A stretch of DNA of 64,000 bases from Pogonophryne albipinna (taxonomy: Eukaryota > Chordata > Actinopteri > Perciformes > Artedidraconidae), in NCBI GenBank assembly GCA_028583405.1, contig CM053260.1, positions 19,732,813 to 19,796,812 of the forward strand, written 5' to 3'. The notes under the pieces were generated by a model. The model was not told the origin of the DNA. It saw nothing but the letters and a program-made list of their open reading frames with translations, and ran no database searches. The position numbers and the translations under genes are program-made. Positions 1 to 64,000 of this stretch are shown here, one piece after another (positions within the stretch are counted from its first letter, which is position 1; every line of letters begins with the position of its first letter).

Positions 1-38
1 CTACAGACCAATAAGTAATCTTCCTCCTTCCCTTGCAG

Positions 39-3000
39 GTGTGGTTCATTCTGACCTGAAATTGTTCCTAGAGACAAACCTGCCCCTCTCTGGGAAGAAG
101 AAGGCCGTGTTGGGGGTTTCAGATTCCAAGGTCGGAGCATCTCTACAAGAAGAATTTACTGTGTCCATCCAGACTGGGGGGGTGGTGGCAGAGATTAGCA
201 GAGGTGAGGATCATTTACCTGCCTGAGTTTTTTTTATTACTTTTTTAAAAGGAATATCCTAGCTGTAAGGTTATGGTCTGTTGTGATGCAATTTTTTTAA
301 ACTCTGAAACTCATGAAGGTTCATACTGAAAATCTGAACAGGCACTGGTCACATGCTGTTCTGCCACTCTTCCACTGAACTCAACACATCTAATCTGTTG
401 TCTGTTCTGTCAGGTCTGCGGCTGCACTTCCACTCGCTGGTGAAGGGTCTCACTGGCCTGGCTGCCTCCAAGGCACAGCTGGGTCTGGGCCACAGCTACT
501 CCAGATCTAAAGTAAAGTTCAATGTCAACAGAGTGGACAACATGATCATCCAGTCCATTGCTCTGTTGGACCAGCTGGACAAGGACATCAACACTTTCTC
601 CATGCGTGTTCGGTAAGTACATCTGATAAAACTAGTTAGACAAACACGGGAACTAACATTAAACTGAGAAACTGACTTCCAACAATAAAATGTAATGTTA
701 AAAGCTCATTGAGCCAATTTATTTCAAAAAAGTAATGCAACTTGGTGACGAGACCATTTGTGTAAAAAGTGCACTCTAGAAGTCTTTCTGCAAAAAGGAG
801 CATAATGATATTCAATATAGCCGCAATTTCTTGAGGCTATATTGATGTCCTCAGTTGTAATGATGTATCAATCTGTCAATCCACTGATTTCCTGTGCTGA
901 CAACTTCCATGTAACCCTGAACAACTGAGGAAAGCCGTTCGAAATTTGCTACAGAAAGTGGTTCTTGTGCGTCTGACATCTAACAATCATTTCCTTGTGT
1001 CTTCAGTGAATGGTATGGATACCACTTCCCAGAGCTGGTCAGAATTGTGCCAGACAACTCTATGTACTGCCGCATGGCTCAGCTCATCGGTAACAGGAAG
1101 GAGCTTTCAGAGGAGAATCTGGAGAGCATGGAGGCCGTGGTGATGGACGGCGCCAAGGCTCAGGCCATCCTGGAAGCATCCCGTTCCTCCATGGGTACGC
1201 AAACATCATTTAATCTTTGGCATCTGTACACATCACGTGCATTTAAAAAAAAATAAAAAACACCATGCCCCCTATTTGCCCACCCTGGACTAATGCATGT
1301 CCTTGGTGATTAACACAGGGGGGCAAATTGAATCTCTCATAAACCTGTAGTGAAGGAACACCGTCCTCTCTGCGGATCCTGTCGGGAGAAACAAACCAAT
1401 GCAATGACTTGTCAGTGAAATCTCTTTGGTTGTGTGCAACCTACTGCACAACATGGTTAATGGCGCTGGTAGTAAACCTCTGCTTAACACCTTTTCTTAA
1501 TCTATCATTCAGGTATGGACATCTCACCCATTGATCTGATCAACATTGAGAGATTCTCCACTCGCGTGGTGGCTCTGGCTGAATATCGACTCGGGCTGCA
1601 AGAGTACCTGCGCTGCAAGATGGCCCAAGTGGCGCCAAATCTGGCAGCTTTAATCGGAGAAGTGGTGAGTTAAAGTGTTATTTGTTCGCTGTATACAAAT
1701 TACTCGAGGACCAATGATGTTTTTACCAAATCTGTCAATCCCCTGAATCTCTGTGTTGATACTTCCGGTCCTGACGGTCCTCCTGAGTAATCCGTTTCTC
1801 ATGGTAACTCCACCAAAGCTCTGTTTGTCATTGAGCCCTAATGCCCTTTTCTTCTTCAGGTTGGAGCGCGTCTGATCTCCCATGCCGGAAGTCTAACAAA
1901 CCTCGCCAAATACCCAGCCTCCACCGTCCAGATCCTGGGAGCAGAGAAGGCCCTGTTCAGGTACTGGGGCACCCCCTCCCTGCTGGGGAATAAAGTGGCT
2001 ACAGTGATGGCAGGGCGGGGCAGGAACCGAGCAGGGTGACTGGAGAGGGCTAAGGTCTCATCCAGAGTGATCCCTCTCACCCAATGCACCCCCACAGTCT
2101 GAGCAGCCACTCAGCACTGAGGTAGAACATCTGATGCACTAGTTAGTCAAAAACACAGGCACTAACATCAAACTAATCAAGGAACTGACCTCCAACAATA
2201 ACATGTAATGCTAAAAGTTTGTTGAGCCAATTTATTTCAAATAAGCAGTGAAACTTAACTCTTAAGACAATTTGTGTAAAAAAAGTGCTCGTAATTTCTT
2301 ACAGCTGTATTGGTGTCCTCGGTTGTAATGATGTATCAATCTGTCAATCCACTGATTTCCTGTGCTGACAACTTCCATCTAACCCTGAACAACTGAGGAA
2401 AGCTGTTAGAAATTTGCTGCAGAAAGTAGTTTAAAGAAAATATATTTTCAAAACAAATATTAAATAATTCATAGAAAAACTCAGGAGTTTCATGTTTTGA
2501 CAGTTTCTGGTTTTATTGTCAAACAGAGCATTAAAGACCAAAGGAAACACCCCCAAGTACGGCCTGATCTTCCACTCGACGTTCATCGGGCGCGCTGCAG
2601 CCAAGAACAAAGGCCGCATCTCCAGATATCTGGCCAACAAGTGCACCATCGCCTCCCGCATTGACTGTTTCTCTGGTGAGCTACACGGCCTTGTTGAATT
2701 TCCTTTGTGGCATTATTGCAATGATGTTTACATTTTTCGTCAACAGTAGTCATCCTTCGGGTTGGTGGTGATAAACTTTATTCTGAGCAAAGCCACGAAG
2801 TTGCTAAACTGCTGTAATTGTCTTTACAATTTTTTATTTATTTTATGTCTTTGCTTGCAGAGGTACCCACAAGTGTGTACGGTGACAAGCTGCGCGGACA
2901 GGTGGAAGAACGCTTGGCTTTCTATGAGACGGGCGATGTGCCACGCAAGAATCTGGATGTCATGAAAGAAGCTGTGAAAGAGGTGAGCTCAGAGAACCAG

Positions 3001-3859
3001 TCGCAGCTGTGTGCTACACACGTGACGCATGGATCAAATGTTTCCTATACAAAGTTCAGAGTCTGTTAATGCTGTGGATGATGACAAGCTTTGTCCTGAC
3101 CCTACTGTGGGGGTACAAAATGATTTAATGAGCCTGACGCAGCATTAGGATATAGAAATTATGGAAAGAAATACAAGCCAGTTTGCAACCATTTAATGTT
3201 TGTTTTCTTGTCTTAGGCTACTGATGTCGCAACTGAGATCAAACGGAAACTTGAGAAGAAGGAAAAGAAACGCAAGAAGCGTGAAAAGAAGATGCAAGAA
3301 GATGCTGGCGAGACCAACGGTGAAGCTGAGGTAAGCAGGTTGGATGTACTTTCAGGACACGCATGTTTTGATTTGAGATTTGACCCTCACATGGTCCTCT
3401 CTCAGTGTACGACATGCTAAATTATCATGACTCCGAACCATTGGCTGGTCCCAAATAATGGACCCGATCACTGAAGTGAGTCAGACATTGCATCCACAAA
3501 GAGCAGGATGTGTGTATATACATTGAGGGCTAGCTTGGAGTAAAACATGAATATAGTTAACCCTTTTTACTGTCTTGCAGGCAGAAAATGGCGACGCAGA
3601 CACAAAGCCAGCGGCCGAGGAGATGGAGGTGGAAGCAGCCCCTGCGGCACAGAACGGAGCAGAGGACACCCCAGGGAAGAAGAAAAAGAAGCGCAAATCT
3701 GAGGCCGTGGAGGTTGCTGTGGTCGAAGAGGAAACGGAAACACCTTCCAAGAAGAAAAAGAAGCGAAAGTCTGAGGCTATTGAAGCAGAGCCTGCAGAAG
3801 AGACTGAAACACCAGTGTCTGAGAAGAAGAAGAAAAAGAAGAAAGAAACCACAGACTAG
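39..3859 (+). CDS. nop56: NOP56 ribonucleoprotein, 3' nine coding exons (5' partial)
   Basis: Core protein of the box C/D snoRNP, which 2'-O-methylates rRNA in the nucleolus. Exons read in phase at 39-203, 414-612, 1007-1194, 1513-1664, 1860-1960, 2527-2675, 2861-2982, 3217-3330 and 3581-3859, all with GT-AG junctions and a TAG stop at 3857-3859. The NOSIC/Nop domain is recognisable: [24 protein letters not shown] text in exon 2, the [20 protein letters not shown] segment over exons 3-4, and [20 protein letters not shown] in exon 5. The C-terminal exon encodes an acidic tail with repeated lysine clusters ([10 protein letters not shown] twice), typical of NOP56/NOP58. The N-terminal exons lie upstream of the window. 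Five introns carry box C/D snoRNAs, so this gene is also a snoRNA host. NOP58 is the closest alternative, but the exon sequences and the SNORD56/57 content fit NOP56. Confidence 0.97.
849..930 (+). ncRNA. box C/D snoRNA, SNORD110-like copy 1 (nop56 intron)
   Basis: A perfect 9-bp terminal stem (849-857 CCTCAGTTG with 922-930 CAACTGAGG) closes the element. C box ATGATGT is at 860-866, D' CTGA at 884-887 and D CTGA at 925-928. The 16 nt ATCAATCTGTCAATCC before D' complement 18S rRNA GGAUUGACAGAUUGAU. By the D+5 rule this points at the U of GGAU, the human U1288 site assigned to SNORD110. The C box differs from the consensus in its last base. The 18S sequence is from memory. Confidence 0.85.
1701..1789 (+). 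ncRNA. box C/D snoRNA, SNORD110-like copy 2, diverged (nop56 intron)
   Basis: The terminal stem is formed by TACTCGAGGACC (1701-1712) and GGTCCTCCTGAGTA (1776-1789). C box ATGATGT is at 1714-1720, D' CTGA at 1743-1746 and D CTGA at 1783-1786. The guide AATCTGTCAATCC just before D' matches the same 18S target as copies 1 and 3 over 13 nt. The rest of the RNA differs strongly from the other two, so this is the older paralogue. Confidence 0.8.
2130..2430 (+). repeat. duplicated nop56 intron block (partner of about 630-960)
   Basis: The intron after exon 5 repeats much of the intron after exon 2. Shared text includes CTAGTTAG...CAAA, CCAACAATAA, GAGCCAATTTATTTCAAA and TTTGTGTAAAAA, followed by the snoRNA. 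The similarity extends well outside the snoRNA, so copy 3 arose by duplication of an intron segment rather than by retroposition of the RNA alone. Confidence 0.75.
2317..2398 (+). ncRNA. box C/D snoRNA, SNORD110-like copy 3 (nop56 intron)
   Basis: Nearly identical to the copy at 849-930. The stem is CCTCGGTTG (2317-2325) with CAACTGAGG (2390-2398), which creates one G-U pair. C box ATGATGT is at 2328-2334 and D' CTGA at 2352-2355, with a D CTGA inside the 3' stem. The 16-nt guide to 18S GGAUUGACAGAUUGAU is unchanged. The flanking intron is also copied from the copy-1 intron. Confidence 0.85.
2716..2790 (+). ncRNA. SNORD56: box C/D snoRNA SNORD56 (U56), nop56 intron
   Basis: C box ATGATGT is at 2721-2727 and D box CTGA at 2783-2786, with a short terminal stem TTGC/GCAA. 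The element ATTTTTCGTCA (2731-2741) is complementary to 18S UGACGAAAAAU. Taking CAGT (2745-2748) as a degenerate D', the fifth upstream base G faces the C of GUGACG, which is the human C517 site known for U56. The host gene is the same as in mammals. Confidence 0.85.
3068..3146 (+). ncRNA. SNORD57: box C/D snoRNA SNORD57 (U57), nop56 intron
   Basis: A perfect stem AATGCTG (3068-3074)/CAGCATT (3140-3146) encloses consensus C box ATGATGA (3078-3084), D' CTGA (3096-3099), C' ATGATTT (3120-3126) and D CTGA (3134-3137). The guide TGATTTAATGAGC (3121-3133) pairs perfectly with 18S GCUCAUUAAAUCA, and the D+5 rule selects A99, the known U57 target. This is the clearest snoRNA in the window. Confidence 0.92.
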
Positions 3860-4045
3860 AACATGTGGTCAAAGACTAATCTTTATTTTTTTTGTACAGC
3901 TTATTTTTTATCCATTTTATGCTTGATCCTACACTAGTAAGCATCTTTATGTTCCCGCTCGTTTGGCAAGTTAGACTGCAAAGAAATGATTATGACTGTG
4001 CCTTGATGTCGGTTACATTTATTTGTACTTTTGTAAATAGCGATC

Positions 4046-4051
4046 ATTAAA
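4046..4051 (+). terminator. nop56 polyadenylation signal (ATTAAA)
   Basis: ATTAAA lies about 190 bp after the nop56 stop codon in AT-rich 3' UTR (TTGTACTTTTGTAAATAG upstream). It is the only good candidate before the sequence becomes intergenic, with cleavage expected about 15-25 nt downstream. Confidence 0.6.
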
Positions 4052-4074
4052 TTTTGTCAAAAGAGAAACCAACT

Positions 4075-4547
4075 GTCACGCTTTGCTTAATGCTCACTTG
4101 TATTGGCATCTTCGTCAAACCTTTGCTGAGGCTCAAGTCCTGTGGTTATAATGCTGTCATCTAACCAGGCAGTGAAGTCCTCCAGCCTCTCACTATCTGT
4201 TACCAAAGCCCACTTGTGTATAGTTCACCAGGAAATCACAGGGTGTAAATGATTTTGATAAATGTATCGGATTAAACTGATCACATTAATGATGGCTCGG
4301 CTCTATTGTCATTAATCCACATTCACCAGCATCCTCGGCTTAAATATAAATTGCCAATCAGTAATTGCACGGATCTAGCAAGTGACTTAAAAACCTTTTC
4401 TTCCCTTTTCACTTCTGCAGTCTGTCACATCTTGCTTGTTTCTGAAGGCTGTCAATTGGGTCTAAAAATCAGTTTTATTAGTCATTTTATGACTAATGCT
4501 AATTTTTATTTATCAGCGTTTCAGTCAAATTGACACAATTCCTAGAA
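4075..4547. other. intergenic, no gene seen
   Basis: Between the nop56 3' end and the left edge of the tandem duplication I see only AT-rich sequence with short chance open frames and no recognisable domain or repeat. Confidence 0.6.
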
Positions 4548-4810
4548 TTGTCTTAATTCCAAACTTTTATAACATTTGAGTTGCAAATCTTTGCTTGATC
4601 ACATCACAAGTACTGCAGCCTTAGATTTGTCATTGTTTTTGACTCGATCATTAAAGGTAGGTAAGAATGGAGAAACCGGGTCGAGTGCGCTAGAATTTGA
4701 ATGTACGCAGCCGAAAAAAATCTGCACCTTCCTTCAGACTTCTCTCCAACACACACGAACGCGCACATGACCAATGAGGGCACGAGATGGAAGGCTGACG
4801 GGCAGGTAGG

Positions 4811-6448
4811 CCCAGGCATGAAAATCACTCACCTTTCGGCGAAATTCGCCGTTTTGAATCCAAAATAGGTAGTTTGTGTGATTCATGTAGATCTGCAATA
4901 AAAATATTTTTGGGGTATGGGGGGGTCTGGGACCCGGAGTAATCTGCGGCCGCGAGCTGTTATGTGCCATCATGACACACATGGTGTTCTTTTTTTATAT
5001 ATTATAATGCAGCGCGAGCTGTGTGCTCGAGTCTTCCTGCCTGTCGGCTCTGCTGCTCCGCGATGATGGTCTAGCTTCAGCAGCTACAATACCTACGGTG
5101 CGTTCGTTAATATTAACTGTGCGGTCCGGAGTCACTGTGGCACAGACTGGACCGCTGGTGAACAGCTGTTAGAATGGGCCGTTCAGGTGTTAAGAGCAGA
5201 GCTCCCTGTCGGAGCGGCAGAGCGTGATGTGAACTGAAAAGTTTTTCTGTCGCAATATTATCGTTGAGCTGGCTAACTAGCATACATTGTCACTCTCTGC
5301 TAACGTTAGCTTTAGCCTTAGTTTTCTAATAGTTTTTTTTTCATAGGCTATAAACGGAGGTGGTATAAGTATAGATATTGTACTTGAGTAAAAGTAGAAG
5401 CACTCAGATCTTGTACTAGAGTAAAAGTAGAAGTACCAGAGTGTAGGAATACTCTGTTAGTAAAAGTACTGCATTCAAAATGTTCCTCAAGTAAAAGTAG
5501 AAAAGTATTCTCATCAAAATCTAGTGAAAGTAGCGACAGTAAAAGTAGTCTTTGTGCAGATTGGTCCATTTCAGAATAATATATATGATATGTTTTATAA
5601 TGATTGATCATGAAAGTGTTCTCAAAGCTGGTGAAGGTGCAGCTAGTTTGAATGACGTTGTATACTGCAGGGTAGCTTGTGGATTTACTCCAGGTGGAAC
5701 TAAAGTCTGATTTAACACTTGATCTGATTTCACATCATTCATCCAGATCTGTGAAGTAACTAAAGGTATTAATACATGTAGTGGAGTCAAAGTACACCAT
5801 TTACCTCTGAACTGTAGAGGAGAAGAAGAACAAAGTAGCAAAACATTGAAATACTTAAATAAAGTACAAGTATCTCAAAATTGTACCCAAGTATAGTACT
5901 TGAGTTTATGAATTTAGTTACTTTACACCAGATGCCATAAAGATAGAAAGACTAAGCCTTGCACAGAGGCATGACAATAGATTTTCAAAATGCTCAACAG
6001 TGCTGCCAAAATTATAAAATGACTGCTACACAATTAAAATAAATGCTTTTATATATTTCTATTAGATGTGACTCTTTAGCGTTTCTGTTATTATTACCAC
6101 TGCTGCTTTAGTTGTTTTGACTGCTAAAATCCTCTGTTATTCCTCATTTTAAAGCCGATATTCCGTGGGGTCGGGGGGCTCGGGTCCTTGTCACCTTTTC
6201 CATACCTGATGAGTTTGCATCCCTGATAATACTTAGTAAGGAGGCCATAATATTTTTGACTCATGGCTGAAGTTAAGTTTCTCCAGCTCCCCAGGTTGGC
6301 AAAAAAATGCATCTCAAAGTGCATCAGATTGATGCTTTAAAATATGGAATATTCAAAATTTTCTTCCGGGGGAGCATGCCCCCGGACCCCCCTAGAGGGA
6401 TAATATCCTTCTCACCTTTTTCACCCCTGACCCGTTTTCATGCCTGGG
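4811..6448. mobile_element. non-autonomous TIR DNA element, copy A only
   Basis: The element starts CCCAGGCATGAAAA and ends TTTTCATGCCTGGG, a perfect 14-bp terminal inverted repeat. TAGG flanks both ends (4807-4810 and 6449-6452). Copy B keeps the empty site GGCAGGTAGGCCATCC near 13780-13795, so both boundaries are certain. The interior is non-coding with G-rich patches such as GGGGGGGTCTGGGACCC and AGCATGCCCCCGGACC. A second MITE sits inside it. The superfamily is unclear, since a 4-bp target duplication is not hAT-like. Confidence 0.88.
5354..5930. mobile_element. hAT-like MITE nested in the TIR element
   Basis: Begins GGAGGTGGTATAAGTA and ends AGTTACTTTACACCA, with many internal TACTTGAGTAAAAGTA-type motifs. 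These are hallmarks of a very common teleost MITE. It resembles the element at 30394-30948. The exact ends are uncertain because the inverted repeats are degenerate. Confidence 0.65.
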
Positions 6449-6689
6449 TAGGCCATCCAAAATAATTGGTCGTGCTTTTTACAGCACCACGGCTTCCACA
6501 GATTACATTTTTGTATGTATTTATTGTCAAAGCATTTAATGTAATCATTGCTATCTGGATGTTAAGAGCATTCCATGGAATATAACAAAGTATTTCTGAA
6601 GTGAATTACCTACCCTAGCTTTAAGTCCTGTGTAACATTTCCTATTCCAGTCAATTAAAAAAATGTAAGCTCCTGAAAATACTGTTTTC

Positions 6690-6885
6690 CATCACTGGTG
6701 GCCTGACCATTGGAGCAGCAGTAGCTCTGTATGGTTTTGGGAACCATAGGGTGCGAGTCCCAGTTGGACCAGACGGTGTGGACTGGTAACGGCAGGTGTT
6801 CTTGAGCAAGGCACCACATCCAAACAGCTCACTGGCCCTGAAACACTGGCAGCCCTTTCGCTCTGCCACCTCTTCAATTATTGAA
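6690..6885 (+). repeat. tRNA-derived SINE-like repeat (duplication copy A)
   Basis: TAGCTCTGTATGG resembles an RNA polymerase III A box, and GGGTGCGAGTCCC about 35 bp downstream resembles a B box. Next comes TTCTTGAGCAAGGCACC, a core commonly seen in fish SINEs. No poly-A or clear 3' tail was found. The same repeat occurs in copy B. Confidence 0.5.
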
Positions 6886-9104
6886 TACTTCTAGGTCGTT
6901 TTTAGTGTTTATACATGAACATGCAAGTGTATTTCCAGCCTGTTAGTAAATCTATACCAGATCGAAAAAATCAGGGATTAATAAAAAATATTATCTGCAC
7001 AATTTGATTACTTTGCATCCAGCCTGTCCTGAACATGTTGGCACAGTGGTCTCCCTCAATCATTTACATCAAATACATTTCTTTGCTGCACTGAACTTAG
7101 TTTCATTGAGTATGAAGCAACCCGTGGGCTTAAATCCAGAAAAACATTGTGTTGAGTAAATATTGATGCAACCGATACAAACTGTTCAGAACTTTTAATT
7201 TGGACAACAAGGATTAAACCAATGTTAAAATGACATCAAATCCAAGGCTGGGCAGGTGAAAACCAGCCAACTAGTAAGAGTTGAGGAATGAGAGACAGAT
7301 GGGAGGGAAACGGGGCAGAAAGAAAAGTCAAGCTATCAACTCAAGTCACCCTCAATATAAGGATTCACAGATGCGGGAGACCAAAGTTACAAAAACGTTT
7401 TTCTTCTAAAATAAAAAAAGGCCTTTGCCGTGAAAATGATGTGTAGAATCTATGTACATCACTCTCAGATCATGTATGCATACAAAAAAAATCCACATCA
7501 CAGGATGCTTGTGTTCAAGTATATTCACCAACTTCATCTCCATGATTAAGCATTCTCGTCTTTCCACATTGTTTTTTTTTTTTTTTTGAAATAAAATGTC
7601 CTTCAAAATAAAAACCAAATGCAGAATACCACATTTTATGTCCTACCAATACATATATACTGTATAAATACATACATAAATATATTTTACATACAACAGC
7701 CATAAATTTGAAAAGGGGATATACAGAGCAAAGGGGAGGGTGGGTGGTAGTGTGTGTTTTTAGCTTGTGTTGTAAAATGGTTTGTCCCTCTATGATCTCG
7801 TCAGTCAGATACGCAGGTGTGGTGCTGTGTGTTGGTGTGTGTGTGTCCATGTTCGCACCACACACACACTGCAGATGTGGCCGTCTCAGTTGGCCCAGTA
7901 GGGGGAGCTGCCGTAGCTCGACTTGTTGACTTGGCTCTTCTGCTGCAGGCTGTTGGACTGGCCCCGCTGGTTGGGAACCCCCTGAACACACAGAGAAATA
8001 CAAATTAGCTTCTCAGAAACTCACGGGTAAAAGCCTGAGCGACCATAAAGTGTCTGCGGCGTGGGTTACCTGTCCATCCTGAGCAAGATGGTGGTGCAGC
8101 AGCTGTGAGTGTGGTTGCTGGTGAGGCAGGATGTGGAGGAACGGAGCCGGTGCATAGCCTCCAGGAGCTGCTCCAGGGTTCAGAGGCCCCGGGCCCCCCA
8201 GTGCTGATGGCAGACTGAAGGGAGGAGGGGTCCCCGCATGGAATCCCTGCTTATCAAAAGACTGGAGAACGAAGATGAGGCATCAATTAATCAGGTCTTA
8301 ATGATCTGTTGGTATAAACAACAACTACACAGCAAGAAACAGGACAGGAGTTGTGAGAGGCTCACCTGCGTCTTATTGTAAACACTTCCACTGATGTCTG
8401 GCACACCCGAGTTACTGGACGTAACGGAGACGCCTAGGAGAGTTACGCACCAACATTTCTATTAATTTAATTTACTAAGAGTTAAAAATAGGTTATGCAG
8501 ACGTGTGGAATGGGATACGCTGAGCTATCCAAAGCTTGAGAATAGGGGCTCTGATACTAAATAAAAATGATTTACAGTATATATTAATCACAAATCTAGA
8601 ATTAGAGAGCCTGAATAAATAAAAAACACCAAACACTAACCAAATAACCTCAAAACTAAACTGATCTAAATCCAACTACTATCCAAAAATAGTATTTCAT
8701 CAGTTTAAACATTGGTATAACATAAGTAAGATAAGCACAGAAACATAAGGGAAAATAAAAGTATATTTCTAAGTAAAGGAACTTGTTGAAACCCCCCCCC
8801 AGCCATTTAGGGTAGTCAAGCTCAGACATATATTAACAACACATGCTTTTAATTATAATTCCGGACAATTTGAAAAATTATCATTATAAAAAGACGTGTC
8901 TATTTGTCGTACCTTTGCCAGGCCCAGAAGCAGCAGATTTGGCTTGTGCCTGTGAGGAGGAGTTGTATCCTTTACTGTAGTCGACTCCTGCCGGCCCCGC
9001 TGTCAGCTCCTCGTACCCTGCACAGGAAAACAAAGTTCAGCGCTCGAGCAAAACACATCACTTCCTGTGCAAGACAAACCCCAATACTAATAACAAAAGT
9101 GTTT

Positions 9105-9482
9105 AGTATAGTATTCGTTTTATTTGTCCCCGAGGGGAAAATGGGTTGCAGCACATCACAAAGGCATTTAAAAAGATAAGACAATACGTCACTGACAACA
9201 ACATAGACACAGATTAAAACAAACAGAAAACCAGATATCGGCAGACATGACAAGGGGCCTATCGGCCCTCATTTGCGAAATAGGGGGGACAGGGCCAGAC
9301 CAGCTGGGCAAACAGTGCGACCTAGCCATCATTTATTTAGGAGTTTGATGGCTTGTGGGACGAAAGACAGCCGAGATCTGTTCTTTTTTAACAGAGGGGC
9401 ACGATATCTCCGCCCGGATGGCAACAGTTCAAAGTAAGAGGCAAGAGGGTGCCTCAGGTCACTGACAATATTGTGTGCCAAT
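9105..9482 (-). mobile_element. 5'-truncated LINE fragment, Rex/CR1-like (copy A)
   Basis: The minus strand encodes a short C-terminal peptide with LPSGRRYRAPL, then RSRLSFVPQAIKLLNK and a stop. That is the usual end of fish Rex1/CR1-group reverse transcriptase polyproteins. It is followed by a 3' end containing CCCCTCGGGGACAAATAAAA. The hAT-like element starting at 9483 interrupts its upstream side. Confidence 0.6.
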
Positions 9483-10537
9483 TAGGGCTGCAACAAACGA
9501 CTAATTTGATAATCGATTAATTAAACGATTAATCGACTATTCGGACTATTATGCCTTGGACAATTTCTTAAACGCTCTTATTTAGCCATCAACTTTTAGA
9601 TTTAGCTTGAGGTTGTTTTAGGCATGTGGAAACTAACAATGAAGACAATAAAGATGAATACTTGATTCATAAATACATATTATTAAATTAACTAAACACA
9701 TTTTGAACAAAATTAACATTGCTTTTTATTTAAATTAAATAAATAATATTTCACATCAAAAGAAACAACAATGTTTTAACAAATCGTATTAAATAATCTG
9801 ATGACAGAACTGTAAACAGAATAGCTGAAACTTTAACAAAATAAATAACTCAGTTTCCTCTAATCATTAACCCATGTTTGTATAATTGAGTTAACTCTGT
9901 GTGTTGCTGCTAGCATACATAATACCTGACGTGGAAACGTTACTCGTGGATGGGGATACAGAGCTACTAGAAAGACAGTCGAACCCGGTGCATTCCTCCG
10001 TCTGGATGTGGAGCACTTTTGCTAAATGTTTAGACAAAATGATCGTGTTACCGCCCTCACATGCTAAACTCTTATTGCACTTTTGGTAACGAGCATTGTC
10101 CACATCGAGACGGGTAAAGTTTAACCAGACCTCGGAGCGCGTTCTCTCCGACCATCTCCTCCGTGTGTGTGTGTTGCTGCATGTAGCAGCTACGTGTGTG
10201 TAAACTGCCCCGCCCCCTCCCAAGCAGACGGGGGAGAGAGATCTCTCTTCTGGATTGGAAAGATCGAAAATACATCATAGACGCATTTTTTTGTCTTTTT
10301 GCGTATTAGAAACGAGTTGGCGAAACTAAAACTGCGATATAATGCTTATGTAGCAATAATACATGACATATATTTTTTAAATGTCTCCAGTACCGATAAA
10401 AAGACCAATAACGTTGGAGCTTAACGGCGCGTAAAACACATGTGATGACGTCACCAACAAATCGACGACTGAATTAGTTGGCAACTAATTTGGTAATCGA
10501 TTTTAATCGATTAAATCGATTAGTTGTTGCACCCCTA
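9483..10537 (-). mobile_element. hAT-like element with BED-finger remnant (copy A)
   Basis: Ends TAGGGCTGCAACAAACGAC and GTTGTTGCACCCCTA. Perfect 8-bp target duplication GTGCCAAT (9475-9482 and 10538-10545) marks it as hAT. Subterminal arms are full of ATCGATTAA-type motifs. The minus strand has a frame (about 10223-9891) with a BED-like zinc finger (W, two Cys in YQKCNKSLAC, then LSKHLAKVLH). No catalytic transposase domain is present, so it is non-autonomous. Confidence 0.88.
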
Positions 10538-10955
10538 GTGCCAATTTTAAAAAACTGCCCTTGTATAAGCATTCTATATTAGCAAATGAGATTGTCAATT
10601 TACTGGACAATGTTATGGCAGCTCCTTGAATGAATGTCCTGTTGTGAACAATGGTGTTCACTGACCTGAGCTGAAGGCGTGCTGTCCGTAGCCGCTGGGC
10701 TGCTGCTGCTGCGTCTGCTGCTGGAAGGGGCTGGCCGAGGGGTTTCCCAGACCCAGGCCCATGCTGTGCTGCTTGGCAGAGGCTGGACCCCCGGGAGGAA
10801 CGAACATGTGGCCGTACTGGAAGGCAGCAGCGTTGGCCACGGCGCCCGGCATCCCCGCGTAGTAAGGCAAGCCTGTGTAGCTGTAGCCCGGGGGCAGGAA
10901 GGCCTGCTGGCTGCTGTGGTGCTGCGGCTGGCCCTGGGGCTGCTGGGCCTGGGGG

Positions 10956-10957
<2 letters not shown>

Positions 10958-11008
<51 letters not shown>
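10958..11008. repeat. (CTG)17 trinucleotide tract, polyQ on minus strand (copy A)
   Basis: Seventeen uninterrupted CTG units, read as CAG on the coding strand, encode a glutamine run in the truncated ubap2 copy. The allele in copy B has 21 units. Confidence 0.95.
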
Positions 11009-11009
<1 letters not shown>

Positions 11010-11845
11010 GCCTGGTTCTGGCCTTGGCTCTGGCCCTGGGAAGGCTGCTGGGCTGCCAGGCTTGCGGGGGGCGCCGGGGAGGTGGAGTCATTCCTGCCGA
11101 ACTTTGTGACTTCACCTGACAAATATTTGAGATGTCAGGCGAGAACAATCACGGGGATTTTAAGGATTTTAGACAAGGCCATCAAAGGGGGGCCAGTGTT
11201 TTACCTGAGTAGGGGTTGTTGGCAAGGCCCCCGTCTCTGCCAGAGAGAGTCGCTGCGGGGCCCGGGAATGTGATTCCATAGTAATCCTGCAAAGAGGGCT
11301 GAAGGACAGGAGAGGATCAGAAGGAGCCACACAACTAGATACAAAAACAGCGAGTACTACAGAGTGTGACGATGAGCCTCACCATTGGCAGTCTGGACTG
11401 GAGCATATGGAGGTCTTCGTAACCATAGATCTGCTGTGAAACACAGGTAGTTAGCTTTTTTCTTTTTAAGAAGAGAATCAAATGTTGAGTTTATGAATAA
11501 ACATTTGAAGCTTCAAACTATTCAGTACAGTCCTAATGCAGCCACAGAATACTCTTTACGAAAACAAAGGTTAATTGATATAAAAATAATAATACACTTC
11601 AGTGACTCTAAATCCTGAGGGGTACTCACTGGGTATGCTGGCAGCAGCCCCCCGGGGCCCATGATATACTGGTTGGGCAGTAGAGGGGGAACTCCCTGTG
11701 ACAAGTTAGGGGGAGCTTTACCTGTGAACACATTGACACAACAACCATCACTTTCCCAACTATCACGTGAAGAACAACAAATACAATGAATTGGGCTAAT
11801 CACAATGTGACAGAGATCACACATTCCCCTTGTGTCAGTGTGAAT

Positions 11846-11879
11846 ATGTGTGTGTGTGTGTGTGTGTGTGTCAGTGTGA

Positions 11880-11919
<40 letters not shown>
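11846..11919. repeat. (GT)n microsatellite
   Basis: Two GT runs separated by TCAGTGTGAATAT directly abut the splice donor of ubap2-like exon 19 in copy A. Copy B has only one short run (19221-19239), so the tract expanded or contracted after duplication. Confidence 0.9.
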
Positions 11920-11921
<2 letters not shown>

Positions 11922-12856
11922 CAGAGGAGGAGAGCAGGGGGTTGTTCCTCTGTGCGTTGAGGTTGGACGTGGCATTAGCTCCATTGGAGCCGAGTTGGCG
12001 GCGGCCATGGCGGCAGAATGGAGTCCGCTGGCGCTGATGATGCCGCCCACAGAGCTGCCCATGCTGCCGCCCATGTTGGGCATGTTCACCAGGTGGCTGA
12101 TGCTGCTGCTACTGATGCTGCTGTTGTGGGAGGAGTGGAGCGACGAGGGCTGCGAGTACGACCCCGTGGAAGGAGCCAGAGAGCTCACACCGCTGTTGTC
12201 AACACAGGTGTACTGAGGACGAGAAATAAGTCCATTTGAGTTGGTGATGCATAGACACAATGTTGAGTTTTCTAAACCAGCTGTTTTGTATACAGGGTTA
12301 AAGATAACACAGGAGACTTTACATTGTGTTTGATGAGACTGGTACTTACAGTTAGAGCGCTGGAGCCCATAGCTGAGGAATGACTGCTGACATGGCTGTA
12401 GAGTGACGGCATAAAGGAAACGGATGATTGGTTGCACTGATAAAACATTTGCAAAGCTGCATCTCACTAACAAAGAAACAAAATGGTTATTTATTAGCTT
12501 AAGAACTGTAATTTAACAACTGGTAATAAATGGTAAAGAAGTCAAAGTCAAGCAGAAAAAGCTGGGAAACCTTTTGACTTATGGCCAGATTTGTGTCACA
12601 TTCTAAATGCAGGAACGGTAGGCAAGTTTTTTTGCATGCAACATTTTAGTTTGTAAACCGCAACACTGTGTTTTCTAACCTGTTGTGTGAGTTGAGATGG
12701 CTGGCAGAGGGCATGTCCTGGGCCAGGCTGGAGAGCGTGGAGCTGTGTGGAGGCATGGAGGAGGGGAGGTGGGAGGAAGGTGCCGAGGGTCCGTTGGTGC
12801 AGATGTTCAGAGACGGCGACTCTGGCTTCGGAGTGGAGGATGCTGATGAAGCTGAG

Positions 12857-12890
12857 AGGAGGAGGAGGAGGAGGAGGAGGAGGAGGAGGG
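12857..12890. repeat. (GAG)n tract forming a polypyrimidine tract
   Basis: On the ubap2 strand this is a pure (TCC)n run immediately upstream of the CAG acceptor of exon 17, so it serves as the polypyrimidine tract. An equivalent tract is at 20190-20223 in copy B. Confidence 0.85.
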
Positions 12891-14026
12891 GATTTATTTA
12901 GTCATAATGCCACAACCCAAAAAAGACGTTACAATAGAAGGTATAAATTAAACAAGTGAATAGAGTAGAGAGGAACTTACTGTCTAGAGCAGCAGAGGTC
13001 CTCACACCATTCTGGTGAAAAGAACAACAGAGCTTAACAGATCAATACCATATACATGTAACACTTAAATGACATACGGGATGATCACAAACAAAATTCA
13101 TGTTATTAGTTATCATATTTTGTAAGTAACAGTCAGTCCATTAACCACAGCAGATGACAGTCAGTTTACTTTTGTTTCACTCAAAACATCCAAACTATAA
13201 CTTTAAGTGTCTATGGGCAAATGTCCGTATGCTCAAGTCATCTCAAAGTTTACAGTCCAGAGTTTCCCAATGCAGGGCGGACCCTCGACCCCCTGTTTGC
13301 TTGCAACAAGCAATATATCAGTGTCCGGCTGTTTATACAACTATACTATAGAAGAGGATCATTTCTCATCTCTGTCATCTCAACATTCCCCTGAAAAGGC
13401 TCCCAGGATGATGAGGATTCTTTTTTGGCTAATTCTACTCACCATGACTGGCCCCGTGGCCTCTTTGCTCTGGGAAAAGGCCAGTCGTGAGTGAGGGGGC
13501 ATGGTCCCATCGTAACCTCCCCCCACTGAGGAGTTGTCTTAATTCCAAACTTTTATAACATTTGAGTTGCAAATCTTTACTTTACTTTAAGTACTGCAGC
13601 CTTAGATTTGTCATTGTTTTGACTCGATCATTAAAGGTAGGTAAGAATGGAGAAACCGGGTCGAGTGCGCTAGAATTTGAATGTACGCAGCCGAAAAAAA
13701 TCTGCCCCTTCCTTCAGACTTCTCTCCAACACACACGAACGCGCACATGACCAATGAGGGCACGAGATGGAAGGCTGACGGGCAGGTAGGCCATCCAAAA
13801 TAATTGGTCGTGCTTTTTACAGCACCACGGCTTCCACAGATTACATTTTTGTATGTATTTATTGTCAAAGCATTTAATGTAATCATTGCTATCTGGATGT
13901 TAAGAGCATTCCATGGAATATAACAAAGTGTTTCTGAAGTGAATTACCTACCCTAGCTTTAAGTCCTGTGTAACATTTCCTATTCCAGTCAATTAAAAAA
14001 ATGTAAGCTCCTGAAAATACTGTTTT

Positions 14027-14222
14027 CCATCACTGGTGGCCTGACCATTGGAGCAGCAGTAGCTCTGTATGGTTTTGGGAACCATAGGGTGCGAGTCCCA
14101 GTTGGACCAGACGGTGTGGACTGGTAACGGCAGGTGTTCTTGAGCAAGGCACCACATCCAAACAGCTCACTGGCCCTGAAACACTGGCAGCCCTTTCGCT
14201 CTGCCACCTCTTCAATTATTGA
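14027..14222 (+). repeat. tRNA-derived SINE-like repeat (duplication copy B)
   Basis: Identical in layout to the copy at 6690-6885: A-box-like TAGCTCTGTATGG, B-box-like GGGTGCGAGTCCC, then CTTGAGCAAGGCACC. It was duplicated as part of the segmental duplication, not by separate insertion. Confidence 0.5.
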
Positions 14223-15222
14223 ATACTTCTAGGTCGTTTTTAGTGTTTATACATGAACATGCAAGTGTATTTCCAGCCTGTTAGTAAATCTATACCAGAT
14301 CGAAAAAATCAGGGATTAATAAAAAATATTATCTGCACAATTTGATTACTTTGCATCCAGCCTGTCCTGAACATGTTGGCACAGTGGTCTCCCTCAATCA
14401 TTTACATCAAATACATTTCTTTGCTGCACTGAACTTAGTTTCATTGAGTATGAAGCAACCCGTGGGCTTAAATCCAGAAAAACATTGTGTTGAGTAAATA
14501 TTGATGCAACCGATACAAACTGTTCAGAACTTTTAATTTGGACAACAAGGATTAAACCAATGTTAAAATGACATCAAATCCAAGGCTGGGCAGGTGAAAA
14601 CCAGCCAACTAGTAAGAGTTGAGGAATGAGAGACAGATGGGAGGGAAACGGGGCAGAAAGAAAAGTCAAGCTATCAACTCAAGTCACCCTCAATATAAGG
14701 ATTCACAGATGCGGGAGACCAAAGTTACAAAAACGTTTTTCTTCTAAAATAAAAAAAGGCCTTTGCCGTGAAAATGATGTGTAGAATCTATGTACATCAC
14801 TCTCAGATCATGTATGCATACAAAAAAAATCCACATCACATGATGCTTGTGTTCAAGTATATTCACCAACTTCATCTCCATGATTAAGCATTCTCGTCTT
14901 TCCACATTGTTTTGTTTTTTTTTTGAAATAAAATGTCCTTCAAAATAAAAACCAAATGCAGAATACCACATTTTATGTCCTACCAATACATATATACTGT
15001 ATAAATACATACATAAATATATTTTACATACAACAGCCATAAATTTGAAAAGGGGATATACAGAGCAAAGGGGAGGGTGGGTGGTAGTGTGTGTTTTTAG
15101 CTTGTGTTGTAAAATGGTTTGTCCCTCTATGATCTCGTCAGTCAGATACGCAGGTGTGGTGCTGTGTGTTGGTGTGTGTGTGTCCATGTTCGCACCACAC
15201 ACACACTGCAGATGTGGCCGTC

Positions 15223-18200
15223 TCAGTTGGCCCAGTAGGGGGAGCTGCCGTAGCTCGACTTGTTGACTTGGCTCTTCTGCTGCAGGCTGTTGGACTGGCC
15301 CCGCTGGTTGGGAACCCCCTGAACACACAGAGAAATACAAATTAGCTTCTCAGAAACTCACGGGTAAAAGCCTGAGCGACCATAAAGTGTCTGCGGCGTG
15401 GGTTACCTGTCCATCCTGAGCAAGATGGTGGTGCAGCAGCTGTGAGTGTGGTTGCTGGTGAGGCAGGATGTGGAGGAACGGAGCCGGTGCATAGCCTCCA
15501 GGAGCTGCTCCAGGGTTCAGAGGCCCCGGGCCCCCCAGTGCTGATGGCAGACTGAAGGGAGGAGGGGTCCCCGCATGGAATCCCTGCTTATCAAAAGACT
15601 GGAGAACGAAGATGAGGCATCAATTAATCAGGTCTTAATGATCTGTTGGTATAAACAACAACTACACAGCAAGAAACAGGACAGGAGTTGTGAGAGGCTC
15701 ACCTGCGTCTTATTGTAAACACTTCCACTGATGTCTGGCACACCCGAGTTACTGGACGTAACGGAGACGCCTAGGAGAGTTACGCACCAACATTTCTATT
15801 AATTTACTTTACTAAGAGTTAAAAATAGGTTATGCAGACGTGTGGAATGGGATACGCTGAGCTATCCAAAGCTTGAGAATAGGGGCTCTGATACTAAATA
15901 AAAATGATTTACAGTATATATTAATCACAAATCTAGAATTAGAGAGCCTGAATAAATAAAAAACACCAAACACTAACCAAATAACCTCAAAACTAAACTG
16001 ATCTAAATCCAACTACTATCCAAAAATAGTATTTCATCAGTTTAAACATTGGTATAACATAAGTAAGATAAGCACAGAAACATAAGGGAAAATAAAAGTA
16101 TATTTCTAAGTAAAGGAACTTGTTGAAACCCCCCCCCCCCCAGCCATTTAGGGTAGTCAAGCTCAGACATATATTAACAACACATGCTTTTAATTATAAT
16201 TCCGGACAATTTGAAAAATCTCAAATTATCATTATAAAAAGACGTGTCTATTTGTCGTACCTTTGCCAGGCCCAGAAGCAGCAGATTTGGCTTGTGCCTG
16301 TGAGGAGGAGTTGTATCCTTTACTGTAGTCGACTCCTGCCGGCCCCGCTGTCAGCTCCTCGTACCCTGCACAGGAAAACAAAGTTCAGCGCTCGAGCAAA
16401 ACACATCACTTCCTGTGCAAGACAAACCCCAATACTAATAACAAAAGTGTTTAGTATAGTATTCGTTTTATTTGTCCCCGAGGGGAAAATGGGTTGCAGC
16501 ACATCACAAAGGCATTTAAAAAGATAAGACAATACGTCACTGACAACAACATAGACACAGATTAAAACATACAGAAAACCAGATATCGGCAGACATGACA
16601 AGGGGCCTATCGGCCCTCATTTGCGAAATAGGGGGGACAGGGCCAGACCAGCTGGGCAAACAGTGCGACCTAGCCATCATTTATTTAGGAGTTTGATGGC
16701 TTGTGGGACGAAAGACAGCCGAGATCTGTTCTTTTTTAACAGAGGGGCACGATATCTCCGCCCGGATGGCAACAGTTCAAAGTAAGAGGCAAGAGGGTGC
16801 CTCAGGTCACTGACAATATTGTGTGCCAATTAGGGCTGCAACAAACGACTAATTTGATAATCGATTAATTAAACGATTAATCGACTATTCGGACTATTAT
16901 GCCTTGGACAATTTCTTAAACGCTCTTATTTAGCCATCAACTTTTAGATTTAGCTTGAGGTTGTTTTAGGCATGTGGAAACTAACAATGAAGACAATAAA
17001 GATGAATACTTGATTCATAAATACATATTATTAAATTAACTAAACACATTTTGAACAAAATTAACATTGCTTTTTATTTAAATTAAATAAATAATATTTC
17101 ACATCAAAAGAAACAACAGTGTTTTAACAAATCGTATTAAATAATCTGATGACAGAACTGTAAACAGAATAGCTGAAACTTTAACAAACTAAATAACTCA
17201 GTTTCCTCTAATCATTAACCCATGTTTGTATAATTGAGTTAACTCTGTGTGTTGCTGCTAGCATACATAACACCTGACGTGGAAACGTTACTCGTGGATG
17301 GGGCTACAGCTACTAGAAAGACAGTGGAACCCGGTGCATTCCTCCGTCTGGATGTGGAGCACTTTTGCTAAATGTTTAGACAAAATGCTCGTGTTACCGC
17401 CCTGACATGCTAAACTCTTATTGCACTTTTGGTAACGAGCATTGTCCACATCGAGACGGGTAAAGTTTAACCACACCTCGGAGCGTGTTCTCTCCGACCA
17501 TCTCCTCCGTGTGTGTGTGCGTGTGTGTGTGTTGCTGCATGTAGCAGCTACGTGTGTGTAAACTGCCCCGCCCCCTCCCAAGCAGACGGGGGAGAGAGAT
17601 CTCTCTTCTGGATTGGAAAGATCGAAAATACGTCATAGACGCATTTTTTTGTCTTTTTGCATATTAGAAACGAGTTGGCGAAACTAAAACTGCGATATAA
17701 TGCTTATGTAGCAATAATACATGACATATATTTTTTAAATGTCTCCAGTACCGATAAAAAGACCAATAACGTTGGAGCTTAACGGCGTGTAAAACACATG
17801 TGATGACGTCACCAACAAATCGACGACTGAATTAGTTGGCAACTAATTTGGTAATCGATTTTAATCGATTAAATCGATTAGTTGTTGCACCCCTAGTGCC
17901 AATTTTAAAACTGCCCTTGTATAAGCATTCTATATTAGCAAATGAGATTGTCAATTTACTGGACAATGTTATGGCAGCTCCTTGAATGAATGTCCTGTTG
18001 TGAACAATGGTGTTCACTGACCTGAGCTGAAGGCGTGCTGTCCGTAGCCGCTGGGCTGCTGCTGCTGCTGCGTCTGCTGCTGGAAGGGACTGGCCGAGGG
18101 GTTTCCCAGACCCAGGCCCATGCTGTGCTGCTTGGCAGAGGCTGGACCCCCGGGAGGAACGAACATGTGGCCGTACTGGAAGGCAGCAGCGTTGGCCACG

Positions 18201-18314
18201 GCGCCCGGCATCCCCGCGTAGTAAGGCAAGCCTGTGTAGCTGTAGCCCGGGGGCAGGAAGGCCTGCTGGCTGCTGTGGTGCTGCGGCTGGCCCTGGGGCT
18301 GCTGGGCCTGGGGG

Positions 18315-18380
<66 letters not shown>

Positions 18381-21300
18381 GCCTGGTTCTGGCCTTGGCT
18401 CTGGCCCTGGGAAGGCTGCTGGGCTGCCAGGCTTGCGGGGGGCGCCGGGGAGGTGGAGTCATTCCTGCCGAACTTTGTGACTTCACCTGACAAATATTTG
18501 AGATGTCAGGCGAGAACAATCACGGGGATTTTAAGGATTTTGGACAAGGCCATCAAAGGGGGGCCAGTGTTTTACCTGAGTAGGGGTTGTTGGCAAGGCC
18601 CCCGTCTCTGCCAGAGAGAGTCGCTGCGGGGCCCGGGAATGTGATTCCATAGTAATCCTGCAAAGAGGGCTGAAGGACAGGAGAGGATCAGAAGGAGCCA
18701 CACAACTAGATACAAAAACAGCGAGTACTACAGAGTGTGACGATGAGCCTCACCATTGGCAGTCTGGACTGGAGCATATGGAGGTCTTCGTAACCATAGA
18801 TCTGCTGTGAAACACAGGTAGTTAGCTTTTTTCTTTTTAAGAAGAGAATCAAATGTTGAGTTTATGAATAAACATTTGAAGCTTCAAACTATTCAGTACA
18901 GTCCTAATGCAGCCACAGAATACTCTTTACGAAAACAAAGGTTCATTGATATAAAAATAATAATAATACACTTCAGTGACTCTAAATCCTGAGGGGTACT
19001 CACTGGGTATGCTGGCAGCAGCCCCCCGGGGCCCATGATATACTGGTTGGGCAGTAGAGGGGGAACTCCCTGTGACAAGTTAGGGGGAGCTTTACCTGTG
19101 AACACATTGACACAACAACCATCACTTTCCCAACTATCACGTGAAGAACAACAAATACAATGAATTGGGCTAATCACAATGTGACAGAGATCACACATTC
19201 CCCTTGTGTCAGTGTGAATATGTGTGTGTGTGTGTGTGTACCAGAGGAGGAGAGCAGGGGGTTGTTCCTCTGTGCGTTGAGGTTGGACGTGGCATTAGCT
19301 CCATTGGAGCCGAGTCCGAGTGCCGAGTTGGCGGCGGCCATGGCGGCAGAGTGGAGTCCGCTGGCGCTGATGATGCCGCCCACAGAGCTGCCCATGCTGC
19401 CGCCCATGTTGGGCATGTTCACCAGGTGGCTGATGCTGCTGCTACTGATGCTGCTGTTGTGGGAGGAGTGGAGCGACGAGGGCTGCGAGTACGACCCCGT
19501 GGAAGGAGCCAGAGAGCTCACACCGCTGTTGTCAACACAGGTGTACTGAGGACGAGAAATAAGTCCATTTGAGTTGGTGATGCATAGACACAATGTTGAG
19601 TTTTCTAAACCAGCTGTTTTGTATACAGGGTTAAAGATAACACAGGAGACTTTACATTGTGTTTGATGAGACTGGTACTTACAGTTAGAGCGCTGGAGCC
19701 CATAGCTGAGGAATGACTGCTGACATGGCTGTAGAGTGACGGCATAAAGGAAACGGATGATTGGTTGCACTGATAAAACATTTGCAAAGCTGCATCTCAC
19801 TAACAAAGAAACAAAATGGTTATTTATTAGCTTAAGAACTGTAATTTAACAACTGGTAATAAATGGTAAAGAAGTCAAAGTCAAGCAGAAAAAGCTGGGA
19901 AACCTTTTGACTTATGGCCAGATTTGTGTCACATTCTAAATGCAGGAACGGTAGGCAAGTTTTTTTGCATGCAACATTTTAGTTTGTAAACCGCAACACT
20001 GTGTTTTCTAACCTGTTGTGTGAGTTGAGATGGCTGGCAGAGGGCATGTCCTGGGCCAGGCTGGAGAGCGTGGAGCTGTGTGGAGGCATGGAGGAGGGGA
20101 GGTGGGAGGAAGGTGCCGAGGGTCCGTTGGTGCAGATGTTCAGAGACGGCGACTCTGGCTTCGGAGTGGAGGATGCTGATGAAGCTGAGAGGAGGAGGAG
20201 GAGGAGGAGGAGGAGGAGGAGGGGATTTATTTAGTCATAATGCCACAACCCAAAAAAGACGTTACAATAGAAGGTATAAATTAAACAAGTGAATAGAGTA
20301 GAGAGGAACTTACTGTCTAGAGCAGCAGAGGTCCTCACACCATTCTGGTGAAAAGAACAACAGAGCTTAACAGATCAATACCATATACATGTAACACTTA
20401 AATGACATACGGGATGATCACAAACAAAATTCATGTTATTAGTTATCATATTTTGTAAGTAACAGTCAGTCCATTAACCACAGCAGATGACAGTCAGTTT
20501 ACTTTTGTTTCACTCAAAACATCCAAACTATAACTTTAAGTGTCTATGGGCAAATGTCCGTATGCTCAAGTCATCTCAAAGTTTACAGTCCAGAGTTTCC
20601 CAATGCAGGGCGGACCCTCGACCCCCTGTTTGCTTGCAACAAGCAATATATCAGTGTCCGGCTGTTTATACAACTATACTATAGAAGAGGATCATTTCTC
20701 ATCTCTGTCATCTCAACATTCCCCTGAAAAGGCTCCCAGGATGATGAGGATTCTTTTTTGGCTAATTCTACTCACCATGACTGGCCCCGTGGCCTCTTTG
20801 CTTTGGGAAAAGGCCAGTCGTGAGTGAGGGGGCATGGTCCCATCGTAACCTCCCCCCACTGAGGAGTAGTGGGAGGAGCTGGGTATGGAGGAGGAGGCGG
20901 AGGAGACTGTCGAAGAGGAGGGAATGCCGCTCCCTAATGAGGAGGGAGTGAGGTTGGGCAGCTGCACTGAGGAGTGGTACACCGGCTCTGCTGAGGAGAG
21001 GGGCAGAGGCAGGGCGACGGAGAGGGGGCTGCCCAGCGACTCACTGCGGGACAGCAGTGAGAGGAGAACAACTCGTCAGATAAAACGTTCGACTTTATTC
21101 ACAAACCATATAGTTTCTGTAATATCATTCACTTGAGAGGAAACTAATCAATCAGCAGTAAGGATGTAACTAGAACCGGTGCCAAGGTACATCTTAACTT
21201 TACTAAGATGTGTTCAAATGTAATCAATGCAATCTTTGACCTTATAACAAAAAGTTAGTAATCAACTTTGTTTAGTTTTGGTTTTTTACCGCAATTGTTA

Positions 21301-24300
21301 ACTTTCATTGGTATTGACTTCTACATTTCTGGTATTGGTACGTCCCGGGTCAGCAGCGGCAGTACCTGAGCGGTTTGGAGTACAGGCTGGTCTGGCTCTG
21401 GATGCCTGGTCCCGGTGCAGGAAGAGTTGGGGCGGGGGCCGGGGTGGACTCCCTGGATTGGCTCACACAATTGTCGACGATTCCGAACTCGGGCATTGCC
21501 GACTCCGAGCCGAAGTCCAGTGCTCCGAACTGGAGATTCAGACCCGGGACTTCAGCCGAGCCCGGCATCTCTACCGCTGTGGCGGGAATCTGCCGGGGGA
21601 GGGGGGGGGGGGGGGGGACGAGTCAGGGTTAGGGTTTTAGGTTTGTACCAAACTATTTTATGAGACAATATTACCATTTAGGAGGTTGTACCCCTGATGT
21701 GTGATTTGATGTAAATTAAGTAGTACTTATTACAATATTTGTAATAAATAAAACAATTAAGAATTATTTTGATGATTAGTAATTCCTTCTGTTAGACATT
21801 TTAATGCAACAACTTAACTGTAGTTCCAGTTATCAACCTATGAATGAGTTTATGAATATATTTAGGTGTATTAAATATGAATTATCATTGATAACTGTTT
21901 ATACTCTGACTTGCTCAAACTAGAACCCCGACATGGTGGTGGTAGGATGGAGGAATACTGTTGTCATCACCGTCATTACATACTCATTTCATGACCCTAA
22001 AAGTTAAATGTAGCATCTATTCGTAATATCTTATAGTAATAACTACTGGAGCTGAATTTAAGAGATATCCCAACTCTCTGTCCAACATCTTCAGCCCCCT
22101 GCAGTACCTTTGATGATGGAGGTATCCTTCGTTTCTGGACTTTGAGCTGCGCCCGTTGCTGCTGTGGCGTGTTGCCGCCCTGAGGGTCCAGCCCTGCGCC
22201 GGGGGCATGAGGTTTAGCACCAGCAGCCATCGCCTGGCCTGCCTGTGCCAGGGGGCCGGTGAGGTGGGGGGCGGGCGAGGCGGAAGCAGGGGGCGCTTGG
22301 TGTTGCGATGGAGGACTGGGCTGACGGGCCAGAGGCAGGGAGGGGCCCGCATGCCTCTGGACCAGATGACTCAGCACAAGAGAGGGCTCGGGCTGCAGGC
22401 CAAACTCACCTGCAGACACACAACAAACATAGGACAGGGTTTACAAACACTACACGGGCCTTTGTTCATATACTGGAATATGCTTCCAACTGACAAACAT
22501 CATCTCTTCTCTTATTGAGATGTATCATGCACGGTCCTTGCTAAATTAAGACTCAAACTAATAATGTTGAAACATAAAATGCAGCATGATGGCCACACTC
22601 ACGGCTGAACTGTGAGGACAGTGAGGTGGAGTTGGATTCTGATGCCTTGATGTCCCAGCTGGATGAGGAGGGTGGAGGTACAGGTGCTCCCAGGCCTGGC
22701 AGTCGGCCCATGGAGGGGTTGCTCCCTTGGGTGCTGGAAGGAGGCGCCGCCTGGGCCGAGGGCAGCGGACCCAGGCCAGGACCCTTCAGCTGTTCCAGTA
22801 TCTGAGCTCCAGCGCTGGGCGGAGGCCTCTTGGCCTGGCCCAGGTCCCCAAAACCAGCTCCCAGAACTGACGACTGGCACACATGGGAGGAGAGGGCGTA
22901 ATCATCAGTCTTTGTGTGTATGGGTTCATTTACATGTGACAGATGAAAGGAATGTGTCAAATCAAAAGAAATATTTTCATTACCAGAGCAGCATGAGCGT
23001 AGCTTGTGCTGCTGGTGGTGCTGCGGCCGGGGGGGGGGTGTTGCTGCTGTGGCTGGTGGTGGTGGTGGGAGTTGGTGAAGACCAGACTCTGAGAGGAAGA
23101 GGACGAAGGTGGTTCTCTTCCTCCGCCCACAGGCTTCTGCAGCAGAGAGGCGAGGTCCAGACTGTAGTACAGTGCCGACAGTTAGAAAGGGCTTGCAGGA
23201 GTCAACAGTTGCCAATGTAATGGGTTATTAATAGATACAAGTACATTCTAAATGGCAATGATTTATCAATGACAATATACCTCTATAGTTTGTCAAGTAA
23301 AGGTATTCCTTCATTGCCAACATAGTTTTAGATTAGTATAAAATAACTACTTCGCAATTTGTAGCAAATAATAGTCTGTAATTATTCTGAAGTTGCACGA
23401 CAATGAAACATCAGGGCCAATTTATAATGTTATAATTGAGCTGGTTTTAGCTACCTTTGCCCAGGTGTGATGTGGTTCTCAGCAGCAGGTGCACATGAGG
23501 CGGTGAACACTTTGGTCTCCGATAGCTAAACAAACAAACAACAACACAGGAGACATTGTTTGAAAACAAACACCACAACATTGTTACTGTGATCTACAGA
23601 CTTCTGCTGCAACAGTCTCAACTCACACTGACATCCTCACTCCAGTCCTCAGACGCCCAGTCCTCCAAGGTATGTCTCCAGGTAACTAGAGAGAAACAGA
23701 TGATGAGTCACAGAATTCAAATACAGGTGGGATAAACAGGTTAACGCCATGTGAACATTTTTCTAAAATACATTTGAGTCTGGCTACCATGTGAGGCAAC
23801 CCTGCCGCTGCACGGAGCAGAGAGGCCGAGTAGTGAGGTTTTTATTTATTTATTTGTTGAACACCAGCACTGATAAACAAAAATGACCTGCATGGAATAT
23901 TTTCATTAAAATATAAAAAGAAGCGAAACAACACCAGGTAGTAATGTCATTGCAAGATCGTTGGTAGCGACTAGACTACCGACAGCTGAAGAGCATATCA
24001 GTTCTAAAAAGCACACCTGTGCTGTTGGTGCCCGCTGTGTCCCACATCTCACCCTGTGCACCCCCTGATCCGGACTCTGAGGTGTAGTCCGCTGGGTTGA
24101 AGGTCCTGGGGAAGAGGGAAGGAGCGGTATATTTAGTTACACAGAAATAAACTGAAGAGGAAGGAAGAGGTGGACTGATTCAGTTAGTTATGTTTCTTAT
24201 AAAAACACTTTCTGAAGGAGCTATCGGTTCCTGGTTGTTGGGTTTTCGGTAGGGATGGGTACCGAGCCCCGGTATTAAACGGGCCCCGGGGCTGAATTAT

Positions 24301-27300
24301 TAAAGACCGTGGTACCGTTAAGCTCCGATGTTAACGGTCTTTTTATCGGTACTGGAGACATGTCAAAAATATATGTATATGTATTATTGCTACACAAACA
24401 TTATATTCCGTTTCTAATATGCAAAAAGCGTGCAAAATGCGTCTTTTTAGTATTTTCGATCTTTCCAATCCAGGCGAGAGATCTCTCTCCCCAGCCTGCT
24501 TGGGAGGGGGTGGGGCAGTTTACACACACGCAGCTGCTACATGCAGCAACACACACACACGGAGGAGATGGCAGAGAGAACGCGCTCCGAGGTGTGGTTA
24601 AACTTGACCCGTCTCGATGTGGAGAATGCTCGTTACCAAAAGTGCAATAAGAGTTTAGCATGTGAGGGCGGTAACACGAGCAATTTGTCTAAACATTTAG
24701 CAAAAGTGCTCCACATCCAGACGGAGGAATGCACCGGGTTCGACTGTCTTTCTAGTAGCTCTGTAGCCCCATCCACGAGTAACGTTTCCACGTCAGGTGT
24801 TATGTATGCTAGCAGCAACACACAGAGTTAACTCAATGATACAAACATGGGTTAATGATTAGAGGTAACAGAGTTATTTATTTTGTTAAAGTTTCAGCTA
24901 TTCTATTTAGTTCTGTCATCAGATTATTTAATACGATTTGTTAAAACATTGTCGTTTCTTTTGATGTGAAATATTATGTATTTCATTTAAATAAAAAGCA
25001 ATGTTAGTTTTGTTCACAATTTGTTTAGTTAATTTACCTTATTTCTTTTCAAAAGAACCGTTAAGACTATCGTTAAAAGACCGGACCGATAAGCGGTATC
25101 GATAAAAGTAGTAGTACCGTTAAAACCTTAACGATACCCATCCCTAGTTTTCGGTGTTGTGGAAAGGGAGAGGGGAGATGCGTTTATTATTATGTTTTTC
25201 AGATGTTAATGAGACTGAAGACTCACAATCATTAAGGTTCAAACTCAAGAATACGTTACATTTACTGGCCTGAAAAACACTCTAGTTTAAAAGTACACCG
25301 AAAAGTATGTTAGAAAGGTTGCAGTTTGCAATTTGTTTGACTGCTTTGTAATTGCAATATGATTCATGATATCAGAGGGAATTACCAATTTTGAAACGTA
25401 CTCACATAATCATTACAAATATATATTTGATGGGGATCTGTACCAAACAATGATTTGTATTAAGTCTGTAGAATACCATTAGTAGGCCGGTACTTATCTG
25501 CAGCACCACAAGACTTCCTTCAGAGTGATTTTAAATTTTCACATATTTTGCATTCATCAAATATTTTGCTAACTGCGATTTTGATATTGTCCATGCTCTA
25601 TTACAAAACCCATGTACGTGCTTGTTGTCACCATACCCCATGCCTTGGGCCGAGAACCGGGTCCCTGGTGGTCCTCTGCCTCGGCCTCGACCTCCAGATC
25701 CTGCAGATCCTGCGTAACATTCACAAAAAGGTCAACAGCGTCCACTACAGCGCTGGGGGTACTAACAAAGCGTTTTCAAGTGCTCACTGCTCACCTCGTC
25801 CCGCACCTCTGGCCCTGCGACCTCGGTCTGCACCTCTGTCCACGGGCATCACTTCCATCACCCCATTCTCCTCTGGACGCACTGTATGCGTTCAAAACAC
25901 AAGTGCACATCAAATGAGAAAAAGGGATTTGCAGTAATGATACTGTAAAGAAGGAGACAGGACAGTCAGAATGAAATAAATGTAGAGTTTATCCTCCCTA
26001 CCCGGTCGGCTGCGGCTGGCCCCCCTGCCCTTGCGGTTGGCAGCCCCACGGCCCTTGCTCGCCTCCCTCTCTCCTTTCTTCTCCCTGTTTTCCTTGTTTT
26101 CCTTGCTGTCTGACGGACCCTCCTTCACCAGCGGTTTCTTCTTCCCTACCGTCTCCCATGAGGTCTAAAAACATGGGCAGTATACATCAGTAAGTAAACT
26201 ATGCACTTTTTAAATTAAAACAAAAATGGCATCTTTGTCTCCATCAGTCACATTTCAGAGTTGTATAGTGTAGAAGGAGCCTCTTGCATTCTGTGGTTGG
26301 TTTAGTCTGTGTGTATTCTGACCAAGAGGCTAACGCAACGCTACCAGACGCTGCAAAAACATTCCTGGAAATGGTTACAGAAAAGCTATAATGCCGGACA
26401 TTTTCGACCAACTTGTCTGAAGGGTTCTGTTCTGCATGCAGGAAGAAAAAAAATTGGATTGGGACCTGTGAGCTGTAGATATTCTAAATCAAAACACTAA
26501 TTATAAAAATGTTAGCAACTACAAAGAATGTTTGACTCATGTATTATTAGGCCACTCCGTTGTTTGCGCTGGTCATGATCTTGACGAGTTCAGTAGAAGA
26601 AGTTGTTATCAGAGAGTTGCAGTGTATAACACCAGTTATTTGCTATTTTTGGAGTTCCTCAAAACCAAAACAACAAGCAGGGCAGCTGTCTGGCCAGCTG
26701 CCCTGCAGCCTCTAGTCGCCATCTGTGCCGGCGGGTATGCATCACAAATGTTGGGACACTCACTCGGACTTGGCAGAACAACACAAGTGTTTTTTCCCCT
26801 TTAAACCTTCCCCTTGGAAACATGTCCTCGGTCTGAGATCTGTCCTTTAGTTTGTTCACCTTCATTTCAAAAGGCCAACCGTCTTAGACAAAAAAGTGAT
26901 GCGAGCTACTTAGTGATTTTTCAAAGTCTAACAGTACGATGCTTAAGCCGTGACAGCACACAATGCCATGCTTATTAAATCATTTGAGATGAATGGAATT
27001 CAGCCATAATTAAGGTTATGTATTACACCTGTGCTTTTCTTACTCTAACATGTTAAAAGAAGGTCTGGTAGATTTGTGGCAGCTCGAGTATGATTACAAA
27101 TTTAGAGCATGAATGATTTTTCTCACTTATGTTCACAGTCCATGTGCTCATCATCAATCTTTCTAATTTAAAATACCAATTTCAGTCAAATCAATTATCG
27201 TTTTGGGCCATCGCATATTCTGTCTACCAAGCAAAATAAATCTATTCACACTATCTGAAATTGCAAATAAATATTGTTGAAAAAAAAACACAGGCTAGTA

Positions 27301-28429
27301 TGAGAAGTGTAACAAAGGGATTAAATAAAACATGGTGTGGTTACCATGTCTGAGGTGCTCTCCAGGAGAAAGTTGATGGCTCTGCTCACATCCTCGTTGC
27401 AGTCGTGGAGCGCTACCATGCACTCATCCTGGTTCCTTCCAGTCACCTCCATCAGCTGGGGAAAGCAACAAATATAATTTGTATTGGAAATTCTGCGTTG
27501 TTTTTTTTAAGTGATTTTAAAGTGCATAGCATGTAGATATCTTCTCAGTGTGTAAACATAACATTGATGCCATATTAGTTGACAGCTACAACATTAGTAA
27601 AGACTGATGGATGTGAACTCCATTCAGAAAACAAGCTGTTTAAAACAAAAATGTGGTGTCAGCTTGGGACAGACCTGACTAAGCATGAATTCAGAATTTC
27701 TACAAACCAGCAACAGGATGTAGTTAGTTCAGCATTCTCTTGATCCATTCATTGCAACTAAATGAAGGTGTATATGGGTTCAAACCACTGCAGTAAACTC
27801 ATTTAAGCCACAGACAATGTAAATTGAATAAACACATGATGGTTTGTTTTGTGTTTTTGGTGTGAACACAGCACCAGTAGTGTTCCTCACCTGGTTAACT
27901 TTGCCTTCAAAGTCAGCATCATTCTTGTCATAGATCACCTGTGCAAGCCGGATCTGCTCAGCTGTAGCCTTTTGGTTCACAGGAGAAAACAAATGTAAGA
28001 ACGAAATATCTTCACACCGTATTAGTTACCCCTATCATATTGTTAACTTGTCAGCCATAACATCTTCCTTAACAACCAAACATTTATTATATTTAACACA
28101 GTTAGAAAGGTATGTATTTGACTATATTGTTACTAAGCAAGGGCCTACGATTGTCCCTATTGAAAGCTAATGTAGATCCTTTTCAATAATGATAAAGGAG
28201 GTCTCCTTGCATAATGTGTGCACTCTGGCTTTGTTGGCAAGAGTAATCGTGTGCACACTGGTGTTTTGTTTAAAAATCTCTATGGCTTAAGGCAGTGTGC
28301 TTTCTTCACGTCTATGTGGTTGTGGTGGCCCACCTGTATCTGTTTTTGTGGTTGTGATGTTTGAGTAGCAGCAGGCAGCGCTTTTTCCCGAGGGCCCCGG
28401 GCCTTTTCGCCGCCCAGCGAGCTCATCAT
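15223..28429 (-). CDS. ubap2: ubiquitin-associated protein 2 (UBAP2)
   Basis: UBA-domain RNA-associated protein of about 1,270 residues. Coding exons, 5' to 3': 28334-28429 (ATG), 27891-27968, 27345-27455, 26002-26164, 25795-25881, 25637-25709 (or 25700), 24017-24105, 23627-23685, 23455-23525, 22984-23161, 22603-22873, 22108-22409, 21366-21589, 20776-21043, 20314-20344, 20013-20184, 19683-19769, 19242-19545, 19004-19095, 18754-18804, 18576-18657, 18022-18486, 16261-16365, 15703-15770, 15407-15598 and 15223-15318 (TGA). The N-terminus has PQKQIQ-ATAEQIRLAQ and a UBA domain (DQDECMVALHDCNEDV-like), then an RGG-rich basic stretch and SETKVFTAS. The conserved DUF3697 region is KRRIPPSSK-IPATAVEMPGSAEVPGL. 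The C-terminus has GKAPPNL..GVPPLLPNQY and ends SSPYWAN. This favours UBAP2 over UBAP2L (SYSWGAN end). All junctions stay in phase except exon 17 to 18 (see findings). Confidence 0.95.
16453..16830 (-). mobile_element. 5'-truncated LINE fragment, Rex/CR1-like (copy B)
   Basis: Counterpart of 9105-9482 with the same C-terminal LINE peptide and 3' tail, lying in a ubap2 intron in the same strand sense as the gene. Confidence 0.6.
16831..17895 (-). mobile_element. hAT-like element with BED-finger remnant (copy B)
   Basis: Duplicate of 9483-10537 in the ubap2 intron between exons 23 and 24. It has the same TAGGGCTGC/GCACCCCTA ends and flanking GTGCCAAT. Small differences include an expanded GTGTGTGCGTGT tract and a shortened BED reading frame (17581-17288). 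Confidence 0.88.
18317..18379. repeat. (CTG)21 tract encoding ubap2 polyQ
   Basis: Twenty-one uninterrupted CTG units (CAG on the ubap2 strand) lie in coding exon 23, between QNQA and PPQAQQPQG. A pure triplet run of this length is expected to be polymorphic in length. Confidence 0.95.
24250..25146 (+). mobile_element. hAT-like element, same BED core but different termini
   Basis: Ends TAGGGATGGGTACCGA and CGATACCCATCCCTA. Perfect 8-bp target duplication GTTTTCGG is at 24242-24249 and 25147-25154. The plus strand encodes a BED-like finger (24541-24831) almost identical to the one in the 9483 and 16831 elements, but the terminal 100-200 bp are unrelated. It lies in the ubap2 intron between exons 7 and 8, antisense to the gene. 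Confidence 0.88.
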
Positions 28430-30270
28430 ATACAGTATATACAAAACTCTGTATGTACAAAATAGAAAAATCTGCAAAAAAGGAAACAAGAAGCGTGGAA
28501 GGATGAGTGAAATCAACCAACAGTTCTGCAAACACAAGCATTTCATTTACAATGATGTTAGAGCCGAGCCTCGATACTTTCCCATGTACGAGTGTATAGA
28601 AAGAACAAAGTGCTTAATACCAACAATATGTGTTGTGAGCATAGCAAAGCTGTATTGCACAATCATGAATACTGCTTATGAAGGCTGTAAGAGCAGTGGG
28701 CCACACCAGCTTTGCTGAGAATCTGGGTCAAGGAGGAGAAGCGACCTAGTGTCCTCTTACAAAAATCACAGACCAAAGAGTGTGAAGCAGAACAAACACC
28801 ACACACCCTGACCTCAAAGCCCCTTTACACGCTACATAGTTTACAGCCTCAGATTATAAACACACATACACACACACAAACCGCAGTAGAATATTTAATC
28901 CTCTCCTGCACAAGTTGTAACTTGATGCAAATTGGCTGTGATACCTTATAGACTAGTAAGAACTAATAATTTAAGTAGCAAATATTAAACACTTCTTAAA
29001 ACCCTTTGCACACACAGGGCTTTATCCACCTGCATCTATATGGAAAAGGGAATTGCTAAATTCCGTAAAATAACAAAAGAACAACACGTTTTACTTTTGG
29101 AGTTGCAAGCTTTGACTAAGGTGGGTACTAGAATAATACCTACAGATATCCCCAGAGACCCATTTGTTTTATGTGAGAGAACAATAGCAATCCAGTTTAC
29201 AGTGTCTGAGTGACGTTGCCAAATGCACTGCTGCCATTGGCTGCTGCTCTGAACAAAGCTTGTGCAAAAGGACGAACTGGCATAAAATGTGATTTCAATG
29301 AAAAATCTAAACCTCTTTTTAATATTGAAATACCTACGGGATTTTTGTACTCAAATAATACAATTATAACATATCATTACAAGTATGAGTCTCGACGTTC
29401 TTAAAAGATAAACAACAACAAACCATGACAGAGTAACTCCGCATATCTTGTTCATTACATTTACGTGTACAGTGACAAATAAATACCAGTTATGTAAAAC
29501 ATAACGTGTCAACATATATAAACCTCTACCTGGTAACATCTTACAAATAATTGACTAGCTACCGTTTTTTTTAGTAATAAACCAAGCGGAGCGTTGTTAT
29601 GAACCGATGCTAACGTTAGCATGTTGCTATCATGTTACTTATTACTTGACTCTACATATTACTCTGTAACGGTTGACGTTCCGTGTATATGTTGCAAAAT
29701 AAAAGCATGTTCTCGTAGCATCCTTTTTTTTAACTCAACACTGACCGATTTTGAGCTGTTGGTATTGTGGTCCCTTTGTCCTCGCTAGCACAGACTCGTG
29801 TTAGCTTTAACGTGCTAATGCTGACACCATAGCATCGATACTGAGCAGCGGGGATGAAGCTAGCTAACGGTGCTACCTAAATCTGCTCCAAGTTGATAGC
29901 CAACGGCTGTCTAACTGGCGTGCTCGTGTCTTATCCGTATTTATAGATCCGTAGAGTTATCTAACGATGCTGGCGGTTACATCAGACTCGTCCTCGAACA
30001 AATAAACAACAGAATTGACGTCTAACAACATATCGGTGTTAAATCTGAAGAAAAAAGGCCTCTCAGCGGGGCACAATCCCATCCCGACATTGCTCGCCGG
30101 GAAACAAGACAACAGAAAAATTGCATCCTTAACAACCCCGCGCCGGATAAACAACGAAGCCAGCGAACAACTATTTCAGCGAGTAGGCGTTTAAATACGC
30201 ATTTTAAACGCGTTGTGATACAGAAAGTGAACTTAGTAAAACATTAGAAAAATTGTGTTTTTATTACCTG

Positions 30271-30325
30271 CTAACACGCTTCACTCGGCCAGCAGCAGAC
30301 AAGGTGGTCACGTGATGTGCCCTAC
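30271..30325 (-). promoter_or_regulatory. ubap2 5' non-coding exon and promoter region
   Basis: On the minus strand, GTGTTAGCAG|GTAATA at about 30265-30275 is a good splice donor. It would join to the acceptor at 28449-28450 just before the ATG exon. A palindromic E-box GTCACGTGAT lies at 30308-30317, close to the presumed start site. The dcaf12 3' end is only about 0.9 kb upstream. The start site is inferred, not seen. Confidence 0.55.
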
Positions 30326-30393
30326 CGTGGTGGTGATGCTCCCCTCTCCTCTTGGGTCACAACTAACTTCCTAACGACCTTCCCCATGAAACA

Positions 30394-30948
30394 CAGAGGT
30401 GGAAGAAGTACTCCGAATATTTACTTACATTAAAGTAGCCATACTACAGTGTACAAATACTCAGTTACAAGTATTAGTAGTCCTGCATTCAAAATTGCAC
30501 TTAAGTCAAGTATTGGCTTCTTAATATATTTTAAATACCAAAAGTAGAAGTATTGGTTATGCAGAATGGCTCCTTTAAGCACCTGTTATTTTTAAATTGT
30601 TGTATTATAATTATTGGTGCATTAATGTGTTCATCACTTCAATGTTGAGCTGGGTAAATGTAGGGTTTATTTTGATTACTTCTTTATACACTACTGGGTA
30701 GCTGAACAAATAAACAATCCCAAAAATGTATTAGTCCATTTATATTTTTTATTAATAATCCAAATATTTAACGTAACTATATGTGCAAAATTACTGCTGT
30801 GGAGTTAAAAAATACCACATGTGCCCACAAATTGTGGTCGCGTAAAAGTATAAAGTAGCATAATGTGAAAATACTGAAGTACATGTACCACAATGTATTT
30901 TATAAGTACAGTACTTGAGTAAATGTACTTAGTTATATTCTACCACTG
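30394..30948. mobile_element. hAT-like MITE upstream of ubap2
   Basis: Begins CAGAGGTGGAAGAAGTACT and ends AGTTATATTCTACCACTG. Internal motifs such as TACTTGAGTAAATGTACTT are typical of a high-copy teleost MITE. A possible target duplication (ATGAAACA/GAAAGACA) is imperfect. It sits between the ubap2 promoter and the dcaf12 3' end. Confidence 0.75.
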
Positions 30949-31202
30949 GAAAGACACACCTCGTTCGAACTAGACATACGGTTTGTATATGTATGTCTAA
31001 ATATACATTTTCTTGTTATTGAAAACGCACACCGCTAGACAATTAATAGAATATTCGATCACAATGCAGACTGGCCTACCAAAGACACCTTTGAAAGCTT
31101 CCATTGAATCTAAATCAGCAGTGGTCCGTTCAATTAGAGGAAATCTCTCCATTGAATAAATAACGTCAAACATAAAAAATAAACGTTACATCAATATACA
31201 TT

Positions 31203-31208
31203 TTATTT
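31203..31208 (-). terminator. probable dcaf12 polyadenylation signal
   Basis: TTTATT on the plus strand is AATAAA on the gene strand, about 1.7 kb after the stop codon. The interval 31210-32945 has no other gene and reads as AT-rich 3' UTR. This is plausible but unproven, since other weak signals exist. Confidence 0.4.
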
Positions 31209-32945
31209 TTATTATTTACTCTTTTTAAAGATTTTATAGCTTGTTTTTTTCCAGATGTTTATCTTACAATATCCTCAGATTTAGTCATTTGTAAAAACAT
31301 TCATGAGGCATGTATTAAAAAAACAGGGCATCACCAAGTAGACATAATCCACACACTTCCTCAGACATATACATACAAATGTATGCAATTGTCCCTATGT
31401 ATTTTCACATACACACATTTATATATAAAATGCATTTTAAAAGTGTTGGTTTTTTTTGTTCAATTTGTGGTCATAGTTGGGGTTTCTCTTTTCAATATGT
31501 CATTATCATGAAAACTGGAGAAAAGTTCCATGTAGAAAAGGAAATTATGATCGCCTGTGTCAGTCTTTCACAGAAAGACCTGAGGAAGGCCAAAACGTAA
31601 CTCAAGCCTACCCTCTAACAAAAAGAAAAGAGCAGAACCGCTCACTCCTTGATACAAAAAAAGAGGAAAAAGTAAAGTTGTACAACTGTAACATTAAAAG
31701 TATGTGCCTGCAGCATCTAACTCCAGTGTAGAGTCGAAACTGTTTCATTAGTTCTCCTTGCAACCTTCCTGATGGGTGGTTAAGAAGACCAGTGAGTTAC
31801 TACAGATTTTCTCTCAAGTTCCTGTGGAGCAGTCCCAGAATCATGAGGGGGCTCCTCTAGCTATCAATCATATTTGATTTGTTCCTAAATTTAAACTTTG
31901 TATAAATTCTCTGGCGATGCCAGAACAGTTACAGACAGGGACAAATCTGGAGAGCAATCTGGTCTAAAAGAAAAGCAACATAAGCAAAGAAAGAAAATAT
32001 ATCCTTCAAAAGGAGGAGATATAAACACCCATGACCAACTGAGTAAAGGTGACCGAGAAAGGGGAAAATAAATAAAAAATAAAGCAAATTAGAATATCAG
32101 CAGGGGAATGCCTTTCAAATCACACACGGTCACAAAATAAAATATGCTTTTGATGGGATTTTTTCATAGCAGAAAATTGCATTGAGCAATCTTAATGTTC
32201 CTCCTTTACATCATCTTAGTGAGAACACATGAACACAAAGTCTTATTCTGATTGGCTTCATTTTTTAACTTCTCAATCAGGAGAAAAGAGAAGTTGTTTG
32301 TGATTGTTGGGGGACAGGACAGGCTGTTCCAGTTAATATTCTTTAAGAAACATCAAACTGCACTCTGGTTCAGTCTTGCAAAATGAGCTCGCTCTTCAGT
32401 CCTCCTTCACCTCGCCCTCTCTTTTATTGCCGTCCATTTCAGAGAGAGAAAGGAAAGGAACTCTTTCCCATAAAAATTCCACAGGTATTTCACAAAGACA
32501 TTGTTTTATCAGAGAGGAAGCAGCGGTTAACACTATCCTTAAATACAAAAGCAAACCAGACCATTATCCCTGCGGGTTGGATGTTTTAAATGATGAGAAC
32601 CTGTATTACTTTATTCTTAATGCTTCTCTTGCGAGCTCCTCTGTTGCAGAATCCGCAGTTAATTGTTTTTACATTTTCATAAAAAAACTAGAACAACAAC
32701 TGAGTAGCTGAGGTGAAAGGAGCAAAGGAATAATTGGAGGAGAAAGGGAGAGTGGACACAAACTTTAACATACACAATAACGATATTCAAAGCCGTGATA
32801 CTGTGGGGTGCAAGATCATGCTCCTGAGTCCACGTGAGAGCAAAACAGAGGTGAGCAAGAGGGATTCCAAAGACTGATGTCAACAGACTGGAAGAGGGAG
32901 GGGATGGCTGAGGATGTAGTGATAGAGCGATGGAGGACACAGAGG

Positions 32946-42308
<9,363 letters not shown>

Positions 42309-42499
42309 AATCTGATACACACAGCTCCCTCACCCACATGGAGGGTAAAAGCGACGCTGGACACTGGATCATATAATGGCGATATGCTGTTTCGTTTCTT
42401 GGCCCTCGCTGGCAGCGTCCGACGACGAGCAAGGGCGATCACATACGGGAGGTTGGTGAGCCGCAGGTTGAGATCGCCGCTGTCTTACTATCAATAGTT

Positions 42500-45400
42500 T
42501 GCCTCCTACACTCACAATTAATGTATTCTATTATCAGTTAAGATAACGTCGCTAGCTTCTGGCAGAGGGTCCACACTCTCCTTTTTTACTGCCAAGTCGC
42601 GTCAGCAACGGCGAAAGCATTGAGCATCGCGCAGCCGCACTCAAATTAAACATCAACAAAAACAAGGTCGTACGTAAAAGCAAGCGTCATGCGTGCTCGT
42701 TCACGCCAACTGCGTGACCTCATTGATCACATGATTAGGTTTTCTCAGGTCTATGGGGTTTTCAATAAATGGCTTTCCCTGCAATCTAAAAGGGCACATT
42801 ATTTTTGTTTCAGTGAAACAAATAGTACATTTAGACAATTTAACCTAGGTCTATATTATTAAACAAGTGTTATATGAAAACATGTGTATTTAATAACAGT
42901 AAGCTTTTACTTTTTTTTATTCAATATTAGGTAATATATAAATGCAATGAAATCTTGAGCTATCACGTTAGTGCTATTGTATTATATAGCTGTCGGGTTA
43001 AAACAACAATGAAAATGAATGTATTTGGGCTGTGTTTTGTCTGTTTTTTGTGACAAATTCTATGGTTCCCACAATACAATTGTTGTTGTGAACTTGAGCA
43101 CTAATATAAGCCAGCCCACCAGTATCAGTTTAAAGCAAATCAATCTTAATAAAATTACTTATTACCGTTACCGGATTTTTCTGAAGGTGGCCTTTATTTG
43201 CATGAGCACAAAAACAAAGTTAAAATGGAAATCAAAAATCACACTAACTTTAAATTTCAATTTACCAGACGCTATAGTTTGTTACTTTGTAATCTTCCGT
43301 TTTTTTAACCATGGTGAGCTACGGAAGACCAAATATGGCCTCTATTCTAAAACATAATTGACTTGTTTTCTGCTGACACACAGCTAGATGTTTCTAGTTG
43401 CCACGGACAACAACTGGAGAGACCTGCATTATTGATGTGAACTGAAAAGAGAGAAAAAAGATAATACTTTTCCACCAGCTTCATGACAACACCTCTCAAA
43501 TGTTTGGTCATGAAAGTGGTGGTCATACATGACGTAACCAAATTCAAATTAAGCTCAAAAAGCAACAACAGCAACGATCAACAGTCTCACCACTGGAAAT
43601 ATGTGCACATTTAATCGTGAGGAGTTTCCAAATCATCCAAGAGGAAATTGAACATTTCGAAAATAACATTTCAGGAACTTGAGAAATAACACTCAACTCA
43701 GCCACCTCTTAATTTACCATTATGATATTTGAATGTCCATTTGATTTTTTAGCATTCCATGTTCAATTATGCTGTAGCTTAGAGGAGGATTGGATATATA
43801 AACCCTTGAACACGAGGCCCCAGTTGCTTTTCATCACTAGGACATCGTAACAGAAACGGGAGGAGACGTTTCTGGAGGAGGCCCAGAACCTGCTATACTG
43901 CATTCACTCCAACCTTTGTGGCTGTCAGAGGGCAAGTGGACATAAACTTGCTTTATGTAAGATTAAGGAAATCACGCTTTAGTTATGCAAGGCGACAATA
44001 ATACCACTTGTGTGTTTGTCTGTAAAGTGAGTGAACCTTTATATTTATCACAGTAAATGAAGGAAGAAAGAAATCGATCAAGTCAACCACGTATCCAGAA
44101 AAAGCAGCGGGCTTAATGAATGATACTAGGTCCAACGTGACACATTGCCTTGTCATGTTGTTTGCCTGCTCCCTCTATTGTCCTATTGGAAAATGGATCG
44201 AAGGACATATTCATGATGATGTGTATCCCTTAAGCACTGAGATATTTGTATTTTTTTCTCTCGATATTCTCACAAAGATTCATTTCCTGAAAGCACGTGC
44301 TAACACATTTGATTTGAATGGTACATTAAGTGGAGAATGATTGAGTCTGTATTGGGGAAAAACTGCACTATATTTAGAATTGTCAAACCAGGGGTTGTTC
44401 TAAAATTATTTGGTGGTTAATACAATTTGTTTTTCAATTGTTAAACTGAAGACAAAGTACTGGAACCACCCAAAGCAACGTTGGCTTTAGGTTAAGCCCT
44501 TAATCTGTCACCACGCCTCCAACCATCCCCATCAGGACAACAGAGCTCCTTATTATGGCAACGTCTCCCATTTCTGCCTTTGGTGCAACAGAGCACACAC
44601 ACTTTTTACTTATCATGGAACTCAGACACATACTATAAAAATAAAAGGATCCTTCTTTTAAACAATTACACCCAATTAACATGAGGAATTTTCCATTTAA
44701 GACTGTGGTGATGGCAACACACCTAAAATCAACATAAACAATACTATCATATTACACATGAGAAAAAAGAAAGTGGATGTGTCAACAAACCATGTATGAT
44801 TAGATTTTGTGGCAAATGAATAGATGATGGGAGTCCGAAATCAAACCTTTTCTAGTAAGATCCACACATCCAGCAAGGCTTGTAGACCACTCCTCATCCC
44901 CGAAAAATTACTTGAGGCTAAAAGCGCCAGTCACTCAATAAGAAATGTCTCTATTGCACTGTGATGTGGTTGCAAAAACAACCCTCGCTCACATTTTGTT
45001 TCTATTTTAAACCACTCACTCCTTTCCAGTCTAAGAACAGAAGTCGATGACGGTTAAAAGTGAGTTAACATATCTTACATAGCAAACTCTAATTGTAAAT
45101 GAAAGTATCAGTGAACTATATAAATAAGTCGATAATTATGAAACACGTGTGCCTGTGCAGTATGTGACACATCAGTGCCAGTGGATTATGGGATATTTCT
45201 TATTACACAGGAACGTTTCCAATTTCTCCTCACCCTCTAACAGGCCATTCCAGTGCATGTCAAAGAGCGAACTGGGGTAGAAGTATCTCTTACGTTCTGA
45301 GTTATAGTGACGTAAACATCTAATATGCAGTTCCCAAAACAGAAATCAAAGACATGAAAAAAAGTGCCCAAATGAACAGAAAAACAGACATGAATGCATG

Positions 45401-46089
45401 AAAGAGTAGAACAGAACTAGGGCACCAGAGCAGAGAGGGCACTTTTTGAGAGTCAGTTGTCTGCCTGGCGACTGGGCTTTTTTTTTTTACTTTTTTTTTT
45501 TTTTTTACTTTAAATGCAAGTCCAGTTAAAGAAAGCTTCCTCAAGCCCCCCCAAACCACCGCCCCCATATAATAGGTCTGCACAGAGCAGTGGAAGATGG
45601 CAGCTTAGTTGATTGGGAGTTCTAAGTGTATAAACCGGCCTGTCATGTGCTCAGAGTCTGTCACCAGGTCCCCTTTCGGTCCTTTGCCTGCACACTTCCA
45701 AGTTGAAGCAAATCGGAACAGCAATAGACAGACTTCAGCCCAATTCTTCCAGTTTCTCCTTTAGAGCTCAGTCATTCCTCCCATTCTTCAATACCCTCAC
45801 AGCACAAAATCCTGGAACCTAACGCCAATGACTTCTTAGAAAATGAACACCACCGTTGAAGTATTGTTTGACCCCCCCCTCCACTCTAGGCACACAGTCT
45901 TTAAGAAGTGCTAAGACACGATACGTTTTAGCATAGAGAGAAACACAACTGTCTCCCAGCTGTCCCTTCTACAGCCAAGGCAAAGGGCAGGGCATGGTGT
46001 GATGGGGCGGCAGAAGGGAAAGGGCTGTGTTGGGCAGTAGCGGGGGAGGCAAGGCCCTTGTCTGGGCTTTGGTTGGCTGTTAGCTTGGC
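42500..46089. other. intergenic between dcaf12 promoter and ubap1 3' end
   Basis: No supported gene. The right part (about 45,000-46,089) is probably ubap1 3' UTR. A TATATAAA at 43794-43801 is followed by sequence without an open reading frame. Several T- or A-rich runs (45477-45510) are present. I see no RNA gene or mobile element with clear ends. Confidence 0.5.
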
Positions 46090-49000
46090 TCAGCTAGCTG
46101 CAGCCCGAGCCATCAGGTCCTCTAGAGCCTTGTCCTGGTCATTGTTGTGAACCAGCAGCACCTCTTTGATGGCATCGCGCTGAAATCCCATCTCGCCAAA
46201 TCTCGACATAAGCTCAAGGAACTGCAAGGCCTGGGAAGGAAGAAAAAATGCAATAATACTATGATAGATTATATAATGTAATCTATAGACATGATCTACT
46301 TCCTGAAACAATGTACTGTAGAGGTATTGCTTGTATTTTAAAGACTACACATTTTTGAAACTATTCAACTTAAAACCCCAATGAAGGTTTCTAAAGAACA
46401 GATTGCACAAACCTTTTCCTCAGAGCATTGGTACATCTCTAAACATTCCTCCACTGCACTTGAATCGAAGCCCCGCTCACACAGACGCCCATGGATAAAC
46501 ATGTAATCCAGTACCTTAGACAAACAATAAATAGATGTTCGTTATTTATCTGCTTTGATAAGCACGCTGTATGAGGCTTGAATTACACGTTACAACAAAA
46601 GGTTTTATTTTGAGAAAATAAATAATTTAAATTAAGTAATAGTAATGTTCGGTATGGTTTATCTATTGTTGTCTTTATAGTGTTTGTGCTCTGCATCTTA
46701 TAATATCTTATTGTGATGCCTTCATTTAAAACCAGTCTGATACAAATCCAATCTGACATAAGTACTCCATAGAACCTGTGATGAAACAACTTTATTTAAA
46801 TGTAAAGGGTATTTTTACAGATGTTCTGCACTGATGCTTCATTGAACATAATTGCACAAGCACACAAACAATACACATATTGAACAGTGAATATGCTAGG
46901 AATCCAGATTGCTGCGCCATGGGGCGGGATGAGGTCGCACCTGCTCCACGTTCTGCCCTTGTCTCTGCATGGCCCGTAAGACGCCCTCATACGAGTAGCC
47001 CATGCCCACGAGTGTTTCCACACACTGCCGCTCGCTGGGGGTCATGCTGAGCAGGGCCCCGCCGCACGGCAGGCCAGCACTTCCTGACCCTGGGTGGACC
47101 TGGAGTAAAAACATGAATGAAGGCCAATAAGGTTCCTGATGTTCCTTATTTACCATCACTGGTTAATCTACACTATGTCTGCTCAATGGATTGAATGTTT
47201 GGAGCATTAAGTGCCACATTGTTTGCCATGTCCTCACCATTCATATCTTAACAACCAATTTCCTACACAAATTGTTTTATCTAGCCGCTTAATTTTCTTC
47301 CAAAAGTGTGCCCGATTGAGGCATTCAACTTAAAAAGGCAGAATTTTGATGTTTTTCTTCATATTGCAGAGGAAAAAATATATATCGCAATGTATGTTTT
47401 TTGCCAAATCATGCAGCCCTAATTTGTACATCAGCAACAATGCAGCAGCACAAGTGTCGTTAGTTTGTCGCTAAAATCAAGGACGATTCGTAATAAATAA
47501 CCCTGATCTTAATACTGATAAAAAAATAATTTTGCTATAACTGTGTAGACCTAATCTACAGCTGTATCTGTATCCCACAATACTAGTCCTCGATGCAGTG
47601 TGTTATCTAATGCTCACCGGTTTTGGTGCGCCACTCTTGGTGTGGCTGGTTGGCTCAGGGGCAACGATAACTTCGGTCTTGGGTACGGTGGTTGGGCTGC
47701 CGTTGGGTAGGTTCTGTCGGGGAGCAGGGGTGGGTGCAGTGTGGGGGTGGTACCTCACTGGCTCTGGGTCACCAGAGTCAGAGAGCTTGGGGAAGGTGAG
47801 AGAGCGGATGTTACAAGGCCGATCGTCTGTGTCAAAACTCGATCTCCCAGGGTGCCCAACTCTGTCCATGTCCAGCAAGGGAACTAACCCATTGGGTTTA
47901 TGGGTGAAGCCGGGTTTGGATGTGATGCTGGTGTTGGTGCTCGGGGGAGGCGGGCTGTTTCCACGTGACCCTGTCTGGGATACCTCTGGTGGGAAAACAG
48001 AGGGAGGAGGTTGAGGCTGGCTCTGGAGGATGGTCCTGAGCTCCTCCCTATCGTCCAAAGTTTTGAGCTCCACCTTGTCAAATGGGTCCTCCTCCCGCTC
48101 AAAGTCAGCTAGGTTGAGTCTGTGAAGCTGAGGAATGCTAGGCTGGATTTTCCTGGGGCCAAGGCTCGAGGCAGGCATTGGGGTAAGGATGGCGTTGTGG
48201 CTGAATCCTGCAAGGACAGGGTTCAGTGCTGGTGGTAAAAGGTCCTGGTCCTCTGCAGCGGACCGCCGTTTCTTCCCTCCACCGCCATCCATTTCCTGCG
48301 CTGCACACTCCTTGCGCTCCGCCTCCTGCTTGGCTGCATCCTCTGCTGCTCTGGCTTCTGCTGCTCTGGCCTCTGCAAGTTCAACCCCCCAGCGCACACT
48401 TCGCCTCTCCAGAGAGAAGTCGAACTGTTGAGACCACAGGAAGAGGAGGGAGATGGCACAGAGTTAGTATAAGAGCGACATGACAGTTTAACAGAAAAAT
48501 ATCTCAAAGAATATTTACAATATAATTATCATAGTTTTATAAATGATAAAAAGTTATTTTACATTTTCAACAGTAATGGCAGTTCTCCCAATTTTTGAAC
48601 AACTATGCTTAACACTGACAAACAACTGAATTCCATTCTAGTACTTGAAGCATGACAAACATTTGGAAAAAACATAACATTACCGCAGGAAAGAGGGCAG
48701 AGGCCGACGAAGCCGGTTCAACATAACCTGGATATCTTTGAGTTACCTGATTTACCTAATCCAAAACAAACGCACTCTCGCTAAGCGGTCCTACGACGCT
48801 GGTTATCAACTCGTTAACTCAAGCCAGCCGTGTCCTATCTAGTTAGGTGCGCGTTCACATGAAAGGGGTGGTATTTGGAGCATTCGACCAATCACAAACA
48901 TGGACAAGCATACTGACAGCGCAGCGCGTCATACTTCCTGAATGAAAAGTGAACTTTAATACTAGTCAAATATGAAGAAGTTAAACTTCAAACATCCATG

Positions 49001-50415
49001 ACTTAAACACTTGATCCAGGATCAAAGCCACATAGCTGAACCTGCAAGGTGAATACAGCTGGTAAAAGAACAAGTGTTTGAATGCGTACATTAACAGGTT
49101 TATGATATCACTGCCCCGTCCAAGACACGAGTGGATCCGACTTTAATTACATTTGACTCGAGTGTTTCGTCAACTTAATGTGTTGCTTAAAATAATACTT
49201 CTGCATACAGTATGTGACACTGTAAGTGTTGCACGGCCAGATAAGGAAATATATGATACATTATGATGTGATATGAATGATAATGGGAGACATCGACATC
49301 TGCACTCACAGTGCCGCGGACTGTACTTAATGTTACTTTGATCCGGTTACTTATGTTGTGGCAGATATTTAAGTAAGATTTCTTAACGCTAATGTTATAA
49401 TAGTCAGATTGCTCTGAAGATGGGAGGGGATATTCTATTCATTTTCACGTTCACACAGTTGATTTTTGCCGGCCGTCTTTCTTGCAACGGAAGTCTAAAA
49501 CTGTATTTCCTTTCTCCTGTAATATGACTTGATCGCTTTAAACTCTGCACACTGAGCTCTGATTGGTCAGCAGGCGGTGCTTTCACTGACTTGATCTCTT
49601 AGCCTGCAACTTAACCTGCTCCGGACCAGGCTAGCCGTTCAGCATAAGTTACCATGGAGATCTAACCCGCTAAGAAGTGAACCAGCATCGTAGGACCGGA
49701 AACCCAGAGTTTTCCCTGAAGTTAGCTCGATAAGCGAAAATCCGGCTTCGTCGTACAGGCCTCAGAGCCTATAAGGATTAGCGTCATAACATAAACAGAA
49801 TAGCTACAGCGTAATTATTGGAAATGAAAAAAAAAGTCCCAGTCCCTGCCGGGTTTGCAATACACAATATACTACATAAGAAATAAGGAAGTAAAATAAT
49901 ACAATAAAAAAAGAATGCAAGGGATACAATGGTGCAAATAATGCAGGAAAAGGTAGAATATGTGCATGTTTACATAGAATAGGATACAATATAATGTGAA
50001 ATCAAATACTGTAGAGTAGTATAAAAATATGTGGATTTGTAGATGCCTCGAAGCATTTCACTGCAGCACAAAAATGAAGATATTTCCTGTGCCTGACTAA
50101 CCTGTGAGTCCGCCAGCATAGAGTTGCAGTCTGGGAGACAGAAACCGACAGGCAGGCCCACTTTGGCCGGGCAGCGGAATTTGTCATTGATCTTGAAGGG
50201 AACTTCATCAAGGTAGCTGATGGGTCCTGTGTAAAACAGAAAGAAAGAAGTAAGCAAATATTAGAAAATTAGACAGTGGACCTATAGGTACCAGCAGATG
50301 TTAAAGCAAACATTTCAGTCACAACTTAAAACACTCAAAGAGTGAAACAAGAAAGCATTTAAAATAGGTCCTCACCATTGTTGTATGCATCTGATCCAGA
50401 CTTCCTCGCAGCCAT
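46090..50415 (-). CDS. ubap1: ubiquitin-associated protein 1, ESCRT-I subunit
   Basis: ESCRT-I component that links ubiquitinated endosomal cargo to multivesicular body sorting. Six coding exons: 50376-50415 ([17 protein letters not shown]), 50102-50226, 47618-48424, 46941-47099, 46413-46514 and 46090-46230 (TGA). They total 1,374 nt, all in phase, giving 457 residues (human about 502). The N-terminal UMA domain shows [20 protein letters not shown] and GLPVGF. The central region is proline-rich with [18 protein letters not shown]. The C-terminal SOUBA tandem UBA domain includes [20 protein letters not shown] and [20 protein letters not shown]. Gene order with ubap2 and dcaf12 matches human 9p13.3. 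Confidence 0.97.
48697..49767. mobile_element. fold-back element with long imperfect TIRs in ubap1 intron
   Basis: The left arm (CAGAGGCCGACGAAGCCGG ... GCGGTCCTACGACGCTGGTT) is inverted in the right arm (GAACCAGCATCGTAGGACCG ... CCGGCTTCGTCGTACAGGCC). The arms exceed 100 bp with loops and differ in spacing. The interior has no coding frame. It lies in the intron between ubap1 exons 2 and 3. Exact ends are approximate. Confidence 0.7.
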
Positions 50416-50419
50416 TTAG

Positions 50420-52789
50420 AGACTGAAAACAGACACGAGAACACCAGGTGTAAAGTTAATGAACAGTGGGAGTTCCATTTTTTTTAATGTCAAAGAGTGT
50501 TAATATTTACATACTGTAGCATGTCCGCGTAACAAAACACACCATGTTTCAACAGTGTAAAAAAACACTTTGACTGAGCTGATAAATTGGTCCTACAGAA
50601 CAGAAGTAATGACACTTTTGTACATGGTAGTGCAAATGTGGTCTGATATGATTCATGATCCCAATGGCTTTTTAAATTCAACTGCTTTGTATCTCAAGTC
50701 ATTGTTATTTGGTCATGCTGAGCAACAATGGCTGACATTATGAACACAGAGAAGCCTCTGTTTTCACATCCGCTGAACACAGTACTCTGATGTGGCTCAG
50801 ACTGATGTTCAGAAGAAAAACTGATAGATTTTATCCTATTATACACAGCTGCATGGCCAAGGGCTGAATTGTTAGTAAAGAAATCACTTCAAGTTTCAAT
50901 TAGCTACATTTTAGATAAACACTGAAATGACTCACTGATATATGATCGCTTTAAAGCTTAATTCTACGCCTCTTTGTTTGCTCATTTGATTCAATCGAAA
51001 ATATCTGATTATTCACACAAGGAAACCCACCAGCACAAAATAGCATTTAGACAAAGGAAATGAATGGATGGCTGGTGAAGAAGTTTGAACATCTAGCATG
51101 CCAAATAAAGACAGATCATTTTCTAAGATGACTGGGGCGAGATGACGCGTTGTTCTGCGTCTACTGGACATTTAGATGGGAAAGAGTCACTTATACATTA
51201 GCCATTACAAACTGATAGACACATAGTATAGAGCTAGATGTTCTTTTAAAGTTATTTATTCTATTGTGTATTTGTAAAAGACTCACCAAAGAGAGACTTG
51301 TCTAAGGACCCTTAAATATGGCTGTGGGATTTATTGTTTCACAGATAAAGATTGTTTTACTACCCAGCCTGTTTCATAGCTGATATCCAGTCACAGCTAA
51401 ATAAGATGGATGAAATGAGTATCAGTTGGACAAAAGAAGGACTCTTCGTTTAAATCATTGCTTGGTGCTCAAAGGTCAAAGTTAATGGACAATATTTACC
51501 TGATGTCGAAATGTTAAGATGTTGGTGATCTTATCTGGCCCACTAATCTGCCTTTCTTGTTGCTACGGTTATTCCTCTAGATGCAAATAAAAAAATGACC
51601 TACTGTTTTGTCATGTGCAGCATATATCGACAACAGCATTATGTTGTGCGGAAAATAATAATTGAATCCTTGAAAGGGTCTAAATACAATCAAAGTATTG
51701 GAAATAAAACCCTGTTATCGGCCTATCAATGCTGATGCATTAAGAGCCTTTTTCTGAAACAATAAGTAGCAATACACAGCAGTCTGTTATAAAAAAAACT
51801 GCCATCTACTGCTAAATAGAACATGTGAACATCTGGCTTTAATTTCTAACCGGCAGGTTAATTGTACTATACTAACATGGGAGCCATCCACCGTTCATTA
51901 GCCCCAGTTTCGAGTTTAGTCATCATACTTGGCACTAGACTACATCTCACTAATCATGAATGACCATGCAAATAGGCCACACGTGATCAAGAGGTGTCTT
52001 GTGATCAGTGGGGATTTCTATTATCAGATTTCTTAAAATGGTATGGTAATATGACTTAGTAGTTACCCTATTGTTAGTTTCTTATAGTACAGTAAGAAAT
52101 AATATTATGTAACACCCCTCGACCACAAGTTTATGTTCTGCGTAGCTTTTTTTCACAAATAACTACTTACTGTACTCAAGTACAGTTACGTTATTATTTC
52201 GCATATAAGCGACAACCAAAACAGAACAGGACAACTTGCCAACGTAGTTTTGTTGTGTTTGTTAGTTTGTTAAGAGTGTGAACTCTTTTTAACTTTAAAA
52301 CAATAACGAAACAATCGCAGTTACGACTGTTCAGCAATCAGGCAAGTTTACGGTAAAATTGTAATTGTCAAGACTCCCACTTGTCAAGTATTGCTAGCAG
52401 ATGCATTGATGTACGTTAACATTTATATTTATTGCCTGGTGTTATATAGCCAAGTTATGATACTGTTAATTAGCAACAAGCTAAGCTATTATTATCTTCG
52501 GTCACTCTCAGCTCACCAACAGCGAACACACAGTGACAGTTTAGCTAAGAAGTCAACATCGGCTGTGTCATTGTTTTGTATTGGTGGAATATTAACAATC
52601 ATTGACAACCACCATAAGCTGCTGGCTAGTGTTTTTGAGGAAAAGCTAGGCTCTATGCTAATACACGTAGCTTCGCCAGTGGCCTGTCTGTAGTGTTGTG
52701 TGTCTGGGTACGACAGACCGCTGTCTCTGCTGCTGACACCGCCCCTGAAACAAAACTCAGCTCACATATAAAGCACAGACTCCTCTCAC
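50420..52789. other. ubap1 5' intron, no other gene
   Basis: AT-rich sequence between the ATG exon and the candidate non-coding exon. No conserved reading frame or snoRNA-like box pair was convincing. Confidence 0.5.
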
Positions 52790-52930
52790 CTGTATCTGCT
52801 CCGTCTTCTTTTTTTACAAAATGCAGACGATGTCTTGTCGAAATGGCACTCAAATGTAAACTAGGCTCCGGGAGAGTTTTATTTTAACTGGAATCTCTTT
52901 CCTGCTTCAGCGTGGGACGCCATCTTGATT
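52790..52930 (-). promoter_or_regulatory. candidate ubap1 5' non-coding exon and YY1-type promoter
   Basis: On the minus strand, CAAGATGGCG (52919-52928) is a consensus YY1 element, commonly placed at transcription starts. About 130 nt downstream ACAG|GTGAGA (donor after 52790) is a strong splice donor. There is no upstream coding frame, so this looks like the first non-coding exon of ubap1, 2.4 kb upstream of the ATG exon. Confidence 0.5.
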
Positions 52931-53689
52931 TGTCAAGCTCCCTTCCACTGGTTCCTGTCTGACGTCACTCGCCTACATGATGTCACAACGTCACAACCCA
53001 CATCCAGCTGTGTGAGTGGCATGGTGAGTGGTGTCAGCATACTGAGGTGTTTCTTTTTAAAGACAGGTAGCACATTATTATTTAAATCAACACTTTGTTT
53101 TGAATAATGGTTTAAATGGTATTGTATTACAACAACTCGGACAACAGCAACCCGGTTACTTTTTGCTACTGGCTGCTTATTCGTTTTGCACTACCCAACA
53201 ACAATGTTATAAAATAAGGTGCAGTAGGCATAGGCGTCATTTGCTCTGGGGACGCTGGGGGACATGTCCCCACCACTTTTTGAAATGGCCAATTGTGTCC
53301 TCACCACTCTTTAAAAGTTTAATTTATAAATGTTCTGAAAAATAGCGTGCACAAAGAAATGTAATAAACAAGAATGTTCTGGTTCAGTGTCAAGATGTGC
53401 CATTTGGACATGTAGATAAGATAAGATAAAGCTTTATTGTCTCCCTTAGGAGAAATTTGTCTTGGGCATTGAGATAATACACATAAAACATTCAGGTCAA
53501 TCAGTCGATACAGAACAGAGATCACATATCACATGGCAAAGAAACAAACAAGAAACATACAGGTACAGCACTTTCCCTATGTAAGTAAACTTTCAGTAGA
53601 AAATGTTAAAAAAAAGAGTAGCAGAACGCCTAGTTTACATATTATAATATAAAATATATACTGACAGGATTGGTTTGAAGCGAATGGAC

Positions 53690-53840
53690 TACATTACCTT
53701 TTTTTTCGCCCCTCGGAGGTGGGTGTATGGAAGCCCATTTCCGCCACTTAAAAAAATAATAATAATGAGATAAAAAGTCATAATTATGAGATAGGAAAGT
53801 CGAAATAATGAGATAAAAAGTAATTATGTGATACTTTGTC
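53690..53840. repeat. ATAATGAGATAAAAAGTC repeat with GGAAGCCCATTTCCGCCAC
   Basis: TATGGAAGCCCATTTCCGCC followed by tandem-like variants of AATAATGAGATAAAAAGTC. The same motif pair occurs inverted at 61745-61840, so this is a dispersed repeat family. Confidence 0.6.
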
Positions 53841-54273
53841 ACAACAGACAAATTAGCAGCTCGAGTTCTCCTATTTATCTTGACACGGAAATTGATTGTG
53901 AGTACATTGAGGACTACTTTAAACGTGGATTTACAACAGATGACATTTTGTACTAAGCAAACGCACCCTTGAAAGGAACTGTGTGTTCAAGGACTTCCCA
54001 TGTGATGAAGATGTGTTCCATATCTTTGTGGATCTAATGTCAGATTATAATCTGAAATTAACAAATGATGTGTTTGAAACCGTTAACCTGTATATCGCGC
54101 TCGGACAACTGACGGAAAATGAACTAGATCATTAACTTTCCTGGGCCAAATTGAAATATATATACTGATTGCAATTGTCAGAATTATAATATACTTTAAC
54201 CTGTGATGAATGAAAATATAATTGTAGCTGTTTGAGACACGTCAAAGATGTCCCAAATATTCTCAGTACATAT

Positions 54274-54555
54274 TGTGACAACCCTGTGGTTGTCCACCAG
54301 TTGGTGCTGCTGTAACCTGTGTTTCTTGTAATCAGCAGTGATGGGACCTACCTGTGGCACTTGATTGCAGTAGATAAGAGGGCTGCAGAACAGGCTCTCG
54401 CTCTCTCTCAGCTGCCCTGCGCAGCAGGACACCGCTCCTCTGTTCTGTTTTATTGTTGGTTGTAACCACTGTGTTGGATAAAATAAATGATTGTTTTGGG
54501 CAACTCCGGTGTGGAACTGTTGTCCTTATGTTGCAAGCAGAGCCAGCTTGTAACA
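54274..54555 (+). repeat. 5' LTR
   Basis: 282 bp, starting TGTGACAACCCTGTGG and ending CAGCTTGTAACA. It contains AATAAA near 54482. The TATA-like site reads TAGATAAGAG here, against GATATAAGAG in the 3' LTR, suggesting decay of the 5' promoter. Confidence 0.92.
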
Positions 54556-54557
54556 TA

Positions 54558-54573
54558 TGGGGGCTCGTCCGAT
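54558..54573 (+). other. primer-binding site, tRNA-Pro type
   Basis: TGGGGGCTCGTCCGAT begins two bases after the 5' LTR. Its first 14 bases match the tRNA-Pro primer site known from gammaretroviruses. The match is from memory of that site. Confidence 0.7.
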
Positions 54574-55008
54574 CCAAGAACCAGGTGATAGTTGTTTACT
54601 TGATTTGTTTGCCTTGATTGTGTAGACAGTTTGTTCCTGGTGTGGGGCATTAAGGAGTAGCTTTGGAATTACCTTTCCTGATAGGCATAAGCAACATCTC
54701 CTTCAGGGGAGCTTGTTGGTTTGTTATTTTTGTTTGTTATTTTTGTGCATAAACATGATTCGACATTTTTTTGTCATGGGCACACGTCCGTGGCTGTCTT
54801 GGTGAGTAACAGCTTCGCTGGGGCTTTACCGGGTCATTGGGTAAGTGTTTAAAACACCTGTCGTGGCATGCATGAAGACGAGGGTGAGACAAGATAGCTA
54901 GTATTGGGTAGGCAGTTAGCTAGGGGAGAGGTATTCCAGAGTGAAACAAAAATATATATATACATTTTTAGGTGTCTGTGCACCAGGTTCAGGGGAGTTT
55001 GCATAATC

Positions 55009-56274
55009 ATGGCTACATTGACAGATTTTGTGAAGTGTCCCAGTGTGGAACTACTGGAAAAATGTACTAAAGACCAACTGTTAAAAATTGCAGAGGATTT
55101 TGAGGTAGACGTTCCAAAGCAGGGTCGTAAAGACACCATAGTGACTATGTTACAGGCCCAGTTGGTACTGCAAGAAGTTCTGCCAGCAGTGGCTGGCGAT
55201 GATGGTTCCGAGGAAGAGTTGGCTGAGAAGGCAGCTATAAATCCAGAGCGGCAGAGAAGTGCAGGTTTTTCTTTGTTTGACTTTAGTGAAATGACATTTG
55301 AACAGAGAAAGGAAATAATGCTGCTGCAGTACCAACAAGACAGTGAACGTGAGGAACGAGTAAGTGCTCGTGAGGACCGGGCTAGAGCTCGTGAACAGGA
55401 AACTGAGATGGAGCGTTTAAGGTTAACTACAGTGGTGCGGGAAGCTGAATTGCAACAAGAGCGTTACAAGTTGGACCTCATCCAAGAGGGTAAGCTTTCT
55501 TCTGGGGTGTCCCCAGCTACTTTTGATGTAGCTTATAACTTGAGGTTGTTACCGAAGTTCGAGGAGAAGACTGTAGATTCTTTTTTTTAACTTTTTGAGC
55601 GACTTAGCCAAAGACGACAGTGGTCTGATTCAGAGAAAACATTGCTGTTACAGTGTGTTTTAACTGGTAGGGCTCAAGAAGCATTTTCTGCATTAAGTAT
55701 GGCTGACAGTGAAGATTACTTAAGGGTAAAGACTGCAGTGCTAAAAGCTTATGAGTTGGTGCCTGAGGCCTACCGTCAGCAGTTCAGGAAGCTAAGGAAG
55801 TCAGAAGGACAGACCTATGTGGAACTTGTTCGGGAGCTGACGATGACATTTAATCGGTGGGTCACGGCTTCCGAAGTAGTAAATCTTAATGATTTGAGGG
55901 AACTGTTCCTTCTTGAACAATTAAAATATATTCTTCCAGAACGCGTTGCTACGTACCTGAATGAGAATAAGGTTACAAATGTAACAGACGCCGGGGTGTT
56001 AGCTGATGAATACACGTTAACACACAAGATTCATTCAGGGGAGAGATTTGACTGGGGGAGCAGAAATAACTGGTCTGGTGACCCCAGATGTAAAGTAGAT
56101 CTAAGTACTTGCTACTTTTGTTTGGGTAAAGGACACCAGAAAAAGGAATGCCCAGTACTTGCAAAACCCAAGGGACTCCAAAATGTTCAGTTTCCCAGGC
56201 CTGTTGCCCTTGCAGCTTCTCCCCACAAGGTTGCTAGGGATGATGCTATAGCTGCGGTTAAACCTATGGGTTAA
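55009..56274 (+). pseudogene. gag-like gene of the LTR element, one nonsense codon
   Basis: A frame opening at ATG 55009 runs to an in-frame TAA at 55588-55590 beside an eight-T run. It resumes in the same frame through 56274. The N-terminal part is charged and coiled-coil-like, with many REERVSAREDRAR-type residues. The second part has a capsid/SCAN-like helical region (LKAYELVPEAYRQQFR) and one CCHC zinc knuckle (CYFCLGKGHQKKEC). The single stop and the following protease segment in a different frame indicate a defective copy. Confidence 0.82.
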
Positions 56275-56338
56275 ACTCTATACTACCCCGCAACCAGTTG
56301 CTGCTGCGGTTTCTAACTACGGACCAGCCCTGCAAGAG

Positions 56339-56617
56339 GTGAAGCCTCGCCCCTCCCAGTTGGCAGATGAAATTGATCCAGGGTATGCCCCTTTCATACG
56401 AGAGGGTTATGTGTCTTTGCAAGGAAGTGAAAACAAATTCCTTGTTAAGATACTGAGAGACACAGGTGCTATCGATTCATACATAACTGAGGGTGTTCTT
56501 CCATTTTCCTCGGTAACTGACACTGGAAGTGGTGTATTGTTCAAGGGAATGGGGAGGCAGTTGTCTGCTCCAAAGCATCGGTTGGTGTTGTCCTGTGATT
56601 TACGGCAGGGTGAGATT
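56339..56617 (+). pseudogene. retropepsin-like protease remnant
   Basis: Contains an aspartic protease-like DTGA motif (about 56459-56470) in a short frame that runs into an inserted repeat at about 56618. Downstream element sequence resumes after the insertion near 57686. The protease is therefore interrupted. Confidence 0.7.
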
Positions 56618-57681
56618 CAAATCAAATCAAGTTTTATTTATATAGCACATTTATAAACGATTTTTGGTCGAGCCAAAGTGCTGTACATATAATAAAATTA
56701 GCCTACAGTAGAGACACTTTACAGCAAATACAACAGCACAGATTGTTCAGAATATCAGTATGAGAAAAACGACACCCTCTGTCCTTAGACCCTCACATCG
56801 TACAAGGAAAAACTTACAGAGAAAACTCACTTTAAGGGGAAAAAATGGGAGAAACCTCAGGGAGAGCAACAGAGGAGGGATCCCTCTCCCAGGACGGACA
56901 GACGTGCAATAGATGCCGTGTGTAAATCGAAGAGATAATACATTTTACAGCATATAGACCGAATGTTAGGAAATGCATGTGTCTGTAATAAGAAGATGAA
57001 TCCACGAGGATGTCAGCTACAATCCTGTGGAAGCCATCAGGGAAGCAGCATGGCGAGACCCAAGGCAGGACCGCAGAGACAGGTTCCGCCACGACCCGAA
57101 ACGTCCACGACTTAATCCAGAACTCGGGATAGAGGATCCAAGACACAGGACTACAGCAAGAGGATCAGCCTCGACTCCGGATCCCGGCGTAGATATAGAT
57201 ACAAAACAAGAAAAAAGATTTGGCTGGGTTAATCGGAACAAGAGAATACACAGACAAAGAGGGAAAAGGTCATTGGATAAAAGTTATTCTTGATAACCCT
57301 CGAGAAAGATCTCATGAACTTCCCCACTCAATCTATCAAGACCCGAGCAGTTCTATTAACAGGCCGGCGCATATCGCTCATGGAATCCCTCACCATATGA
57401 ACTCTGACCCCTCAAGTGTACAAGTGAAGAGACACCATGTGTCAACTCCTTTTTAGAATAGTATTTCTTCTCTTCTCTGAGAAACAAGGGTATGAAAAAG
57501 AATAGCCAGAAACAGAGGAAGAGAGGCAGAACGTGACTACGTAAATGCACTCTCCTATATATTAAACGAGTAAGAGGTGAAGAAACACAAAGCCAGAAAT
57601 TGAAAAGAAAAGGCACCATCATGCTTCCCCTTAGAATAGGGTGGAAATTATGAAGACTCAAATTATGAAGAGGAGACATGG
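56618..57681 (-). mobile_element. non-LTR repeat inserted in the LTR element
   Basis: The left end CAAATCAAATCAAG then TTTATTTATATAGCACATTT is the complement of an L2-type 3' tail, so it lies in antisense orientation. GATT flanks both sides (56614-56617 and 57682-57685). The interior includes AACCTCAGGGAGAGCAACAG and GGGATCCCTCTCCCAGGACG, which I recognise as recurrent in fish genomes. No intact frame is present. Confidence 0.65.
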
Positions 57682-57685
57682 GATT

Positions 57686-58015
57686 GCCATGGGAGTCCGG
57701 CCATCTTTGCCTGTTCCGGGAGTGGCAGTCATCCTCGGAAATGATTTGGCTGGCGGCAGAGTGTGGCCTGATGTGCCTCTTTCACCAGTGGTGTCCTCTA
57801 AGCCAGTGAGGGGCGAGCTTGCTGACCCTGAGAAGAAGCTGACAAAGGTAGTTCCAGTTTGTGCAGTAACACGAGCCCAGACCTATAAAGCACAAGATAA
57901 AAGTCATTTCTGAGAATGTTGTTTTGGCGATACCTGTCGTTCCATTGTCTGTCTCTCGTAGTGAATTGGCAAAGCAGCAGGAGGATCCAACTTTGCAGGA
58001 GCTTTTGTCCCAGGT
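57686..58015 (+). pseudogene. pol N-terminal remnant (between protease and integrase)
   Basis: VAVILGNDLAGGRVWPD and CAVTRAQT are typical of the stretch following protease in fish Gypsy-like polyproteins. The frame stops at 57911-57913. The continuation SRSELAKQQEDPTLQELL, usual just before integrase, is in another frame and leads directly into the zar1 segment. Confidence 0.7.
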
Positions 58016-58700
58016 TCACCCCAGTTTACCAGTCTCACTGAGGAAAGTCATCACCAAAGAGTGCGGCGTGCAGGTGAATGTCAAAGTGGATAAAACCGTG
58101 CAGTGCTCGCTGGGTCCTAAAACGCTGTTCTGCTCAGAGGGAGTGCCCCTGTCAAAGTCCCCCAAGAGCTCGGGGCTGGTTAAAGCAGAGGGGAAGGCCC
58201 CGTACTGCACTACACCGGTGAGCCACATGCGCTTCCTGCGGCCTGTGTCAATCTACTCCCCCGTGTTTGACCGCAGGATCTCCAGGAAGAAACTCAGCTA
58301 TGCGGATGAAGGAGAAGCCGACGAATCCGTGGATCACGTTGAGTCAGGGCGTGAATGTGAGAAGGGTGACAGTGGCGAAGAGGACACCGGGAAGGACTTC
58401 AAGACAACTTTCCACAGGTCTACAAAGGGGTCCAGCTTTCAGTTCCTGGAGCAGAGGTATGGTTTTTTCCACTGCAAGAAATGCAACATCCGGTGGGAGA
58501 GTGCGTATGTTTGGTGCATCTCTGGAACCAGTAAGGTGTACTACAAGCAGCTCTGCCGGAAGTGTCAGGTTGGGTTTAACCCCTCCAGGGTGGAGCCCAT
58601 CCTCTGCAAGGACTGCTCTCAGACTACCTGCAACTGTGAGAAGAAGCTACGGCACATTAACATGAAGAGGCCTCACCGCCAGGACCTGTGTTGTAGCTGA
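57924..58700 (+). CDS. zygote arrest 1 (zar1)-derived, intronless copy fused to pol remnant
   Basis: 258-codon frame. Residues 1 to about 35 are retroelement pol. From about residue 40 the text matches ZAR1: GVQVNVKVDKTVQCSLG, then an acidic linker, then the RNA-binding zinc domain (FQFLEQRYGFFHCKKCNIRW, ESAYVWC, CRKCQVGFNP, RPHRQDLC) with Cys at 184, 187, 198, 211, 214, 228, 231, 236, 238 and 256. ZAR1 is an oocyte protein that binds maternal mRNA 3' UTRs. Host zar1 has introns inside this region and this copy has none, so it came from mRNA. A TGA replaces a conserved zinc-ligand position after DLC. Readable zar1 sequence continues past it (RLSCDATYSCKYLV) to a second TGA near 58753. It could be transcribed from the LTR, but lacks the full zinc domain. 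Confidence 0.9.
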   Translation: MAIPVVPLSVSRSELAKQQEDPTLQELLSQVHPSLPVSLRKVITKECGVQVNVKVDKTVQCSLGPKTLFCSEGVPLSKSPKSSGLVKAEGKAPYCTTPVSHMRFLRPVSIYSPVFDRRISRKKLSYADEGEADESVDHVESGRECEKGDSGEEDTGKDFKTTFHRSTKGSSFQFLEQRYGFFHCKKCNIRWESAYVWCISGTSKVYYKQLCRKCQVGFNPSRVEPILCKDCSQTTCNCEKKLRHINMKRPHRQDLCCS

Positions 58701-58753
58701 AAGGGCTCGAGGTTATCCTGCGACGCCACCTACAGCTGCAAATACCTCGTCTG

Positions 58754-59075
58754 AGCTGCCCTGCATGTTCGCTCGGGTTTGGAAGCTCCCATTCCTCAGC
58801 AGACATTCAGTACATGCCACAAATGGAAGTTAACTCTCGTAACGGACTTTAAGATCTTATATTCTCCTACCAGCGAGTAGATGGAGATATTTTGGTGGTT
58901 TATTTGAAGCAATCTCAAAAAATCTTTGTTTCCCCTAATTATCCTGGAGCGTAACTTAAACATAAACAATTTTTCTAAGGAAAAATTAAATAAATGTATG
59001 TGTCATGTAGTAGCTGTAAGTATAAGCTCTGTTATTGGTTTGGATGTTTCAGTGTCTTGGGGACACTTCTTTTCT
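58754..59075 (+). other. probable captured zar1 3' UTR
   Basis: Sequence between the ancestral zar1 stop and the polypurine run has no coding frame and no resemblance to pol. It is most simply the 3' UTR of the captured transcript, or element sequence of unknown role. This is inference from position only. Confidence 0.4.
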
Positions 59076-59096
59076 GGGGGGGGGGGGGTTGGTGTG

Positions 59097-59383
59097 TGTG
59101 ACAACCCTGTGGTTGTCCACCAGTTGGTGCTGCTGTAACCTGTGTTTGTTGTAATCAGCAGTGATGGGACTCACCTGTGGCACTTGATTCCAGGATATAA
59201 GAGGGCTGCAGAACAGGCTCTCGCTCTCTCTCAGCTGCCCTGCTCGGTGCAGCAGGACACCGCTCCTCTGTTCTGTTTTATTGTTGGTTGTAACCACTGT
59301 GTTGGATAAAATAAATGATTGTTTTGGGCAACTCCGGCGTGGAACTGTTGTCCTTATGTTGCAAGCAGAGCCAGCTTGTAACA
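59097..59383 (+). repeat. 3' LTR
   Basis: 287 bp, the same sequence as the 5' LTR with a handful of differences. These include TTTGTT for TTTCTT, GACTCACC for GACCTACC, a TATAAG promoter motif and a CTCGGTG insertion. LTR divergence is a few percent by eye, so the insertion is not very recent. AATAAA lies near 59310. Confidence 0.92.
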
Positions 59384-59860
59384 ATATATTTGTATGTACA
59401 TACAAATAAAGTAATGTGTTTCCCTTAGATTGACTATGTGTAAGGACAGGATACAAATGCAAAATACACACATATATTAATTGAATTATTTATTGAATTA
59501 TTTAAACAAATAGCATATAAATTGCTGTTTTCATTTTGACTGCATTTTAATCTAACTTGCTACAGCATCAGCAGCCTTTAATCGTAATCCATCGATATGT
59601 TTATGAGTGGTTTAAATGTCAAGTTGTCTTTTGGTAAATAACAAGAACGACACCTGAATAGAATAGTGCTTAAAGGGAGGCAATCCTCATGACACGCATT
59701 TTTAAATAATTATCATCCGATAAAACGGACCAGTCTCTGCCAGTCATTTTTCTTTTTTTTTAAATCTGATGACGTTATCAGTGATTTTAAGCTGATTAAT
59801 TACCGAAATAACATCAACCCTGTGGGCGGCGCCATTTTGACGAGTCACATGAATTATTTT

Positions 59861-59876
59861 ACCGGAAGTGACGTGA
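59861..59876 (+). promoter_or_regulatory. ETS/GABP plus CRE-like promoter element
   Basis: ACCGGAAGTGACGTGA joins an ETS core (CCGGAAGTG) to a CRE half (TGACGTGA), about 90 bp upstream of the THAP ATG. The combination is typical of TATA-less housekeeping promoters. Confidence 0.55.
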
Positions 59877-59962
59877 ACTATGCGTTTGGTGTCGAGGACA
59901 AATTGACATATGTGCTTTGTTCATGTTGTTTACTCTAGTTACTCTCACAATTCTATTGAAAT

Positions 59963-60178
59963 ATGCCTCATTGTATCGCGAAACATTGCCACAATTCGGA
60001 TAGGAACAATCCACGGAATGCTCTGTTCCATCTATTGCCAACGGGTAAGCGTAGGAAGTACGTTCGGAGGCAGTGGCTAGCGAAATGTGCTCGGACCGAA
60101 CCGAAAGATCCACAGGCGCATGTATGCAGCGAACATTTCAAGTTTCCGGACGACTACTCAGAGTATGATGAAACATAA
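59963..60178 (+). CDS. THAP-type zinc finger, probable first exon or orphan
   Basis: 71 residues, almost entirely a THAP DNA-binding domain: C4, C9, then W38, then C55 and H58 in VCSEHF give the C2CH zinc site. A THAP domain normally extends past this point to an AVPTIF-like motif, which is absent because a TAA follows at residue 72. A GTATGA at about 60165 could act as a splice donor, making this exon 1 of a gene whose other exons I cannot find. It may instead be an isolated remnant of a P-element-type transposase or a duplicated THAP gene. Confidence 0.7.
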   Translation: MPHCIAKHCHNSDRNNPRNALFHLLPTGKRRKYVRRQWLAKCARTEPKDPQAHVCSEHFKFPDDYSEYDET

Positions 60179-60179
60179 A

Positions 60180-62480
60180 ATGGGATTTATTAATCAACCA
60201 TTACTTAATGGGGATGCAGTGCACTGCCAATGCCAGCCAGCGTAAGCACATTACGCAGCAGACTTTACTTATTGTTTTCTACGTAAGGAAGCAGGAATTG
60301 CAGGACCCAGAGCGGACAGCAGATAACGGAATTGCAGTTTTATTTTCTTATAGATTATCAGAACATTTCAAAGGGGACACAGTCACATTGGATATATTAA
60401 CCTATGGATTAACTACATCATCGTTTTTATCGTTGTAATGCCATTGAAGACCAGTTTAGACCAGACAAAGACCAAGGCAAGCCATGTTAGCCTAGCGCAT
60501 GTTAGTACCTAGCGCCACTTGTTTTGATGTACGTTTTTGTTGATAACGTCGCGAGTTTGAATCTTTCAGTGTTGAGGTGAGCACCGTTAGATTCTGTGTC
60601 TTTACGATCATAAACGATGTGTTGGATGTGCAGCTAGGATAAGTAATAAGGGAGCTAGGAGTGATTTTCGGTGCAGTAATAGGTTAGCATTTTTCGCTAA
60701 TTCAGAGGCTCACTGTTAGCATTGTGTGTTTTTTTTGAAGAAAAAAATGAAAAAGGTCAGTTAAATTCGTTTTTTTCCCGTTATATGGATATAAAATATT
60801 CATAGTTTATTAAATATTAAGGTTCCTTAGACGTTGTTTCCTGCAAATGACGCGATTTCGGCCCCGGGTCCGTGGGGCCTAAGAGGATAACAGTATGTTT
60901 TTTATTTTTTTTACAGTTGTATTTGGATGGAATGAATACCTATAGTGATATTTCAAAGTAAGTCCACCTGGACTTTATTTTTCTAAACTTCTTCCTCGGC
61001 TGACGAGTACGAACTCAAATACTCCGCCATGTTTTCGTCGTGTGTTTACAAAGTGAACGCATAGATGACGTCACGACCTAGTTTTTCGGATCATGTGACT
61101 ACTGAAAATGGCAGCTGCCTGACGGAATATACAGGTTTTGATAAAAAAGAGCTATAAAATCATTATTTACCGGGGAATATCGCTGATTTCTTCAGGGTAT
61201 GGTTTAAACATAATGTTTCACTAAATACTGAAGTTTTGATTAACTATCTAATGACTGCAGCCTTCCTTTAAAAAAAGGAATATGTCAATTATAACACATT
61301 GGACTATTATGTGATATCTCTTGTTTTTGTAATAAATCACTTATTTCCCAACATGGTAACAGATGAACCTGATGTCAAGTGGTGTTTCTTCAGAAAGAAC
61401 AGTGGGGCTGGTTATTTGGTGCATGTTAAATGGAGGTTAGAATGCTTTTCATTTTCAATAAACACAAGTTGTAAATATAACAAATTAAACACAGAGTAAG
61501 GTTGTTTCATTTGTCTTTCATATCCCAAATGACCCTAGACATTACCACATATAAACCATGTAATAACCATAACAGTATGTTGTCTGAAATAACTGATTTA
61601 GACTCAGGTTATTAGTGAAGTCTAACAATATAAACCATCAATCTTAAACTACTTCCTTAACTGAGGTATTCACAGAAAGTTCTTAAATTGAAAACAATGT
61701 TCAACAAAAGTGGCTAAAAGCAGTAAAGAAATATTGACAAGATGCGCACTTTTTATCTCATAATTATGACTTTTTATCTCATGACTTTTTAATCTCATAA
61801 TTTCAGTTTTTAGTGGCGGAAATGGGCTTCCATAGATATTAAGATAATAAAGGAAATGGAAACATAAAAAGTCCTGTACCTTTGTGTATGTTTATACCTT
61901 TATATATACAGTCTATGGTTTATACAGAACAGAAATCCTTGTCCCCATTTACAAAAACATTTGTAATTGTTATTTACATTTTTAATTGCAATATTTATTT
62001 CAAGTTTCATATACATTTAAAAAAAAGAAGTCATGTTTAGAATAGAGTTTTATTTAGTAGCAACACCTTTAATAGCAACACAATTTTTGACGCTAAAACA
62101 TTTATATCTGGCTTTTGAGGGTTAAGTGTACTTCTTGCGCCAAATCAAAGTCAATCAAAGTTTAATTACGCTTTACAGTTTACACAGACACAGAAATGTA
62201 AAGATGTAAGTGAAACTTTTCATTGTATTAATTTATTCCTGTATTTATTTATTTAATTTTTTTCCACATGTATTTATTCTTGTATTTTTGTATTCCTGTA
62301 TTTAAGCTTCTTCTTTTTTGTACTTATGTCATGTTCTGTCCTCCATATACATATATGTTGTCTTATGCTATGCTAATTATTGTAATTACCTTTATAATTG
62401 TCTTAATTTGATAAATAAATATAAACATTGTTGTTGTTTTTAGGCATCGAGTGCGCGCACGTCACGTAAGATCCGTACGT
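60180..62480. other. intergenic, AT-rich, no gene recognised
   Basis: Contains short chance frames, the inverted GAGATAAAAAGTC repeat, and at 62139-62180 an AATCAAAGTCAATCAAAGTT motif resembling L2-tail remnants. No RNA gene or conserved coding text was seen. Confidence 0.5.
61745..61840. repeat. inverted copy of the GAGATAAAAAGTC/GGAAGCCCATTTCCGCCAC repeat
   Basis: Reverse complement of the 53690-53840 repeat: GACTTTTTATCTCATAATTA-type units followed by GTGGCGGAAATGGGCTTCCA. The two copies bracket the LTR element and the THAP exon. Confidence 0.6.
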
Positions 62481-63087
62481 GCTTTACGTTTTTCAGGCAC
62501 GCGCAATGATAGCCGGAAGGACCGATGAGAGGAAAATAAAAATCGATGAAATCCAGTGTATTTTGCGAGTCTAAACCTCTCACCTACTGTCCTTTACCGC
62601 CACCGTAGACTCGAATTTATCCGCCTTTTTCACTGCCACTGTGCCGGAGGGGACGGCAGGGCGCAGGAGAGCCGATACATTTGAAGCAAGTTGCTCGGTA
62701 GGGGTTTAGCTGACGTGTGGAGAAGTTGAGACTGCCAGAGAGCAGATAAACAAACACAAACAAGCGGCGATCAGCTGAGCGCCTGCTGCCCGAACCGAGC
62801 CAGCAGCACGGACAGAGATGTCAGGGAGGTCTCCACTCTTTTGCCCGATAATGATCCACAGGACACCGTGACTTACAATCATACCACCTCCATGTCAACT
62901 GTCAACACTGGCAACACAAAGAATTTTCGGAAACACAACACGAGGACCAGCCATAGGCTTTAGCAGAAAATCCACTGCTACTGTCCCTATCTCTTTGTCA
63001 AGACATAGCCAGGACAACCAATGAGTTAACCGTCGAGTTTACAGCTTTAACTAAACGAGTTCACATTACATTGCAAGGAGACGGAGG
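62480..63087 (+). promoter_or_regulatory. ube2r2 promoter and 5' non-coding exon
   Basis: GC-rich sequence beginning near GCACGTCACGTAAG (62457-62470, CRE-like) leads to a long 5' leader. It ends at the splice donor GACGGAG|GTAAAC (donor at 63088). The coding exon starts at an acceptor near 63437-63440. The start-site position is inferred. Confidence 0.55.
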
Positions 63088-63450
63088 TAAACACTTTTTA
63101 TTAACTTTGCTTCTTTTCCCCCCAATAGGGCCGTCGAAGTAAACCTAGCTAGCTTGGCAGGCTACATATCATGTTTGTGTTTTAATTCTTCATGTGGTGC
63201 TCAGTTTACAATTAGGGCTGTTATCTATTCAGGTGTGCTGTTGTCTTTTGTCCTAGCGTGTTCTAAAAACCCTAAAGTCAATACAAACAAAGCGAACAGA
63301 TTGTAGTGTTTTGATGCAGGGCCAAATAAGCATTACACCATGAAATGTTAAAATACGTAAAAGTCGAATTCTGACAATGTCTTTTTTTTTTTCTTTCTCT
63401 TCTTTTCCTTTCCTTAATATGGGGCCACTGGGGTCAGCAGTGGGATTAAC

Positions 63451-63627
63451 ATGGCCCACCAGGCTACCCCTAGTTCCCAGAAGGCCCTGATGATGGAGCT
63501 GAAGTCTCTGCAGGAGCAGCCGGTGGAGGGCTTCCGCATCACTCTGGTGGAGGAGTCTGACCTCTACAACTGGGAAGTGGCTATCTTCGGGCCCCCCAAC
63601 ACCCTGTATGAAGGAGGATACTTTAAG
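63451..63627 (+). CDS. ube2r2: ubiquitin-conjugating enzyme E2 R2, first coding exon (3' partial)
   Basis: Cdc34-type E2 that works with SCF ligases. 59 residues: SSQKALMMELKSLQEQPVEG, then FRITLVEESDLYNWEVAIFG, then PPNTLYEGGYFK, ending at donor AAG|GTGGGC (63628). This is the N-terminal helix and first strands of the UBC fold. The catalytic cysteine and acidic tail lie beyond the window. CDC34 (UBE2R1) is very similar. Linkage to ubap2, dcaf12 and ubap1 supports UBE2R2. Confidence 0.93.
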
Positions 63628-64000
63628 GTGGGCCAAAACGTCATAATACCAGGAAATAGGACTGGGCGACGTGTTTAAAATCAAATATCATGGTATTTCC
63701 CATCAAATACCCCAATATTGATATTGCAACTATATTTTAGGGTTGACTACTGGTGTTTATACAAACATTCAGACAATGACATTGTAGATAAATAACAATC
63801 AGCAATGAGGAAATAATAACTAAGTGGATAAAGCTATAACAGCTAGTAACAATATATCACCTGACTGTAATGCTGCCTGGACCAGGAAACCAGGAAAAGA
63901 AAATTATGATTTTCAAAATATCACAATATTGATTTATTATAGATATATTTCCAAGCCCTAGTAGGAAAGGGCAGAAAACAAATGGCGCTGCTTTTAATAA
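63628..64000 (+). other. ube2r2 intron 2, start
   Basis: Non-coding sequence after the splice donor. GACTGGGCGACG near 63661, with inverted-looking ATATTGATATTG and CAATATTGAT motifs and a TTTCCAAGCCCTA end near 63960, suggests a small MITE, but I could not define its ends. Confidence 0.45.

Follow-up and report, generated by a model that had tools for sequence, protein, structure and literature searches.

A Gmr1-type Ty3/gypsy element carrying a captured, spliced zar1 sequence in the genome of Pogonophryne albipinna

An LTR retrotransposon of the Ty3/gypsy group and of Gmr1 type, located at 54274-59383 of the window (the whole stretch of 64,000 nucleotides analysed here, C19:19732813-19796812 of the 1.07-Gb assembly with 861 contigs), carries between its LTRs a spliced copy of the oocyte gene zar1, in sense orientation and in the place of most of pol. 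We consider it highly probable, at roughly nine chances in ten, that a Gmr1-type element captured spliced zar1 by two template switches, that the resulting chimera was mobilised in trans, and that zar1 has been carried along as a decaying passenger. The original prediction had recognised such a capture and assigned it to 57924-59075; zar1 does lie within this interval, which however reaches 85 bp into pol and 76 bp into the element tail, and the extents were corrected to 58009-58999 for zar1 and to the borders given above for the element.

Architecture of the element and its zar1 segment

The two LTRs (5' LTR, 54274-54555; 3' LTR, 59097-59383; both on the plus strand) begin with TG, end with CA and are 95.8% identical over 286 columns, with 7 substitutions over 281 compared sites and 5 gap positions (K2P 0.025), in agreement with their earlier description as intact-looking. 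They are bordered by the same four bases, ATAT, at 54270-54273 and 59384-59387; this 4-bp target duplication, likewise predicted, is AT-rich and hence constitutes weak evidence when taken alone. Among three relatives examined for this feature, 4-bp target duplications were present in L013 and L016, and none in L015. Directly 3' of the 5' LTR lies a stretch resembling a primer-binding site for tRNA-Pro (54558-54571, plus strand), which occurs with variants in L013, L015 and L016.

The gag-like region (55009-56271, plus strand) was delineated from open reading frames and Pfam matches, with a SCAN domain at about 55762-56028 (E 1.1e-13) and a weak zinc knuckle (zf-CCHC, E 0.0041, under the curated cut-off); its frame is broken at 55588-55590. 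Further downstream, an insertion of about 1.07 kb with approximate ends (56617-57683), of later date and not present in the relatives, splits the protease region in the window copy: in their alignment, the equivalents of window positions 56609-56617 and of 57684 onward are contiguous in L013, L015, L016 and others. The protease/pol remnant (57684-58017, plus strand) matches all eight fetched relatives at 89.8-95.9% over 57684-58022 and ends in the 5' junction with zar1. The captured segment (58009-58999, plus strand) corresponds to the exons of the host gene, starting at codon 47 and stopping shortly before the 3' UTR ends, and is followed by the element 3' tail (59000-59096, plus strand), which contains a G-run polypurine tract at 59076-59088. 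One open frame (57870-58700, plus strand) joins the pol remnant to ZAR1 and ends in a premature stop at host codon 280.

The ZAR1 motifs noted in the original prediction were recovered in this frame by independent means: it contains a 3CxxC zinc-binding domain (Pfam, E 1.6e-7), it matches the solved ZAR1 structure 9jko (E 5.4e-39), and it agrees with a ZAR1-like protein of Notothenia coriiceps at 221 of 256 aligned positions (86%), on the strength of which a chance similarity to zar1 was rejected. The host zar1 gene was located on contig C16 of the same assembly, with a frame of 297 codons, whose product shares 97.98% identity with the protein of N. coriiceps, and with three introns of 360, 99 and 123 nt bearing GT-AG ends. 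All three are exactly missing from the window copy, so that the sequence is intronless, as had been proposed. The capture begins at coding nucleotide 140 (codon 47), leaving out the first 46 codons, and ends 5 nt past the retained poly-A signal AATAAA (58989-58994, plus strand), with no poly-A. The signal was thus taken up without its downstream sequence, a possible reason for its not having terminated transcription of the element itself.

Elsewhere in the window, a THAP-domain fragment lies near the element (59960-60175, E 3.2e-10) and is perhaps what remains of a THAP-type gene or transposon. Two directly repeated copies of about 7.1 kb, 98% identical and separated by 247 bp, occupy 6447-13537 and 13785-20870. 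SNORD57 (3073-3140) and SNORA26 (1276-1396) exceed the Rfam cut-offs, and would fit snoRNAs hosted in the introns of a gene such as NOP56.

Relatives, junctions and the mode of capture

All eight relatives match the window copy as far as 58022. The element tail is present in five of them, matching from 58999 in four and from 59003 in one; of the others, L017 and L020 are rearranged or without tail, and L019 ends at the edge of the fetched stretch. Between these two points, L013 has 2,841 bp (L013 4609-7449) that are absent from the window copy, where about 0.98 kb of zar1 stand in their place, in line with the proposal that most of pol had been replaced. In the missing stretch, the zinc finger and core of an integrase are followed by reverse transcriptase and then RNase H; with the integrase H2C2 and rve domains in L013 4688-5173 and the reverse transcriptase in 5810-7312, integrase lies ahead of reverse transcriptase. 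This gene order defines the Gmr1-type Ty3/gypsy elements. The window copy is itself without integrase and reverse transcriptase, and the pol order was read from L013; together with the SCAN capsid, it supports assignment of the recipient to the Gmr1 type, and jointly with the exact loss of introns it sustains the predicted capture of a spliced mRNA by such an element. With Gmr1-like elements it thus shares the SCAN-type capsid and, as seen in L013, the position of integrase before reverse transcriptase, whereas in place of their integrase, reverse transcriptase and RNase H the window copy has the cargo. A link between SCAN and Gmr1-like elements is drawn in the available portion of PMC3406341.

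At the 5' junction (58009-58017, plus strand), pol and zar1 exon 1 are identical over 9 nt, or at 13 of 14 positions when the next five bases are counted. Among 3.5 million position pairs between zar1 mRNA and pol, 22 shared 9-mers occur, and by arithmetic from these counts a random join would fall into a shared 9-mer less than once in 10,000. Judged from the pol frame of L013 and that of the window, both sequences are in the same phase at this point, and the join to the pol remnant is in frame, as predicted. The 3' junction has an overlap of only about 1 nt, and no poly-A. Identity over 9 nt at one end and about 1 nt of overlap at the other are best explained by two template switches, the second of them guided by homology. 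Switching guided by microsimilarity between the RNA of an LTR element and a packaged mRNA is described in the accessible part of PMC5408686.

We infer the following course of events, of which packaging, cell type and mobilisation in trans lie beyond what a sequence can show. Spliced zar1 mRNA would have been captured by the reverse transcriptase of the element inside a virus-like particle, presumably in a germ cell expressing zar1. During minus-strand synthesis, the enzyme would have passed from the element RNA to the zar1 mRNA just 5' of its cleavage site, with almost no homology, then have copied exons 4 to 1 after the zar1 3' UTR, and finally have returned from zar1 to the element RNA at the 9-nt identity in pol. 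The chimera, devoid of integrase, reverse transcriptase and RNase H, would subsequently have been mobilised by relatives having those genes.

A different route would start from an element residing beside zar1 and transcribed together with it, the chimeric RNA being spliced and then recombined. Read-through of this sort is one model for oncogene capture. It would equally yield a spliced zar1 in sense orientation and is compatible with the poorly matched 3' junction; however, the 5' junction lies within exon 1 in the 9-nt identity with pol, where copying with two switches predicts it, and the 30 kb examined around the host gene today contain no piece of the element. We therefore regard read-through as quite unlikely and retain the two template switches as the preferred mode of capture. 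A similar read-through model is part of the background given in PMC4299795, as far as its text was available.

Further copies, their age and their coding state

The assembly was searched with zar1 alone (5 of 5 candidates scored) and with the junctions (40 of 52 candidates scored, the number of junctions found being a lower bound). The former search placed zar1 at three sites, namely the host gene on C16, the window copy on C19 and a further copy on C12, so that the second copy sought on the basis of the original prediction does exist. The C12 copy has both element/zar1 junctions at the same points as the window copy, and its 3' LTR stops at the same terminus, after which the right flanking DNA differs; in a neighbourhood of 90 kb, no window match of at least 150 nt adjoins the element, apart from separate repeats. 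The shared junctions and the different right flank indicate that the chimera moved after the capture. Given this second insertion and the loss of integrase, reverse transcriptase and RNase H, the chimera was presumably non-autonomous and mobilised in trans.

The C12 copy has been damaged by a 16-kb insertion accompanied by the loss of the equivalent of window 58129-58389 (261 nt of zar1), by a 6.6-kb insertion inside the LTR, and by a 1.2-kb insertion in zar1 (L011 3640-4831) that has a 10-nt duplication and inverted ends and is an apparent DNA transposon. Its 5' LTR and gag were not found in 47 kb examined upstream; the copy is thus 5'-incomplete, and its target duplication cannot be checked. 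These features would leave room for an origin of the C12 copy by segmental duplication, in which case transposition after the capture would not be demonstrated. Such an origin is highly improbable, given that homology stops at the LTR terminus with unrelated flanks to the right, and that copies in Chaenocephalus aceratus, described below, lie on three contigs that differ in length.

The second insertion also bears on the possibility that zar1 is a separate retrocopy, made by LINE machinery and inserted into an old LTR element. While its lack of introns would be accounted for in this way, poly-A is absent, the 2,841 bp of pol present in L013 are missing exactly between the ends of zar1, which stands in their stead, and the identical two junctions recur on C12 with other flanks. 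The chance that a LINE-made retrocopy is involved thus appears negligible, and capture by the element itself remains the preferred reading. The outcome named in the original prediction as refuting it, an unshared junction together with a poly-A and a target duplication belonging to the zar1 segment, did not occur.

Over 696 columns common to the window copy, the C12 copy and the host gene, 666 are identical in all three and 12 separate both copies from the host, with 9 changes private to the window copy and 9 to the C12 copy. Both copies share a 4-nt gap and, in the 3' UTR, a segment that measures 33 nt in the window and 36 nt on C12 and is absent from host zar1; it reflects either a loss from the host gene or a gain on capture, and window positions 58861-58888 are part of it. 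At N110 and L180, the host protein differs from the window copy as well as from N. coriiceps and Cottoperca gobio, which agree with one another, and on this comparison both host residues seem to postdate the capture. Between the C12 and C19 copies, 18 of the 696 columns (2.6%) are different, about as much as between the LTRs of the window copy (0.025), so that the insertion in the window and the separation of the two copies would be of similar age. At an assumed rate of 2-4e-9 changes per site and year, the K2P distance of the LTRs translates into roughly 3-6 million years.

Related copies in other icefishes were identified at the protein level, in a collection clustered at 90% identity; the larger searches cover the best 120 of 1,057 and the best 120 of 261 matches, and more copies may exist. 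Among the matches listed, at least three records of C. aceratus (P0018, P0114, P0128) and at least one of Pseudochaenichthys georgianus (P0125), both Channichthyidae, have the diagnostic residues of the copies, and record P0066 likewise has these residues and not those of the host. E154D and Q263L are each found in 6 of 6 copies covering the site, A71V and I296L in 4 of 4, A60V in 3 of 3, and the loss of one serine near position 95 in 3 of 3, P0066 being left out here for a frame shift. In P0114, a pol remnant in another frame leads through the junction into zar1. All five records have residues that distinguish them from the C19 copy and from the C12 copy, and show gaps and changes of their own; P0018, P0114, P0125 and P0128 are probably retroelement cargo, with gaps stemming from gene models. 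The simplest reading is a single capture in an icefish ancestor followed by spread, with at least two insertions in the present genome. A 100-residue protein query across the junction returned 4 matches from 11 candidates, all of them ordinary-looking fish ZAR1 fragments without the residues of the copies. Record P0124, labelled Salmonella enterica, contains an apparent piece of fish ZAR1 and is probably a contamination.

The premature stop at codon 280 (window 58698-58700), 18 codons early, cuts off the last 18 residues, including two cysteines. It is common to the C19 and C12 copies and would accordingly have arisen before these two parted, the zar1 part being carried as a decaying passenger. 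P0066 and P0125 end just ahead of codon 280, as a stop there predicts, and the gene model of P0018 skips the region; P0128 reads past it, with other residues at 278 and 280, which argues against the stop being present in every copy.

Counts of substitutions are small throughout. Where both genomic copies cover the sequence, 9 private changes are nonsynonymous and 3 synonymous, and between the C12 copy and the host there are 12 nonsynonymous and 2 synonymous differences; these counts show no constraint. Between window copy and host, all coding positions yield 15 nonsynonymous and 8 synonymous differences against 590 and 160 sites in the captured frame; the resulting crude dN/dS near 0.5 can be explained by constraint on the host branch and does not by itself prove a free passenger. 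These last counts might also be taken to indicate that the Gag-protease-ZAR1 fusion was domesticated into a working icefish gene, as might the preserved reading frame across the join and the annotation of the records, as zygote arrest protein 1-like for P. georgianus and as hypothetical proteins for C. aceratus. Domestication is nevertheless very unlikely, considering the interrupted gag frame, the protease split by an insertion, the early stop shared by both genomic copies, the private and C12-host counts, and the individual gaps and changes of the other records. That the ZAR1-like cargo envisaged in the original prediction works was not upheld: a functional cargo finds no support in a frame that lacks its first 46 codons, has the shared stop and displays no clear constraint in these small numbers. 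The missing start, the shared stop, the interrupted gag and a protease region broken in two mark the window copy as most probably a relic, with zar1 as its passenger. Unlikely, though conceivable for the young chimera, is an advantage from zar1 by which its RNA would have been drawn into the maternal mRNA store of the oocyte and its spread in the icefish germ line aided until the copies decayed, be it through the RNA-binding part of ZAR1 in a Gag-protease fusion or through the maternal 3' UTR. Less decayed copies could exist in another icefish.

Known parallels and meaning

The event belongs to a kind already known, LTR-mediated retroposition or transduction. In acute transforming retroviruses, replication genes are replaced by a spliced host oncogene, which leaves the virus defective; here, in contrast, the recipient is a gypsy element, and there is no sign of the cargo benefiting it. 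The metazoan LTR-mediated retroposition of Tan et al. (2016), as cited in the available part of PMC5408686, likewise involves a host mRNA inside an LTR element and microsimilarity at the points of template switching, and is reported there for vertebrates including zebrafish; the present case differs from it, as known through that source, in its Gmr1-type element and zar1 cargo. In addition, the chimera described here went on to transpose after its formation, and related copies occur in other species. According to the same portion of PMC5408686, the Bs1 retroelement of maize, an LTR element as well, has also incorporated parts of host genes, but is a plant element with three cellular genes, where we find one maternal gene of an animal. 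The crocodilian endogenous retroviruses with KIT-ligand and nectin3, as presented in the accessible text of PMC4299795, have in common with our case a captured host mRNA, several insertions and presence in more than one species; they are, however, retroviruses, in which nectin3 replaced env and KIT-ligand replaced nothing, and purifying selection was reported for their captures, whereas none is clear here. In the open-access literature, where an empty result does not prove absence, titles and openings of abstracts revealed no captured gene in any Gmr1 element, nor was anything found on a zar1 retrocopy or on zygote arrest in notothenioids.

Well-documented cases in which LTR retrotransposons of animals, as opposed to retroviruses, took up a host mRNA and then moved it again seem to be few. 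With donor, recipient, both breakpoints, a second insertion and copies in other species at hand, this one lets both the order of events and the template-switch model be followed in the sequence. For annotation, it carries the warning that several icefish proteins called hypothetical or zygote arrest 1-like probably represent cargo of a retrotransposon. The choice of an oocyte gene as donor fits a capture in the female germ line, where new insertions are inherited.
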